This document shows, piece by piece, positions 1 to 64,000 of a stretch of DNA of 64,000 nucleotides (positions are counted from its first letter, which is position 1; each line of letters starts with the position of its first letter). A program made the position numbers and the translations under genes. Under the pieces are notes generated by a model. It ran no database searches. It was not told where the DNA came from and worked only from the letters and a program-made list of their open reading frames with translations. The DNA comes from Stutzerimonas stutzeri (GTDB lineage: Bacteria; Pseudomonadota; Gammaproteobacteria; Enterobacterales; Pasteurellaceae): assembly GCA_901420285.1 (NCBI GenBank), contig CABDVE010000001.1:744001-808000 (forward strand), written 5' to 3'.

Positions 1-1305
1 CTATCATCACAACTAAATGATAGTTTTTCAGAATATATAAATGAACTTAAAAAACTAGGATACCCTAGTGAGAGCTATGACCCAAATATAATATTAGAAA
101 GTTTTATTGATAACTCTGAAATACTTAAACAAAATACAAAAATAAAATTTGGAGATAAATCATCGCCACTTCCTGAGGAATTAAATGGTTTAGGATATAG
201 AAATTTAATTTATATTTTCTTTAAATTATTATCATTTAAAGCTGAATGGCAAAAAGCAGGAAAATCTATAGGCGATGATGGTGAAACACCCGCTCCTATT
301 CATTTAGTTTTAATTGAGGAACCTGAAGCACATTTACACTCTCAGGTTCAACAAGTTTTTGTCAAAAAAGCTTATGAGATACTAACAAAAGATTTACAAG
401 ATGATAATCCTTTTACCACTCAAATGGTTATTAGTACTCACTCAAGTTATATTATTCATGAAGTTGGTTTTGAAAACCTACATTATTTTAAAAGATGTAA
501 GGTGAAAGAGAATTTTCATACAGAAGCAATCGATCTATCTAATGTTTTTGAAAAAGACAATGAAAAAAATAAAAAGTTTGTTTCTAGATATTTAAGAACA
601 ATTCACTGTGATTTATTCTTTGCTAATGCGATTATCCTTGTTGAGGGTTCTGCTGAAAGAATGCTGTTACCATACTTTATTCGTCATCATTTTCAACAAC
701 TAGAATCAAGTTACATATCTTTACTTGAAGTAAATGGGGCTCATGCTCACCGCTTTAAGCCTCTAATTGAAGCACTTGGAGTTCCTTGTTTAGTATTAAC
801 TGATCTAGATTCAACCTATCAAAAAAGAAAAGTTATTCCTTTACTAAATCAAGGACAAGAATCCAACTGTGATAATTTAACTAAATGGTTGAATTTAGCC
901 AATAGGACACTTGACATAGTATTAGATATTCCTGATACCGAGAAAGTTGTCAAAAATACATTTATTTCTTATCAGAAAAAAATAAAAATTCAGTGGCATA
1001 ATCAGGAAGAGATTGTTATCCCTTACACTTTTGAAGATTCTATTGTATTTTCTAATCTTCAGATTTTTAAAGACACAGAAATAATGAAAGGCACTACAGG
1101 AATGTTAAAGAAGATGCATGAAGCCACACTAGAATCAAATTTAAATAAATGCTGTCAAAAAGTTTTTGAAGCTCTTGATGGGGAAAAAGCAAAAATGGCA
1201 TTAGACATCTTGTATGAATTTGAACCACAAGGAAATGAGTTATTTAGTCCGCCTAATTACATTCAGGATGGGCTAAAATGGTTAAGTGGACAATTAGGTC
1301 TATAA
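1..1305 (+). CDS. GajA-like OLD-family ATPase/TOPRIM nuclease, 5' end outside window
   Basis: The reading frame is open from base 1, so the gene starts upstream; the internal ATG at 424 is not the true start. Visible are a Walker B-like LVLIEEPEAHLHSQ (nt 304-345), an ISTHSS H-loop (nt 430-447), then a TOPRIM domain with the glutamate in LVEGSAERM (near nt 643) and the acidic pair in LTDLDS (near nt 802). This order, ABC-type ATPase then TOPRIM, is that of OLD-family nucleases. The UvrD-like helicase 15 bp downstream is the class 2 OLD/Gabija arrangement, so a GajA-like role in cutting phage or foreign DNA is inferred. Codon use is very AT-rich (AAA, AAT, ATA), unlike the genes after 3500, which suggests transfer. 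The N-terminal Walker A is not in the window. Confidence 0.8.
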   Translation, partial: LSSQLNDSFSEYINELKKLGYPSESYDPNIILESFIDNSEILKQNTKIKFGDKSSPLPEELNGLGYRNLIYIFFKLLSFKAEWQKAGKSIGDDGETPAPIHLVLIEEPEAHLHSQVQQVFVKKAYEILTKDLQDDNPFTTQMVISTHSSYIIHEVGFENLHYFKRCKVKENFHTEAIDLSNVFEKDNEKNKKFVSRYLRTIHCDLFFANAIILVEGSAERMLLPYFIRHHFQQLESSYISLLEVNGAHAHRFKPLIEALGVPCLVLTDLDSTYQKRKVIPLLNQGQESNCDNLTKWLNLANRTLDIVLDIPDTEKVVKNTFISYQKKIKIQWHNQEEIVIPYTFEDSIVFSNLQIFKDTEIMKGTTGMLKKMHEATLESNLNKCCQKVFEALDGEKAKMALDILYEFEPQGNELFSPPNYIQDGLKWLSGQLGL

Positions 1306-1320
1306 GAAAGGGCATTAGTT

Positions 1321-3120
1321 ATGAGTAATGTAGATGAAGAGATTTATGCTTATGTAACAGATACCCCTCCTAAAAGTTTTTTACTTTTTGCTGGTGCTGG
1401 ATCTGGTAAAACCAGAACATTAGTAAATATTTTACAAAAAATTAAAAATAATCATAAAGAAAAGTTACTAAAAAAGAATCAAAAAGTAGCAGTAATTACT
1501 TTTACAAATGCTGCATGTGAAGAGATAAAGCATAGATTGCAATATGATTCAACATTTCATGTGTCAACTATTCATAGTTTTGCTTGGGAGTTAATTAAAC
1601 CATTTACAAAAGATATAAAGAGTTTTTTACAAGAAAAGCTAAATAATGATATTTCAATTTTGAAAATTAAACTAAGTAAAGCGATAACCGAAAAAGCAAT
1701 AGAAAATTATAATAGAGATATAAGTAAAAAAGAAAATAGATTAAATTCTCTAGAGGAAATAAATTCCTTTATTTATAGCCCAATAGAAATACTTATTGGG
1801 AAGGGAACCTTAAACCATTCAGAGGTTATTGAAATTTTTACTAAATTTTTGTCTAAATTTAAATTAATGAAAAATATATTAACTACGGAATTTCCTATCT
1901 TATTTATTGACGAATGCCAAGATACTCAAAGGGAACTTCTTAAATCATTAATACAAACTCAGCAAAATAATAAAGAGACATTTTGTTTAGGTCTATTTGG
2001 CGATTCGATGCAACAAATCTATTCTAGTGGCTATTCTGAACTTATAAATAATCTACCAGAAGATTGGAAAAAACCATGCAAGATAAATAATTACAGATGC
2101 CCATCTAGGATCGTTAACTTAATCAATAAAATTAATAAAACTTACAACTCTAATAATTATATAGAACAAATCGCTCAAAAAAATCAAACTGGAATAGTAA
2201 GAGTATTTATTCTCAATAAGAACATTGAAAATAAGTTATCCCAAGAACAAATTATTAGAGAAAAGATGTCCGTAACATGCCAAGATTTAGAATGGAAAGA
2301 TATAAAAAATGTCAAAACTTTAGTTTTAGAACATGCAATGGCTGCAAATAGATCTGGATTTGGAAACTTTTTTTTACCTTTATCTCAAAATAGTATTATT
2401 AGAGATAATCTTCTACAAAATACTGGAATTAACATTCAATTTTTATTAGAACAGGTCTTGCCATTGGTAAATAGTATAAAAAACAATAATAATTTTGAAA
2501 CAATGAGAATATTAGAAAAATATTCCCCTTTAATGAATAATGAAATAATATCTAATAATTTTAAAGATCTTAAGACGAACATTAAAGATTTAAATATAAA
2601 TGAAGATCTTTCTATAGAAATGATTTTATCCGATATTAACCTCAAAAGATTATTAGAAATTCCTGATGATATAAAAAATGGTTTGAATTATGATTCTAAA
2701 GATAACGATTCTAAGGATAACGATTTGTTATGGAATAAAGCACTAAAAGCAAGTCTAAAAGAGCTTATGCAATATAACTTGTACATTAAAGGAAAATTAG
2801 GTTTTGATACTCATCAAGGTGTTAAAGGTCTTGAGTTCAATAGAGTTATGGCTATTTTGGATGATGAAGAATCTAATGGTTTCTTATTTAAATATAATAA
2901 ATTATTAGGAACAGAATCCCTAAGCGATACAGATATAAAAAATATAGAATCAGGAAAAGATAATGTTATATCTCGCACAGCAAGATTATTTTACGTTATT
3001 TGTAGTAGAGCTGAAGAATCATTAGCTATTGTTGTATATAGTAATAAACCATCTGAACTAAAAAATAATCTGACTTATTCAGAATTTTTTTCAGAAGATG
3101 AAATCGAAATATTTAATTAA
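1321..3120 (+). CDS. UvrD/Rep-like superfamily 1 helicase, GajB-like
   Basis: The 599-residue protein has the SF1 helicase motifs in order: Walker A GAGSGKT (residues 25-31), motif Ia ITFTNAACEEIK, motif Ic STIHSFAW, Walker B FIDECQDTQ (D197, E198), motif III GDSMQQIY (from about 227), motif IV NNYRCPSRI, motif V THQGVKGLEFNRV and motif VI FYVICSRAEE (about 552-565). The start has an AAGAAAGG ribosome site 10 bp upstream and follows the OLD-type nuclease by 15 bp, so the two are probably co-transcribed. In Gabija systems the helicase partner senses DNA ends or nucleotide depletion and works with GajA; that role is inferred here. It is about 100 residues longer than the best-known GajB, with a long AT-rich low-complexity section in the middle (about residues 290-490). 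Base composition is foreign to the surroundings. Confidence 0.8.
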   Translation: MSNVDEEIYAYVTDTPPKSFLLFAGAGSGKTRTLVNILQKIKNNHKEKLLKKNQKVAVITFTNAACEEIKHRLQYDSTFHVSTIHSFAWELIKPFTKDIKSFLQEKLNNDISILKIKLSKAITEKAIENYNRDISKKENRLNSLEEINSFIYSPIEILIGKGTLNHSEVIEIFTKFLSKFKLMKNILTTEFPILFIDECQDTQRELLKSLIQTQQNNKETFCLGLFGDSMQQIYSSGYSELINNLPEDWKKPCKINNYRCPSRIVNLINKINKTYNSNNYIEQIAQKNQTGIVRVFILNKNIENKLSQEQIIREKMSVTCQDLEWKDIKNVKTLVLEHAMAANRSGFGNFFLPLSQNSIIRDNLLQNTGINIQFLLEQVLPLVNSIKNNNNFETMRILEKYSPLMNNEIISNNFKDLKTNIKDLNINEDLSIEMILSDINLKRLLEIPDDIKNGLNYDSKDNDSKDNDLLWNKALKASLKELMQYNLYIKGKLGFDTHQGVKGLEFNRVMAILDDEESNGFLFKYNKLLGTESLSDTDIKNIESGKDNVISRTARLFYVICSRAEESLAIVVYSNKPSELKNNLTYSEFFSEDEIEIFN

Positions 3121-3504
3121 CATCTCTACCTAAATTAGGCATAAGTTTATATATATCTAATAATTTATCTGCTACCCTCCTAATGGCGCAAGCGTCCTCG
3201 CTTGTGCCTCCCATCTAAAAGTGCGGTCAAAAAATACAAAGAATTTTGAATATGGTTCTGCCGACGGTTATGGGTAAAATTCTCAATGTTTTTATTAAGC
3301 AGCACCTGCGTGGACGCTGGCGCTATCTTGCTTTATTTGCACCTATCTGTTGACGCCCATTTCCCTGTATGTGCCTAATTTCACTAAAAAACCCTCAAAA
3401 ACTCACCGCACTTTATTTACTTTCTACGGCACGCGTTAGGAAACGCGCGACAGCATAAGCGTTAAACACAAAAAGTTCGATTAAAATTTCCAACGTTTTC
3501 GGAT
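3121..3504. other. 384-bp intergenic stretch at the edge of the accessory block
   Basis: No gene is visible. It holds a hairpin at 3185-3208 (10-bp arms, one G-U pair, loop TCCT), which could terminate the helicase transcript although it has no clear T-run. It also holds a canonical USS, AAGTGCGGTCAAAA, near 3220 and an inverted USS (ACCGCACTT) near 3406. Base composition changes here from very AT-rich to the level of the core genome. Confidence 0.6.
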
Positions 3505-4707
3505 TTATTGCAACAACCAATCCACCACATAAATCACTTCAATCCCATCAATCTCTGTTTGTTCGTAATATTTTCCCGTAATTAAGATCTTTTTATAGTT
3601 ATCTTTAATGTGCAAAAGATTATCGGTTTCGTGGGTATTTTCAGGGATTTCAAAGGCGACTTGCACATATAAAATCTCATCGGCTTTTCGGGCGATAAAA
3701 TCAATTTCTTGGCTGTCGAGTTTACCGACATCTACGGTATAACCTCGTCTAAGCAATTCAATAAAAACGATATTTTCTAAGCGATTGGCATAATTCGCCC
3801 CTTTTTTGCCGATAGCGTGTCGTCTTAAACCGTTATCCACAATAAAATATTTCGCATTGGTTTTTAAATAGCCTTTTCCGCGAATATCATATTGTTTTGC
3901 TTTATAAAAAAGAAAGGCATTTTCTAACAAATCAAGATATTTGCTGATGGTGTGATTTGAAGTGGGGACACGTTCGGACGTGAGCGTGTTGCTAATTTTG
4001 CTCGGATTCACCAACTGCCCTACGTTATCCGCCAAAAAGAGAATCACGCTTTTAAGAATATGGGTATCTTTCACCCCGGCTCGATGAGCAATGTCATTCA
4101 GCACAATGGAATCAAAAATGCCGGATAAAATCGTTTCTTTTAAAGGTTCATCAGCCATCACAACGCTGGGAAAACCGCCATATTTTTCGTATTCCGAATA
4201 GAGTTTATCCACCAATCTTGACTGGCTATCCACATTTTTGGAGCGTAAAAATTCTTTAAAAGAAAGCGGATAAATTTTGATTTCCACATATCGACCGCTT
4301 AACAGCGTCGCAAGCTCGCCGGAAAGCAAGTTGGCATTGGAACCTGTAATCATGATATCGGTGTTAAAACTCACGCGAAGCGCATTGACGGTTTTTTGCC
4401 AACCTTCCACAAACTGAATTTCATCAATCAGAAAGTAGGTTTTCTCTTGAGAGGAAGGCATTTTTTCTTGAATAAGCTGTTGGAAGTCTTGAGCATCTTT
4501 CACCCATTGATATTCAAAAGATTCAAAATTGAGATAAAGAATGTTTTCGGAAGCAATGCCCTGCTGCTGCAGATAATCACGGTATTGCATAAGTAACACC
4601 GATTTACCGGAACGACGAACACCAGAGATCACTTTGATAAAATCGGTATCTTTAAATTGAATCAGTTGCTGTAAATAATTTTCACGAGAGATCATGGCTT
4701 TACTCAT
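3505..4707 (-). CDS. AAA ATPase with DUF4143 (AAA_14 family)
   Basis: The 400-residue protein has Walker A GVRRSGKS (residues 29-36), Walker B YFLIDEIQF (D95, E96), the family motif ITGSNANLLSGELATLLSGR and a C-terminal DUF4143 region with a nuclease-like pattern (LDSQEIDFIARKADEILYVQV). Such proteins are common, variably present, single-gene ATPases in bacteria and archaea whose function is largely unknown. Either the ATG at 4707 or an in-frame ATG at 4695 could be the start; neither has a strong ribosome site. The gene stands alone and its start overlaps the first of three phased palindromes, which suggests local regulation. It lies next to the Gabija-like pair but points the opposite way; whether it belongs to the same accessory block is uncertain, since its base composition is closer to core genes. 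Confidence 0.8.
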   Translation of the reverse strand: MSKAMISRENYLQQLIQFKDTDFIKVISGVRRSGKSVLLMQYRDYLQQQGIASENILYLNFESFEYQWVKDAQDFQQLIQEKMPSSQEKTYFLIDEIQFVEGWQKTVNALRVSFNTDIMITGSNANLLSGELATLLSGRYVEIKIYPLSFKEFLRSKNVDSQSRLVDKLYSEYEKYGGFPSVVMADEPLKETILSGIFDSIVLNDIAHRAGVKDTHILKSVILFLADNVGQLVNPSKISNTLTSERVPTSNHTISKYLDLLENAFLFYKAKQYDIRGKGYLKTNAKYFIVDNGLRRHAIGKKGANYANRLENIVFIELLRRGYTVDVGKLDSQEIDFIARKADEILYVQVAFEIPENTHETDNLLHIKDNYKKILITGKYYEQTEIDGIEVIYVVDWLLQ

Positions 4708-4801
4708 TGGAAATGAATTTCATATTTTTGAAAATTATACATAAATTGGAAGTTAATTTCCAATTTATGTAAAAGAAACAAAAATTAGAATTTAATTTCT
4801 A
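4707..4801. promoter_or_regulatory. Three palindromic sites with exact 39-bp spacing
   Basis: Related palindromes start at 4707 (TTGGAAATGAATTTC), 4746 (TTGGAAGTTAATTTCC) and 4785 (TTAGAATTTAATTTC), each 39 bp from the next. The middle one sits in a perfect 13-bp inverted repeat (arms 4739-4751 and 4758-4770). The first overlaps the start codon of the DUF4143 ATPase gene, so this is a plausible multi-site operator over its promoter. The binding protein is unknown. Confidence 0.5.
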
Positions 4802-4910
4802 TTATTTAAGCATGGCGCCTATTTTCCCTGCTTCTGTCTGAATACAAGAAAAACACGTCAAAATCCTTCCACGATGGCGCACGCTTCCCGGCGTAAATGT
4901 TTGATCATGT

Positions 4911-5693
4911 TCAAAAATTACTCTCAACGCTCGCGGCACAAAATTTGAAGTGATTTATTGATCCTATCTTATCAACTCCAAAAATTTCTTTTTTTATCCG
5001 ATCAAACTTTACTTTCACGCCAAACGCTTTCGCCAGATTTTCCGCGTTTAACACGGTTTGCGTTTCCCCATTAGCAATGATTTTGCCGTTATGCAACAAA
5101 ATCACTTCATCACAGAATTTGTAGGCAAGCGATAAATGATGAATTGCTACTGCAACCGTATGTTTGGGTGTGAGGGATTTTAGTTGTTCCATAATATCGA
5201 TTTGATAATAAGGATCGAGCGCGGCGATGGGCTCGTCGGCAAGCAGTAAAGGTGCGCCTTTAATGCAACAACGTGCGAGCTGCACGCGGGATTTTTCACC
5301 GCCGGAAAGTTGGCGGAAAGGTTTTTTCAGTAAGTGCGAGACGGAAAACGTATCTGAAATCGACTGCACTTTTTCCTGTTCTTTGGCTTTGTTGAGTGGA
5401 TTCGGCAGGCCCAGTGCGATAACGTCATACACGGATAAATCCCAATGAATTTCGATATTTTGCGCAAGGTAAGCTAACTGCCGGCTTTTTTGTGAGGCGC
5501 TCATGGTGCTTAATTTGTCGTGGTTAAACCAAATTTCGCCATCGGCAATAGGCAGAATCCCGGCGATAGTTTTCAATAGCGTAGATTTTCCCGTGCCGTT
5601 GGCGCCCATAATGCCGACCAATTTTCCTTGCGGAATGTGGCAGTTAATATTTTTTAAGCCGTAAGACTGGGTGAGGTTTTCGATTCTAATCAT
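4911..5693 (-). CDS. ABC transporter ATPase, FecE/BtuD type
   Basis: The 260-residue ATPase has Walker A GANGTGKST (30-38), signature LSGGEKSR (129-136), Walker B LLLADEP (149-155) and an H-loop AIHHLS. The start MIRIENL at 5693 is chosen because it begins the conserved fold and lies 2 bp after the permease stop; a longer frame to 5813 would overlap the permease gene. It powers import across the inner membrane of an iron-siderophore, heme or cobalamin-type substrate with the FecCD permease upstream. No periplasmic binding protein or outer-membrane receptor gene adjoins, so the substrate cannot be told. Confidence 0.88.
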   Translation of the reverse strand: MIRIENLTQSYGLKNINCHIPQGKLVGIMGANGTGKSTLLKTIAGILPIADGEIWFNHDKLSTMSASQKSRQLAYLAQNIEIHWDLSVYDVIALGLPNPLNKAKEQEKVQSISDTFSVSHLLKKPFRQLSGGEKSRVQLARCCIKGAPLLLADEPIAALDPYYQIDIMEQLKSLTPKHTVAVAIHHLSLAYKFCDEVILLHNGKIIANGETQTVLNAENLAKAFGVKVKFDRIKKEIFGVDKIGSINHFKFCAASVESNF

Positions 5694-5695
5694 AA

Positions 5696-6673
5696 TTATC
5701 CGGCTAATTTTCGTTGTTCTGTTAATAAAATCCAAATTAAGCATGGAGCGCCGATAATTGCTGTCAGCGTGCCGATGTAAATGTGGGAGAAAAGGGGAAC
5801 GTGTTGCACGCAAAGATCGGCGATTAAGAGCAACAAGGCGCCGAGCAATGCACTGGTCAAATAAAGCTGGGACGGGCGTTTTTTCAGTAAAATTCGAGCG
5901 ACGTGCGGAGCAATTAAGCCGATAAACCCGATAGTGCCTGTTTGTGGAATGGTTGCTCCAACCAACAAGGCGACGCCGAAAGTTATGATGAAAAAGCTAC
6001 GTTGCGGATCGATCCCCATGGTGCCGGCGGTTTCTTCGCCAAAGGTGAGCAAATCTATGTAACGATGCTGTCGATACAAACAAGCCATACCAACCAATGC
6101 AATGGGTAAGGAAATTAACAGGGTATCCGATTGAGCCCACACCAATGAGCCTTGTAGCCAGCGGTAAAGTTCCGCCAATGCCCATGGGCTTTCGGCGTTA
6201 GAAAGCAATAAGGCAATTACTGCACCAAGCAACATGTTTACCGCCAAACCGCTTAAAATCATCATGGTCGTGCCGTGATTTTTAGCAATGGCGTAAACCA
6301 ATAAAAAGCTTGCTAAGGCCCCGGCAACACCACCAAATAGCAATATAGTAAAAGGCACAGAAAAATAATACAGAATCAGCACACTGGCGGCCGTCGCCCC
6401 CGCACTACTGCCGAGCAACCCCGGACTGGCGAGCGGATTTTGGAAAATCCCCTGCATGGCATTGCCCGCCAATGCAAGACAAGTTCCGGTCAGCACTGCC
6501 AAGCCGATACGCGGCACGCGAATTTCCCATAATACGAGAGAACGCATATCCGTCAGCACGCCCTCGGCATTTTTGAGATGGGCGAAGTCATCGAGTTGGT
6601 GATAAAGGGCGAGAGCAGAGATCAGCGCGAGGGCTGAAAAAAGGATTAAATTTAGAGTTTTTTGTGTTTCCAT
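5696..6673 (-). CDS. FecCD-family ABC transporter permease
   Basis: The 325-residue protein is strongly hydrophobic with about 9-10 membrane segments. Family motifs include LAGNAMQGIFQNPLASPGLLG (in two overlapping parts, about residues 68-88), the G-rich segment VALLVGATIPQTGTIGFIGL and the ATPase-coupling stretch APHVARIL. It forms the membrane channel for uptake of ferric-siderophore, heme or vitamin B12 type substrates with the ATPase 2 bp downstream. The ATG at 6673 gives the usual length. The absence of a binding-protein gene on either side is odd for this family; it may lie elsewhere. Confidence 0.9.
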   Translation of the reverse strand: METQKTLNLILFSALALISALALYHQLDDFAHLKNAEGVLTDMRSLVLWEIRVPRIGLAVLTGTCLALAGNAMQGIFQNPLASPGLLGSSAGATAASVLILYYFSVPFTILLFGGVAGALASFLLVYAIAKNHGTTMMILSGLAVNMLLGAVIALLLSNAESPWALAELYRWLQGSLVWAQSDTLLISLPIALVGMACLYRQHRYIDLLTFGEETAGTMGIDPQRSFFIITFGVALLVGATIPQTGTIGFIGLIAPHVARILLKKRPSQLYLTSALLGALLLLIADLCVQHVPLFSHIYIGTLTAIIGAPCLIWILLTEQRKLAG

Positions 6674-7265
6674 GGTGATTACATTATGTGCGGAAGCGTG
6701 GCAAACAACGATTATTTAGCAACATTAAGAATACTTTAAAAGGCATAAGCAATGGCGCCGACCCTTGCAATAATTGAGAGAGACTAATGGTTTTCGCGTC
6801 ATCATCTTATCATTAACGGATTCTCTGCGTTTTTTTCACTTTTGGCAGCACCGCATTGAACGCTCAAAATAGCACCGCATTGAACGCTTAAAATAGCACC
6901 ACATTGAACTTTCAAAATAGCACCGCATTGAACGCTTAAAGTAACACCGCATTGAACGCTTAAAGTAGCACCGCATTGAACGCTTAAAGTAGCACCGCAT
7001 TGAACGCTTAAAGTAGCACCGCATTGAACGCTTAAAATAGCACCGCATTGAACTCTCAAAACAGCACCGCATTGAATGCTTAAAATAGCACCGTATTGAA
7101 CGCTTAAAATAGCACCACATTGAACGCTTAAAACGGCACCGCATTGAACTCTCAAAATAGCACCGCATTGAATGCTCAAAATAACAGCGCATTGAGATTC
7201 GCATTGGCAAAAAACGAATTAATTTTGCTCAATAGTCACGTATTCGGTTCGGAACAACGAAAAAA
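6674..7265. other. 592-bp intergenic stretch dominated by a tandem array
   Basis: It lies between the start of the FecCD-type gene and the stop of tyrR. The only strong structure is the 24-bp array at 6847-7206. Because 24 is a multiple of 3 and the unit has few stop codons, open frames of about 125 codons run through it on the minus strand in two registers, giving 8-residue periodic peptides. They lack ribosome sites and look spurious. Confidence 0.8.
6847..7206. repeat. 24-bp tandem array, 15 units, AGCACCGCATTGAA core
   Basis: Units begin at 6847, 6871, 6895 and every 24 bp to 7183 without any length change; the last is degenerate. Each unit is the core AGCACCGCATTGAA followed by about 10 variable bases, commonly CGCTTAAAAT, CGCTCAAAAT or CTCTCAAAAC. 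The complement of the core, TTCAATGCGGTGCT, shares TGCGGT with the Haemophilus USS. No spacers of CRISPR size are present. The same core recurs singly throughout the window. Confidence 0.95.
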
Positions 7266-8219
7266 TTACTTTCCTATTCCATATTGGCGTAATTTATTGG
7301 CAATTGCCGTGTGCGATACGCCGAGGCGTTGCGCGAGTTTTCGCGTGCTGGGAAATTCGCGATAAAACGCACGTAAGATTTGAGCTTCATAGCGCCCGAT
7401 AATCTCATCTAAGGTTTGCTTTTCAAATTCTTCAATGGAAACGAGGGCATTTGACGGCAAACGAAGATTAAGGTTTTCGATGGTCAAGCGGTTATCCTTC
7501 GCCAAGGAACAGGCGCGATACAAGGTGTTATAAAGTTCGCGCACGTTACCTTGCCAATTATATTGCTGCAAATATACGAGGAACTGTCGATCAAAAGTTG
7601 GTTTCTGAATGTTAAGGGATTCGCTGATTTCCTGCAGAAAACCTTCCGTTAAAGGTTCAATATCTGCAATCCGTTCGCGCAACGGCGGCACGTTGAGGGT
7701 CAGCACGTTTAAACGATGAAACAAATCCGCGCGCACTTTGCCCTGTTCAACCAATTGATTTAATGGCATTTGCGCAGTGCAAATTACGCGCACGTTAGCA
7801 TGATGTTCTTTTTCTTCACCAACTCGGCGAAACGAACCGTCCGTTAAAAAACGCAGTAGTTTCGCCTGTAAGCTGAGGGAAAATTCCGCAATGCCGTCTA
7901 ATAACACCGTGCCGCCGTCGGCATATTCGAAAAAGCCGATGGTTTCGTCTTCTCCCACTTTACGGCCGAACATTTCGCTTTCTGCATCTTCGTCAGGTAA
8001 GCCGGCACAATTCACTGCAATAAATTTATGCTCGCGGCGCAAACTTTGGTAATGGCAGGCTTTGGCTAATAAATCTTTGCCTGTACCGGTTTCACCTTGA
8101 ATCAATAACGGTACATCAAACATGGCGAAACGTTGGGCATTTTCCACCGTATTTTTCATGCTTTCGCTGTGAGTCACAAAGCAAGAAAAAGGATGTTGCG
8201 GATCAAATTTAAAGGTCAT
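7266..8219 (-). CDS. tyrR: TyrR-type transcriptional regulator, short form
   Basis: The 317-residue protein is an AAA+ bacterial enhancer-binding-type domain (Walker A GETGTGKD, 42-49; ADGGTVLLDGIAEF Walker B region; arginine-rich LPPLRERIADIEPL) followed by a C-terminal helix-turn-helix (STRKLAQRLGVSHTAIANKL). It begins directly before the AAA+ domain, so the N-terminal ACT and PAS domains of E. coli TyrR are missing. The sigma-54 contact loop GAFTGA is also missing (GFFEYADGG instead), consistent with a sigma-70 regulator. The short form is known from Haemophilus. TyrR controls aromatic amino acid synthesis and uptake; an aromatic permease gene lies at 52178. Confidence 0.85.
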   Translation of the reverse strand: MTFKFDPQHPFSCFVTHSESMKNTVENAQRFAMFDVPLLIQGETGTGKDLLAKACHYQSLRREHKFIAVNCAGLPDEDAESEMFGRKVGEDETIGFFEYADGGTVLLDGIAEFSLSLQAKLLRFLTDGSFRRVGEEKEHHANVRVICTAQMPLNQLVEQGKVRADLFHRLNVLTLNVPPLRERIADIEPLTEGFLQEISESLNIQKPTFDRQFLVYLQQYNWQGNVRELYNTLYRACSLAKDNRLTIENLNLRLPSNALVSIEEFEKQTLDEIIGRYEAQILRAFYREFPSTRKLAQRLGVSHTAIANKLRQYGIGK

Positions 8220-8403
8220 AAAAGCCTACTTACTGCGAGTAAAAACTGTCGCTATGATAGTGGGTTTATCCTTTTCCGTAAAGATTTATTTACAGAAATG
8301 TGCGCTAGAAAGGAGGGGGGGAATTGAACAATTGCAGTGAGGCGGATTTCAATGCGGTGCTGATTTGAATTTGCACTATAGGTGAATATTTTAGATAAAT
8401 TAA

Positions 8404-8439
8404 AAGGACTAAGCGCTATAAAAATAATGCTTAGTCCTT
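8404..8439 (-). terminator. Terminator of the rpsF-rplI operon
   Basis: Perfect 11-bp arms (8404-8414 and 8429-8439) with a 14-nt loop, followed on the minus strand by TTTTAATTT. It lies 57 bp past the rplI stop. The rest of 8220-8495 holds one dispersed core motif near 8349 and a poly-G run near 8315; no gene is visible. Confidence 0.8.
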
Positions 8440-8495
8440 ACATTCAATTGAGTTTTCAGAAATCAGAACAATCTCAGTTTCTGCTTAACAATCGA

Positions 8496-8945
8496 TTACT
8501 CTGCAACAACAACGATGTTTAATGTTGCGAACACTTCACCATGAAGTTGGAAACGAACGTCGTGGTCACCGAGAGTACGGATTGGACCATTTGGTAAACG
8601 CACTTCACTTTTCGCAATTTCAATGCCTGCTGCGCTTACAGCATCAGCAACATCGCGAGTTGTGATCGCGCCGAATAAACGGCCTTCGTCACCGGCTTTA
8701 GAAGCAATAGTAACGGCTCCCAATGCGGTAATTTGCGCTGCACGGGCTTGTGCCGCGGCAAGACTTGCTGCTGCTGCCGCTTCTAATTCAGCACGGCGCG
8801 CTTCAAAGTGTTCGATATTAGCTTTGGTCGCCATAACCGCTTTTCCTTGTGGGATTAAGAAGTTACGTGCAAAACCTGATTTAACATTAACTTGATCACC
8901 AACATTACCTAGGTGAACAATTTTATCTAAAAGAATTACTTGCAT
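8496..8945 (-). CDS. rplI: 50S ribosomal protein L9
   Basis: The 149-residue protein has the L9 N-terminal signature [19 protein letters not shown] with the [16 protein letters not shown]-binding segment, a long alanine-rich central helix (about 45-80) and the C-terminal domain. It binds 23S rRNA and helps reading-frame maintenance. It is the last gene of the rpsF-priB-rpsR-rplI operon, 15 bp after rpsR, with the ribosome site GGAAGGA upstream. Length is normal. Confidence 0.98.
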
Positions 8946-8960
8946 TTGTCCTTCCTCTTC

Positions 8961-9515
<555 letters not shown>

Positions 9516-9529
<14 letters not shown>

Positions 9530-9893
9530 CCTCAAAATCGTTGGTTTCAACTTCAGTTGAAGCGCGACGTTCGTCTTTCGCTTTAACCATTGGGGACGCT
9601 TCTGTTACGGCGTGCTTAGTATGAATAACAAGACTGCGTAATACAGCATCGTTATAACGGAAAGTCGTTTCTAGCTCGTCGATGACTTGTTGAGGCGCTT
9701 CTACATTCATAAGCACGTAGTGTGCTTTGTGTAATTTGTTAATTGGGTAGGCTAATTGACGGCGACCCCAATCTTCTAGGCGATGAACTTGACCACCGGC
9801 TTCTTTTACAGAACCTGTGTAACGTTCGATCATACCTGGTACTTGCTCGCTTTGGTCCGGATGAACCATAAACACGATTTCGTAGTGACGCAT
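9516..9893 (-). CDS. rpsF: 30S ribosomal protein S6
   Basis: The 125-residue protein begins [18 protein letters not shown] and carries [20 protein letters not shown], the S6 core. Its acidic C-terminal tail ([10 protein letters not shown]) resembles the E. coli tail that receives added glutamates. It is the first gene of its operon, with AAGGAGCAGTA as ribosome site. A two-stem hairpin in the leader (9917-9952) may be the autoregulatory site for the S6:S18 complex. Confidence 0.98.
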
Positions 9894-9916
9894 TACTGCT
9901 CCTTACGGGTTAATCA

Positions 9917-9952
9917 GCCTTTGACGTAGATTAGCCACCAATCTGCAAAGGC
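9917..9952 (-). promoter_or_regulatory. Candidate S6:S18-responsive leader of rpsF
   Basis: On the minus strand a 7-bp outer stem GCCTTTG/CAAAGGC (9952-9946 with 9923-9917) encloses an asymmetric internal loop (C opposite ACGT) and a 5-bp inner stem AGATT/AATCT with loop GGTGGCT. It ends 23 nt before the rpsF start. This resembles known rpsF leaders that mimic the 16S rRNA site and let S6:S18 repress translation; assignment is by position and shape only. Confidence 0.5.
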
Positions 9953-10042
9953 AAGGAACGAAAATTCAATGTGGCTAAGGGCGCGGATTATACCGAAATT
10001 TCTGTTTTCCGCAACCGATTTATGTGATGTTCAGGCAAAAAG

Positions 10043-10066
10043 AAAGCCGATAAAGTTATCGGCTTT
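10043..10066 (-). terminator. Terminator after infA
   Basis: AAAGCCGATAA and its exact complement (10043-10053, 10056-10066) form a tight hairpin just past the infA stop, followed on the minus strand by TCTTTTTG. Confidence 0.8.
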
Positions 10067-10089
10067 TAACTTGAATTTAACGACGATGA

Positions 10090-10509
<420 letters not shown>

Positions 10510-10511
10510 CT

Positions 10512-11372
10512 ATGAACTCAAAAAAGCATTTAGGCCATACGGCGCGCAAGCGCTTCGGGCAAAATTTTTTGCATGATAATCATGTTATTCAAAATATCGT
10601 GGCGACGATTTATCCGCAAAAAGGTCAATTTTTAGTGGAAATCGGCCCCGGTTTGGGGGCATTAACCGAGCCTGTCGGCGAGCAAGTTGAGCATTTAACC
10701 GTTGTTGAACTTGACCGCGATCTTGCTGAACGTTTACGTCATCATCCTTTTTTACATCAAAAATTGACGGTGATTGAAACTGACGCCATGCAATTTGATT
10801 TTGGCGCGCTTTATGCCGAGCAAACGGCCGAGCCGAAACAAAAATTGCGCGTGTTTGGTAACTTGCCGTACAACATTTCCACGCCGTTGATGTTCCATTT
10901 ATTCAAATATCACGACGTGATTCAAGACATGCACTTTATGTTGCAAAAAGAAGTGGTAAAACGCCTTTGCGCCGCACCGAACAGTAAAGCTTACGGGCGT
11001 TTAACCGTTATGGCGCAATATTTCTGCCAAGTGATGCCGGTGCTTGAAGTGCCGCCGAGCGCCTTTAAACCAGCGCCGAAAGTGGATTCCGCTGTGGTTC
11101 GCTTAATTCCGCATCAAACCCTGCCTCATCCGGTTAAGGATTTATATTGGCTTAATCGGGTTTGTTCGCAAGCCTTTAATCAACGCCGCAAAACCTTGCG
11201 CAACGCGCTTTCTAGCTTATTTTCTCCGGAAAATTTGACCGCACTTGAGATTGATTTGAACGCGCGTGCGGAAAATCTTTCCATCGCCGATTATGCCCGC
11301 TTAGCGAATTGGCTGGCGGATAATCCGCCGGCGGAGGTGCTGAAGGATGAAATTGTGGATTCGGAAGAATAA
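10512..11372 (+). CDS. rsmA: 16S rRNA (adenine-1518/1519-N6) dimethyltransferase
   Basis: The 286-residue SAM-dependent enzyme dimethylates two adenines near the 3' end of 16S rRNA during 30S maturation. Motifs are the N-terminal [12 protein letters not shown], the SAM loop [13 protein letters not shown] and the catalytic NLPYNIST. The start [17 protein letters not shown] is fixed by the promoter just upstream. apaH follows after 13 bp, the same pair as in E. coli and Haemophilus. Confidence 0.97.
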
Positions 11373-11385
11373 AGCGCGGTCAAAA

Positions 11386-12210
11386 ATGGCAACCTATTTA
11401 GTCGGTGATTTACAGGGCTGTTTTGATGAATTACAGCTTTTATTGGAACGCGTTCGATTCAACCCGGCGCAAGATAAACTTTATCTCGTCGGCGATCTCA
11501 TTGCGCGCGGCGATAAATCCTTAGATTGTTTGCGTTTGGTAAAATCCCTCGGCGGCGCGGCACAAACTGTCTTGGGGAATCACGATCTTCATCTGATTTC
11601 GACCGCACTCGGCATTAAAAAAATCAAACCGCGCGATCGGGTGGACGCGATTTTCAGTGCGCCGGATTTTGAAGAATTGATTGATTGGTTGCGTCATCAG
11701 CCGTTGCTTGTTCACAATGAAGAATTGGGCTTCTTGATGGCGCACGCGGGCATTTCGCCGGATTGGGATTTAGAAACGGCAAAAGCCTGCGCGAAGGAAG
11801 TAGAAAAGGTCTTACAAAACGGTGATTTTTATGCGCTGATTTCTCAAATGTACGACAACTTCCCCGACCGATGGTCGCCTGAGTTACAAGGCATGGATCG
11901 CTTACGTTACATTATCAACGTGTTCACCCGAATGCGGTTCTGTTATCAAGATCACCGATTGGATTTCGCTTGTAAAGTCCCGCCGAAAGAAGCGCCGCCC
12001 GAACTCACGCCTTGGTTCGAGTTAAACAATCCGTTGTATCGACAAATCCCGATTGTGTTCGGTCATTGGGCGAGTTTAGTGGATGAAAAAATGCCGCCGA
12101 ATATTTATGCGCTCGATACCGGCTGTGTCTGGAATAATCGCCTGACCATGCTACGTTGGGAAGATAAACAAATTTTCAGCCAAAGTGCGGTCAAAAATTA
12201 CGAAATTTAG
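11386..12210 (+). CDS. apaH: Bis(5'-nucleosyl)-tetraphosphatase, symmetrical
   Basis: The 274-residue metallophosphoesterase hydrolyses Ap4A to ADP and removes Np4 RNA caps. Motifs are VGDLQGC near the N-terminus, GDLIARG, LGNHD and FGHWASL. The start [12 protein letters not shown] at 11386 is taken rather than an upstream ATG inside rsmA. A USS-like AAAGCGCGGTCAAAA overlaps the start, and a canonical USS, AAGTGCGGTCAAAA, is used as coding sequence at the C-terminus (near 12182). Confidence 0.96.
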
Positions 12211-12240
12211 CAAATGCACAAAACCCGTTTAAATTAACCA

Positions 12241-12322
12241 TAAACGATAGCACCGTACTGGGAGCGGCTTCAATGCGGTGCTATTTTGCAAGGGTAATTT
12301 CAACGTTGTGCAACAGCGATAT
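12241..12322 (-). repeat. Palindromic ~80-bp element, copy C (inverted), doubling as terminator
   Basis: Arms ATAGCACCG (12247-12255) and CGGTGCTAT (12276-12284) followed by TTTT form a terminator for apaH. On the minus strand the hairpin is preceded by GCTGTTGCACAACGTTGAAA, matching the flank of the copies at 19241 and 60161, so this is the same element in reverse. Confidence 0.75.
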
Positions 12323-12358
12323 AATTTCGAAAAATTATTGTATTTTTAAGGAAAAATC

Positions 12359-12985
12359 ATGATTTCTCTCAACGCCGAATCCTGCGAAATTTTTAATATT
12401 CCGTTCTTTCAATTTGCGCAAATGAAAAAATTCTGCCCGCAAGACATTCCGGCCATTAAAGCGCGTTACAAAGCGCAGTGGGATAACTGGAAAGCGCTGA
12501 TTCAAGCCGTTTCCGCCGAACTCGGCGCGCCTTTTGCCAAACCGCATATCGAAAGTTGGACGAACGGTTGGCAGGTGCGTGCGCATTTTTTCGCCTATTT
12601 CAAATATGAATTCAACCAAAATTCTGCTGCGATTTTCTCCGTATTGCTCAATCGTCGTCGCCTTTCTGTGAGTCTCGATTGGCATTGCTATCGCGCTGAT
12701 CGCTCACAAATTAATGTGCACCAATATAACCGGTGGCTGGAACGATTTGATTTCGCCCGTTTCGCCGACTTCGATTTATGGCGCGGCGATGAAGACGAAT
12801 ATGGCGATTTCCGGCCGGTGAACGCATTTTCACAAGCGGATTTAACCTTGCGCAACGACGATGATTTTTGGTGTATCGGCAAAAATGTGGAAAAGGCCGA
12901 TTTGTCGGCTTTGAATGCGGTGCTATTTGTGGCTCACACCATCCGAGAGCTTGCCCCCCTTTATGAATGCGTGCACCGAACTTAG
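12359..12985 (+). CDS. Conserved protein of unknown function
   Basis: A 208-residue soluble protein with a good ribosome site (AAGGAAAAATC) and core-genome codon use, so it is a real gene. I do not recognise the family with confidence. It has no signal peptide or membrane segment, is rich in aromatic and acidic residues (the stretch RFADFDLWRGDEDEYGDF), and ends with a possible helical domain. It lies between apaH and ndh, all on the plus strand, with a terminator hairpin before it, so it is probably transcribed on its own. Confidence 0.7.
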   Translation: MISLNAESCEIFNIPFFQFAQMKKFCPQDIPAIKARYKAQWDNWKALIQAVSAELGAPFAKPHIESWTNGWQVRAHFFAYFKYEFNQNSAAIFSVLLNRRRLSVSLDWHCYRADRSQINVHQYNRWLERFDFARFADFDLWRGDEDEYGDFRPVNAFSQADLTLRNDDDFWCIGKNVEKADLSALNAVLFVAHTIRELAPLYECVHRT

Positions 12986-13081
12986 TTTTCTCCTTATTGA
13001 GTAATGTTCCACAAGATGTTTCATGCTACCATAACGTTGATTTAACATTTTTAACAAATTTAATACTTTTAGGAGAATCTT

Positions 13082-14416
13082 ATGAAAAACATCGTCATCG
13101 TAGGTGGCGGTGCCGGCGGTATTGAGCTGGCGACATTTTTAGGCGATAAGCTCGGTCGTAAACAACAAGCCAAAATAACCCTTGTGGATCGTAATGCCAC
13201 CCATCTTTGGAAACCGTTATTGCACGAAATCGCCACCGGCGTAATGGACGATGGCATCGACTCGTTAAGCTACCGTGCGCACGGTAAAAATCATCATTTC
13301 AGCTTTGAACAAGGTTCAATTACACGCATCAATCGCGAACAAAAATACGTGGAATTGGCGCCAGTTTACGGCGAAGAAGGCGATATGATCGTCGTCGCCC
13401 GCCGAATTCCTTACGATTATTTGGTCATCGCAATCGGCAGTAAATCAAATGATTTCAACACTAAAGGTGTCGCGGATAACTGCATTTTCTTGGACAGCTC
13501 CGAACAGGCGTTGCGTTTTCAAAACAAAATGTTGGAACTTTTCCTTAAATTTTCGGAAAACCGCGCACTAGACGATATTGGTGAAGAAGAATTTAAACAG
13601 AAACTGGTCGATCAAAGTAAAATCAATATTGCGATCGTTGGCGGTGGCGCGACCGGCGTGGAACTTACCGCAGAGCTTTATCACGCGGCGGAAGATTTGT
13701 CTTCCTACGGTTACGGCAAAATCGACAGCGATTGTTTACAAGTCACGTTGGTGGAAGCCGGCCCGCGTTTATTGCCCGCCTTGCCGGAAAACTTGTCCGA
13801 TGCGGTGCTGGATGAGCTACGTGAAATGGGCGCCGAAGTGAAACTCAACACGATGATCACTGAAGCGCAACCGAATACGCTGATAACGAAAGATGGCGAA
13901 CAAATTAAAGCAGATTTAATCGTTTGGGCGGCGGGCGTACGCACCTCAACCGTCACGCATCATTTTGATGGCTTGGAAATCAACCGCATCAATCAATTAG
14001 TCGTAAAAGATACGCTACAAACTACTGTAGATGACAGCATTTTTGCCATCGGCGACTGCGCCGCATTAACGCAACCGGACGGAAAATTAGTGCCGCCGCG
14101 TGCGCAAGCCGCACATCAAATGGCAAAAGCCTGCGCGAAAAATCTCTTTGCAATTTTTGCAAATCAACCGTTAAAAGCCTTCAAATACAATGATAAAGGC
14201 ACCTTGGTTTCCCTTTCAAGTTTCACCGCATTGGGCAGTTTAACCAACAAATTCGGTAAAAACCCGCTCACCGTTCACGGTAAATTCGCCCAATTCGCTT
14301 ACGTATCGCTTTATCGCATGCACCAACACGCATTACACGGCTGTATTAAAATCGGTTTGATTATCTTAGTGGATAAAATCAATCGATATTTAAAACCGCG
14401 ATTGAAATTGCATTAA
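13082..14416 (+). CDS. ndh: NADH dehydrogenase type II (NDH-2)
   Basis: The 444-residue single-subunit flavoprotein passes electrons from NADH to quinone at the inner membrane without pumping protons. It has an N-terminal FAD-binding motif VGGGAGGIELA, a second dinucleotide motif VGGGATGVELTAEL for NADH (about residues 185-198), the FAD motif IFAIGDCAAL and a C-terminal amphipathic region that may attach it to the membrane. Ribosome site TAGGAGAATCTT. Length is that of the family. A strong terminator follows at 14460. Confidence 0.95.
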   Translation: MKNIVIVGGGAGGIELATFLGDKLGRKQQAKITLVDRNATHLWKPLLHEIATGVMDDGIDSLSYRAHGKNHHFSFEQGSITRINREQKYVELAPVYGEEGDMIVVARRIPYDYLVIAIGSKSNDFNTKGVADNCIFLDSSEQALRFQNKMLELFLKFSENRALDDIGEEEFKQKLVDQSKINIAIVGGGATGVELTAELYHAAEDLSSYGYGKIDSDCLQVTLVEAGPRLLPALPENLSDAVLDELREMGAEVKLNTMITEAQPNTLITKDGEQIKADLIVWAAGVRTSTVTHHFDGLEINRINQLVVKDTLQTTVDDSIFAIGDCAALTQPDGKLVPPRAQAAHQMAKACAKNLFAIFANQPLKAFKYNDKGTLVSLSSFTALGSLTNKFGKNPLTVHGKFAQFAYVSLYRMHQHALHGCIKIGLIILVDKINRYLKPRLKLH

Positions 14417-14459
14417 CCTTCAAATTAGTGAACATTTCCTTGTCGGAACCGGATAAAAC

Positions 14460-14489
14460 AAAACCCCGCGTGAAGTTACGCGGGGTTTT
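14460..14489. terminator. Bidirectional terminator between ndh and tRNA-Leu
   Basis: AAAACCCCGCGT (14460-14471) and its exact complement (14478-14489) with a 6-nt loop; A- and T-runs on both sides allow use from either strand. Confidence 0.9.
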
Positions 14490-14500
14490 GGTTAGTTAAA

Positions 14501-14586
14501 TGGTGCTCTGGGCGAGACTTGAACTCGCACGGCCTGCGGCCACTACCCCCTCAAGATAGCGTGTCTACCAATTCCACCACCAGAGC
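14501..14586 (-). tRNA. tRNA-Leu (anticodon GAG)
   Basis: The minus strand folds as a class II tRNA: acceptor GCTCTGG with CCAGAGC, D-arm with GGTAGACACG, anticodon stem CTATC/GGTAG enclosing TTGAGGG (anticodon GAG), a long variable arm GTGGCCGCAGGCC and the T-arm GTTCAAGTC. The 3' CCA is encoded. It lies just after secG, as in E. coli. Confidence 0.97.
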
Positions 14587-14599
14587 GTTTATTTGTTTA

Positions 14600-14944
14600 T
14601 TATTGCGGGATATCGCTATTTTTGTTTTCTATTGCCGGAGCAACTTGTTGATTTTGTTGGACTTGTTCAGCGGCTTGAGACAAATCATCGAACGTACTTT
14701 TTTCAAGGTTATTGCGATGAGAATTTATGTTACCTAATACGAGCGCAATTACAAAAAACACAGTTGCTAAAATTGCACTAGCGCGGGTTAAAAAGTTACC
14801 TGCACCGGCTGAACCAAACATTGTGCCTGAAGCGCCTCCTCCAAAAGATGCACCGGCGTTTGCCCCTTTACCTTGTTGAACGAGAATAAACCCGATCAAG
14901 GCAATAGCGACAACAACATAAATAAATAAAAGAACTTGATACAT
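14600..14944 (-). CDS. secG: Protein translocase subunit SecG
   Basis: The 114-residue membrane protein belongs to the SecYEG channel. Two membrane helices (VLLFIYVVVAIALIGFIL and ILATVFFVIALVLG) flank the conserved glycine-rich loop QQGKGANAGASFGGGASG. The start MYQVLLFIYVV at 14944 is chosen over an upstream ATG at 14974 by homology. It is the last protein gene after ybaB-recR-topB, followed by tRNA-Leu. Confidence 0.95.
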   Translation of the reverse strand: MYQVLLFIYVVVAIALIGFILVQQGKGANAGASFGGGASGTMFGSAGAGNFLTRASAILATVFFVIALVLGNINSHRNNLEKSTFDDLSQAAEQVQQNQQVAPAIENKNSDIPQ

Positions 14945-15053
14945 TTTTTCTACTCTGAATTGCGCATTACGCAAGAAAACCGCGGCGAATAATATAAAAA
15001 CTGCGAGATTTCTGCAAGTTTTTTTTGTTATTTATGCATTGATTGTATCAACT

Positions 15054-17018
15054 TTAACCAGAAGCCTCTTTCTTCGCTGATTTTTTAGTTTTCCTGACTG
15101 TTCTTTGGCGCATGTCCTGTTCGGCTTTTGTGTTTTGACTGACCTGACTTAGCTGGCGCAACGCATTGAGATTCACAAAACGTACCAAGTCCGGTAACAT
15201 TTGACTTAGACTGTGCATAAATTGCTGGTAAGTTGCTTGTTTTTGACTGATATCGTTCAACTGCGCTTCCCAGTGTGCCGTCATATCGGGCTGTGTAGCA
15301 ATATCCGGCAAAGCTTGAATTAAAATTCGTCCGGCTTCCGTACTGTGAATGTTGCGTCCTTTTTTAATTAAAAAGCCTCGTTTAAACAATAATTCAATAA
15401 TACCCGCGCGTGTTGCTTCTGTACCTAGTCCATCGGTTTCGCGTAGGATTTTTTTCAATTCTTTATCTTGCACGAAACGCGCAATCCCGGTCATTGCCGA
15501 AAGCAACGTCGCATCAGTAAAGGGTTTTGGTGGTTGTGTTTTTTTATTCACCACTTCGCCGCGTTCGCAATGCAATATTTGTCCTTTTTTCACAATCGGC
15601 AAGAGTGGTTCTTGATTTTCCGAGTCATCTTCTTTGCCGAGTAATGCTTTCCAGCCGGCAGTTTGCAGATTTCGTGCTTGAGCAATAAAAGTTCCACCGG
15701 CAATGTTCAGGGTGATTTTGCTTTTGCGATATTCTGCATCCGGACAAAATTGCATTAAATATTGGCGAACAATTAAACCATAAATATTGTGTTCTTCATG
15801 AGTTAAATTAACTGCGCGATTTTTTGCAGTCGGAATAATCGCATGGTGTGCATCGACTTTTTTATCGTTCCAACAGCGGTTACGCCGATTGACGTCAATC
15901 AGGCTCGGCAAAGTTTGATAGGCATCGCAATGCACGGAAACCGCATTGAGCACATTATATCGTTCGGCAAAATGTTCTTCCGGTAAATAACGACAGTCGG
16001 AACGCGGATAGGTAATCAAACGATGGGTTTCATACAAGCGCTGACAGGTATCTAAAACCGCTTGCGCGGACATGCCGAAGCGCTTCGCTGCATCAATTTG
16101 CAAAGCGGATAGAGAATAAGGCAGCGGTGCACTCTCTTTTTCGTGCGAGTTTTTATATTCCGTCACTTCCGCAGGTTGACCGGAAATGCGTTTTGCTACA
16201 TTTTCTGCTAAGCCTTGAGAAAGTACGCGGCCGTCATCATCTTGGTAATCTTCACAAGCTTTACTTGGTTGCCATAAGGCGCTAAAAAGCGCAGTTGAGG
16301 TTTCCGACGTTTTTTCATGCTTACCTTCCGGATTAATCCATGCCAGCACATCAAAGAAATCTTTGGGTTGGAAATGTTCAATATCCAAATCGCGCCGCAC
16401 AATCAGTCCTAATACCGGTGTTTGTACGCGTCCGACGGAAAGCACGCCGTTATAACCCGCCTGACGGCCGCGAATAGTGTAAGCGCGCGTCATATTAATA
16501 CCGTATAGCCAATCGGCACGGGCGCGGGCTAATGCGGAGGTAGCTAGCGGAATGAAATTACGATTCGGTTGCAGCTTGTTAACCGCTTTCGCCACCGCAT
16601 TGGGATTCAAATCACTAATTAAACAACGCTGAATTCGATCGCGTTTTTCGGCGCTTAACTTGGTGTAACTAAACACTTCGTCCACTAACAATTGCCCTTC
16701 GCGATCCGGATCGCCCGCGTTTACCAATTCGTCAGCTTGATGAATCAGTTTTTCCACTGTAGAAAGCTGTTTTTTAACTTCTTTGCGCGGTAATAATTGC
16801 CATTTTTCCGGAATGATTGGCAGATGTTCCAAACGCCATTGTTTGAATTTCGGATCGTATGCTTCGGGCTCGGCTTGTTCCAGCAAATGCCCCACGCACC
16901 AAGTGACGACATCGTTATCGCCGCATCGGATAAATCCGTCGCCGCGCAGATGTGGTTTCGGCAACACATCGGCAATGGCACGAGCCAAGCTCGGTTTTTC
17001 AGCAATAAAGAGACGCAT
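15054..17018 (-). CDS. topB: DNA topoisomerase III
   Basis: The 654-residue type IA topoisomerase starts with a TOPRIM domain ([20 protein letters not shown]; acidic motif DPDREGQLL) and has the active-site tyrosine in [16 protein letters not shown]. It decatenates DNA and processes recombination intermediates. It is missing long zinc-ribbon extensions and ends in a basic tail ([16 protein letters not shown]). It starts 5 bp after the recR stop, so the two are co-transcribed. Confidence 0.96.
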
Positions 17019-17023
17019 AATAA

Positions 17024-17626
17024 TCAGTCGATCTGACGACGACCGAGGAAAGAGTGAGTTAATGTGGTGCCATCCACCGTTTCCAGCTCTCCGCCGATCG
17101 GAATACCGTGCGCAATACGACTCACTTTAATATTGTGCAAGCGACAAATTTCCGCGATGTAGTTCGCTGTGGCATCGCCCTCCACCGTCGGATTGGTTGC
17201 GAGGATCACTTCGTGGAAGGATTCTTCCGTCAAACGTTGTTGCAATAAATCCAAACCGATTTCGCGCGGACCGATACCGTCCAATGGTGACAAATGCCCC
17301 ATCAAGACGAAATAACGGCCGGAAAATTGTCCGGTTTGCTCAATTGCTTGAATATCGGAAGGCATTTCCACCACGCAAAGCAAGCCGGAATTTTGGCGAC
17401 GCGGATTATTACAAATGTTGCAAGTTTCTTCTTCGGTAAAATCACGACATTGTGAACAGTGGCCGATTTTAGACATTGCTTCGGTGAGCGCATGTGCTAA
17501 ATTCACGCCGCCACTACGATTACGTTGTAATAAATGATATGCCATACGTTGCGCCGATTTCGGTCCCACGCCCGGAAGACAACGTAAATTTTCGATAAGG
17601 TGTTCTAAAAGTGGACTGCTTTGCAT
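17024..17626 (-). CDS. recR: Recombination mediator RecR
   Basis: The 200-residue protein has the N-terminal helix-hairpin-helix ([16 protein letters not shown]), a four-cysteine zinc finger ([16 protein letters not shown]) and a TOPRIM domain ([15 protein letters not shown]... to GGELETVDG). With RecF and RecO it loads RecA on SSB-coated gaps. It stands between ybaB and topB, the usual order. Confidence 0.97.
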
Positions 17627-17687
17627 ATTAAAGAGATGGGATAAATGTGAAACGGTGCATGAATATTTTATCCGCGCACCTTACGAA

Positions 17688-18017
17688 TTAAAACGGAAAT
17701 TTCATGCCCGGCGGTAACGGCATACCGGCGGTAACGGACGCCATTTTTTCTTTTTGCAGTTCTTCTGCACGACGCACCGCATCGTTAAACGCCGCGGCAA
17801 TTAAATCTTCCAACATCTCCTTGTCGTCTTCCATTAAAGACGGATCAATATCGATGCGACGGCAGTTATGCGCACCGTTAAGGGTAATTTTCACCAAGCC
17901 TGCGCCCGATTCACCGGTTACTTCAAGTTGCGCAATTTCTTCCTGCATTTTTTGCATTTTTTCTTGCATTTGTTGCGCTTGTTTCATTAAGCCGCCTAAG
18001 CCACCTTTTCCAAACAT
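17688..18017 (-). CDS. ybaB: Nucleoid-associated protein YbaB/EbfC
   Basis: A 109-residue small dimeric DNA-binding protein. It has a glutamine/methionine-rich N-terminal coiled coil ([19 protein letters not shown]), the conserved core [19 protein letters not shown] and a proline-rich C-terminus. It heads the ybaB-recR-topB group. Confidence 0.96.
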
Positions 18018-18137
18018 AATGTCGTCCTTTTATCAAGTATCAGTCAAAAAAACGCTCGCATTCTAGCGAAAAAATTTGCCTTTGAAAACAAAGAAATTTA
18101 TGATGCGCGCCTTTAAAATCAAGGGAAAACAGACGTC

Positions 18138-19232
18138 ATGGAAACGCGTTATTACTTTATTTTCGCCATCGTTGTTATCGTTTTACAATGTTTGCTCGCC
18201 ATTTTTAACCGCACCTTACGGTGGCTTTGGGTCGATAAGCATTGTCCGCAAAGCAAAAAATGGCTGACCTTGGCACTGTTTACAGTGCCCAATGCGGTGC
18301 TAATTTGCCATGTCGCGCAATTTTTTACTGCCTTTCGTTTCATTGCATTGATGCTCGCGCTATTGCTTTTTTCAACCTTTGTAAGCGTGGCAATAGGTTT
18401 CCTTCGTGTTGTTTTGAAGAAAAGTAAAAACTTTGCCGAAATTGATCGCCTGCTACGTTTTGTTTATCCCGTCGGGCTCGCCGGTTTAATTGGTTTGAGC
18501 CTGTATAATGCCTATGCGCCGCGCGTTGTTCATTACAACATTCAATTTGATAAACCGATGAAACCGTTGCGCATCGGCGTGGCGAGCGATCTGCATTTGG
18601 GCGTTTTATTCGGCGCGCAAGAACTGGATAAATTAGCGCAAATTATGACCGAACAAAAAGTCGATCTGATTTTGTTGCCGGGCGATATTATGGATGACAA
18701 TGTCGATGCCTATTTAGCGGAAAATATGCGTCCACATTTGACTAAACTGCAAGCGCCGCTCGGTGTTTATGCGACCCTCGGCAACCATGATTTCTTCGGT
18801 CATCAAGACGAAATCATCGATGAAATTCGCAAAGCGGGTATAACGCTTCTGAAAGATCAAACTAGGGTGATTAATAACGAATTCGTTTTGATTGGGCGTA
18901 ACGACGATTTGAATACATCCCGCCCGACGACGGAAATGTTGCTCAAACAAGCGGATTTAAATTTGCCGATTATCGTGTTGGATCATCGTCCGTCGGAAGT
19001 GGACATCCATTCGGCGCTACCGTTTGATTTGCAGGTTTCCGGGCACACCCACAAAGGGCAAATTTTCCCGGCCAATCTTGTCACCGGCCTACTGTACCGC
19101 ATTGATTACGGCTTGGAAAAAATCGGTACGCCATATTTTATGGTCACCTCAGGTTTCGGCTTTTGGGGCATTCCGATGCGTTTGGGATCGCAATCGGAGG
19201 TGGTGATTTTAGATGTGAAAGGAAAAAATTAA
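18138..19232 (+). CDS. YkuE-like membrane-anchored metallophosphoesterase
   Basis: The 364-residue protein has about four N-terminal membrane segments (residues 1-130) and a C-terminal calcineurin-like phosphoesterase domain with all metal motifs: VASDLHLG, LLPGDIMDD, TLGNHDFF and SGHTHKGQIFP. The catalytic domain follows the last helix, so its side of the membrane cannot be fixed from sequence alone. The substrate is unknown; some relatives are linked to UDP-sugar or lipid metabolism. A dispersed core motif, CAATGCGGTGCT, is used as coding sequence near 18292. It is followed by a 20-bp-arm hairpin. Confidence 0.85.
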   Translation: METRYYFIFAIVVIVLQCLLAIFNRTLRWLWVDKHCPQSKKWLTLALFTVPNAVLICHVAQFFTAFRFIALMLALLLFSTFVSVAIGFLRVVLKKSKNFAEIDRLLRFVYPVGLAGLIGLSLYNAYAPRVVHYNIQFDKPMKPLRIGVASDLHLGVLFGAQELDKLAQIMTEQKVDLILLPGDIMDDNVDAYLAENMRPHLTKLQAPLGVYATLGNHDFFGHQDEIIDEIRKAGITLLKDQTRVINNEFVLIGRNDDLNTSRPTTEMLLKQADLNLPIIVLDHRPSEVDIHSALPFDLQVSGHTHKGQIFPANLVTGLLYRIDYGLEKIGTPYFMVTSGFGFWGIPMRLGSQSEVVILDVKGKN

Positions 19233-19240
19233 GCGAAATG

Positions 19241-19325
19241 ATGTAGCTGTAGCGCAAGGCTGAAATGACCTTGCAAAATAGCACCGCATTGGAGCGGCTT
19301 CCAATGCGGTGCTATTTTGCTACAT
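19241..19325 (+). repeat. Palindromic ~80-bp element, copy A, with hairpin
   Basis: An outer ATGTAGC/GCTACAT inverted pair (19241-19247, 19319-19325) encloses the conserved flank CAAGGCTGAAATGACC and a perfect 20-bp inverted repeat (19273-19292 and 19301-19320) around AGCGGCTT. The hairpin may terminate the phosphoesterase transcript. Related copies are at 12241 (reversed) and 60161. Confidence 0.85.
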
Positions 19326-19383
19326 GAAACTGAAATTAAGGCGAAAGTGCAGTCGTTTTTCAAAAGTTTTTCGTCCGTCAAAA

Positions 19384-19407
19384 AAGGGGAGCCGTTGCTC
19401 CCTTTTA
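19384..19407 (-). terminator. Terminator after arcC
   Basis: On the minus strand GGGAGC, loop AACG, GCTCCC and then a CTTTTTT run. It lies a few bases past the arcC stop. Confidence 0.8.
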
Positions 19408-19414
19408 TGTTTGA

Positions 19415-20359
19415 TTAGTAAAATTCCACGCCGTTAATAGCATTTGTCACGCGCGTCCCCGCTTTGCCTTGTACGATACGCTCAATATCCGCAAGCGAAC
19501 CAATTACCGCATCTTTGCCGGTAGCTTTTACGAAGTTAATCACCGCTTTCACTTTTGGCCCCATGGATCCCGGTGCGAACTCGTCAGCCAATGCTTCCAA
19601 TGCGGTCGGATTGGCGCGGGCGATTTGTTTTTGCTCTGCCTTGTTGAAGTTTACGCAAGCCGCCGGGACGTCCGTCGCGATGATGAATAAATCGGCCTTT
19701 AGCTCTTGCGAAATCACTGCCGTGCACAAATCCTTGTCCACCACGGCTTCCACGCCTTGTAATTCTCCCTTTTTATTGTAATAGCTCGGAATACCGCCGC
19801 CACCGCCACAAATCACGATATTTTTATTCGCCAGTAAGGCTTTCACGGAATCCATACCGGTAACTGATTTTGGCAACGGACTGGGCACTGCGCGACGATA
19901 ATGTTGACCGTCCGGCATAATCGTCCAGCCTTTTTCTGTGGCAAGTTTTTCCGCTTCTACTTTGCCGTAAATCTGACCGATCGGTTTGCTTGGTTTTTCA
20001 AAGGCCGGATCGTTCGGATCCACAATCACTTGGCTTAATACCGTAATGGTCGGCGTTTGCGGCAGCAAATTGGTGAGTTCTTGTTGCAACATATAACCGA
20101 TCATGCCTACCGTTTGAGAAACCAATACGTCTAATGGATAGGGTTCGATTTTCGCATCTTGTGCATGATAGGCGGCATGTTGTAATGCTAGCAGTCCTAC
20201 TTGTGGGCCATTACCGTGTGAAATCACCAATTCATGATCTTGTTTAATTTTAGCAAGTTGCTCTGCCGCGATACGAATATTGGCTGATTGATTTTGAGCC
20301 GTCATCGGCTCTCCTCTTTTTAATAATGCGTTTCCGCCTAAGGCAACCACAATTCTCAT
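19415..20359 (-). CDS. arcC: Carbamate kinase
   Basis: The 314-residue amino acid kinase family enzyme makes ATP from carbamoyl phosphate and ADP, the last step of the arginine deiminase route. Motifs are [23 protein letters not shown], the phosphate-binding [10 protein letters not shown] and the nucleotide-binding [11 protein letters not shown]. It follows arcB after a 74-bp gap with a hairpin. Neither arginine deiminase (arcA) nor the antiporter (arcD) is next to it. Confidence 0.95.
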
Positions 20360-20396
20360 TTTACTTTCCTTCTTCTTTTTATAACGCGATAAAAAA

Positions 20397-20424
20397 ATAG
20401 CACCGCATTGAACTGCGATGCTAT
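20397..20424 (-). repeat. Dispersed-core hairpin between arcB and arcC
   Basis: ATAGCACCGCA (20397-20407) pairs with TGCGATGCTAT (20414-20424) with one imperfect pair. On the minus strand it is followed by a T-run, so it could act as a partial terminator that lowers arcC relative to arcB. That effect is inferred. Confidence 0.6.
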
Positions 20425-20433
20425 CAAGCTTAA

Positions 20434-21438
20434 CTAAGCAAGGCTTGCCACCATCACCGCTTTTATGGTGTGCATTCTGTTTTCTGCTTGTTCGAATGCC
20501 ACATTTGCCGGTGATTCGAATACGTCTTCGGTTACTTCAATACCGTTTGCTAATTGCGGATATTGTGCGGCGATTTCTTTGCCGACTTTGGTTTCGCTAT
20601 TGTGGAAAGCCGGTAGGCAATGCATAAATTTTACTTTCGGATTGCCGGTGCGTTTCATTAACTCAGGCGTCACTTGATAAGGCATTAACATATCGATTCG
20701 TTCACCCCAAGCTTCAAGCGGTTCGCCCATAGAAACCCACACGTCCGTATGCACGAAATCTACGCCGTTTACCGCTTTGTCGATATCTTCCGTCACGGTA
20801 ATGCGCGCACCGGATTGTTTGGCAAATTCTTGGCACATTGCAACGAGAGAATCTTCCGGCAACAAGGCTTTCGGTGCGCAGATCCGCACGTCCATTCCTA
20901 ATTTTGCGCCGATTAATAACAAGGAATTGCCCATATTGTTACGTGCGTCGCCGATATACACATAGCTGATTTGGCTTAACGGTTTTTCGCAGTTTTCCAT
21001 CATGGTCAACACGTCGGCGAGCATTTGAGTTGGGTGAAATTCGTCGGTCAAGCCGTTAAATACCGGCACCCCGGCATATTGCACCAATTCGTTTACGACG
21101 GACTGTTTGAAACCGCGATATTCAATGGCGTCGTACATTCTGCCTAATACGCGCGCGGTGTCTTTCATTGATTCTTTGTGGCCGATTTGGGAGGAAACGG
21201 GATCAATATAAGTCACATGTGCACCTTGATCGTAAGCGGCGACTTCAAAGGCGCATCGGGTGCGGGTGGAAGTTTTCTCAAAGATAAGGGCGATATTTTT
21301 GCCGGTTAAGCGAGGTTGTTCCGTACCGGCATATTTTGCGCGTTTTAAATCGCGCGCTAAATCTAATAAAAATCGAATTTCACGTTCGCTGTGATTGACT
21401 AAACTCAATAAATGTCTGTTTTTAAGATTAAATGCCAT
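20434..21438 (-). CDS. arcB: Ornithine carbamoyltransferase, catabolic type
   Basis: The 334-residue enzyme interconverts citrulline plus phosphate with ornithine plus carbamoyl phosphate. Motifs are the carbamoyl-phosphate loop STRTRC, the SMG-loop segment VWVSMGEP and the ornithine-site HCLP. The pairing with arcC points to the catabolic direction, though an anabolic argF role cannot be excluded. Ribosome site AAGGAGTCGCT. Confidence 0.93.
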
Positions 21439-21590
21439 AGCGACTCCTTATTTACCTTAAAAAAATGCGGTCATTCTAACAAAGCAATCGGTTGCATTCA
21501 ATGCGGTTCGGTGAGGAACTATGGCGTAAACGAAGTAAAAATATGGTTAATAAAAATTGCTTTATCGCTTACTTTATTGATGTCAAACAC

Positions 21591-22425
<835 letters not shown>

Positions 22426-22642
22426 CTAAGTTAGGTTTAGCTAAGTTAGATTAAAAATAAACGTCGATCATAAAATCGTAACGACAAATAATCGACGGTT
22501 AATACTACAAGATGCGACGTTCGAAAAAAAGGCGGGATAACTGATTTTCACAAGAAGCGATTAACTCACCGATGAAGCTAACTCGGGTTTGCTGCAATAA
22601 TTTCGTCTGTGAATCAAAGCAGCGAATGATTTTGGTTTTTTA

Positions 22643-23329
22643 TTAAATTAAATATTTCGCATTAAGTACAATGAACGATAAACACAGAAAAGGCGCAAAG
22701 GGTAAAAATTCCTTGGTTTTTCTGAGTGGAAGAGCGAATAGAATTCCTGTTACACAAGCAATCAGCAAAAATACCGGAAGTTGTTCTAATGGCAAGTAGC
22801 TACCGATAGCGAGTGCGAGCCAGTAGTCTCCGCGACCGAAGGCTTCTTGTTTATAATGCCATTTGGCGAACCAATAAACGGTGTAAAAAAGCAGGAAAAA
22901 ACCGGCTGCACTTTGTAGGCTTTGTTCTAACATCAAATCTGAAAACGATTGCGCTGCGCCGAATAATCCGAGGGCAAGCAATCCTAAACAGGGCGTTGGT
23001 GATATGAGTCGATAGCGCCAATCGAGATAAGCGATTGCCCATAGCAAAGCCAATGCGGTGCTAAACCATAAGGCAAATGACGGGCTTGGCGCGAGTGCGG
23101 CAAATGCGCTAAAAATAAATCCGACAACGAAAAAATATTGCAAAACGTGACCGCATTTTTGTGTTTGTAGGTTTGCTAAATGCTTTTGGAAAGGCGGAGG
23201 ATTGTTAGGGAAGAGTTCGACATAAGCAGCATAAACATCCGTTTGTAATCGTTCGATAAAGCTCGAAATATAAAGATATAATGCGACGCCTAAGGTTCCG
23301 CCGAGTAAAAATGTTGCGAAGCCTATCAT
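22643..23329 (-). CDS. pilD: Prepilin peptidase, short form
   Basis: The 228-residue membrane protein has about six helices and the two catalytic aspartates of the family, in YLDWRYRLISPTP and FGRGDYWLALAIGSY. It would cleave the PilA leader. The N-terminal cysteine-rich zinc region of larger PilD proteins is absent, as in the Haemophilus protein. It overlaps pilC by 4 bp (ATGA), so translation is coupled. Confidence 0.9.
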   Translation of the reverse strand: MIGFATFLLGGTLGVALYLYISSFIERLQTDVYAAYVELFPNNPPPFQKHLANLQTQKCGHVLQYFFVVGFIFSAFAALAPSPSFALWFSTALALLWAIAYLDWRYRLISPTPCLGLLALGLFGAAQSFSDLMLEQSLQSAAGFFLLFYTVYWFAKWHYKQEAFGRGDYWLALAIGSYLPLEQLPVFLLIACVTGILFALPLRKTKEFLPFAPFLCLSFIVLNAKYLI

Positions 23330-24546
23330 TGCACTACCGATCCCATATTAAAAATCGGTAAGTACATACCCATCATAATTATGCCGATTAAACCGCCGAT
23401 GATCACCATCATTAAAGGTTCAAGCATTTGAGAAAGCAGATCAATTTGGTGATTGAGTTTTTCTTGATAATTTTCTGCAATATGTTGCAACATCAACGCA
23501 AGCTTGCCGCTCTTTTCACCGATTTGCAGCATTTGTTGCGCTTCCATCGGGAACAGACGGCTACTGATGCTATCAGAAAATGCATAGCCTTGTGAAACCC
23601 ATTGCAAAATTGATCTGACCTCGCCGTCTAGCACCGCATCCGAGGTAAGCGGAGACTTAATTTGCCAACTTTGGGCACGCGGTAGAAAACTATTGAGCGC
23701 TTGATTTAACGGTACGCCGGCTTGCAGCATAATGTGTAAATTTTGGCTGAAATTAACCAAGCGGGAAAGCTGTTGAATTTTACCGAAAATCGGCGTAAGG
23801 GCGATAATACGCGCTTTTTGTTGTTTAAAATGTGGTGATTGCTTAAATTTTAAGTGGTAGAAAAGTCCGAGAAAAAGGCTTAGTAACAAAAGAATATATA
23901 ATTCTTCTCTTAAAAAATTTGACATCGCGAGTAAAACTCGGGTTAAAGTCGGTAGTTCACTATTGTTGCTTTGGTACATTTCGGCAAATTGCGGCACAAT
24001 AAAAAGCAACAGCATCAACGTGAGTGACAGAGAAATGCCAAGTACCATTGATGGATAGAGCATAATTTTTTGCAATTTGCGCTGTAACGCCAAAGAGCGA
24101 TTACGATGTGACGCTATTTTCCCGCATACTAATGCCAATTTGCCGGTCATTTCGCCCACCTGAATTAATTGAATTTCTTGTCGAGTGAGGAATTTCCCTT
24201 GCCGTTCAATACTTTGTGAAAAGGATAAACCGGATTCAATGCTCTGTAAAAGTTGCTCGACCCATTCGTTTAATGCGAGTTGGGTGCAATTCTGCTGCAA
24301 TATTTGCAGGCTATTTTTAAGCGAAATGGCAGATTGTAATAATATGGCAAGTTGGTTTAATAATGCGCTGATTTCCGCATTTTTTGGCTTGTTGTTAAAT
24401 TGCCAATTTTGTTGCAGTTTGATGTTTGTCAACCCGCGATTCATTAGTTGAAATTCTGCCGCACGGATGGAATCGGCAATAATAGAACCTTTTTGCAGTT
24501 GTTCTAAGGTGTTCCGTGCGCGATAGTAAAAAAGTTTTTTTGCCAT
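23326..24546 (-). CDS. pilC: Type IV pilus inner-membrane platform protein PilC
   Basis: The 406-residue GspF/PilC protein has two homologous cytoplasmic domains separated by membrane helices (around MVLGISLSLTLMLLLFIVP and YILLLLSLFLGLFYHLK) and a C-terminal helix (VVIIGGLIGIIMMGMYLPIF). Typical motifs are LIQVGEMTGKLALVC and LQIGEKSGKLALML. The start MAKKLFYYRARN at 24546 is chosen by homology and a GGAAACCG ribosome site; the frame upstream overlaps pilB. It serves pilus assembly and DNA uptake. Confidence 0.94.
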   Translation of the reverse strand: MAKKLFYYRARNTLEQLQKGSIIADSIRAAEFQLMNRGLTNIKLQQNWQFNNKPKNAEISALLNQLAILLQSAISLKNSLQILQQNCTQLALNEWVEQLLQSIESGLSFSQSIERQGKFLTRQEIQLIQVGEMTGKLALVCGKIASHRNRSLALQRKLQKIMLYPSMVLGISLSLTLMLLLFIVPQFAEMYQSNNSELPTLTRVLLAMSNFLREELYILLLLSLFLGLFYHLKFKQSPHFKQQKARIIALTPIFGKIQQLSRLVNFSQNLHIMLQAGVPLNQALNSFLPRAQSWQIKSPLTSDAVLDGEVRSILQWVSQGYAFSDSISSRLFPMEAQQMLQIGEKSGKLALMLQHIAENYQEKLNHQIDLLSQMLEPLMMVIIGGLIGIIMMGMYLPIFNMGSVVQ

Positions 24547-24560
24547 ATCGGTTTCCTTAA

Positions 24561-25958
24561 TTAGGCCGAGCCTAAAACGCGATGGATTTCCGCTTCGTCC
24601 GTTACGCCTTGTTTTACTTTTTCCAATCCGCTTTGACGAAGATTGTCGAAATCCGTTTGATAACCGTTTTCTTGCCAATGTAAGAATTGGTAAACACCAA
24701 TGCGTCCGTGATAACCTTGATGACAATCACAAGCCTGGATGAAGGGGACATCTGAAGATTGTCTGCACTTTCGGCAACGCTTGCGTACTAGTCGCTGGGC
24801 GATGACGAGTAGTAAGCTGCTTTCGATCTCGTGTTGCTTAATGCCGAGTTGTTGTAAACGAGAAATCGCGGAAATCGCATCATTGGTATGAAGGGTGGAA
24901 AGTACTAGATGTCCGGTTTGTGCAGCGCGTAACGCCATGGCGGCGCTTTCTTCATCACGAATTTCGCCAAGCATAATGATATCGGGATCTTGACGCAAAA
25001 AAGAACGTAAAAGTCGGCTAAAATCCAGTCCAATTTGTGGATTGACTTGGCTTTGAATAATGCCGTCAAGTTCAATTTCTATCGGATCCTCCGCCGTCAT
25101 AATGTGTTTATCGGGCGTATTAAGCCATTGAAGTGCGGTGTAAAGTGAAATACTTTTTCCGCTGCCGGTCGGTCCGGTGACTAAAATTAATCCCTGCGGT
25201 TGGCTGAGTGCCTGTTGGAACGAAGCTTGTTGGGCTTCCGTCATACCCAATTCGGCAAAGCTGAGTTCGACCGGTTTGTTTTGTTGGGCGCGCAGTACCA
25301 CTTTTTCACCCCAATGGGTTGGCAAAGTGGAAAGACGAAAATCAAGAATATCGGAAAATGTGGTTTTAAACTGAAAACGGCCGTCTTGTGGTAGGCGGGT
25401 TTCACTGATGTCGAGTTTAGCAAGTAATTTTAAGCGAGAGATTAAACGATTCGCCAGATTTTTACTGACCGGAGTTTGTGGTTGCAATACTCCGTCGATT
25501 CGGAACCGCACTTGAAATTGATGTTGTAAGGTTTCCAAATGGATATCGGACGCGTTCTTTTGCAGAGCAGATTCAAAGATACGATTGAGCAATTGAATGA
25601 CCGGTTCATCATCCAACGAATCGGTCGATTCCTCTTCTTGCGAGGCGTAAAAGTTAACCTGTTCTTCCTCTTGTGAAGCTTGTGGTGCTAGTTGTTGCAA
25701 AAGCGCTTTAAGTTGCACGCTGTCGAGCAATACCGGTTCTACTAATTTGCCGCAAATAAAGGCGATGGTTTCGCAGGCGGAGAGATTATTCAGAGAATCG
25801 ACCGCCAGCCAGATTCGATGCTCTTCTTCTTTTAAGGGGAGGGTAAAATAGCGTAAAAACAGCGCACTTTGTTGTTGGTTTCGAGCCCAAAGTTCAGGCG
25901 AAATCTCGAAGATTTCGCCGTTTTGTGCGGTAACCGTTGTTAAATAATAAGTTGTCAT
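24561..25958 (-). CDS. pilB: Type IV pilus assembly ATPase PilB
   Basis: The 465-residue secretion ATPase has Walker A GPTGSGKS (262-269), Asp/His boxes, Walker B-type [25 protein letters not shown] and a cysteine motif [15 protein letters not shown]. It powers pilus extension. It is shorter than pseudomonad PilB, with most of the N-terminal domain reduced. It overlaps pilA by 4 bp and precedes pilC by 14 bp. A USS-like AAGTGCGGTG lies inside near 25131. Confidence 0.94.
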
Positions 25959-26392
25959 TTAGAACAGAATCCGGCCGGGAAGAGAGATTTATCACCGGTA
26001 CAGCTGGCCGCCCAAGTTATGCCCTTACTTTTGTCACCAGTGGCTGTGAGCGTGTATTGAATGTCTTTCAATGTGCCGTCACCAACCACAGTAATTGCAC
26101 CGGCGTTAGTACTGATACTTTTTATATAACCTTTTGCAGTAGTGGTATTGGCCGCCACACCGTTACTTCCGCCGCTACAATTAGTGGTGGCGCCAGTGCC
26201 GTAAATGCACAGCTCAACATCTGCTTTATAAGGTGCGGAAGCTTGCAACAATTCGGACATCGCCGCTTTTTGGGTGTAATTTTGATAAGAGGGAATGGCA
26301 ATAGTTGCCAAAATGGCGATAATCGCGATGACAATCATTAATTCAATTAGAGTAAAACCCTTTTTTAATACGTGTGAAGAAATAAATTTCAT
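25955..26392 (-). CDS. pilA: Type IV pilin PilA
   Basis: The 145-residue prepilin has a short basic leader ending in KKG, cleavage before [17 protein letters not shown], glutamate at +5 and a long hydrophobic helix. The C-terminal part has cysteines for a disulphide ([13 protein letters not shown]). The start [12 protein letters not shown] at 26392 has AAAAGGAAAATCT before it and gives the proper leader. First gene of pilABCD; a competence operator lies upstream at 26485. Confidence 0.95.
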
Positions 26393-26484
26393 AGATTTTC
26401 CTTTTATTGGTACAAGTTTTGCCAAAGGTGGCGCAACGATTGTGAAAAAGGAAGAAATATCCGTAAAACCGATCGCATTTTTTA

Positions 26485-26500
26485 TGCGATCACGATCGCA
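26485..26500. promoter_or_regulatory. CRP-S (Sxy-dependent) competence site upstream of pilA
   Basis: TGCGATCACGATCGCA is a perfect 7+2+7 palindrome with flanking TTTA and AAAG, matching the CRP-S form TGCGATC-N2-GATCGCA rather than the ordinary CRP site TGTGA. It lies 93 bp before the pilA start and 17 bp before ampD. Pasteurellaceae use such sites with CRP and Sxy to switch on competence genes; the match to family is established, activity here is inferred. Confidence 0.85.
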
Positions 26501-26516
26501 AAGATAGAAAAGAAGT

Positions 26517-27080
26517 ATGAAAAAAATGCAGAATATTGAACAAGGTTGGCTAAAGAATTGCCGCCATATTTTCTCTCCTCATTTTGATGCGCGGCCGGAT
26601 ATTAAAGATATTTCGCTGCTTGTGATCCATTACATTAGCCTGCCGCCGGAAGAATTCGGGGGTGGTTATATTGATGATTTTTTTCAAGGAAAACTTGACC
26701 CAACAATTCATCCTTATTTTAAAGAAATTCACCGCATTCGCGTGTCGGCCCATTGTTTAATTGAACGTGACGGACGTATTACGCAGTACGTAAGTTTTAA
26801 CAAGCGCGCTTGGCATGCTGGGCTTTCCTGTTTTCAAGGACGAGAAAAATGCAATGATTTTGCTATCGGTATTGAGCTGGAAGGTAGCAATGAACAACCT
26901 TTTACTGATGCACAATATCAGGCTTTGCAGTGGGTCACTCAATTGATCATGCAAGCCTATCCCAAAATTACGAGCGAGCGTATCGTAGGGCACGCCGATA
27001 TTTCGCCGGGACGCAAGATCGATCCAGGACAATATTTTGACTGGAAACGTTATTTGAGCGGATTAAATTTTAATGGTTAA
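26517..27080 (+). CDS. ampD: 1,6-anhydro-N-acetylmuramyl-L-alanine amidase AmpD
   Basis: The 187-residue cytoplasmic zinc amidase trims recycled anhydro-muropeptides. Visible zinc and catalytic features are [18 protein letters not shown] and the C-terminal [15 protein letters not shown]. It diverges from pilA, as in Haemophilus. The ATG at 26517 is taken; a second ATG at 26526 is also possible. Confidence 0.93.
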
Positions 27081-27605
27081 AAAATGAACGGTGCATTTGC
27101 GGAATTACTCACATCGTGAATTTCCTAGAATTATTAATTTAACTATTTGAATTAAAAAGAATTAAAATTTCTTGTAGAGCGCGGCCGTTTGATTCGGCAA
27201 AGTTATACAAGGTTGTGAATTTTCTAAGCCACAATTTTATCCACAGAAATATTGAATAACTCACAAGCCCATCGGCTCTTATTGTAAAAATTATGCGATT
27301 TAAGAAAACGGAATGTTTTTTAAGCGCTTTTTAAGGTATTTCCGATGAAATAAAGCGCTATTAGCTTTTTGCAAACAAGTTTTGTTATTAAAGCGGATAA
27401 AACGGAGGGAAGGAAGTAATCGACGCGATCTTCACGATCTTCTACACAATTTCTCGATGTTTTTTGTAACGGTTAACCACAGAATTATCCACAATAAGAA
27501 TGATGATGGAAGGGTAGTGCGCCTTGGGCATTGGTTGATAAAAAAGCGGATTTATGAAACAATTCGCGGATTATTTTGGGGTCAAAATTTAAGGTAAAAA
27601 CGATA
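27081..27605. other. 525-bp intergenic region with DnaA-box-like sites
   Basis: No gene is visible. It holds two perfect TTATCCACA boxes (27237-27245, 27485-27493), one-mismatch boxes TTAACCACA (27473-27481) and TTCTACACA (27440-27448), a very AT-rich stretch (27128-27172) and a hairpin with AGCGCTTT/AAAGCGCT arms (27323-27330, 27352-27359). GATC sites are few. It could be a regulatory or DnaA-titrating region; an origin is possible but unproven. Confidence 0.5.
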
Positions 27606-28190
27606 GTGATCGATTTTGACGGCTACCGTCCCAATGTGGGCATTGTGATTTGCAATCGCAAAGGACAGGTGCTTTGGGCGAAACGTTGCGGGCAGAATTC
27701 TTGGCAGTTTCCGCAAGGCGGCATTAATGATAACGAAAGCGCGGAACAAGCGATGTATCGCGAACTTTACGAGGAAGTGGGGTTGCAGCCGAAAGACGTA
27801 CGTATTTTATACGTATCAAAACATTGGCTGCGTTATAAATTACCGAAACGTTTGTTACGTTATGACAGTAAACCGATATGTATCGGGCAAAAACAACGTT
27901 GGTTCTTATTACAGCTTGTCTCCGAAGAAAAAAATATCAATATGCAAGCCACCAAGTCGCCGGAATTTGATGGTTGGCGTTGGGTGAGTTTTTGGTATCC
28001 TGTGCGCCAAGTGGTGTCGTTCAAGAAAGACGTGTATCGCCGCGCGATGAAAGAATTCGCAACTTTTTTATTTTTCGGCGAAAAAGAAAAACAAACGGAG
28101 CATCAAACGGAATCTGATATTAAACCGGTTTTTCCGCGTAAGCCGCATTATGCTAAATATTCCAAACGCCCGTTGAATAAAAGAGGGTAG
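27606..28190 (+). CDS. rppH: RNA pyrophosphohydrolase
   Basis: The 194-residue Nudix enzyme removes pyrophosphate from RNA 5' ends to trigger decay. It has the Nudix box [20 protein letters not shown] followed by VGL. The start is taken as GTG at 27606 because family members begin (M)[11 protein letters not shown] at this point, with AAGG upstream; an ATG at 27576 would add ten residues. The C-terminus is basic and low-complexity. Confidence 0.93.
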
Positions 28191-28193
28191 ATT

Positions 28194-28991
28194 ATGCTAA
28201 CTTTTATTGCTATTTGTTTGCTGGTAGGTTGTATCGTCGGGTTTCTTGCCGGGCTTTTCGGTATCGGTGGCGGTTTGGTGATTGTGCCGACTTTAGTTTA
28301 TTTATTGCCGATGATGGGCGTGCCGGAACCTTTGCTTATGAGCACCGCATTGGGCACCTCATTCGCCACTATCGTGATTACCGGTTTTTCTTCCGCTCAA
28401 CGCCATCATAAACTCGGCAATATTGTGTGGGATGCGGTGAAAATTCTCATTCCCGTCATTATGGTTACAGTATTTATTTGTGGTTTATTTATTGGCAAAC
28501 TTGATCGCGCCGTTGTAGCTAAATTATTTGCTTGTTTAGTGGTTTATTTAGCGATAAAAATGCTAGTTTCCATTAAATCCAAAGCTACGCAATCGTCCAA
28601 AACGCTCACTACCACCTCGTCGATTGTAGGCGGTATTTTAATCGGCATGGCGTCAAGCGCGGCCGGTATCGGCGGCGGTGGTTTTATCGTGCCGTTTTTA
28701 AATTCACGCGGTATCGATATGAAAAAAGCTATCGGATCTTCTGCCTTTTGCGGCATGTTACTTGGATTATCGGGGATGTTAAGTTTTGCTGTGAGTGGTT
28801 GGGGCAATACTACTATGCCGGAGTATTCCTTGGGGTACATTTATTTGCCGGCCGTGTTAGGCATTACTGCCACGTCATTTTTTACCTCTAAACTTGGCGC
28901 AACCGCGACTTCAAAACTACCGGTGCCGATTTTGAAAAAAGGCTTTGCATTATTACTTATTGTCATCGCCGTCGATATGTTTCTGAAATAA
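28194..28991 (+). CDS. TauE/SafE-family membrane transporter
   Basis: The 265-residue protein has about eight membrane helices in two repeats, each with the family glycine motif ([20 protein letters not shown] and [18 protein letters not shown]). Such proteins export sulfite, sulfonates or related anions; the substrate here is unknown. It starts 3 bp after rppH and is followed by lgt after 8 bp, so it is probably in an rppH-lgt-thyA operon. Confidence 0.88.
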
Positions 28992-28999
28992 GGAAAATT

Positions 29000-29818
29000 A
29001 TGAATCAATATTTAGTGCTTCCGCACTTTGATCCGACCATTTTTACTATTGGCGATAGTAATATTGGCTTGCGTTGGTACGGTTTAATGTATTTACTCGG
29101 GTTTATTTTCGCCCGTTGGTTGGCGGTGCGTCGTGCCGCTCGTCCGACTAGTGGTTGGACCGTAGAGCAAGTAGATAGCTTGTTATTTAACGGTTTTATG
29201 GGCGTGTTTATCGGCGGACGCGTTGGTGACGTATTCTTTTACAATATTGATCATTTCTTGCAAGAACCGAGCTATCTCTTCCGTGTTTGGGAAGGCGGAA
29301 TGTCTTTCCATGGCGGTCTTATCGGGGTGATCATCGCGATGATTTGGACTTCTCATGCGCAAAAACGTAATTTTTGGCAAACTGCTGATTTTGTTGCGCC
29401 GCTGATTCCGTTCGGTTTAGGTTTGGGACGAATCGGTAACTTCATTAATCTCGAACTTTGGGGACGCCAAACCGACGTACCTTGGGCGATGATTTTTCCT
29501 ACAGATCCGCAATTACTGCCGCGTCACCCATCACAACTTTATGAAGCTTTTTTAGAAGGTCTGGTGTTATTTGCCATCTTGAATTTATTTATTAGAAAAT
29601 CCCGTCCGACAGGTTCGGTTGCCGGTTTATTCTTAATCGGTTACGGAATATTTCGTTTTATCGTGGAATACGTACGCGAGCCGGAAACGGAATCCTTCCT
29701 CGGTATTATGACGCGCGGTCAAGCGCTTTGTTTACCAATGATTATTGGCGGCGTTTTAATTATGGCATGGGCTTATATGCGTACTGATTTAAGCAACAGT
29801 GCGCCCGCCAAATCCTAA
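29000..29818 (+). CDS. lgt: Prolipoprotein diacylglyceryl transferase
   Basis: The 272-residue inner-membrane enzyme attaches diacylglycerol to the lipobox cysteine of prolipoproteins. It has about seven helices, the [12 protein letters not shown] segment and the Lgt signature [15 protein letters not shown]. The gene precedes thyA by 9 bp, as in E. coli. Confidence 0.96.
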
Positions 29819-29827
29819 GGAATTCTT

Positions 29828-30679
29828 ATGCAACAATATCTTGAGCTTTGCCGGCGGATTATTGACGAAGGTCAATGGATCGCCAACGAGCGCACCGGTA
29901 AGCGGTGTTTAACGGTTATTAATGCGGATCTGGAATACGATGTGGCGAACAACCGATTTCCGCTGATTACCACCCGCAAAAGCTACTGGAAAGCGGCGAT
30001 TGCGGAATTTTTAGGTTATATCCGTGGTTACGATAATGCCGCCGATTTTCGTAAACTTGGCACTAAAACTTGGGATGCAAACGCCAATGAAAATGCCTCA
30101 TGGTTGGCCAATCCACACCGCAAAGGTATCGACGACATGGGACGCGTGTACGGCGTGCAGGGGCGCGCATGGCGCAAACCGAATGGCGAAACCGTCGATC
30201 AACTGCGCAAAATTGTTAATAACCTAGCCAAAGGTATTGATGATCGCGGCGAAATTTTGACCTTCTTTAATCCGGGCGAATTTGATCTGGGCTGTTTGCG
30301 TCCTTGTATGCACACGCATACCTTTTCTTTACTGGGCGACACGCTTTATCTCACCAGCTATCAACGTTCCTGCGATGTGCCGTTGGGCTTGAATTTCAAT
30401 CAAATTCAAGCGTTCACTTTCTTAGCTTTAATGGCGCAAATTACCGGTACAAAAGCGGGCAAGGTATATCATAAAATTGTCAATGCGCATATTTATGAAG
30501 ATCAACTTGAATTGATGCGTGATGTTCAACTCAAACGTGAACCGTTCCCGTTGCCGAAATTAGAAATTAATCCGGACGTCAAAACTCTTGAAGACCTCGA
30601 AACTTGGGTCACGATGGACGATTTCAAGGTTATCGGTTACCAATCTCACGAGCCGATTAAATATCCTTTCTCTGTTTAA
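29828..30679 (+). CDS. thyA: Thymidylate synthase
   Basis: The 283-residue enzyme makes dTMP from dUMP with methylene-tetrahydrofolate. Visible are the N-terminal [19 protein letters not shown], the catalytic-cysteine segment [32 protein letters not shown] and the C-terminal [10 protein letters not shown]. The loop around the active site differs from E. coli ThyA, as in Haemophilus. Ribosome site AAGGAATTCTT. Confidence 0.95.
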
Positions 30680-30688
30680 GACGCGAAA

Positions 30689-31219
30689 GTGCAAACAAAC
30701 GCCCAAACAATAGAAGTACGCTCAGATTTAGACGAAAAATTCATGCGCCACGCCCTTGCCTTGGCTGACAAAGCGGAAGCGTTGGGTGAAATTCCGGTGG
30801 GTGCGGTGCTGGTGGATGAGCTCGGCAATATTCTCGGCGAGGGTTGGAATCTGTCCATTATGGAACATGATCCGACCGCACACGCGGAGATTGTGGCATT
30901 GCGCAATGGCGCGAAAAATCTCGAAAATTATCGTCTGCTCAATTGCACCCTTTATGTTACGCTTGAGCCTTGCACTATGTGCGCCGGCGCAATTTTGCAT
31001 AGCCGCATTAAACGCTTGGTGTTCGGCGCTGCAGATTATAAAACCGGTGCCGTTGGCTCGCGTTTTCACTTTTTTGACGATTACAAAATGAATCATTGTG
31101 TGGAAATTAGCGCGGGCGTTTTGGCCGAAGAATGCGGTCAAAAACTGAGCGCCTTTTTTCAAAAGCGACGCGCCCAAAAGAAAATTGAAAAGCCGCTTGT
31201 TTCTGTTTCTAGAAAATAA
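30689..31219 (+). CDS. tadA: tRNA-specific adenosine deaminase
   Basis: The 176-residue zinc deaminase makes inosine at position 34 of tRNA-Arg(ACG). Motifs are TAHAEIVAL (zinc ligand and proton shuttle) and LEPCTMCAGAI. Translation probably starts at GTG 30689, since the next ATG (30743) would cut the first helix. It starts 9 bp after thyA. Confidence 0.93.
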   Translation: MQTNAQTIEVRSDLDEKFMRHALALADKAEALGEIPVGAVLVDELGNILGEGWNLSIMEHDPTAHAEIVALRNGAKNLENYRLLNCTLYVTLEPCTMCAGAILHSRIKRLVFGAADYKTGAVGSRFHFFDDYKMNHCVEISAGVLAEECGQKLSAFFQKRRAQKKIEKPLVSVSRK

Positions 31220-31314
31220 AAGTGCACTCAAAAAATACGCATTTTGTCCTTTTCCCTAGTCCTGCGCACCATTCAATGGTAGAATCTCGCGCTTTTACAA
31301 ATAAAGGAAAGAGC

Positions 31315-31623
31315 ATGTCATTAGTCGAATTTGTCATTAATAAACTGGGCGATTTAAAGGGCTCGGATATCGTGCATTTTGATGTGCGCGGCAAATCCTC
31401 CGTCACCGAAAATATGGTGATCTGCACCGGAACGTCAAGCCGCCAAGTGTCGGCGATGGCGGATAATTTAATTGCGGAATGCAAAAAAGCGGGCGTGGAA
31501 ACATTCGGCCAAGAAGGCAAAAATACTGCTGATTGGATCGTGGTGGATTTAGGCCAAACCATGGTTCATATCATGCAACGCGAGACGCGAGAACTTTACC
31601 AATTGGAGAAACTTTGGGCATAG
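31315..31623 (+). CDS. rsfS: Ribosomal silencing factor RsfS
   Basis: The 102-residue protein binds L14 and blocks subunit joining in starvation. It has the family core DIVHFDVRGKSSVTENMVIC and NTADWIVVDLGQTMVHIM. The start MSLVEFVINKLGD at 31315, with GGAAAGAGC upstream, is taken; the longer frame to 31222 is not conserved. It precedes rlmH, the usual pair. Confidence 0.95.
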   Translation: MSLVEFVINKLGDLKGSDIVHFDVRGKSSVTENMVICTGTSSRQVSAMADNLIAECKKAGVETFGQEGKNTADWIVVDLGQTMVHIMQRETRELYQLEKLWA

Positions 31624-31646
31624 GACGGGCTAGACGTTGGATAACG

Positions 31647-31694
31647 AAAATAGCACCGCATTGAACGAAGAAAATAGCACCGCATTGAACAAAT
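31647..31694 (+). repeat. Two 24-bp units of the dispersed core between rsfS and rlmH
   Basis: AAAATAGCACCGCATTGAAC occurs at 31647 and again at 31671, exactly 24 bp apart, with different filler between. The same unit length is seen in the array at 6847 and at 41164. Confidence 0.85.
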
Positions 31695-31706
31695 AAGGGA
31701 ACGCTT

Positions 31707-32174
31707 GTGAAGATCTCGTTAATTGCCGTAGGCACCAAAATGCCGGCCTGGGTTACCGCCGGATTTGAAGAATACCAACGTCGTTTCCCGAAAGATATGC
31801 CTTTTGAATTAATCGAAATTCCCGCCGGCAAGCGCGGTAAAAATGCTGACATTAAACGCATTTTGGAACAAGAAGGCAAAGCGATGTTAGCGGCATGCGG
31901 CAAAGGTAAAGTGGTAACTTTGGATATTCCGGGCAAGCCTTGGACAACAGCGCAACTCGCCGAGCAATTAGAGGCGTGGAAAAATGACGGGCGTGACCTG
32001 TGTTTGTTAATCGGCGGGCCGGAAGGTCTTTCGCCGGACTGCAAAGCCGCGGCGGAGCAGAGTTGGTCGCTTTCGTCGCTCACTTTACCGCATCCGCTTG
32101 TGCGTGTGGTCGTTGCGGAAAGTTTGTATCGAGCCTGGTCGCTCACAACGCATCATCCTTATCATCGAGAGTAA
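31707..32174 (+). CDS. rlmH: 23S rRNA (pseudouridine-1915-N3)-methyltransferase
   Basis: The 155-residue SPOUT-class enzyme methylates pseudouridine 1915 in helix 69. It has the knot-forming segment [14 protein letters not shown] and the C-terminal [17 protein letters not shown]...[13 protein letters not shown]. It lies between rsfS and mrdA. Confidence 0.95.
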
Positions 32175-32238
32175 CAGTTCAATCGCTTGTGCTTGCGTTT
32201 CATCGTTAAAATCATGGTAAAAAATAAGTCGATTTGAG

Positions 32239-34221
32239 ATGAATTTAAAAAAATTCTTCGCTGCTCCCACGCATGAACCGATTCGCGACAAAAAAGCGGA
32301 GCGGAATCTTTTTGCGCGCCGTACATTGGTGGCGTTTATCGGTGTTCTGACGTTGACCGGTGTGCTATTTACCAATATTTATCATTTACAAATCGTTAAT
32401 TTCGATACCTACCAAACCCGTTCCAACGGTAACCGTATTAAACTTTTGCCGGTGCCGCCGACACGCGGTTTAATTTATGACCGCTACGGCGTATTGCTGG
32501 CGGAAAATTTGACGTTCTTTGGCTTATATATTGTGCCGGAAAAAACAGAAAATTTAGTGCAAACCTTTGAAGAATTGCGTTATATCGTCGGCTTGACCGA
32601 CGACGATATTGAGAACTTCCAAAAAGAACGCCGCCGCGGTACGCGCTATACTTCAATTATGCTTAAACCGAATTTGACGGAAGAGCAAATCGCGCGTTTT
32701 GCAGTGAATCAATATCAATATCCGAGCCTTGATGTTCGCCCTTATTTTAAACGTAATTATTTATACGGCGATGTGATGACACATATTCTCGGTTATGTGG
32801 GTAAAATCAACGATAAAGATGTGGAAAAGCTTAAAAAAGACGAGAAATTCACGAATTATGCGGGATCGCATGATATGGGAAAACTCGGTGTCGAGCGTTA
32901 TTACGAAGATCAACTACATGGTACTACGGGTTTTGAGGAAGTAGAAATTAACAACCGCGGCAAGGTGATTCGTAAGCTGCGTGAACAACCTGCCATCCCC
33001 GGTAAAAGTATTCATTTAACTATCGATTTGGCCTTGCAACGTTATATTACCGATTTATTAGCCGGGCAAAAAGGCGCGGTAGTCGTGCTCGATCCGAAAG
33101 ATAGCAGCGTACTGGCGATGGTTTCCACACCGAGTTATGACAATAATCTATTCGTGGACGGTATTTCCGGTGCGGATTATAAACGTTTATTAGAAGATCC
33201 TTCGCGACCGCTTTACAGCCGCGCCACGCAAGGAGTTTATCCGCCGGCATCAACGGTGAAACCGTTTATTGCGGTGGCGGCGCAAACGGAAGGCGTAATT
33301 AATCAAAGCACGACGATTTTCGATCCGGGTTATTGGATGTTGCCGAACACGACAAAACGTTTTCGCGATTGGAAAAAAGCGGGACATGGCTATACCGATT
33401 TAAATAAAGCAATCACCGAATCTTCGGATACTTATTTTTATCAGGTCGCTTACAACTTAGGAATTGACCGCTTATCCGGTTGGATGAAGCGCTTTGGTTT
33501 TGGGATGCCAACGGGGATTGAAATTAGCGAAGAAGCGACGGCCAATATGCCTTCCAAAGAATGGAAACAAAAACGCTATAAACGCCAATGGGTGCAAGGC
33601 GATACCATTTCCGTCGGTATCGGGCAGGGGTATTGGACAGCAACGCCGTTGCAAGTAGCAAAAGCCACCGCAATTTTGGTAAATAATGGTAAAGTGAATA
33701 CCCCGCATTTGATGAAGTCGGTAGAAGGGGCGAAAGTGGAACCCTATCAGGATCCGCGACTTTATGACGATATTAGTGAACCGAAACAGGCTTATTGGGA
33801 TGCAGCAAAACGCGGTATGTTTAACGTGGTGAATTCCGCGGCAGGTACGGGACGTAAAGCGTTTATCGGCGCTAATTATCATGTGGCGGGGAAATCCGGT
33901 ACGGCACAGGTGTTCAGTTTGAAAGAAAACCAAAAATATAATGCCGCCGGCTTAAAAAAAGAACTGCATGACCATGCGTGGTTTACCGCTTATGCGCCTT
34001 ATGAGAATCCTCAAATAATAGTGTCTATTATTTTAGAAAATGCAGGTGGTGGCTCCAGTAATGCAGCACCGGTGGTGCGTCAAATTATGGATTACTATTT
34101 AAATAAACGCTTGCCGGAAATCGAACATAAAGAACGCAACGAAAGTGTTTCTGAAGCAAATGTGCCGAGCAGCGCTAACGATGTCGTTTCCGAGCCGGCA
34201 GAAAACGAACGAACAGAATAA
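32239..34221 (+). CDS. mrdA: Penicillin-binding protein 2
   Basis: The 660-residue transpeptidase builds side-wall peptidoglycan in the elongasome. It has one N-terminal membrane helix (about 33-53), a dimerisation domain and a transpeptidase domain with the serine in STVK (S338), the second motif SSD in [11 protein letters not shown] and KSGT in [10 protein letters not shown]. The stop and the rodA start overlap by 1 bp (TAATG). Confidence 0.96.
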
Positions 34222-35336
34222 TGGAAGAAAAAACACCGCTTTGGCTTCGTTTATGGAAGCCACTACATTTAGATTTGGGCTTATTGTTGGGGTTAATCGC
34301 TATCACCGGGTACGGCATGTTGGTGCTATATAGCGCATCGGGAGCAAATGAAGTGATGTTCCGAAATCGTATTATCCAGGTTGTTTTGGGGTTTACCGTA
34401 CTGTTAGTGATGGCTCAATTACCGCCGAAATTTTATCAGCGTATCGCACCCTATCTTTATTTAATCGGTTTTATATTATTGATTTTGGTAGACGCGATCG
34501 GTACCACTAGTAAAGGTGCGCAACGCTGGCTTGATCTGGGGATTATTCGCTTTCAACCTTCCGAAATCGTAAAACTCGCGGTGCCGTTAATGGTGGCGGT
34601 ATATTTGGGCAATCGTCCGTTGCCTCCGAAGTTAAGCGAAACTTTTATCGCGATTGCAATGATTATGTTGCCGACTTTATTGGTCGCGATTCAACCCGAT
34701 TTGGGTACGGCGATTTTGGTAATCGCATCCGGTTTATTTGTGGTCTTTTTGGCAGGGATGAGTTGGTGGCTGATTTTTGCCGCGCTGGTAGGATTAGCAG
34801 GATTCATTCCGATTATGTGGCTTTATTTGATGCATGATTATCAACGAACACGAGTGCTTACTCTGCTTGACCCGGAAAAAGATCCTCTTGGTGCAGGCTA
34901 TCATATTTTGCAATCTAAAATTGCTATAGGTTCCGGCGGTATTTGGGGTAAGGGCTGGATGCAAGGAACCCAATCACAACTCGAATTTTTACCGGAACCG
35001 CATACGGATTTTATTTTTGCGGTAATGAGCGAAGAGCATGGTATGGTCGGCTTCGGCATTTTGATTGCGATTTATTTATTTATTATTATTCGTGGATTGA
35101 TGATCGCCGTAAATGCACAAACCTCTTTCGGACGCATTCTTGCGGGCGCGACCACTTTAATTTTTTTCGTGTATTTATTCGTAAATATTGGTATGGTAAG
35201 CGGCATTTTGCCGGTAGTTGGCGTACCGTTGCCGTTATTTAGCTATGGTGGGACGTCATATGTGGCAATTATGGCGAGTTTTGGTTTAGTAATGTCAATT
35301 CACACCCATCGTACTAAATTTATGAATAGGAACTAA
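34221..35336 (+). CDS. rodA: Peptidoglycan glycosyltransferase RodA
   Basis: The 371-residue SEDS protein has about ten membrane helices and polymerises lipid II together with PBP2. Family motifs include [27 protein letters not shown] and [13 protein letters not shown]. It is translationally coupled to mrdA. Confidence 0.96.
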
Positions 35337-35392
35337 TCGGCGTTTTAAGTTTCTTACGTACGATTTTATATATTTATTGGACAACTTACTTT

Positions 35393-36241
35393 ATGGTATT
35401 AAAAACGCTTGCAAAATTCACTGTATCCTTTATTTTCATCGTCCTGACCGTTTTGCCGGTACAGGCCAAAAATGATCCGCATAAACAGTACGGCATTAAA
35501 GGCGCGAACTTAACCCACACAACGCCGGTAAGCTCTCCTACAAGTTATACGGTAAACGGCAAGACTTACACTACGCACAGTCATAGCACATCGAAAAATT
35601 ATTCAAAAACCGGAACGGCCAGCTATTATCATCGTAAGTTTCACGGTCGTCGAACATCCAGTGGTGAACCCTATAGTTCCCATCTTTACACCGCCGCTCA
35701 TAAAACGTTACCGCTCAATTCTTATGCATTGGTGACCAATTTGCATAATAACCGTAAAACTATCGTGCGTATTAACGATCGCGGCCCTTTCGGTCATGGA
35801 CGCATTATTGATCTTTCTTATGCAGCGGCGCAGGAAATCGGATTAGTGGCGCGCGGTACCGGGCAAGTAAAAATCGAAGCTTTACATATCGCGCCGAACG
35901 GCAATATTTCAGGCGCCGCTACGCAAACCTTAGCCAAGCATGCCAAAACTCAAGCGGCCTCCGATCGCCTTGTAAACGTTGAAAAAAAAACAAACGAGTC
36001 GGACAAAGCAAAAGATTTGTACAAGCTAAAAATGTTAAACCTACCAAGCCAAAAACTCGCTAACGATGTGATTACCCGTTTGGCGTTGGAGAACGTGAAC
36101 ACGGAAGTGAGCCGACATAACGGCAAATACGAAATTCACTTCGGTCCGGTAGAAAATAAACAAACGATCACGCAATTAAAACTGCAATTACAAAAAATGG
36201 CTAATGGAAATCCATTAATCGTTTATGCCTATAAAAACTAA
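35393..36241 (+). CDS. rlpA: RlpA-family septal ring lytic transglycosylase
   Basis: The 282-residue exported protein has a signal peptide ending about VLPVQA, a double-psi beta-barrel domain (about 70-165, GTASYYHRKFHGRRTSSG and NDRGPFGHGRIIDLS) and a C-terminal SPOR-like region (about 210-280) that would bind denuded glycan at the septum. There is no lipobox cysteine after the signal, unlike E. coli RlpA, so it is probably soluble in the periplasm. It lies in the mrdA-rodA-rlpA-dacA cluster. Confidence 0.9.
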   Translation: MVLKTLAKFTVSFIFIVLTVLPVQAKNDPHKQYGIKGANLTHTTPVSSPTSYTVNGKTYTTHSHSTSKNYSKTGTASYYHRKFHGRRTSSGEPYSSHLYTAAHKTLPLNSYALVTNLHNNRKTIVRINDRGPFGHGRIIDLSYAAAQEIGLVARGTGQVKIEALHIAPNGNISGAATQTLAKHAKTQAASDRLVNVEKKTNESDKAKDLYKLKMLNLPSQKLANDVITRLALENVNTEVSRHNGKYEIHFGPVENKQTITQLKLQLQKMANGNPLIVYAYKN

Positions 36242-36262
36242 GAAGTAACTAAAGGATACGCT

Positions 36263-37447
36263 ATGTTTAAGCAATCTGCCCAATTTAAAAAATTTGCCCT
36301 TATTTCCGGCCTAATTGCCGCCTCCGTTCTGGCTTCCGCGGAAGATGCGCAATACGGTATTGCGCCGCCGGAAGTGAATGCACAAAGCTATATTCTGATG
36401 GATTATCATTCTGGTGCGGTGCTCACAGCGGTGAACGCCGATCAACGGCAATATCCGGCATCGTTAACCAAAATGATGACCAGTTATGTGGTGGGGCAAG
36501 CGATTAAACAAGGTAAAATTCATAATTCCGATATGGTGACTATCGGCGAAAGCGCGTGGGGACGTAATTTCCCGGATTCTTCCAAAATGTTCTTAAATTT
36601 AAATCAACAGGTTTCGGTGGAAGATTTAAATAAGGGCGTGATTATCGTATCGGGTAATGATGCCAGTGTGGCGCTTGCAGAACACGTTTCCGGCACCGCA
36701 TTGAACTTCGTCGACACGATGAACCGCTACGTACAGCAGTTTGGTTTGCAAAATACCCATTTCACCACGCCGCACGGCTTAGACGATCCTAACCAATATT
36801 CTTCCGCGCGTGATATGGCAATTATCGGTGCGCATATTATTCGCGATTTACCGGATGAATATAAAATCTACGCGGAAAAAGATTTTACCTTTAACAAAAT
36901 CAAACAACCGAACCGCAACGGTTTATTGTGGGATAAAACGATGAATGTGGACGGTATGAAAACCGGCCACACCAGCCAAGCGGGTTATAATTTGGTAGCA
37001 TCGGCAACTAATCCGGGCAATATGCGTTTAATTTCTGTCGTGATGGGCGTGCCGACTTACAAAGGCCGCGAAGTGGAAAGTAAAAAACTTTTACAATGGG
37101 GCTTTAGCAATTTTGAAACGTTGAAAGCTCTTGAAGCAAATAAAGTGGTTTCTGAGCAAACTGTTTATTACGGTGATGAAGGGCGCGTGAAATTGGGTGT
37201 TTTACAAGATAGTTTTATTACCGTGCCTAAGGGCAAACAAACGCAATTAAAAGCGCGTTACGAATTAAATGAAAAATATTTAGAAGCCCCGTTAACGAAA
37301 GGTCAAGTGGTCGGTAAAGTGATTTATCAACTTGATGACAAAGATGTCGCGACGGTGAATCTTCAAGTGATGCAAGATGTGAAAGAGGGCGGTGTTTTCG
37401 GTAATGTATGGGACTGGTTGGTACTAACCGTCAAGAGCTTATTCTAA
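36263..37447 (+). CDS. dacA: D-alanyl-D-alanine carboxypeptidase (PBP5/6 type)
   Basis: The 394-residue enzyme trims the terminal D-alanine of peptidoglycan stems. It has a signal peptide (cut near ASA-ED), the SLTK motif (S67, K70), SGN in IIVSGNDAS, KTG in DGMKTGHT, a beta-rich PBP5 C-terminal domain and a final amphipathic helix (VWDWLVLTVKSLF) for membrane attachment. A dispersed core motif, CACCGCATTGAAC, is used as coding sequence near 36703. Confidence 0.95.
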   Translation: MFKQSAQFKKFALISGLIAASVLASAEDAQYGIAPPEVNAQSYILMDYHSGAVLTAVNADQRQYPASLTKMMTSYVVGQAIKQGKIHNSDMVTIGESAWGRNFPDSSKMFLNLNQQVSVEDLNKGVIIVSGNDASVALAEHVSGTALNFVDTMNRYVQQFGLQNTHFTTPHGLDDPNQYSSARDMAIIGAHIIRDLPDEYKIYAEKDFTFNKIKQPNRNGLLWDKTMNVDGMKTGHTSQAGYNLVASATNPGNMRLISVVMGVPTYKGREVESKKLLQWGFSNFETLKALEANKVVSEQTVYYGDEGRVKLGVLQDSFITVPKGKQTQLKARYELNEKYLEAPLTKGQVVGKVIYQLDDKDVATVNLQVMQDVKEGGVFGNVWDWLVLTVKSLF

Positions 37448-37550
37448 CACCTTGAAAATTGAGCATACTTTCTCCATTTTACAAAGCGACTAATAAAACC
37501 GGGCAGATTGACTATCTGCCCTTTGTCTCATTCAAAACAGAGGAAATTTT

Positions 37551-37859
37551 ATGGCAACCGAACAACAACCAATAGTGCAAGCGACAACCGAACAAGATTA
37601 CAAAAAACTGAAAGAATTAATGGAATTTCCCACCGAAATGACATTTAAAGTTGCCGGCGTAAACCGCGAAAATTTGGCACAAGATTTAATCGCTGTCGTG
37701 CAAAAATATTTACCCGGTGATTATATTCCAAAAGAAAAACGCAGCAGCAAAGGTACTTACAATTCCGTTTCTATCGATGTGGTGGCGCAAAATTTCGAAC
37801 AGGTGGAAACCCTTTACAAAGAACTCGCCAAAGTCGAAGGCGTGAAGATGGTTATTTAA
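37551..37859 (+). CDS. ybeD: DUF493 family protein YbeD
   Basis: The 102-residue ferredoxin-like fold protein ([29 protein letters not shown]) lies 1 bp before lipB, as in E. coli and Haemophilus. A role in regulating lipoate use has been suggested for the family; the exact function is unknown. Confidence 0.92.
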
Positions 37860-37860
37860 T

Positions 37861-38502
37861 ATGCAAAAACTTCCGCTTATTGTGCGCCAACTCGGATTGC
37901 AAGATTATCAAGAAATTTGGCATAAAATGCAGGATTTTACCGATAACCGTAATACCGAAACCATCGATGAAGTTTGGTTAGTGGAACATTATCCGGTATT
38001 CACCCAAGGGCAAGCCGGTAAGCCTGAACATCTATTGCAAAGCGGTGCTATTCCGCTAGTACAATCCGATCGCGGTGGGCAAATTACTTATCACGGCCCC
38101 GGTCAGCAAGTGATGTATGTATTGATTGATATCCGTCGTCATCAAAATTTAAACGTGCGCCGATTGGTCACCGCATTGGAGCAAAGCGTGGTACGGACGC
38201 TGGCCGATTATGCTATTGAGGGCTATTCGAAGGTCGATGCGCCGGGCGTGTATATCGACGGCAAAAAGATTTGTTCGCTCGGTTTACGGATTCGCAAGGG
38301 ATGCTCTTTCCACGGGCTTGCATTCAATATCAATATGGATCTCCAACCATTTCATTATATTAATCCGTGCGGTTACGCCGGTTTGGAAATGTGCCAGTTG
38401 GCGGATTTTATTGGTCGAGACGAGGCGGTGTTGGACAAGGTCTCACCGAAATTAGTTAATCACCTTGCCGAGCTTTTAGGCTATAATCTTACAAAAATTT
38501 AA
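37861..38502 (+). CDS. lipB: Octanoyl-[acyl carrier protein] transferase
   Basis: The 213-residue enzyme moves octanoate from ACP to lipoyl domains, the first step of lipoate synthesis. Conserved stretches are [18 protein letters not shown], the lysine in [14 protein letters not shown] and the cysteine in [13 protein letters not shown] dispersed core motif lies inside near 38171. Confidence 0.95.
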
Positions 38503-38514
38503 CATTTAACCACC

Positions 38515-38539
38515 AAAAATGCCTGTTTCAGGCATTTTT
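38515..38539 (+). terminator. Hairpin between lipB and lipA
   Basis: AAAAATGCCT and AGGCATTTTT (38515-38524, 38530-38539) around GTTTC, followed by C then TTT. It may reduce read-through into lipA. Confidence 0.75.
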
Positions 38540-38554
38540 CTTTAGGAAAGAGCC

Positions 38555-39517
38555 ATGTCAACGCCATTTAAAATGGAACGCGGTGTGAAATATCGTGATG
38601 CCGCCAAAACTTCCATCATTCCGGTCAAAAATATCGATCCGAACCAAGAATTATTGAAAAAACCGGAATGGATGAAAATTAAACTACCGGCCAGTTCGCT
38701 CAAAATTGAAAGTATTAAAAACGGTATGCGTCGCCACGGTTTGCATTCCGTATGCGAAGAAGCCTCTTGCCCGAATTTACACGAATGTTTTAATCACGGT
38801 ACCGCAACCTTTATGATTTTGGGCGCCATTTGCACCCGTCGTTGTCCGTTTTGCGATGTCGCACACGGCAAGCCGTTACCGCCGGATCCGGAGGAACCGC
38901 GCAAACTTGCCGAAACCATTCAAGATATGCAATTAAAATATGTGGTGATTACTTCCGTTGACCGCGATGATTTGCCCGATCGCGGTGCCGGCCATTTTGC
39001 CGAGTGCGTGAAAGAAGTGCGTGCGTTAAATCCGGGGATCAAAATCGAAATTTTAGTGCCGGATTTTCGCGGTCGTATTTCTCAAGCGTTGGAAAAACTC
39101 AAGGATAATCCGCCGGATGTATTTAATCACAATTTAGAAAATGTTCCGCGTCTGTATAAAGAAATCCGCCCGGGTGCGGATTATGAATGGTCGTTAAAAC
39201 TGTTACGCGAATTTAAACAAATGTTCCCTCACATTCCGACTAAATCCGGCTTAATGGTAGGCTTGGGGGAAACTAACGAAGAAATTTTGCAAGTGATGAA
39301 AGACTTGCGCGCCAATGGCGTCACTATGTTGACTTTGGGACAATATTTGCAACCGAGTCGTCATCACTTACCCGTCGCGCGTTATGTGCCGCCGACAGAA
39401 TTTGATGAATTTCGCGAAAAAGCGAATGAAATGGGCTTTGAACACGCCGCTTGCGGACCTTTCGTGCGTTCTTCTTACCATGCGGATTTACAAGCCAGCG
39501 GTGGCTTGGTGAAATAA
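38555..39517 (+). CDS. lipA: Lipoyl synthase
   Basis: The 320-residue radical SAM enzyme inserts two sulfurs into octanoyl groups. It has the auxiliary cluster motif [12 protein letters not shown], the radical SAM motif CTRRCPFC and the C-terminal RSSYHA serine. Ribosome site TTAGGAAAGAGCC. Confidence 0.97.
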
Positions 39518-39538
39518 ATCCTTGAACGGCTAAAAAAG

Positions 39539-39571
39539 AATGACCGCCCTTTAAATCTAAGGGCGGTCATT
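39539..39571. terminator. Terminator between lipA and the purine permease
   Basis: AATGACCGCCCTT and its exact complement (13-bp arms, 7-nt loop) followed by TTTTTT; the two genes converge on it. Confidence 0.9.
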
Positions 39572-39621
39572 TTTTTACCGCTTTGTCAGGCGAAGGATAA
39601 CTTCGCTTTTTTTCTTATGAA

Positions 39622-40938
39622 TTAAATCGCCCAACCGCCGGCATAAAACGCGACTAACGCGATGCTAATTAAAACAGTACCGAGGTTCAAACGTTTGATA
39701 TCGCCGCTTACAATGCGCCCAATCACTAAGGCGGCAAAGCCGAGCATAATACCGGTTACGATGTTTGCAGTAAGCACAATAAATACCGCGCAAATCAAGC
39801 CGCTCATGGCGCCGACAAAATCATCGAAGTCTAATTTGCTAACATTGCTTAACATTAATAACCCTACATACATTAATGCCGGAGCGGTCGCGTAGCCCGG
39901 TACTAAGAAAGCTAACGGCTGGAAGAATAACATTAGTAAGAACAACACGCCGACCACAATCGCCGTAATACCGGTTTTGCCGCCCGATGCGGTGCCCGCA
40001 GCGGACTCAATATATACCGCCGCCGGTGCGGTGCCGAATAAGCCGGAGAATAAGCTACTCACGGAATCAGAAGTCAGAGCTTTACCGCTGTTGATGATTT
40101 GCCCGTCTTTATCAAGCAAGTTCGCTTGGCCGGCTACCGCACGAATGGTGCCGGTCGCATCAAATACGGCAGTCATCACAAGCGCGAACACCACGGGCAA
40201 AATGGCCGGTTGCAACGCGCCTTGTAGATCAAGTTGCAAAAATAAGGAATTTTCGCCGAAAGTCGGTGTTTTAAACACTTCGCCGCTAAATTTTACGTTC
40301 GGATCGAAAATGATTCCCACGATTGTAATGGCGATGATGACCCATAAAATTCCGCCTTTCACTTGCATTTTTTCAAGACCGACAATGAACGCCAAGCCGA
40401 TTAACGACATCATCACCGGAAATGAGGTGAAATCGCCGAGCTTCACCGGCAAACCGGCTTGGTTACTCACGACTAAACTCACGCCGTTGGCCGCAATTAA
40501 CAATAAAAATAATCCGATACCGATACCCGCGCCTTGCGCGATGCTGGACGGCAAATTACGCAAAATCCAAGCTCGAATGCCGGTAGCCGAAATTAAGGTG
40601 AACACAGCCCCCATCAAGAACACCGCACCGAGCGCCACCGGAATGGATACGCCCTGTCCGATAACTAAACTAAAAGCGGTGAATGCGGTTAAAGAAATCG
40701 CGCAACCGATGGCCATCGGCGCATTCGCCCATAAACCGATTAAAATCGAGCCCAAACCGGCCACTAAACAGGTGGCGATAAACACCGATTCCGCCGGAAA
40801 ACCGGCGGTACTCAACATATTCGGTACAACAATGACGGAATACACCATGGCCAAAAAGGTGGTTAACCCTGCGATAATTTCCTGCCGCACCGTTGAACCG
40901 CGTTTTTGCAATTCAAAGGTTTTTTCTAAACTAATCAT
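39622..40938 (-). CDS. NCS2-family purine (adenine/hypoxanthine-type) permease
   Basis: The 438-residue protein has 12-14 membrane helices and the AzgA-like signature: N-terminal [32 protein letters not shown] and [18 protein letters not shown]. It takes up purines by proton symport; the exact base is not resolvable. The start [17 protein letters not shown] at 40938 has GAGGCG 9 bp upstream; an ATG at 40968 is less likely. Long open frames on the opposite strand are shadows. Confidence 0.9.
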
Positions 40939-41291
40939 AAATAACGCCTCTAAAAGTAAGTCAATCAAGATCGAAAGACGCGCTATTTTACAGTAACAAT
41001 ATCAGATGTAAACGTTTGCTTAAGCTTATGAAAATGGGCCAAGGATTTAGATTTTATTGCCGAAATTTCTTAGCTTGGGCTTATCTTATTTTTGCGCTCG
41101 AGTTTTACGATTTCATTCCGACCTGTTTTAAGCTGCGTTAAAAAACCATTCGTTGGCGTGTCAAAACAGCACCGCATTGAGCTACCGAAACAGCACCGCA
41201 TTGAGCTATCGAAATAGCACCGCATTGGAGTTCGCCGATAGCTGGTTTGGAAACGCATTAGGCCATTAAACGGCCGAAAAAAGGTTAATAC
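40939..41291. other. 353-bp intergenic edge before the accessory island
   Basis: It holds the purine permease promoter region and, at 41164-41235, three units of the dispersed core. No gene is supported. Just right of it begins the decayed island. Confidence 0.6.
41164..41235 (+). repeat. Three 24-bp units of the dispersed core
   Basis: AAACAGCACCGCATTGAG or a near variant begins at 41164, 41188 and 41212, exactly 24 bp apart. The filler (CTACCG, CTATCG) differs from that of the array at 6847. Confidence 0.85.
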
Positions 41292-41975
41292 TTAAAAGTA
41301 CGAGGACGTATTTAACTCAACGACTAAGAATGGAACTTGGCTGACTGCACGGGCTTTTTCGGCGTAATCGATGAAGAAGGCTTCGCGTTTGCGGGTGCTG
41401 TCTTTGGCAGCGAGCATTTGCGGGCTTTCGTAGTTTCCACCGGAAACTTCAATAAAATCAATGCCCATTCCCGACAGTTTTTGTACCATTTGCACCGATT
41501 TGCTTTCGTCAAAACCGCCTTTGGGAAAACTGCCGAATTGAGTTTTACGCCCATCAAGAAATCTTTGCCCACAGCGGCGCGGATGGCGGTGTAGGTTTCC
41601 AAAAGGAAGCGCATACGGTTTTCCAAGCTGCCGCCCCATTGGTCTTGGCGGCGGTTGTGGTGTGGCGAGAGGAATTGGCTGATGAGATAGCCGTGCGCAG
41701 CGTGAATTTGTGCGCCTGAAAACCCTCCTGTTCGGCAATTTTCGCGGTTTGTACGAATTGCTGAATCAGCCCGTTGATTTCATCGGCACTCAATTTGCGC
41801 GGCGGGTTGATAAAGCCGTCCATGCCCACCAACGGAACGGTGCTCGGCGCAAGCGGCGTTTTATTGACCACCGCAGGCGACTGCTTGCCCGCATGGTTGA
41901 TTTGCATGATGAGCAGCGTGTCGTTTTGTGTGCCGGCTTTCGCCCATTTTTCAGCATTTCTTTGAAAGTGGGCAA
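41292..41975 (-). pseudogene. Old Yellow Enzyme-type NADH:flavin oxidoreductase, decayed
   Basis: Three minus-strand frames carry consecutive parts of one protein: first AHFQRNAEKWAKAGTQNDTL through IMQINHAGKQSPAVVNKTPL to KIAEQEGF, then ENRMRFLLETYTAIRAAVGK to VKLNSA, then KGGFDESKSVQMVQKLSGMG through DFIEVSGGNYESPQMLAAKD to SQVPFLVVE. Two frameshifts separate them (near 41720 and 41545). The N-terminus (about 70-90 residues) and the C-terminal third of the FMN barrel are missing. The enzyme family reduces activated alkenes with NAD(P)H; this copy cannot be functional. Confidence 0.85.
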
Positions 41976-42211
41976 TTTTGAGCCATCAAATCGGCAAGCT
42001 GTTTCAACCTCGCCACCGCACCGGCTTGCAACATGATTTTCAAATGGTGCGACACCGCAGGGCGCGACAGATGCAGATGCTCGGTCAGCTCATTGATATT
42101 CATCTTGCTGTGTTCCCACAGCACGCGCAGGATTTGATGGTGGTTTTCATCGCTCAACACGGTAAAAATGGGGATGCACTCGCGCATTAAATTCATGGTT
42201 TGTTGCGGCAT
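41951..42211 (-). pseudogene. ArsR-family regulator with deleted wing
   Basis: The 86-residue frame begins normally (MPQQTMNLMRECIPIFTVLS) and has the recognition helix region LTEHLHLSRPAVSHHLKIML. After QAGAVA it jumps to LKQLADLMAQNCPL, so the beta-wing of the winged helix seems deleted, and the end runs into the oxidoreductase remnant. It could still dimerise, but normal DNA binding is doubtful. In other genomes ArsR regulators often neighbour such oxidoreductases. Confidence 0.6.
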
Positions 42212-42309
42212 ATTCGGATTTTTGAATTTATATGTTTAAAAGCTTGAACGTATTTAGAGGGAAAGATGGGGAATGTCAAAGGGAATTTTCAGGAAGTTGT
42301 TTTAATGTA

Positions 42310-42368
42310 TAAATCACCGCTTTTCATCAATAATTATCTCAGTCTGCAAGCCGTTTCAGACGGCCTTT
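42310..42368 (+). pseudogene. Fragment of a LysR-family gene
   Basis: The plus strand encodes KSPLFINNYLSLQAVSDGLF, matching KSQFSINNHLRLQAVSDGLG of the intact LysR protein at 43996. By hand alignment 57 bp differ at 8 positions (about 86% identity). Its VSDG codons form the DUS TTCAGACGGC (42355-42364). No more of the gene is visible on either side. Confidence 0.8.
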
Positions 42369-42459
42369 TTCGTAATAAAGAGCGGTCAAATTTTTAAGTG
42401 TTTTGCAAATCATCTTAAAAACTTGACCACTTGCATCATCAAGACCGCAGCCGTCTGAA
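42355..42459. repeat. DUS and USS composite between the LysR fragment and the thioredoxin gene
   Basis: Neisseria-type DUS TTCAGACGGC at 42355-42364 and GCCGTCTGAA at 42450-42459 flank a USS-like dyad: GCGGTCAAATTTTTAAG (42382-42398) pairs with CTTAAAAACTTGACCAC (42414-42430). The dyad could terminate the thioredoxin gene on the minus strand. Confidence 0.8.
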
Positions 42460-42474
42460 ACATTGATAGACCGG

Positions 42475-42810
42475 TTACTGATGCCCGCTTTCTGCTACTT
42501 TTGTCCATTTTGCCAATGTCTGCTTCATTTGTGCCTGAGGGATGAAGCGGGCCATCCGTTCTACTTCCTTGCCTTGATAAAACAGCAGCCATGCAGGTGC
42601 GGTCAGTACGTGGAAACGTCCGGCCATTTCGGGTATTTCAGCAATATCGGCTTTTACGGCATACACATTTCCTTCCTCCGCCAAAGCTGAGTCAAGCTGG
42701 GCGGCCACGACCGTACAAACACCGCAGATTGGGGCTTTGATGTACAGTGATACTAAAGGGTGTGTGGCGATGGCCTGTTCGATGTCTTTCAGAGTGTGCA
42801 GTTGTTGCAT
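42475..42810 (-). CDS. Thioredoxin-family protein
   Basis: The 111-residue thioredoxin fold has the active-site CGVC (C29, C32) after VSLYIKAPI and the cis-proline segment VLTAPAWLLF. No signal peptide is present, so it acts in the cytoplasm as a small thiol-disulphide oxidoreductase; the partner is unknown. It lies among Neisseria-like sequences and appears intact, unlike its neighbours. Confidence 0.85.
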   Translation of the reverse strand: MQQLHTLKDIEQAIATHPLVSLYIKAPICGVCTVVAAQLDSALAEEGNVYAVKADIAEIPEMAGRFHVLTAPAWLLFYQGKEVERMARFIPQAQMKQTLAKWTKVAESGHQ

Positions 42811-42934
42811 GTCATGTACTCCTTTGAGCGATTAAGCACGTTTCTAGTTGTCTAGAAAAGGGGCTTTCAACGAAATAAAAACAAGAAAGCAGTTTGAGCC
42901 GTTTAGATTTTCTCCACTACTACTCTCGCTACAC

Positions 42935-43183
42935 TTACACGCCCATTTTCCACGCGGCGATGAGTTTCAAATTATCCACCGTGTCGTGATTGACGATGGC
43001 GGCAAACGTGCCGTCCAGTTTGGCAATTTCGGCTTAGTCTTCATCGCTGAGAGCAAAATCAAAGACATTCAGGTTTTCCGCCATGCATTCGGGTTTGGTG
43101 GATTTTGCCAACACGATGATGTCGCGTTCCACCAGCCAGCGGGTAATCACTTGCGCCACGGATTTGCCATATTTCGTACCAAT
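42935..43183 (-). pseudogene. Aldo/keto reductase, C-terminal remnant
   Basis: The minus strand encodes GTKYGKSVAQVITRWLVERD, then IIVLAKSTKPECMAENLNVF and DFALSDED, a stop codon (TAA), then AEIAKLDGTFAAIVNHDTVD in the same frame. This is the C-terminal part of an aldo/keto reductase with the family NADPH-site segment IIVLAKSTK. The N-terminal two thirds are gone and the stop interrupts the rest, so it is dead. It abuts the first mdaB copy. Confidence 0.85.
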
Positions 43184-43238
43184 TAGCGACTGACAAAATG
43201 GTGGGCAAAGCCCACCGCTTCAAGTTGATGTTTTATCA

Positions 43239-43817
43239 TTAACCAAACACTTTTTCCAAGTGTGCTTGGTAGTCTGCTATGTATTTTTCCACTTGCGGAT
43301 TTTTAATTACATCGTTACACATAAATGTCGGTAAACGGCTCATACCGAGGAATTCGTTGAGTTTATGAAAGTGCATGTACAAGTCATCCACGCCTTTTCC
43401 TTCAAAAAAATCGCCTTCACGGGTGAATGCTTCAATCGGAGCATTCCAAGTAACCGAAAGCATGTGTTTTTTGCCATGCAGCAAACCACCTGTGCCAAAT
43501 CCTTCGGTCGGGCTGACACGATGGCGGCCGTCATTTTGATAAAGTTTTCCGTGTCCGGCGATAAATACTTCATCTATGTATTTTTTCACTGTCCAAGGTT
43601 CATGCATCCACCAACTGGGCATTTGCCAAATCACAGCATCCATCCACAAGAATTTTTCGATTTCTGCCTCAACATCATAGCCAGCATCAATCACAGTTTC
43701 TTTTACATTGTGTCCAAGTGCGGTCAAAACTTCTTTCGCTTTTTTGTGAAGCGTGTGGTTTAACTCACCATGCGAATGGCCGAAATCTTTACCACCGTTT
43801 AATAATAAAATGTTCAT
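43239..43817 (-). CDS. MdaB-type NAD(P)H:quinone reductase, copy 1
   Basis: The 192-residue flavodoxin-like FAD protein reduces quinones by two electrons and protects against oxidative damage. Features are MNILLLNGGKDFGHSHGELN, the active-site region AVIWQMPSWWMHEPWTVKKY and the conserved TGGLLHGKKHMLSVTWNAP. It differs from copy 2 (46835) at 16 of 192 positions. It diverges from the LysR gene at 43996, which may regulate it. A canonical USS, AAGTGCGGTCAAAA, lies inside near 43715. Confidence 0.9.
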   Translation of the reverse strand: MNILLLNGGKDFGHSHGELNHTLHKKAKEVLTALGHNVKETVIDAGYDVEAEIEKFLWMDAVIWQMPSWWMHEPWTVKKYIDEVFIAGHGKLYQNDGRHRVSPTEGFGTGGLLHGKKHMLSVTWNAPIEAFTREGDFFEGKGVDDLYMHFHKLNEFLGMSRLPTFMCNDVIKNPQVEKYIADYQAHLEKVFG

Positions 43818-43995
43818 TTTTAACTCCTAGAATAAATAATTTATAAAAAAAGGATGTGATGTTTACGGATATTGTATCCTGTTTACTCTCATGAAAGTGC
43901 AGTCATTTTATGATTTGTTTTTATTGAGATAAATAGGGTTTAGCTTTATGATGTAATGAATTAAATTCACTAATAAAAGAGAGTTTAAAGAGAAA

Positions 43996-44886
43996 ATGCA
44001 GAACTTTAACGAACTGAATTATTTTTTAACACTGGCGCAAACGCAGAGTTTTGTGAAAGCGGGGCAGCTTTTGGGGATCTCTTCTTCGGCGTTGAGCCAC
44101 AGCATGAAAAATCTGGAAACGCGGCTGAACCTGCGTCTGTTCAACCGCACTACACGCAATGTGTCGCTGACCGAAGCCGGGCAACAGCTTTTCGACCAAC
44201 TTTCCCCACTTTATCAAGCCATAAACCAAGAAGTCGATGCATTAAATGATTTTTTAAATACGCCATCGGGATTAATTCGTATCAATGCCCCTGCGGTGGC
44301 GGCGGAAGCGGTGTTGTACCCGAAATTAAAGCCGATTTTGAACCAATACCCGAAAATCCGCTTGGAAATCGTGGTGGACGATCGTTGGGCAGATATTGTG
44401 AAAGAAGGATTTGATATGGGCGTTCGGTTAGGTAACAAGGTAGCGAAAGAGATGATTGCGGTGCCAATTTCCGCACCGCTCAAAATGGTATTGGTTGCCT
44501 CGCCCGATTATTTGGCGCAACATGGTTCGCCGAAAAATATTGATGATCTGCAACAACACCGCCTTATCGGCATAAAACTCTCCGCTGAACACGGCACGGA
44601 GATGCAGTGGGAATTCAAATACAAAAAAGAGCTGATTACGTTCATGCCAAAATCACAGTTTTCCATCAACAATCATCTGCGTCTGCAAGCCGTTTCAGAT
44701 GGCCTTGGCATTGCGTGGATAGCACATATGAGCGTAGCGGATGTACTCAATTCGGGGCACCTGGTCGAGCTGTTGCCTGAGTATGCTATGACTTACGAAC
44801 CGCTTTACCTCTATTACCCCAGCCGCCGCGGGCATTCGAATGTGTTTAAGTTGATTGTGGATGCGTTAAAAGTAAAAGCCGTCTGA
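43996..44886 (+). CDS. LysR-family transcriptional regulator
   Basis: The 296-residue regulator has an N-terminal winged helix-turn-helix (LNYFLTLAQTQSFVKAGQLL and SSSALSHSMKNLETRLNLRL, residues 5-45) and a periplasmic-binding-protein-like effector domain (about 90-290). It is divergent to mdaB copy 1 across 178 bp, so control of that gene is likely; the effector is unknown. Its stop codon TGA lies inside a DUS (GCCGTCTGAA), which with its inverted copy makes the terminator. Confidence 0.92.
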   Translation: MQNFNELNYFLTLAQTQSFVKAGQLLGISSSALSHSMKNLETRLNLRLFNRTTRNVSLTEAGQQLFDQLSPLYQAINQEVDALNDFLNTPSGLIRINAPAVAAEAVLYPKLKPILNQYPKIRLEIVVDDRWADIVKEGFDMGVRLGNKVAKEMIAVPISAPLKMVLVASPDYLAQHGSPKNIDDLQQHRLIGIKLSAEHGTEMQWEFKYKKELITFMPKSQFSINNHLRLQAVSDGLGIAWIAHMSVADVLNSGHLVELLPEYAMTYEPLYLYYPSRRGHSNVFKLIVDALKVKAV

Positions 44887-44928
44887 AAATTCAGACGGCT
44901 TTTTTACACCCAAGAGCGGTCAAAATTT
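44874..44928 (+). terminator. DUS-pair terminator of lysR followed by USS-like site
   Basis: AAAAGCCGTCTGAA (44874-44887) and its complement (44890-44903) form a hairpin with T-run. Twelve bases after the second DUS is AAGAGCGGTCAAAATTT (44912-44928), one base off a USS. The DUS pair is the classic neisserial terminator form. Confidence 0.9.
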
Positions 44929-45069
44929 CAGGTGTTTTTTAGAAAATTATTTTTTGTTTAATTTACAGTTTATTATCTTCATATTTGAGGGTAATATGGC
45001 CATTAACTTAATACGGTTTTTAAAACCAGTAAGACGATTATTTTCTATCTATATCTAATTGGAGATTGA

Positions 45070-45441
45070 ATGATGAAAAAATTGCTCACAGCGGTGCTTT
45101 CTGCCGCGGCGATTAGCGCGCCTTTTGTTGCTTCTGCTGATACTGCATCACAAACGACACAAAATATGGCACAACCTGAAAAAGCAAAAGGAGTTTGGAT
45201 TGATGTGCGTTCTGCAGAGGAATTTAACGCAGGTCATTTACAAGATGCCGTGAACATTCCGCACGATCAAATCCTTGCACGCATTCAAGCGGTTAGCCCA
45301 GATAAAAATGCACCCGTTAATCTCTATTGCCGCAGTGGTCGCCGTGCAGAAACCGCATTGACCGAGTTAAAAAATGCCGGCTACACCAATGTGACCAATC
45401 ATGGCGGATATGAAGATTTAGTGAAAAAAGGATTGAAATAA
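45070..45441 (+). CDS. Periplasmic rhodanese-like protein
   Basis: The 123-residue protein has a signal peptide (MMKKLLTAVLSAAAISAPFV, cut about ASA-DT) and one rhodanese domain, WIDVRSAEEFNAGHLQDAVN, with the active-site loop CRSGRR (C87). It resembles PspE-type thiosulfate sulfurtransferases of the periplasm. Ribosome site TTGGAGATTG. It may be native or part of the island. It ends in its own terminator. Confidence 0.9.
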   Translation: MMKKLLTAVLSAAAISAPFVASADTASQTTQNMAQPEKAKGVWIDVRSAEEFNAGHLQDAVNIPHDQILARIQAVSPDKNAPVNLYCRSGRRAETALTELKNAGYTNVTNHGGYEDLVKKGLK

Positions 45442-45460
45442 ATATCACATCTTTAAAAAC

Positions 45461-45495
45461 AAAAATCCCCTCGCGTAAAGCGTTAGGGGATTTTT
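45461..45495 (+). terminator. Terminator after the rhodanese gene
   Basis: AAAAATCCCCT and AGGGGATTTTT arms (45461-45471, 45485-45495) with an inner CGC/GCG pairing. It can also serve the convergent SDR remnant. Confidence 0.85.
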
Positions 45496-45508
45496 TATGA
45501 CAAAGAAA

Positions 45509-46190
45509 TTATTTCTTCTCCATCGCCATTTGCGACATTTTCAGTACCAAACGACGTGGTAGGAACGGAATGATCCAATCCAGCATAAAACGCAGTTTTC
45601 CTTCGTTAAATGCCACCAATTCGCCGCGCATCATCGCCTTGTGGCCATACTGTGCCACGGATTGCGCCGATTTTGCGTTATCCCAAGCGGCCACACCTTG
45701 CAAATTGCCAGCCGCCACAAATCCCGTTGCTACTGCGGCAGGGCAAAGCGCCGTAACTGTCACACCGCTTTCTGATACTTCCTGCGCCACGGCTTGGCTG
45801 AATGAAGTCACGAAAGCTTTGGTGACGTAGTACACTGTCTGATTCGGGCCGGACATAAATGATGCTGTGGACGAAACATTCAAAATTCGGCCTGACTGCT
45901 GCGCTAACATTGCCGGCAGATACAGTCGGGTTAACGCCATCAACGCGATAATATTCACTTGCACCATATGCATTTCATCTGCCAAATCCCGCTCGGCAAA
46001 TTTGCCATGCCCGCCCAAACCCGCATTGTTAATCAGATAATCGACTTGAATACCTAACGCCTGAGTTTGCTCAAAAATGCGTTCGGCAGCATTAGATTCG
46101 GCTAAATCGATAGCGATAACGTACGCTTTAATACCGAATTGTGCGGTCAATTCTTCGGCAATTTTATTTAACTTGCCTGTCGTCGGTGTA
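45509..46190 (-). pseudogene. Short-chain dehydrogenase, N-terminus deleted
   Basis: The frame from about 46180 carries TGKLNKIAEELTAQFGIKAY, the NNAG segment in DYLINNAGLGG, catalytic serine in NVSSTASFMSG and YxxxK in TVYYVTKAF. The first strand and the TGxxxGxG dinucleotide loop are absent. The open frame runs on to 46363, but that part is antisense to an AraC remnant and unlike any SDR. A deletion has removed the 5' end, so NAD(P) binding should be lost. Confidence 0.85.
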
Positions 46191-46200
46191 TTCGCCACAA

Positions 46201-46536
46201 AACGCCCTGCCCGACCTCCCCAAGCAGCGTTGGCAGGCATTTTATGCGTTGCTGGAAACGCATTTTTCCACACAGCACCAACTGGCGTTTTACGCTGACG
46301 CGCTTTCATGCCACGAAAAAACACTGAATCAAACCTGCCGGCAATATGCGGGGCTAACGGCAAAACAGTTCATTAATCAAAGGATTTTATTGGAAAGCAA
46401 GCGATTGTTGGCTTATACGAAAGCATCCGTCAAAGAAATCGCGTGGCAACTCGGCTTTGAAGAGGCCACGCATTTCGGCAAATTTTTTAAGAAAGAAATG
46501 CCGAAAACACCGTTGGCATTTCGCAAGGAATTTTAG
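46201..46536 (+). pseudogene. AraC-family regulator, C-terminal DNA-binding part only
   Basis: The plus strand encodes a nearly whole AraC-type double helix-turn-helix: YADALSCHEKTLNQTCRQYA, LTAKQFINQRILLESKRLLA and ASVKEIAWQLGFEEATHFGK, ending LAFRKEF. The N-terminal sensor domain and start are missing; an in-frame ATG at 46141 exists but lies in SDR sequence. It directly abuts the truncated SDR in divergent orientation, so one deletion removed both 5' ends and the shared promoter. Confidence 0.85.
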
Positions 46537-46620
46537 CAGTCGTAGCCTAGTTCCAACAAATACCTTAACAAGCTACAGCTGACATTCCAATGTATTTAAG
46601 TCGTAAATAATTCAAACATA

Positions 46621-46680
46621 AAAGGCCGTCTGAAACTTAAATTTCAGACGGCCTTTTTATGCCAAAGAGCGGTCAAATTT
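46621..46680 (+). repeat. DUS-pair hairpin followed by USS-like site
   Basis: AAAGGCCGTCTGAAA (46621-46635) and its exact complement (46642-46656) around CTTAAA, then a T-run; the DUS carries the AG extension (AGGCCGTCTGAA). Twelve bases after the second DUS comes AAGAGCGGTCAAATTT (46665-46680). It may terminate the AraC remnant. Confidence 0.9.
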
Positions 46681-46791
46681 TTAGGTATTTTTGCAAATAT
46701 TTCTTCTAAATTTGCACCCTTGTTTTATCTAAACTCAATCTATTCATCTTTCCCTCACTATCAGAAAGTTTAATAAGCGTTTGAAATAAAA

Positions 46792-46815
46792 AAGGTGAGC
46801 AAAAATGCTCACCTT
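46792..46815 (-). terminator. Terminator after mdaB copy 2
   Basis: AAGGTGAGCA and TGCTCACCTT arms around AAAA, followed on the minus strand by TTTTTTA. Confidence 0.85.
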
Positions 46816-46834
46816 CTAAACTCATATTGTGTAA

Positions 46835-47413
46835 TCAACCAAACACTTTTTCCAAATGAGCTTGGTAGTCTGCTAAGTATTGTTCTACTTGTGGATTTTT
46901 AATCACATCGTTACATAAGAATGTCGGCAGACGGCTTAAGCCGATGAACTCGTTGAGTTTGTGGAAGTGCATGTACAAGGCGTCTACGCCTTTGCCTTCG
47001 AAGAAGTCACCTTCGCGGGTGAAGGCTTCAATCGGCGCATTCCAAGTAAGTGAAAGCATGTGTTTTTTGCCTTGTAACAAACCGCCTGTACCGTAGCCTT
47101 CGGTTGGATTTACACGATGACGACCATCACTTTGATAAAGCTTGCCGTGTCCGGCGGTGAATACTTCGTCTATATATTTTTTCACTGTCCAAGGTTCGTG
47201 CATCCACCAGCCTGGCATTTGCCAAATCACAGCATCCATCCACAAGAATTTTTCGATTTCTGCTTCAACATCATAGCCGGCATCAATCACGGTTTCTTTT
47301 ACATTGTGTCCAAGTGCGGTCAAAATTTCTTTCGCTTTTTTATGAAGCGTATGGTTTAACTCACCATGCGAATGTCCGAAATTTTTACCGCCATCCAATA
47401 ATAAAATATTCAT
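46835..47413 (-). CDS. MdaB-type NAD(P)H:quinone reductase, copy 2
   Basis: The 192-residue FAD protein is about 92% identical to copy 1, with changes such as N7D, D11N, S68G and D145A. All conserved segments are kept (AVIWQMPGWWMHEPWTVKKY, TGGLLQGKKHMLSLTWNAP). It has its own terminator but no regulator gene next to it. A canonical USS, AAGTGCGGTCAAAATT, lies inside near 47312 at the same place as in copy 1. It sits next to core gene ssb, so it may be the ancestral copy. Confidence 0.9.
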   Translation of the reverse strand: MNILLLDGGKNFGHSHGELNHTLHKKAKEILTALGHNVKETVIDAGYDVEAEIEKFLWMDAVIWQMPGWWMHEPWTVKKYIDEVFTAGHGKLYQSDGRHRVNPTEGYGTGGLLQGKKHMLSLTWNAPIEAFTREGDFFEGKGVDALYMHFHKLNEFIGLSRLPTFLCNDVIKNPQVEQYLADYQAHLEKVFG

Positions 47414-47602
47414 CTCTTTGCTCCTAAAATAAATAATTCGAAAAAATGGGGCTGTAATTATGCCTTCTTACCCTATATTTTAAAAGTGCAGTTGCTTGCC
47501 ACGCTATTTCCAGATCTAAGGGAAAATTTAAGTTGGAAAAACGCACAGAAAAATAACCGCACTTTTGCGCCCAAAATACACCGACTTTACGCTACAAAAA
47601 AC

Positions 47603-47631
47603 AAAGGGTCTGACATAACATCAAACCCTTT
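47603..47631 (-). terminator. Terminator after ssb
   Basis: AAAGGGT and ACCCTTT arms with a 15-nt loop, followed on the minus strand by GTTTTTTG. A USS (ACCGCACTTTT) lies nearby at 47558. Confidence 0.65.
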
Positions 47632-47654
47632 ATCATTTTTAATTTATATGTAAC

Positions 47655-48158
47655 TCAAAACGGAATATCGTCATCGAATCCATCCATCGGCGCTTCCGGC
47701 TGTGGTGCAGTTTGTTGAGCAGTCGGACGGGAAGATTGGAAGTTGTTGTTTGAGCGAGATTGGTAAGACGGTTGCGGTGCGCTTTGCGCCATATCCGATG
47801 CTGCGTAACCACCGGCATTTTGGTTGCGGCTGCCGAGCATTTGCATCACATCTCCTTGGATTTCGGTGGTATAGCGATCTTGACCGTTTTGATCCTGCCA
47901 TTTACGGGTACGTAAACGACCTTCTACATAAATTTGCGAACCTTTACGTAAATATTCGCCACAGATTTCCGCTTGGCGACGATAGAATACAATGCGGTGC
48001 CATTCGGTCACCTCGCGACGTTCGCCGGTGTTACGATCATTCCAGCTTTCACTGGTCGCCACGCTAATATTTGCCACCGCATCGCCGTTTGGCATTGTGC
48101 GAATTTCCGGATCATTACCTAAATGACCCACGATGATGACTTTATTTACTCCAGCCAT
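47655..48158 (-). CDS. ssb: Single-stranded DNA-binding protein
   Basis: The 167-residue protein has an N-terminal OB fold ([20 protein letters not shown] to about residue 112), a Gln/Asn/Pro-rich linker and the acidic tip DDDIPF that binds partner proteins. The start at 48158 is chosen by homology over an ATG at 48170. It diverges from uvrA. In Haemophilus ssb belongs to the competence regulon; a weak CRP-S-like site lies between the two genes. Confidence 0.97.
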
Positions 48159-48259
48159 AAAAATCCTCATATTCTCAATAAAAAAGTGCGACTATTCTGC
48201 CTTAAATTTTGCAAAAGATCCATAAAATTTAACTGGATATTTGCACAGATATTGAAATG

Positions 48260-48275
48260 TGCGATAATGCGCGCA
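48260..48275. promoter_or_regulatory. Possible CRP-S-like site between ssb and uvrA
   Basis: TGCGATAATGCGCGCA matches 11 of 14 defined positions of TGCGATC-N2-GATCGCA. It lies 102 bp before ssb and 36 bp before uvrA. The flanking A/T runs are weaker than at pilA, so this is tentative. Confidence 0.35.
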
Positions 48276-48310
48276 ATTTTGAAAATTATTTCTATCCAAA
48301 CAAGTTATTT

Positions 48311-51142
48311 ATGGAAAATATCGATATTCGTGGGGCTAGAACCCACAACCTCAAAAACATCAATTTAACCATTCCTCGCGATAAACTCATCGTTATTACA
48401 GGCTTATCTGGTTCGGGTAAATCTTCCTTAGCATTCGATACGCTTTATGCCGAAGGCCAACGTCGTTATGTGGAATCCTTGTCTGCCTATGCACGTCAAT
48501 TTTTATCTTTAATGGAAAAACCGGATGTGGATTCAATTGAAGGCTTATCGCCTGCAATTTCCATTGAGCAAAAATCCACTTCTCATAACCCACGTTCAAC
48601 CGTGGGCACTATCACCGAAATTTATGATTACTTGCGTTTGCTATTTGCTCGTGTAGGGGAGCCGCGTTGTCCGAATCACGATGTCCCGCTGACGGCACAA
48701 ACCGTTAGTCAAATGGTGGATAAAGTGTTGAGTCAGCCGGATGAATCCAAAATGATGTTGCTTGCGCCAGTGGTGAAAAATCGTAAAGGCGAACATGTAA
48801 AGATTCTCGAAAGCATTGCTGCGCAAGGTTATATTCGCGCGCGTATTGATGGAGAAATTTGCGACCTTTCCGATCCGCCGAAGCTCGAATTACAGAAAAA
48901 ACATACCATCGAAGTGGTGGTGGATCGCTTTAAAGTGCGTTCGGATTTGGCAACCCGTTTGGCGGAATCTTTTGAGACCGCATTGGAGCTTTCCGGTGGC
49001 ACAGCAATTGTGGCAGATATGGATAACCCGAAAGCGGAAGAACTGATGTTCTCCGCTAACTTCGCCTGTCCTCATTGCGGTTATTCGGTACCTGAACTTG
49101 AGCCACGTTTATTTTCTTTTAACAATCCGGCAGGGGCTTGCCCGACTTGCGACGGCTTGGGCGTACAACAATATTTCGATGAAGAACGTGTGGTGCAAAA
49201 TCCGAGTATTTCTCTTGCCGGAGGGGCGGTGAAAGGCTGGGATCGTCGTAATTTCTATTATTATCAAATGCTAACGTCGCTTGCTAAGCATTATGATTTC
49301 GATGTAGAGGCGCCTTATGAAAGCCTGCCGAAGAATATTCGGCACATCATTATGCACGGCTCCGGTAAGGAAGAAATCGAGTTCCAATATATGAATGATC
49401 GTGGCGATGTGGTGATTCGTAAGCACCCGTTTGAAGGCATTTTGAACAATATGGCGCGTCGTTATAAAGAAACAGAGTCCATGTCAGTGCGTGAAGAATT
49501 GGCGAAAAATATCAGTAATCGTCCTTGTGCGGATTGTGGCGGTTCGCGTTTACGTCCTGAAGCACGCAATGTCTATATTGGGCAAACTAGTTTGCCGATG
49601 ATTTCGGAAAAAAGTATCGGCCAAACGCTGGAATTTTTTACCACGCTTTCATTACATGGACAGAAAGCGCAAATCGCTGAGAAGATCTTAAAAGAAATCC
49701 GCGAGCGTTTACAGTTCTTGGTGAATGTAGGGTTGAGTTATCTCTCCCTCTCCCGTTCGGCGGAAACCCTGTCGGGCGGTGAAGCGCAGCGAATTCGCTT
49801 GGCAAGCCAAATCGGTGCGGGTTTGGTGGGTGTGATGTATGTGTTGGATGAACCATCCATCGGTTTGCACCAACGCGATAACGAACGCTTGCTCAATACC
49901 TTGATGCATTTGCGCAATCTCGGTAATACCGTAATCGTGGTGGAGCACGACGAAGACGCCATTCGTGCGGCTGATCATATTATTGATATCGGTCCGGGGG
50001 CGGGTGTGCATGGTGGGCAGGTGATCGCGCAAGGTAACGTGCAAGAAATTATGGCGAACCCGAACTCGATTACCGGAAAATTTTTGTCGGGCAAAGAGAA
50101 AATTGCGGTACCAACAACACGCACCGCATTGAACAAGAAAAAATGGCTCAAGCTCAAAGGTGCGTCAGGTAACAACTTAAAAGACGTAAACTTGGATATT
50201 CCGGTAGGTTTGTTCACCTGTATCACCGGTGTATCGGGTTCCGGAAAATCAACCTTGATTAACGATACATTATTTCCATTAGCGCAAAATGCCTTAAATC
50301 GTGCAGATAAAACGGATTATGCACCGTACAAATCTATTGAAGGATTGGAACATTTCGATAAAGTCATCGACATTAACCAAAGCCCGATCGGACGCACGCC
50401 GCGTTCTAATCCGGCGACTTATACCGGTTTGTTTACGCCGATTCGCGAACTATTCGCCGGCGTGCCGGAAGCGCGTGCACGCGGTTATAATCCGGGGCGT
50501 TTCAGTTTCAATGTGCGTGGCGGGCGTTGTGAAGCCTGTCAGGGCGATGGCGTAATCAAAGTGGAAATGCATTTTTTACCGGACGTATATGTGCCGTGCG
50601 ACCAATGTAAAGGCAAACGCTATAACCGCGAAACCTTGGAAATTCGTTACAAAGGTAAAACTATTCATCAAGTACTGGATATGACTGTGGAAGAAGCGCG
50701 CGAGTTTTTCGATGCGATTCCGATGATTGCGCGTAAATTGCAAACCTTAATGGATGTGGGCTTGTCGTATATTCGCTTGGGGCAATCTTCAACCACGCTT
50801 TCCGGCGGCGAAGCGCAACGCGTAAAATTAGCGACCGAGCTTTCCAAACGCGATACGGGCAAAACGCTGTATATTCTGGATGAACCAACCACCGGTTTAC
50901 ACTTTGCGGATATCAAACAACTTCTTGAAGTGTTGCATCGATTACGCGATCAAGGTAACACTATTGTGGTGATCGAACACAATCTCGACGTGATTAAAAC
51001 CGCCGACTGGATTGTAGATCTTGGACCGGAAGGCGGCAGTGGTGGCGGACAAATTATTGCAGTCGGTACACCGGAAGAGGTGGCGAATGCAGAAGGCTCG
51101 CATACGGCGCGGTTCTTGAAACCAATGTTGGTGAGGGATTAA
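48311..51142 (+). CDS. uvrA: Excinuclease ABC subunit A
   Basis: The 943-residue tandem ABC ATPase recognises DNA damage in nucleotide excision repair. It has Walker [10 protein letters not shown] near the N-terminus, a first zinc finger ([19 protein letters not shown]), signatures [11 protein letters not shown] and [11 protein letters not shown], a second Walker [10 protein letters not shown] and a second zinc finger ([16 protein letters not shown]). The start [13 protein letters not shown] at 48311 is by homology; the upstream ATG at 48257 lies within the regulatory region. Confidence 0.97.
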
Positions 51143-51144
51143 AA

Positions 51145-51198
51145 CAGCACCGCATTGGAGCCGCTATTGGCGCGCTTTCCGCTTTCAATGCGGTGCTG
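51145..51198. repeat. Dispersed-core hairpin after uvrA
   Basis: CAGCACCGCATTG (51145-51157) and its exact complement (51186-51198) with a 28-nt loop. Confidence 0.8.
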
Positions 51199-51235
51199 AT
51201 TCAGACGTCCGGCGACAACAGTCGATAGCAACAAA

Positions 51236-51259
51236 AAACCGCACTTTGATGTGCGGTTT
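51236..51259. terminator. USS-pair terminator between uvrA and the M48 protease gene
   Basis: AAACCGCAC and GTGCGGTTT arms around TTTGAT, with A- and T-runs outside; a USS (ACCGCACTTT) is part of it. The flanking genes converge here. Confidence 0.85.
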
Positions 51260-51271
51260 GTTTTTGTATTT

Positions 51272-52045
51272 TTATTTTTTCGCGGCTTGATAAAGTTTCA
51301 TTGCTTCGGGTAACAAGCGACGCAAATTTTCTTGGCGCGCTTCATCGGTCGGGTGTGTAGAAGCCAAGGCATCCAATACGCCTTCCGAACCGCCGGAGGC
51401 TTTTTTCATTTTCTCCCATAATCCTGGCGCGGCTTGCGGATTAAAACCGGATTTTGCCATCAACATTAAGCCCACTTCGTCCGCTTCGGTTTCCGCACTG
51501 CGTGAAAATGGTTTATCCAAACCGTAATTTTTGGTCAGTCCAACCGCTAATTCACTGGCATCGGAACCGATCACAGTGGAAAGTGCCACATGCCCTAAAG
51601 AGGCAGCGATGCCCGTCGCCATACCGAAATTCGCTTCGGCTTTACCGTGTTCTTTCAGTGCATGCGCCATTTCGTGTCCCATCACGGTAGCAATTTCATC
51701 ATCGTTTAATTTTAAGGAATCCACTAAGCCCGTATAAAACGCCATTTTGCCGCCCGGCATTGCCCAAGCGTTGAGTTCTTTGGATTTAATGACTGTAATC
51801 TGCCAGTTAAACGGTTGACCGGTTTGATTTTCTTTATTGGCGTAAGGCACCATTTTGTTAAAAATGCGGTGTACGCGTTTGGCTGTTTGCGAACTGTTGT
51901 CCACGCCGCCCTGGCTGCGGATTTTGCCCATTTCTTGCGCGTAATTTGCGGCCGCTTGTTGATTAATTGAGGCCGAATCGGCGCATGCATTAAGCACAAA
52001 AGCGGCTGCAGCGGCAAAAGCGAAGGATTTAAGTTGTTTTTTCAT
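51272..52045 (-). CDS. M48-family metalloprotease lipoprotein
   Basis: The 257-residue protein has a lipoprotein signal peptide (MKKQLKSFAFAAAAAFVLNA then C) and a peptidase domain with the zinc motif VMGHEMAHALKEH and the third ligand in ETEADEVGL. It resembles LoiP (YggG) and BepA-type proteases that survey the outer membrane or its proteins. The start at 52045 is taken; the upstream frame to 52081 would precede the signal peptide. It stands alone. Confidence 0.92.
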   Translation of the reverse strand: MKKQLKSFAFAAAAAFVLNACADSASINQQAAANYAQEMGKIRSQGGVDNSSQTAKRVHRIFNKMVPYANKENQTGQPFNWQITVIKSKELNAWAMPGGKMAFYTGLVDSLKLNDDEIATVMGHEMAHALKEHGKAEANFGMATGIAASLGHVALSTVIGSDASELAVGLTKNYGLDKPFSRSAETEADEVGLMLMAKSGFNPQAAPGLWEKMKKASGGSEGVLDALASTHPTDEARQENLRRLLPEAMKLYQAAKK

Positions 52046-52120
52046 CGTTGATTCCTTTTTGTACTCCAAATGACGGGGCAATTATAAATTTTTATGTCAA
52101 AGGTTGTCGAGAATAAAATA

Positions 52121-52148
52121 TTGCCTTTTACCTTTGTACTACTATAAT
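52121..52148 (+). promoter_or_regulatory. Sigma-70 promoter of mtr
   Basis: TTGCCT (52121-52126), 16-bp spacer, TATAAT (52143-52148), about 30 bp before the mtr start. I could not find a clear TyrR box beside it. Confidence 0.65.
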
Positions 52149-52177
52149 AGTGCAAATTTTACGCTAGGGAATCTTTT

Positions 52178-53434
52178 ATGACACAACAAAAATCTCCTTC
52201 TTTGTTAGGTGGCGCGATGATTATCGCCGGCACCGCAATCGGCGCGGGTATGCTCGCCAATCCAACTTCCACCGCCGGCGTGTGGTTCATCGGTTCGATT
52301 CTTGCCTTGACTTATACCTGGTTTTGTATGACCACTTCGGGCTTAATGATTTTGGAAGCCAATTTGCATTACCCGACCGGTGCCAGTTTCGACACTATCG
52401 TAAAAGACTTGCTCGGTAAAGGTTGGAACCTGTTAAACGGTTTATCCGTCGCTTTCGTATTGTATATTTTAACTTATGCTTATATTACCTCGGGCGGCGG
52501 TATTACCCAGAACCTGCTTAACCAAGCCTTCGGTTCCGCCGAAAGCGCGGTGGATATCGGGCGCACTTCCGGTTCGTTGATTTTCTGTTTGGTTTTAGCC
52601 GCTTTTGTTTGGCTTTCCACCAAAGCGGTGGATCGTTTTACCACCGCATTGATAGGTGGAATGGTTATCGCCTTTTTTCTGTCAACCGCCGGCCTACTCG
52701 GCTCGGTGAAATCCGATGTATTATTGAACACCGTTGCGACGGGCGAACAGCAATATTTGCCTTATTTACTGACCGCATTACCGGTGTGTTTGGTGTCTTT
52801 CGGTTTCCACGGCAACGTTCCGAGTTTGGTTAAATATTATCATCGCGATGGCGGTCGTGTGATGAAATCCATTTTTATTGGCACCGGTCTGGCGTTAGTG
52901 ATTTATATTTTGTGGCAGTTGGCCATTCAAGGCAATTTGCCACGTAGCGAGTTCGCGCCGGTGATCGAAAAAGGTGGTGATGTGTCCGCCTTGCTTGAAG
53001 CTTTGCACAAATATATCGAAACCGATTACATTGCGGTGATTTTAAACTTCTTCGCCTACATGGCGATTGCCAGCTCATTTTTGGGCGTAACCCTCGGTTT
53101 ATTCGACTATATAGCCGATTTACTCCACTTTGACGACAGCTTTGCCGGCAGAAGTAAAACCGCATTAGTCACCTTTTTACCGCCGTTATTGTTGAGTCTT
53201 CAATTCCCTTACGGTTTTGTCATCGCCATCGGTTACGCCGGTCTTGCTGCCACCATTTGGGCGGCAATCGTGCCGGCTTTACTGGTGCGTGCCAGCCGTC
53301 AAAAATTCCCGCAAGCGAGTTATAAAGTGTATGGCGGCAATTTTATGATCGGCTTTATTATCCTCTTCGGCGTCTTAAACATTGCGGCACAAGTTGGGGC
53401 AAATTTGGGATGGTTTGCGAGTTTTGCGGGCTAA
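52178..53434 (+). CDS. mtr: Tryptophan/tyrosine-type aromatic amino acid permease
   Basis: The 418-residue protein has about 11 membrane helices and the aromatic amino acid permease signature at its start (GGAMIIAGTAIGAGMLANPT). Other family parts are YITSGGGITQNLLNQAFG and SFGFHGNVPSLVKYYH. It imports tryptophan (Mtr) or tyrosine (TyrP) with protons; Mtr is preferred by overall resemblance to the Haemophilus protein, but specificity is not certain. Confidence 0.85.
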   Translation: MTQQKSPSLLGGAMIIAGTAIGAGMLANPTSTAGVWFIGSILALTYTWFCMTTSGLMILEANLHYPTGASFDTIVKDLLGKGWNLLNGLSVAFVLYILTYAYITSGGGITQNLLNQAFGSAESAVDIGRTSGSLIFCLVLAAFVWLSTKAVDRFTTALIGGMVIAFFLSTAGLLGSVKSDVLLNTVATGEQQYLPYLLTALPVCLVSFGFHGNVPSLVKYYHRDGGRVMKSIFIGTGLALVIYILWQLAIQGNLPRSEFAPVIEKGGDVSALLEALHKYIETDYIAVILNFFAYMAIASSFLGVTLGLFDYIADLLHFDDSFAGRSKTALVTFLPPLLLSLQFPYGFVIAIGYAGLAATIWAAIVPALLVRASRQKFPQASYKVYGGNFMIGFIILFGVLNIAAQVGANLGWFASFAG

Positions 53435-53509
53435 CTCAATATTTCTTTTCCCCTGCCTGATCGCTACAATAAATGCCGAATCAATTAAGACAAAAGATGA
53501 GGAGAGCTT

Positions 53510-54373
53510 ATGATTTATAGTATGACGGCCTTTGCGCGCCTTGAAATAAAAAAAGACTGGGGCGATGCAGTGTGGGAGATGCGTTCCGTAAATCAACGTT
53601 ATTTAGAAAATTATTTCCGCTTGCCGGAACAGTTCCGCAGCTTAGAAAATACCCTTCGCGAAAAACTTCGACAAAATTTAACACGCGGCAAAATCGAATG
53701 TGCATTACGCATCGAAAGCAAAAAGTCCGCCAATGCGGTGCTGAATTTAAACAAGGAACTCGCCGATCAAGTGATTCAATCGTTGCGATGGCTTAAAGCC
53801 CAAGCGGGCGAAGGCGAGATTAATCTCACCGAGGTGTTGCGTTATCCCGGCGTGGTGGAAGCTCAAGAAGAAGATTTGGACGTCATTAGCCAAGATTTAT
53901 TGCTGGCTTTTGACGAACTACTGCATGATTTCATTGCTATGCGTAGCCGCGAAGGCGAGAAATTGCAAGGCATTATTCAACAACGTTTAAACGCTATTTC
54001 CATCGAAGCGGATAAAGTGCGTGCGCAAATGCCGGCGGTTTTGCAATGGCAACGGGAGCGTTTGTTGCAACGTTTCGAAGAGGCGCAAATTAATCTTGAT
54101 CCGCAACGCGTCGAGCAAGAAATGATTTTACTGGCACAACGCGTGGACGTGGCGGAAGAATTGGATCGTCTGCAAATGCACGTGAAAGAAACCGCCAATA
54201 TTCTGAAAAAAGGCGGTGCAGTGGGACGCAAATTGGATTTTATGATGCAAGAACTCAATCGTGAATCGAACACTTTGGCGTCTAAATCCATTAATGCGGA
54301 CATTACGGCTTCGGCAGTGGAACTCAAAGTGCTTATCGAACAAATGCGCGAGCAAATTCAAAATTTAGAATAG
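53510..54373 (+). CDS. yicC: YicC-family endoribonuclease
   Basis: The 287-residue protein has the YicC N-terminus (MIYSMTAFARLEIKKDWGDA, SVNQRYLENYFRLPEQFR) and the C-terminal DUF1732 part (GRKLDFMMQELNRESNTLAS, LIEQMREQIQNLE). Family members are metal-dependent RNases. Ribosome site GAGGAGAGCT. It starts a yicC-ygfZ-anmK group. Confidence 0.93.
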   Translation: MIYSMTAFARLEIKKDWGDAVWEMRSVNQRYLENYFRLPEQFRSLENTLREKLRQNLTRGKIECALRIESKKSANAVLNLNKELADQVIQSLRWLKAQAGEGEINLTEVLRYPGVVEAQEEDLDVISQDLLLAFDELLHDFIAMRSREGEKLQGIIQQRLNAISIEADKVRAQMPAVLQWQRERLLQRFEEAQINLDPQRVEQEMILLAQRVDVAEELDRLQMHVKETANILKKGGAVGRKLDFMMQELNRESNTLASKSINADITASAVELKVLIEQMREQIQNLE

Positions 54374-54382
54374 GAGAACGGC

Positions 54383-55222
54383 ATGTCCCAATTCATTCGA
54401 CTTGATCAATATCAGCTTATTGAAGCGCACGGTGCGGACGCGGAAAAATATTTACAAGGTCAACTTACCACCGACCTAACCGCCTTACCAAGTGGCGCGA
54501 ATACGCTTGCCGCCCATTGTGATCCGAAAGGTAAAATGAACGCGATTTTTCGTTTGTTGAAGGTCGATTCCGAGCAGTTCTTTTTGTTGATAAAAAAAGA
54601 CTTGTTGCCGAGTGCCTTAGATGCGCTGAAAAAATATGCGGTGTTTTCCAAAATCAGTTTTGATTTGCGCGATTGGCAAATCGTCGGTTTGATCGGCAAA
54701 AAATGCGGCAAAATCGAACCGCGTTTTACGCTGGAAATCGATGAACAGCGCGCAATTTTGTTAAACGAAAGTGCTTTGCCGATTAATTTCAATGCGGATG
54801 AAAAAATATGGGAAAGCGCGGATATTCAAGCGGGACTACCGAATTTAAGCGCGGCGACGCAAAACCTATTTATTCCACAAGCGTTAAATTTACAGGCAAT
54901 TGAGCAAGCCGTTTCCTTCACTAAAGGTTGCTATATCGGGCAAGAAACGGTGGCACGTGCAAAATATCGCGGTGCCAATAAACGTGCAATGTTTATTTTA
55001 AAAGGTAAAACTCAAACGCTGCCGGCAATTGGCGACGAAATCGAAATGCGGCTTGAGTCCAATTGGCGTAAAACCGGCAGTATCATAAATGCGGTGAATT
55101 TAGACGGCCTGTTGTGGCTGCTCGTGGTGCTGAATAATGACATCGATCCGACACAAGTTTTTCGTTTAGCGCAAGATGAAACCGCACTTGCCGTTCAACC
55201 TTTGCCTTACGCGTTAAATTAA
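54383..55222 (+). CDS. ygfZ: tRNA-modifying folate-binding protein YgfZ
   Basis: The 279-residue GcvT-like protein has the signature [20 protein letters not shown] (K-G-C-Y-x-G-Q-E). It supports assembly or repair of iron-sulfur enzymes such as MiaB through a folate-dependent mechanism. It lies 9 bp after yicC and 1 bp before anmK. Confidence 0.94.
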
Positions 55223-55223
55223 C

Positions 55224-56360
55224 ATGCACACGGAATATTATCTCGGCATAATGTCCGGCACCAGCCTTGACGGCGTAGATCTGGCGCTACTGGATTTTGC
55301 CTCGTCGCAACTAATGTGCGTCGCAACGGATTTCACACCAATGCCGCAATCGATACGCGAAAACAGCACCGCATTGGTGCGCTCCGGCATAACTACCTTG
55401 CAACAATTAGGCGAATTGGATCATCAATTCGCTTTACTATATGCCGATTGCGTAAATCGTTTTTTACAGACCCATCAAATTTCAGCCGGGCAAATCCGTG
55501 CTATCGGTTGCCATGGGCAAACGGTATGGCATGCACCGCACGGCGAGTTTCCCTTTAGCATGCAAATCGGCGATATGAATTTGCTTGCCGCCCGCACCGG
55601 TATCACCGTTGTGGGGGATTTCCGGCGTAAAGATATGGCTTTCGGCGGACAAGGCGCGCCCTTGGTGCCGGCTTTTCATCAAGCGATATTTTTTGATCCG
55701 AATTTCGCTACGGCGGTGTTGAATATTGGCGGCATCAGTAATGTTTCGTTGCTGATTCCGCATCACCCGGTAATGGGGTTCGATACCGGCCCGGGCAACA
55801 CCTTGTTGGATCAATGGATCGAAAAATATCAAGGCGTCTCTTACGACAAAAACGGCGCCTGGGGAGCGATGGGAAAATTGAACGAAGTATTATTACGCGA
55901 ACTATTAGACGAACCTTTTTGCCGGCTGAGCGCGCCGAAAAGTAGCGGGCGCGAGCTTTTCAATTTGTCTTGGTTGGAGGCCAAAATCGAAAAAACGCGT
56001 AAACAATCAAGCGCGCTTTCGTTGCCGATTGCAGCGCAAGACGTGCAAGCTACGTTGGTGGAGTTTACCGTTCGCACCATTGCTGACAACTTGAAAAACA
56101 TTGATACGCCACTGGCCAAACGCTTGCTGGTGTGTGGTGGCGGCGTAAAAAATAGATTGATGATGCAACGTCTTGCCGAGCATTTAACACCATGGCAAAT
56201 TAGCACGACGCGTGATTTCGGCTTGGATCCGGATTATGTGGAAGCGGCTGCCTTCGCTTGGTTGGCCTACCGTCGAATGCACAATCAATCCGGCAATGTG
56301 CCGGAAGTAACGGGCGCGCAAAAAGCGATCAGCTTAGGCGCGATTTTCCCGAAGCCTTGA
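55224..56360 (+). CDS. anmK: Anhydro-N-acetylmuramic acid kinase
   Basis: The 378-residue sugar kinase phosphorylates and opens 1,6-anhydro-MurNAc in cell-wall recycling, downstream of AmpD (26517). It has the N-terminal [13 protein letters not shown], the segment [26 protein letters not shown] and [12 protein letters not shown] dispersed core motif is used as coding sequence near 55370. Confidence 0.96.
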
Positions 56361-56469
56361 GGCTTGCTCCGTGCATTTTATCTTTTGGCTTTTATTAAGC
56401 TTGTAATCGTTTGCGGTGAGTTGATGCGCCTTCGTAAAGATTCTTGAGGCGAAAATTGAACCTCTCAAT

Positions 56470-56517
56470 TAGCACCGCATTGAACGCGCCGTCTTTGCAG
56501 ATTGGCACCGCATTGAA
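56470..56517 (+). repeat. Two copies of the dispersed core after anmK
   Basis: AGCACCGCATTGAA at 56471 and GGCACCGCATTGAA at 56504, 33 bp apart, so not in the 24-bp phase seen elsewhere. Confidence 0.8.
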
Positions 56518-56520
56518 AAC

Positions 56521-56558
56521 AAAACGGCTTACTTTGGGTAATTTGGGTAAGCCGTTTT
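56521..56558. terminator. Terminator between anmK and accC
   Basis: AAAACGGCTTAC (56521-56532) and its exact complement (56547-56558), loop 14 nt, T-run after. The two genes converge on it. Confidence 0.85.
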
Positions 56559-56574
56559 TCCTGTTTGAGCATGA

Positions 56575-57921
56575 TTAATCGTGCATGCCTAATTTTTTCT
56601 CCAAATAGTGGATATTGGTACCGCCTTTTTGGAAGTTCTCGTCTGCTAAAATTAGATCATGCAATGGGATGTTGGTTTTAATGCCGTCAATGATGGTTTC
56701 CGATAACGCGTTTTGCATACGACGAATCGCCACTTCACGCGTATCGCCATAAGTAATCAGTTTGGCGATCATTGAATCATAATGCGGTGGAACGGTGTAG
56801 CCCGCATAAATATGAGAATCCCAACGCACGCCCAAGCCGCCCGGGGAGTGTAAATGTGCCACTTTACCGGGAGAAGGGAGGAAGGTTTTTGGATCTTCCG
56901 CGTTGATACGGCATTCGATGGCGTGCCCTTTCACTTTAATGTCTTCTTGTTTAAAGGAAATCGGTAAGCCGGAAGCGATGCGCAATTGTTCTTTCACCAA
57001 ATCCACGCCGGTAATCATTTCGGTCACCGGATGTTCTACTTGGATACGGGTGTTCATTTCAATGAAATAGAATTCGCCGTTTTCATACAGGAACTCAAAG
57101 GTACCTGCACCGCGATAACCGATTTCTACGCAGGCTTTTGCACAGCGGGAGCCGATGTCGCGACGCACTTCCTCGCTAATGCCCGGCGCAGGCGCTTCTT
57201 CCACCACTTTTTGGTGGCGGCGCTGCATGGAACAATCACGTTCGGCAAGATACACAGCATTACCATGGGTATCGGCTAACACTTGGATTTCCACATGGCG
57301 TGGATTTTCCAAATATTTTTCCATGTAAACCATGTCGTTATTGAATGCGGCTTTGGCTTCCGCTTTGGTCATCGCGATGGATTCTTCCAAGGCATCCTCA
57401 CTACGCACCACGCGCATACCGCGACCACCACCACCACCGGAGGCTTTAATAATAATCGGGTAGCCGATACGTTTGGCGATTTCTTTGTTTTTGCTAATAT
57501 CGGAACTTAACGGACCGTCGGAACCCGGCACGCAAGGCACACCGGCTTTTTTCATGGCGTTAATGGCGGATACTTTGTCGCCCATTAAACGGATCACATC
57601 GGCGGTTGGGCCGATAAAAATGAAACCGGAACTTTCTACCTGTTCGGCGAAGTTAGCGTTTTCGGAAAGGAAACCGTAGCCCGGATGGATGGCGTCAGCG
57701 CCGGTCACTTCGGCTGCGGCAATAATTGCCGGAATATTTAAATAACTTTTGGATGACTGGGCAGGACCGATACATACGGTTTCATCGGCAAGTAGAACGT
57801 GTTTCAATTCACGGTCTGCGGTGGAATGTACCGCAACGGTTTTAATGCCTAATTCTTTGCAGGCGCGCAAAATTCGCAGTGCGATTTCACCACGATTGGC
57901 GATAACAACTTTTTCTAACAT
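56575..57921 (-). CDS. accC: Biotin carboxylase (acetyl-CoA carboxylase subunit)
   Basis: The 448-residue ATP-grasp enzyme carboxylates biotin on AccB. It has [20 protein letters not shown], the glycine-rich [28 protein letters not shown] and [12 protein letters not shown]. It lies 59 bp after accB. Confidence 0.97.
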
Positions 57922-57980
57922 AAGAAATTCCGCTTGTTAAAAAATGGCGGGAAAGCCGCCATTTTAGATAATTGATAGGA

Positions 57981-58445
57981 TTATTCGATAACGATTAACG
58001 GTTCGTCAAATTCAACCGGTTCCCCGTCGTTGATCAGAATCGCTTTCACGACGCCGGCTTTGTCCGCTTCAATGCGGTTCATCATTTTCATCGCTTCGAC
58101 AATGCAAAGAGCATCGCCGACTTTTACGCTTTGTCCCACTTCAACGAAGGCCTTGGCTTCAGGGCTTGGGCTACGGTAGAAAGTTCCCACCATCGGAGAA
58201 CGAACGAGATGACCGGATAATTCATCTGTTGCAGGAGTCGGAGTCGGCGCCGCCGGCACGGCGGATGAAGGTGTGGCTGTTGGTGCCGGCGCGGCAACCG
58301 GTGCGGCGTATTGAACCGCAGCCGGTAGCGTCGTAGGTGCGGCGCGGCTAATACGCACCGTGCCTTCTTCTTCTTGCACTTCTAATTCGGTAATGCCGGA
58401 TTCTTCAACTAACTCGATGAGTTTTTTAATTTTACGAATGTCCAT
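57981..58445 (-). CDS. accB: Biotin carboxyl carrier protein
   Basis: The 154-residue protein has an N-terminal segment [20 protein letters not shown], an Ala/Pro/Thr-rich flexible linker (about 37-75) and a biotinyl domain with the modified lysine in [10 protein letters not shown]. It carries CO2 between AccC and AccAD. It follows aroQ. Confidence 0.97.
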
Positions 58446-58474
58446 ACGTTTTTCCTAAAAAATAATGAAATTTT

Positions 58475-58517
58475 TGACCGCATTTTTATTACGATAAAGC
58501 ATGAAAAAATGCGGTCA
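58475..58517. repeat. Hairpin of USS-variant arms between aroQ and accB
   Basis: TGACCGCATTTTT (58475-58487) and its exact complement AAAAATGCGGTCA (58505-58517) with a 17-nt loop. The arms combine AATGCGGT of the dispersed motif with the TCA that follows the core in canonical USS. It could act as an intra-operon terminator. Confidence 0.7.
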
Positions 58518-58599
58518 TTCAGAAACTTTTTTTGCCGCAAGAGATTACCTTAAATTTAGCCAAATTGCGACAAAATTCTATGAATTTGGCGCAAAATAC

Positions 58600-59058
58600 C
58601 TAATTTTCTTGTTTTTTCGCAAGATAATCCAATGCAAATAAAAAGCCGAATTCATAGCTCTTGGCGCCTAATCCGCAAATTACGCCCTGCGCCGCATCGC
58701 TAAAATAAGAATGGTGACGAAATGGCTCGCGTTTATGAATGTTGGACAAGTGAATTTCCACAAATGGAATTGATACCGCTAACAACGCATCGCGCAATGC
58801 TACGCTGGTATGAGTATAAGCGGCCGGATTGACTAAAATAAAATCAACTTGCTGAAAACTTTGGTGAATTTTATCGATCAATTTTTCTTCGCTATTAGCT
58901 TGAAAACATTCAAGTTCCACATTGTTTTGAGCCGCCAACGCTTGCATATTTGATTCAATCGCAGCAAGCGATAAACTGCCGTAATGAGCCGGCTCGCGCG
59001 CGCCCAACATATTTAAATTCGGGCCATTTAGCAGCAAAATTCGGTTTTTTTGCGACAT
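58600..59058 (-). CDS. aroQ: 3-dehydroquinate dehydratase, type II
   Basis: The 152-residue enzyme of the shikimate path has [20 protein letters not shown] (active-site tyrosine region), the loop [34 protein letters not shown] and the catalytic histidine in [17 protein letters not shown]. It heads aroQ-accB-accC as in Haemophilus. Confidence 0.96.
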
Positions 59059-59115
59059 TTTCTCTTCCTTTTAGGTTTGAGGATTATACTGATTTTTAAT
59101 CAAACGGTGGTCGAA

Positions 59116-60117
59116 TCAGATAATTTTAGTGATAAATTCGGAATCAAGATCAATTAACGGCAAAGTCGAACCCGGCCATGGGCGAAGCACTTGATACGCC
59201 ATTAAGTCGAGGGTATCCAAACCCGGCGTCACATTCGGTGTGTATTGTTGCGCCAGGCGTGCCAATTGGGTTAAACCGAGGCTGCTTTCAATACTTGAAC
59301 TGAGCACCGCATTGAGCCCCAATGCGCGCGCTTGATTAATTAATGCCACGCAACGTTCGATGGAACCGATTAGCGTTGGTTTAATCACAATTGCCGCTAA
59401 GTAAGGGCGATTTTCTGCCAGTGTCGCTATATCGAAATTTGGGTCGCGTAAGGTTTCGTCCCATGCCACGGGAATACCGGTTTGCGCGGCGAATTGCAGG
59501 CTCAGTGCGGTGCTCTTACAAGGTTCCTCCAAAAATTGAATACGAGCGCGATGTTCGGGCTTCACTTTAGCCGCAAATTGCAGCGCTTTTTCCAATGTCC
59601 AACGACGATTGGCGTCTAAACGCAATTGTAAATCGGGAATGGCTTCTAAAAACATATCGGCAATTAAACCGTCACGATTGGCTTCGTACATACCGACTTT
59701 CATTTTCGCGACTTTTTCACCTTCAATGGCGGCCAGTTCGGCATAAAGTTCATCAGGATCGCCGTAGCAAAGCGGTGCTGTATTAAAATTTGCCGCTTCT
59801 TTTAAATAACCTTTCATTTCATCCATCGCACAACTGATGCCGAAAGCGACGGATGGATAAGTACCATCCAAGGGGACGCGTGGCGCGTCGCAACTCGCCT
59901 GTTGCCAATTTGTCAGCCATTTGATGGCTTGTTGTTGTGCTTGCTCGAGCGTTTCTTCGCTAAAACCGGGTAAGGGCGCGATTTCGCCCCAGCCGTCACG
60001 ACTGCAACTGACGCGCACTAATAAACCTTCGCGACGCTTAAGAAAACGATCACCGAGAATGAGTTGGCTATCGACGGGAATGGAATAGCGATAAAGATTG
60101 AAAGATTTGTTTGCCAT
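59116..60117 (-). CDS. menC: o-Succinylbenzoate synthase
   Basis: The 333-residue enolase-superfamily enzyme dehydrates SHCHC in menaquinone synthesis. Catalytic features are the lysine in VAKMKVGMYE, metal ligands in LRLDANRRWT and FLEEPCKSTALS, AWDETLRD and the lysine in AIVIKPTLIGS. A dispersed core motif lies inside near 59304. It follows menB after 230 bp that hold a palindromic element. Confidence 0.94.
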   Translation of the reverse strand: MANKSFNLYRYSIPVDSQLILGDRFLKRREGLLVRVSCSRDGWGEIAPLPGFSEETLEQAQQQAIKWLTNWQQASCDAPRVPLDGTYPSVAFGISCAMDEMKGYLKEAANFNTAPLCYGDPDELYAELAAIEGEKVAKMKVGMYEANRDGLIADMFLEAIPDLQLRLDANRRWTLEKALQFAAKVKPEHRARIQFLEEPCKSTALSLQFAAQTGIPVAWDETLRDPNFDIATLAENRPYLAAIVIKPTLIGSIERCVALINQARALGLNAVLSSSIESSLGLTQLARLAQQYTPNVTPGLDTLDLMAYQVLRPWPGSTLPLIDLDSEFITKII

Positions 60118-60160
60118 GGCTTTCTCCCAACATAAAGGCAGTCAAAATTTATGAAATTAC

Positions 60161-60240
60161 GTAGCTGTTGCACAAGGCTGAAATGACCTCATAAAACAGC
60201 ACCGCATTGAAGCGGCTTCCAATGCGGTGCTATTTTGTGA
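60161..60240 (+). repeat. Palindromic ~80-bp element, copy B, between menB and menC
   Basis: GTAGCTGTTGCACAAGGCTG and AAATGACC match copy A at 19243, followed by arms AAAACAGCACCGCATTG (60194-60210) and CAATGCGGTGCTATTTT (60221-60237) with one mismatch. Two CRP-like or promoter sites for menC were looked for and not found. It lies inside the menB-menC gene pair and may uncouple them. Confidence 0.85.
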
Positions 60241-60347
60241 CTTGAACTCATACTTCATTCGGAGAGTTTGTGCATTTGCAGCATAGTACCGATGCAGTAT
60301 AGTACCGAAAATTCCTGAAGATTTTTAACCGCGTTTTGAAATATGAA

Positions 60348-61205
60348 TTAAGGATTACGTCTGAATTTGCTGAAATCCGGCGCACGTTTTTCGTTGAACG
60401 CGTTGCGGCCTTCTTGTCCTTCCTCGGTCATATAGAACAACATGGTTGCGTTACCGGCCAATTCTTGTAGACCCGCTTGTCCGTCGCAATCCGCGTTCAA
60501 TGCGGCTTTTAAGCAACGGAGCGCAATCGGACTGTTGCGCAACATTTCGCGACACCAACGCACGGTTTCTTTTTCAAGATCAGCATAAGGCACGACGGTA
60601 TTGACTAAGCCCATATCTAAGGCTTCTTGCGCATTGTATTGACGACATAAAAACCAAATTTCACGTGCTTTTTTCTGGCCGACTAAGCGCGCCATATAGC
60701 TTGCGCCCCAACCGCCGTCAAATGAGCCCACTTTCGGACCGGTTTGACCGAAAATCGCGTTGTCTGCCGCAATGGTTAAATCGCAAAGCATGTGTAATAC
60801 GTGGCCGCCGCCGATAGCGTAACCCGCTACCATCGCTACCACCGGTTTCGGGCAGGTGCGAATATCGCGTTGGAAATCCAATACGTTTAAATGATGCACG
60901 CCGCTTTCGTCTTTGTAACCGCCGTAATCGCCACGAATTTTTTGGTCGCCGCCGGAACAGAACGCTTTTTCGCCTTCGCCGGTAAGCACGATAACGCCGA
61001 TTTTTTCATCAAAACGTGCGTCAGAAAGGGCATTGATCATTTCTTTCACGGTTTGAGGACGGAATGCGTTACGCACTTCCGGACGATTGATGGTGATTTT
61101 CGCGATCCCGTCGGTGGATTTGTGATAACGAATGTCGCTGTAACCTTCGCTGTGATCAACCCACTCGACAGGGGCGTAAAGGACGTCATCTTTTGGATTT
61201 TGCAT
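60348..61205 (-). CDS. menB: 1,4-dihydroxy-2-naphthoyl-CoA synthase
   Basis: The 285-residue crotonase-family enzyme closes the naphthoquinone ring in menaquinone synthesis. It has [20 protein letters not shown], the oxyanion segment [20 protein letters not shown] and [20 protein letters not shown]. The start [15 protein letters not shown] at 61205 with AAAAGGTA upstream is chosen over a frame that runs to 61373. Confidence 0.96.
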
Positions 61206-61350
61206 GAGAATACCTTTTAATTTGAGACAAAAAAACGCGGCCATTATAGCGGAAATTCGGTGGATTCGGAAAACTAAATTCATTTCGCGCTTTATCTCTT
61301 TTTCGCTTATTGTTAGAATTTCGGCCATTCGAAAAAAACAAGGATTTAAA

Positions 61351-61920
61351 ATGAAATATATCGCGACATTCACAATGAGTTTATTACTTGCTGCTTGTAG
61401 TCTTTTTGGCGGGTCGCAATCGCCGATTCCCGGCGAATTCGCCGGTGCGGATTATCAACTTTCCGACAAAGACGCCAAACTTTGGGCGATTGCCAGCAAG
61501 CAAGCGGAACAGTGCATTTATCCAAATTTAACGCGCATTCAACAACAACATTTTGCCAAAGAAGACAGCTATATCCATTCGCAATATGTATTTTTCTATC
61601 CGTTGGAAAAAATCATCGGCGAAGATTATGTGAAAATCATTCAACAAGATGAAAAATCTATGAATTACGCCACCTACCAATTCAAAAAATTCCGCACCGA
61701 AGTGGGCGAAATTGAGCCCTTAGAGGCGAAAACCTGTCAGGTTCTTCGCAGCCAAGCGCGCGACGATTTGGACGTGGTGAAAGGCCAATATAAAGACGGC
61801 ATGGTGGATGACAGCAAAAACGAAGACGGTACCTCGAAGAAAAGTGGCGACGGCATTGCCACCAACCAGAACAAATTCTTCTTTGATATTATCAAATGGG
61901 GCTCGGCACTGTTGCTGTGA
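61351..61920 (+). CDS. Putative lipoprotein of unknown function
   Basis: The 189-residue protein has a lipoprotein signal ([15 protein letters not shown] then C) with ribosome site AAGGATTTAAA; the frame upstream to 61204 is not used. The mature part is soluble, with a conserved-looking core ([37 protein letters not shown]) and a charged Asp/Lys-rich stretch (about 150-170). I do not recognise the family with certainty. It is divergent from menB. Confidence 0.75.
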
Positions 61921-62119
61921 GCACCGCATTGGAACCGGTAAAATCAAGGCTTGCAAGAAACGGCATACGAGAAAATCGAATGCCGTTTTTTATCAGCGAT
62001 GGGCGGTACGAAAAGTATTATTTAGATCAAAGTTTCACTAAATAGGCGTTTAAATTTTGCCGTTTTTCCGCTAGTCTATCCGCAATTCGTAATTGTCTTT
62101 TAACTTAGGAAGGTGAACT

Positions 62120-63778
62120 ATGACAACTCTCTTTAATATAGCTCAAAATTGGTTGAATCAAGATCCTGATGCAGAAACCCGTGCAGAGTTAAACACACTT
62201 TTAGATGCGGCGAAAGCGGGTGATAAAGCAGCGGAAACGGAATTACAGGCGCGTTTTGATGGACGCTTACAATTCGGTACCGCCGGTTTGCGCGGTCGTT
62301 TGCAAGCGGGTTCCATGGGTATGAACCGTGTGTTGGTGGCGCAGGCTGCCGGCGGTTTGGCATTGTTCTTAAAAGAATACGACCAACAACCTTCCATTGT
62401 GATTGGCTACGACGGACGTAAAAACTCCGATGTGTTCGCGCGCGATACCGCCGAAATTATGGCAGGTGCCGGTATCAAAGCTTATTTATTACCGCGTAAA
62501 TTACCGACACCGGTACTGGCTTACGCCATTCAATATTTCGACACTACCGCCGGTGTGATGGTCACCGCCAGCCATAACCCACCGGAAGATAATGGTTACA
62601 AAGTGTATTTAGGCAAAGCGAACGGCGGTGGGCAAATCGTTTCACCGGCAGATCAACAAATCGCGGCGCTAATTGATAAGGTCGCCGCCGGTAGCGTTAA
62701 AGATTTACCGCGCAGTCAGGAATATGTGGTATTAGACGACACCGTAGTGGATGCCTATATTGCAAAAACCGCCTCTCTCGCCAAAGAGCCACAAGCAAAT
62801 ATTAACTATGTTTATACCGCCATGCACGGTGTGGGTTACGAAGTGTTGAGCAAAACCTTGGCAAAAGCAGGATTGCCGCAACCGCATATTGTTGCCGAAC
62901 AAGTATGGCCGGACGGTACGTTCCCGACCGTCAACTTCCCTAATCCGGAAGAAAAAGGCGCGTTGGATTTGGCGATTAAAATAGCAAAAGAAAACAACGC
63001 CGAATTTATTATCGCGAATGATCCCGACGCCGACCGACTGGCGGTGGCTGTGCCTGATGCGCAAGGCAATTGGAAACCGTTGCACGGCAATGTGGTTGGT
63101 TGTTTCTTAGGCTGGTATTTGGCGAAACAATATCATGCGCAAGGCAAAAAAGGCATATTCGCTTGCTCCTTAGTTTCCTCGCCTGCGCTGGCGGAAATTG
63201 CCAAACGTTATGGTTTTGAATCACAAGAAACGCTCACCGGGTTTAAATATATCGGTAAAGTGCAAGGCTTGTTATTCGGCTTTGAAGAAGCCCTCGGTTA
63301 TTTGGTGGACCCGGATAAAGTGCGCGACAAAGATGGCATTTCCGCCGCCATCATGTTCTTGGATTTAGTCCGTAATCTGAAAAAACAAGGCAAAACCTTG
63401 GCGGATTACGCGGCGGAGTTCACCAAAGAATTCGGCGCTTATGTAAGTGGACAAATTTCTATTCGCGTAAGCGATCTGTCTGAAATTGGCAAATTAATGA
63501 GCGCATTTCGCAATAATCCGCCGAGTGTAATCGGCGGTGTGAATGTGGCGCAATTTATCGATCACACCAAAACTGATCGCCAAAGTGACATTCTGGTGTT
63601 CGTGCTGGAAAATGGTAGTCGTCTCATCGCCCGTCCGTCCGGTACGGAACCGAAAATCAAGTTCTACCTCGACGCCCGCGGTAGCGATCCGAAACATGCC
63701 GAACAAGTGCTTGTTGCATTTGACGAAGCCGTACGCAATATTCTTCGTCAAGCCGAATTTGGTAAACAAGATTGTTAA
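62120..63778 (+). CDS. Alpha-D-phosphohexomutase (phosphoglucomutase/phosphomannomutase)
   Basis: The 552-residue enzyme moves phosphate between C1 and C6 of hexose phosphates. It has the phosphoserine loop VTASHNPPEDNGYKVY, the metal loop NDPDADRLAVAV, the sugar-binding FGFEEALGYL and the C-terminal phosphate site RPSGTEPKIKFY. Its N-terminal segment FGTAGLRGRLQAGSMGMN is typical of the bacterial PgcA-like branch. Whether glucose or mannose is preferred cannot be told. Ribosome site TTAGGAAGGTGA. Confidence 0.92.
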   Translation: MTTLFNIAQNWLNQDPDAETRAELNTLLDAAKAGDKAAETELQARFDGRLQFGTAGLRGRLQAGSMGMNRVLVAQAAGGLALFLKEYDQQPSIVIGYDGRKNSDVFARDTAEIMAGAGIKAYLLPRKLPTPVLAYAIQYFDTTAGVMVTASHNPPEDNGYKVYLGKANGGGQIVSPADQQIAALIDKVAAGSVKDLPRSQEYVVLDDTVVDAYIAKTASLAKEPQANINYVYTAMHGVGYEVLSKTLAKAGLPQPHIVAEQVWPDGTFPTVNFPNPEEKGALDLAIKIAKENNAEFIIANDPDADRLAVAVPDAQGNWKPLHGNVVGCFLGWYLAKQYHAQGKKGIFACSLVSSPALAEIAKRYGFESQETLTGFKYIGKVQGLLFGFEEALGYLVDPDKVRDKDGISAAIMFLDLVRNLKKQGKTLADYAAEFTKEFGAYVSGQISIRVSDLSEIGKLMSAFRNNPPSVIGGVNVAQFIDHTKTDRQSDILVFVLENGSRLIARPSGTEPKIKFYLDARGSDPKHAEQVLVAFDEAVRNILRQAEFGKQDC

Positions 63779-63800
63779 GAACATATTTGTTTAAGCGGAA

Positions 63801-63819
63801 GAGGCGCAGATTGCGCCTC
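63801..63819 (+). terminator. Terminator after the phosphohexomutase gene
   Basis: GAGGCGCA and TGCGCCTC around GAT, followed by a TTTTTTT run. Confidence 0.9.
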
Positions 63820-63854
63820 TTTTTTTATGAGGACTTTTCTTTTATGAGGAATCA

Positions 63855-64000
63855 ATGAACCCTTGGATTTTACTCGCGTTCTCCATTTGTCTGGAAATCG
63901 TCGCAACCAATTTACTAAAACTAAGCGACGGTTTTACCAAACCGCTACCGACGGTCAGCTCGTTAGGCCTTTATGCCGTATCTTTTTATTTGGTTTCCAT
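63855..64000 (+). CDS. SMR-family multidrug/small-molecule transporter, 3' end outside window
   Basis: The 48 visible residues (MNPWILLAFSICLEIVATNL, then LKLSDGFTKPLPTVSSLGLY) form the first helix and loop of an EmrE-like small multidrug resistance protein, with the essential glutamate E14. Full members are about 105-110 residues. Ribosome site TATGAGGAATCA. Whether it exports cationic drugs, guanidinium or polyamines cannot be judged from this part. Confidence 0.88.
   Translation, partial: MNPWILLAFSICLEIVATNLLKLSDGFTKPLPTVSSLGLYAVSFYLVS

What the first reader, a model, noticed from the sequence alone, without database searches (positions are those of the whole stretch)
6847..7206. Fifteen-unit 24-bp tandem array of an uptake-signal-like core
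Units start every 24 bp without any slip, with the core AGCACCGCATTGAA nearly invariant and the remaining bases drifting. Strict length with drifting filler suggests the spacing or the core is selected. The complement TTCAATGCGGTGCT contains TGCGGT, as the Haemophilus USS does. The array could be a DNA-uptake hotspot, a protein-binding array, or recent expansion of a dispersed element.
Basis: partly seen in the sequence, partly recalled or inferred. Interest (0 to 1): 0.8.

Follow-up and report, generated by a model that had tools for sequence, protein, structure and literature searches.

The report
Array of a new uptake-signal dialect
This bacterium appears to have changed the short DNA 'password' that its family uses to recognise its own DNA for uptake, and the array is a place where the new password has multiplied in tandem, which gives a way to look for the protein that reads it.

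Summary
The array is real: 15 units of exactly 24 bp at 6847-7206. Its core, CAATGCGGTGCT on the minus strand, is not the Haemophilus uptake signal (Hin-USS, AAGTGCGGT) but a different genome-wide repeat. CAATGCGGTG occurs 1164 times in this 1.93-Mb genome (reversed control 4) and 1176 times in a second genome of the species, but 6-25 times in each of 13 sister Rodentibacter genomes and at most 38 times in the other 125 family genomes held. Sisters carry 704-1057 Hin 10-mers; this species 129-146, probably relics. It looks like a USS: both strands, terminator-like inverted pairs at gene ends, GCGGT core, downstream segments, the competence genes examined intact. I read it as a third USS dialect, found in one species. 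The motif has TTCR 24 bp after its leading TTCA, which may explain the 24-bp period (duplication between short repeats). The other strain has 8 units. Close tandem pairs number 113 and 105 here (many in 42-bp repeats) and 0 in 13 sisters. Minor pilins ComO and ComP carry more species-specific changes than ComN, the published receptor candidate; that is a lead only. Uptake is untested.

The parts
6847..7206 (-). Tandem array: 15 units of 24 bp; each unit is CAATGCGGTGCT + RYTTTRARMRTT on the minus strand; the last unit (7183-7206) is degenerate
31646..31691 (-). Two-unit 24-bp tandem of the same motif; also two units in G129
41164..41228 (-). Three-unit 24-bp tandem of the same motif (third copy has one mismatch in the 11-mer)
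8349..8359 (+). Dispersed single copy of the motif, upstream of the tyrR-like gene
19282..19311 (.). Inverted pair of the motif forming a terminator-like hairpin past a gene end
51148..51195 (.). Inverted pair of the motif past a gene end
60200..60229 (.). Inverted pair of the motif past a gene end
7266..8219 (-). tyrR-like regulator gene, 3' neighbour of the array, used to find the corresponding site in 15 genomes
5696..6673 (-). FecCD-family permease gene; its start lies about 170 bp from the array
25958..26425 (-). pilA (major pilin; open frame)
22646..25958 (-). pilB-pilC-pilD (T2SSE, T2SSF, prepilin peptidase; open frames)

Best explanation
The array is a local tandem expansion of this species' own uptake signal sequence (USS). 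The species carries a third USS dialect of the Pasteurellaceae, extended consensus roughly GYTY-CAATGCGGTGCT-R-W-TTT...TTCR. It has the layout of the Hin type (core, T tract about one helical turn on, second segment about two turns on), but with a changed core start, GC after the core, and a TTCR box in place of the second T tract. Shown: genome-wide enrichment in two genomes of one species and in no other family genome held, loss of most of the sisters' Hin-USS sites, terminator-like inverted pairs, conserved geometry, copy-number difference of the array between two strains. Inferred: that the motif is read by the uptake machinery; that a change in minor pilins (ComO and ComP most) shifted the specificity, after which uptake bias and recombination filled the genome with the new motif while old sites decayed; and that arrays form by slippage or unequal exchange between the leading TTCA and the TTCR box 24 bp later, so that each duplicate keeps a complete motif.
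For: CAATGCGGTG: 633+531 in G000 against 3+1 for the reversed control; 1176 in G129, 6-25 in 13 sisters, at most 38 in the other 125 family genomes. In 464 kb of G000 276 copies against 7.7 expected under an order-4 Markov model; AAGTGCGGT 80 against 12.6; ACAAGCGGT 10 against 11.1. Hin 10-mer AAGTGCGGTC 146 and 129 against 704-1057 in sisters; Apl 10-mer 6 and 6. Hin sites of sisters are kept in other sisters at 69-84% but in G000 at 16% (66 of 413 site-pairs) and in G129 at 7% (23 of 341). 10 of 10 alignable residual Hin sites of G000 are shared with a sister. Inverted pairs: 23 in the sample, 21 outside genes, 21 within 150 bp past a stop. TTC at +22 in coding, intergenic and inverted copies (16 of 110, 12 of 45, 13 of 46; other offsets from +10 to +42 give 0-9). 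The sister Hin logo has its second T tract at +23..+27. Tandem pairs with 4-34 bp between cores: 113 and 105, 0 in 13 sisters; Hin 9-mer pairs 0-4 per genome. Array 15 against 8 units. Open frames for ComNOPQ, PilA-D, ComA, B, C, E, F and ComEC.
Against: No uptake experiment for this species was found or run. Only two genomes represent it. Hin-type sites remain about six-fold enriched (80 against 12.6), so the machinery might still take both. Only 19 to 25 of the new sites could be aligned with sisters: 15 of 19 were ungapped in at least one sister, 4 were not, and 3 of 25 sat on a Hin site of a sister. G000 and G129 are more distant from the sisters (75.6 and 74.6% identity) than the sisters from each other (78-83%), which accounts for some of the loss. 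Copies are under-represented in coding DNA (124 of 220 against 88% coding), although H. influenzae also has only 65% of its USSs in genes (PMC1626085 passage). Of the 100 G000 tandem matches listed, 41 have a 24-bp step, about 30 lie in 42-bp coding-like repeats and 10 in one 12-bp array; steps of 15, 16, 27, 29, 33, 40, 41 and 44 bp also occur, which the TTCR box does not explain.
Confidence: 0.82

Rival explanations
1. The array is a selected DNA-uptake hotspot: many signals side by side draw in this part of the chromosome.
For: Core letters vary less than filler in eight 24-bp arrays at seven loci (12 of 648 against 60 of 552; the window's array is counted in both strains). 24-bp tandems recur at 16 loci, counted by eye in the listing (100 of 113 matches shown).
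Against: In H. influenzae two USSs within 100 bp gave no detectable gain in uptake (PMC7811141, passages). Copy number differs between strains (15 and 8). Units share ancestry and were found by their core, which inflates the core-filler contrast.
Confidence: 0.08
2. A dispersed mobile repeat (REP or minisatellite type) spreads by copying and has nothing to do with uptake.
For: Close tandem pairs are common; intergenic copies are nearer the consensus than coding ones, and copies are under-represented in coding DNA; 4 of 19 alignable sites were not ungapped in any sister.
Against: 124 of 220 non-array copies still lie in coding sequence, with one reading-frame offset favoured (103 of 130). 15 of 19 alignable sites are ungapped in a sister. 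The GCGGT core and segment spacing match known USSs. The rise goes with loss of the Hin-USS.
Confidence: 0.06
3. The array is a binding array for a regulator of the neighbouring permease or tyrR genes, or a coding repeat.
For: It sits upstream of the permease start. 24 is a multiple of 3, and two minus frames are open through it.
Against: Arrays of the same kind occur at 16 loci (by eye). No copy of the new 8-mer lies in the 4-kb loci around the tyrR gene of 13 sisters. Open frames follow from the period alone. Expression was not tested.
Confidence: 0.04

Closest known systems
Hin-type uptake signal sequence (AAGTGCGGT, H. influenzae and sister Rodentibacter)
   Same: Inner core GCGGT, T tract about one helical turn after the core, a second segment about two turns after it, high copy number on both strands, inverted pairs at gene ends
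   Different: Core begins CAAT instead of AAGT and is followed by GC; second segment is TTCR instead of a T tract; forms tandem arrays; enriched in one species only among the 140 genomes
Apl-type uptake signal sequence (ACAAGCGGT, A. pleuropneumoniae clade)
   Same: GCGGT core and downstream segments (PMC1626085, passages)
   Different: Not enriched here: 6 copies of ACAAGCGGTC, 10 of ACAAGCGGT against 11.1 expected in the sample
DUS dialects of Neisseriaceae
   Same: Related species with different dialects of one short uptake motif (PMC12616744 Introduction)
   Different: Unrelated motif and family; eight dialects described there, two types in the Pasteurellaceae
Minisatellites / VNTR loci
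   Same: Fixed period, different copy number between strains
   Different: Seeded by a motif that is itself spread over the genome and less variable at its core than between cores

Membership tests
Pasteurellaceae uptake signal sequence (USS), as a kind | Very high copy number, near one per kb, on both strands | tested here: met
   1164 in 1.93 Mb (one per 1.7 kb), 633 and 531
Pasteurellaceae uptake signal sequence (USS), as a kind | Inner core GCGG(T) | tested here: met
   CAATGCGGTG found by k-mer ranking without a preset motif; inner core stated in PMC12616744
Pasteurellaceae uptake signal sequence (USS), as a kind | Shared core ANNNGCGGT (Redfield 2006) | tested here: not met
   The first base of the new core is C; A is not enriched there: AAATGCGGT 21 against 29.0 expected (motif from PMC1626085 passages). 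I take this as a narrower consensus from two known types, not as grounds for exclusion
Pasteurellaceae uptake signal sequence (USS), as a kind | Two downstream AT-rich segments about one and two helical turns on | tested here: inconclusive
   First T tract present at about +13..+16; second segment present at the same distance but TTCR, not AT-only
Pasteurellaceae uptake signal sequence (USS), as a kind | Inverted pairs at gene ends, terminator-like | tested here: met
   23 pairs, 21 within 150 bp past a stop, 13 followed by TTTT on the side shown, by eye
Pasteurellaceae uptake signal sequence (USS), as a kind | Arises by substitution, not insertion | tested here: met
   15 of 19 alignable sites ungapped in a sister, 4 not; arrays excepted
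Pasteurellaceae uptake signal sequence (USS), as a kind | Preferential uptake of DNA carrying it | not testable with these tools
   needs an uptake assay
Hin-type USS | AAGTGCGGT is the dominant motif | tested here: not met
   AAGTGCGGT 80 against CAATGCGGT 307 in 464 kb; AAGTGCGGTC 146 against CAATGCGGTG 1164 genome-wide
Apl-type USS | ACAAGCGGT is enriched | tested here: not met
   10 against 11.1 expected
VNTR / minisatellite (the array) | Fixed unit length, copy number varying between strains at the same site | tested here: met
   24 bp, 15 against 8 units with near-identical flanks

The most novel reading that the evidence does not exclude
One Rodentibacter species has switched its uptake dialect on its own branch, and the protein that reads it is, or includes, the minor pilin ComO (PpdB-like, with ComP) rather than the published candidate ComN (PpdA). 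The new motif is self-similar (TTCA at its start, TTCR 24 bp later), so it multiplies itself into arrays of overlapping complete signals, which sped the replacement of the old dialect.
Probability: 0.3. Interest if true: 0.88.

Novelty: new variant of a known kind. Interest (0 to 1): 0.78.

Why it matters
[quoted passage not shown] Here is a switch on one branch inside a genus, with 13 sister species on the old dialect. It is a natural experiment: proteins changed on that branch and not in the sisters are receptor candidates. It also suggests that old signals decay, and new ones arise mostly elsewhere, when specificity changes, and it offers a reason why a signal can form arrays in one species only.

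Tried and rejected
Rejected: plain Haemophilus USS array (the dominant motif differs); Apl type; in-place conversion of old sites as the main route (3 of 25 new sites lie on a Hin site of a sister); coding repeat (open frames follow from the 24-bp period); uptake hotspot as main cause.

Led nowhere: the AlphaFold2 model of ComO from 15 sequences has mean pLDDT 48.8, residues 69-187 below 50, so the changed region could not be placed on a structure and no fold search was run. A 19-base version of the motif had 0 matches in viral contigs. A near search of plasmids with window 7000-12000 found 7 records; the 5 listed match ribosomal-protein and rsmA genes or an unannotated stretch. The literature search for the letters of the motif gave 578 papers; the 20 listed look like primer or other chance matches from their titles. 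No paper of the library holds both 'Rodentibacter' and 'uptake signal sequence'. The species could not be named: its own records are left out of named results.

Dropped rows: array row L133 was dropped from the pooled core/filler count because it is the same place as L090; arrays of other periods were left out of that count too. Two frames were dropped from the gene ranking (36 rows) before (34 genes): window:4914-5813, taken with too early a start, and window:22121-22405, which lies over another gene. The gene that ranks above comO is a Cof-type phosphatase with orthologues in 9 sisters only; paralogue mixing is possible and was not resolved.

Full report
OBSERVATION. The array is as described. 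TRF gives 6847-7195, period 24, 14.5 copies, no indels. The 11-mer CACCGCATTGA with at most one mismatch starts every 24 bp from 6849 to 7185, 15 times; the window as a whole has 54 such matches against 1.45 expected in shuffles. 39 of the 54 lie outside the array, which turned the question to the genome. Read on the minus strand the core is CAATGCGGTGCT.

A GENOME-WIDE MOTIF. With the array masked, the commonest 9-mers of the window are CAATGCGGT, AATGCGGTG and their neighbours. In the window's genome (G000, 1,931,086 bases) CAATGCGGTG occurs 633 times forward and 531 reverse; the pattern read backwards occurs 4 times. In a 464-kb sample (window plus 20 stretches of 20 kb) it occurs 276 times against 7.7 expected under an order-4 Markov model; CAATGCGGT 307 against 23.1, AAGTGCGGT (Hin type) 80 against 12.6, ACAAGCGGT (Apl type) 10 against 11.1. 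The first base matters: TAATGCGGT 23 against 22.1, AAATGCGGT 21 against 29.0, GAATGCGGT 28 against 13.6.

ONE SPECIES ONLY. Of the 140 genomes held for the family, the two of this species have 1164 and 1176 copies; the 13 other genomes of the genus have 6 to 25, and none of the other 125 exceeds 38. For the Hin 10-mer AAGTGCGGTC the picture is reversed: 146 and 129 in this species, 704 to 1057 in the 13 others. Apl 10-mer: 6 and 6. The species itself could not be named.

THE OLD DIALECT HAS LARGELY GONE. In aligned DNA, a Hin-USS of one sister is present in another sister in 69-84% of cases (mean nucleotide identity 78-83%), but in G000 in 66 of 413 site-pairs (16%; identity 75.6%) and in G129 in 23 of 341 (7%; identity 74.6%). 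This species is more distant from the sisters than they are from each other, but the loss of sites is far larger than the fall in identity. Site-pairs count one place several times, once per sister. 10 of 10 alignable Hin-USS left in G000 are shared with at least one sister, as relics would be. New sites arose mostly elsewhere: 3 of 25 alignable new sites coincide with a Hin-USS of any sister. Of 19 new sites well inside an alignment, 15 are ungapped in at least one sister and 4 are not; the nearest ungapped sister differs from the 10-mer at 1 to 6 bases. 52 of 53 new sites aligned with G129 are shared with it.

IT LOOKS LIKE A USS. Of 220 non-array copies in the sample, 124 are in coding sequence, 49 between genes and 47 in inverted pairs (genes called as open frames of 100 aa or more). 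The sample is 88% coding by the same calls, so copies are under-represented in genes; in H. influenzae 65% of USSs are in genes (PMC1626085 passage). Of 23 close head-to-head pairs, 21 are outside genes and 21 lie within 150 bp past a stop codon; 13 of 23 are followed by TTTT on the side shown, by eye. The extended motif keeps the Hin layout. In 765 sister Hin-USSs (many of them orthologous to one another) the logo is AAAGTGCGGTCAATTTTT with a second T tract at +23..+27. In the new dialect the first tract stays at about +13..+16, while the second segment is TTC followed by A or G at +22..+25. It is present in coding, intergenic and paired copies: TTC at +22 in 16 of 110, 12 of 45 and 13 of 46 copies that have no second core there, against 0 to 9 at the other offsets from +10 to +42. 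Redfield et al. proposed ANNNGCGGT as the shared core (PMC1626085, passages); the new core breaks the leading A. The competence genes looked at have open frames of full length: comNOPQ, pilABCD, comA, B, C, E and F, and comEC. The com and pil names rest partly on gene order recalled from H. influenzae; PilA, secretin, ATPase, T2SSF and prepilin peptidase were confirmed by family searches, ComN, ComO, ComA and ComC only by hits below the curated cut-offs. ComD, Sxy and DprA were not checked.

WHY 24 BP. The new motif starts with TTCA and has TTCR 24 bp later, so a single copy is flanked by a short direct repeat at exactly the array period. Slippage or unequal exchange between them would add a 24-bp unit, and the leading TTCA of each unit would serve as the second segment of the unit before it. 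This is inference. It fits that tandem pairs (4-34 bp between cores) number 113 and 105 in the two genomes and 0 in 13 sisters, while Hin 9-mer pairs number 0 to 4 per genome in all 15. By eye, of the 100 G000 matches listed (of 113), 41 have a 24-bp step, at 16 loci with different fillers; about 30 lie in 42-bp coding-like repeats, 10 in one 12-bp array, and the rest have steps of 15, 16, 27, 29, 33, 40, 41, 42 or 44 bp, so the TTC box is not the only route. At the corresponding site G129 has 8 units with near-identical flanks, and the new 8-mer is absent from the 4-kb loci of the 13 sisters. The small two-unit array at 31646 has two units in G129 as well. In eight 24-bp arrays at seven loci (the window's array in both strains) core letters depart from consensus in 12 of 648 cases, filler letters in 60 of 552. 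Units share descent and were picked by their core, so this overstates the contrast. An uptake gain from many units is unlikely by analogy: in H. influenzae two USSs within 100 bp gave no detectable gain (PMC7811141, passages).

WHAT CHANGED IN THE CELL. Among 34 genes with a G129 copy and at least 8 sister orthologues, sites invariant in the sisters but changed in both genomes of this species make up 24 of 132 in comO, 15 of 90 in comP, 10 of 91 in comA, 5 of 47 in comB, 9 of 95 in comN, 4 of 46 in comQ, 5 of 93 in pilA and 4 of 280 in comE; all genes other than comO pooled, 302 of 6256. By this measure ComO is second of 34, after a Cof-type phosphatase with 9 sisters only, and ComO and ComP lead the 13 competence genes. 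By other measures ComO stands out less: its distance ratio of 2.03 is shared with thymidylate synthase, with comP 1.72, comN 1.64 and tyrR 1.62 (36 frames), and its stem relative to the sister tree, 0.365, is below the phosphatase (0.729) and just below YbeY (0.370), with comP 0.293 and comN 0.228. In ComO 18 of 59 such sites changed in residues 90-186 and 6 of 73 elsewhere (the limits were set after seeing the changes). ComN, predicted as the USS receptor by structure modelling and coevolution (PMC12616744; abstract, Introduction and passages read), is only mildly raised (p 0.06), and six of its nine changes are conservative by my reading. This is a lead, not proof: ComO may evolve fast for other reasons, the genes are neighbours in one operon, a few residues can change specificity, and the ComO model was too poor to map the changes.

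LITERATURE. The papers seen name two USS types, Hin and Apl (PMC12616744; PMC6776037 passages; PMC1626085 passages); the TerminatorNet passages name one consensus, and its figure of motifs was not seen (PMC13020248). The searches showed no third type in titles or abstract openings; some searches listed only part of what they matched, and the library lacks most subscription papers and all preprints.

VERDICT. The array is best read as an expansion of a third, species-specific USS dialect. The dialect is the main finding; the array is probably a by-product of how the new motif is built. Uptake remains to be tested.

Noticed in passing
G085 (another genus of the family, single genome); samples L182, L183: A possible fourth dialect: AACCGCGGTCA has 281+290 = 571 copies (control 0) and at most 5 in any of the other 139 family genomes.
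   Followed up: partly
G080 (genus g22); samples L167-L170: Only 78 copies of AAGTGCGGTC against 706-854 in its 10 congeners. In an 80-kb sample AAGTGCGGT is 11 against 0.9 expected, and AATAAAATC (24 against 4.2) and CCCCTCTTT (11 against 0.3) are also high, unexplained.
   Followed up: partly
G051-G054 (genus g17), G013, G097: Low counts of both Hin and Apl 10-mers (Hin 2-25, Apl 1-6), and samples of G051, G052, G054, G013 and G097 show no USS-like word among the top words.
   Followed up: partly
L162:6295-6438 (G000:C1:951294 onwards): A perfect 12-unit, 12-bp tandem array of the bare core CAATGCGGTGCT.
   Followed up: no
G000:C1:94446-95811, 1410722-1413167, 1610434-1613803, 1731300-1733892: Clusters of the motif at 42-bp steps; translated by eye the repeat reads like NSTANYANSTALVA, which reminds me (recalled, untested) of YadA-type adhesin head repeats; the motif codes for STAL in one frame.
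   Followed up: no
L166:5584-5680 (G000, near 313583): A 4-unit 24-bp array inside a 310-aa open frame that looked CysQ-like by eye, which would add 8-residue repeats in frame.
   Followed up: no
window 1-6846: No copy of the motif before the array. The stretch holds an open frame that looks helicase-like by eye and an AAA_14/DUF4143 gene; perhaps partly acquired DNA, untested.
   Followed up: no
464-kb sample of G000: The only other strongly enriched long words are GTGC repeats (12-mers with 83-85 counts), probably tetranucleotide tracts; places not located.
   Followed up: no
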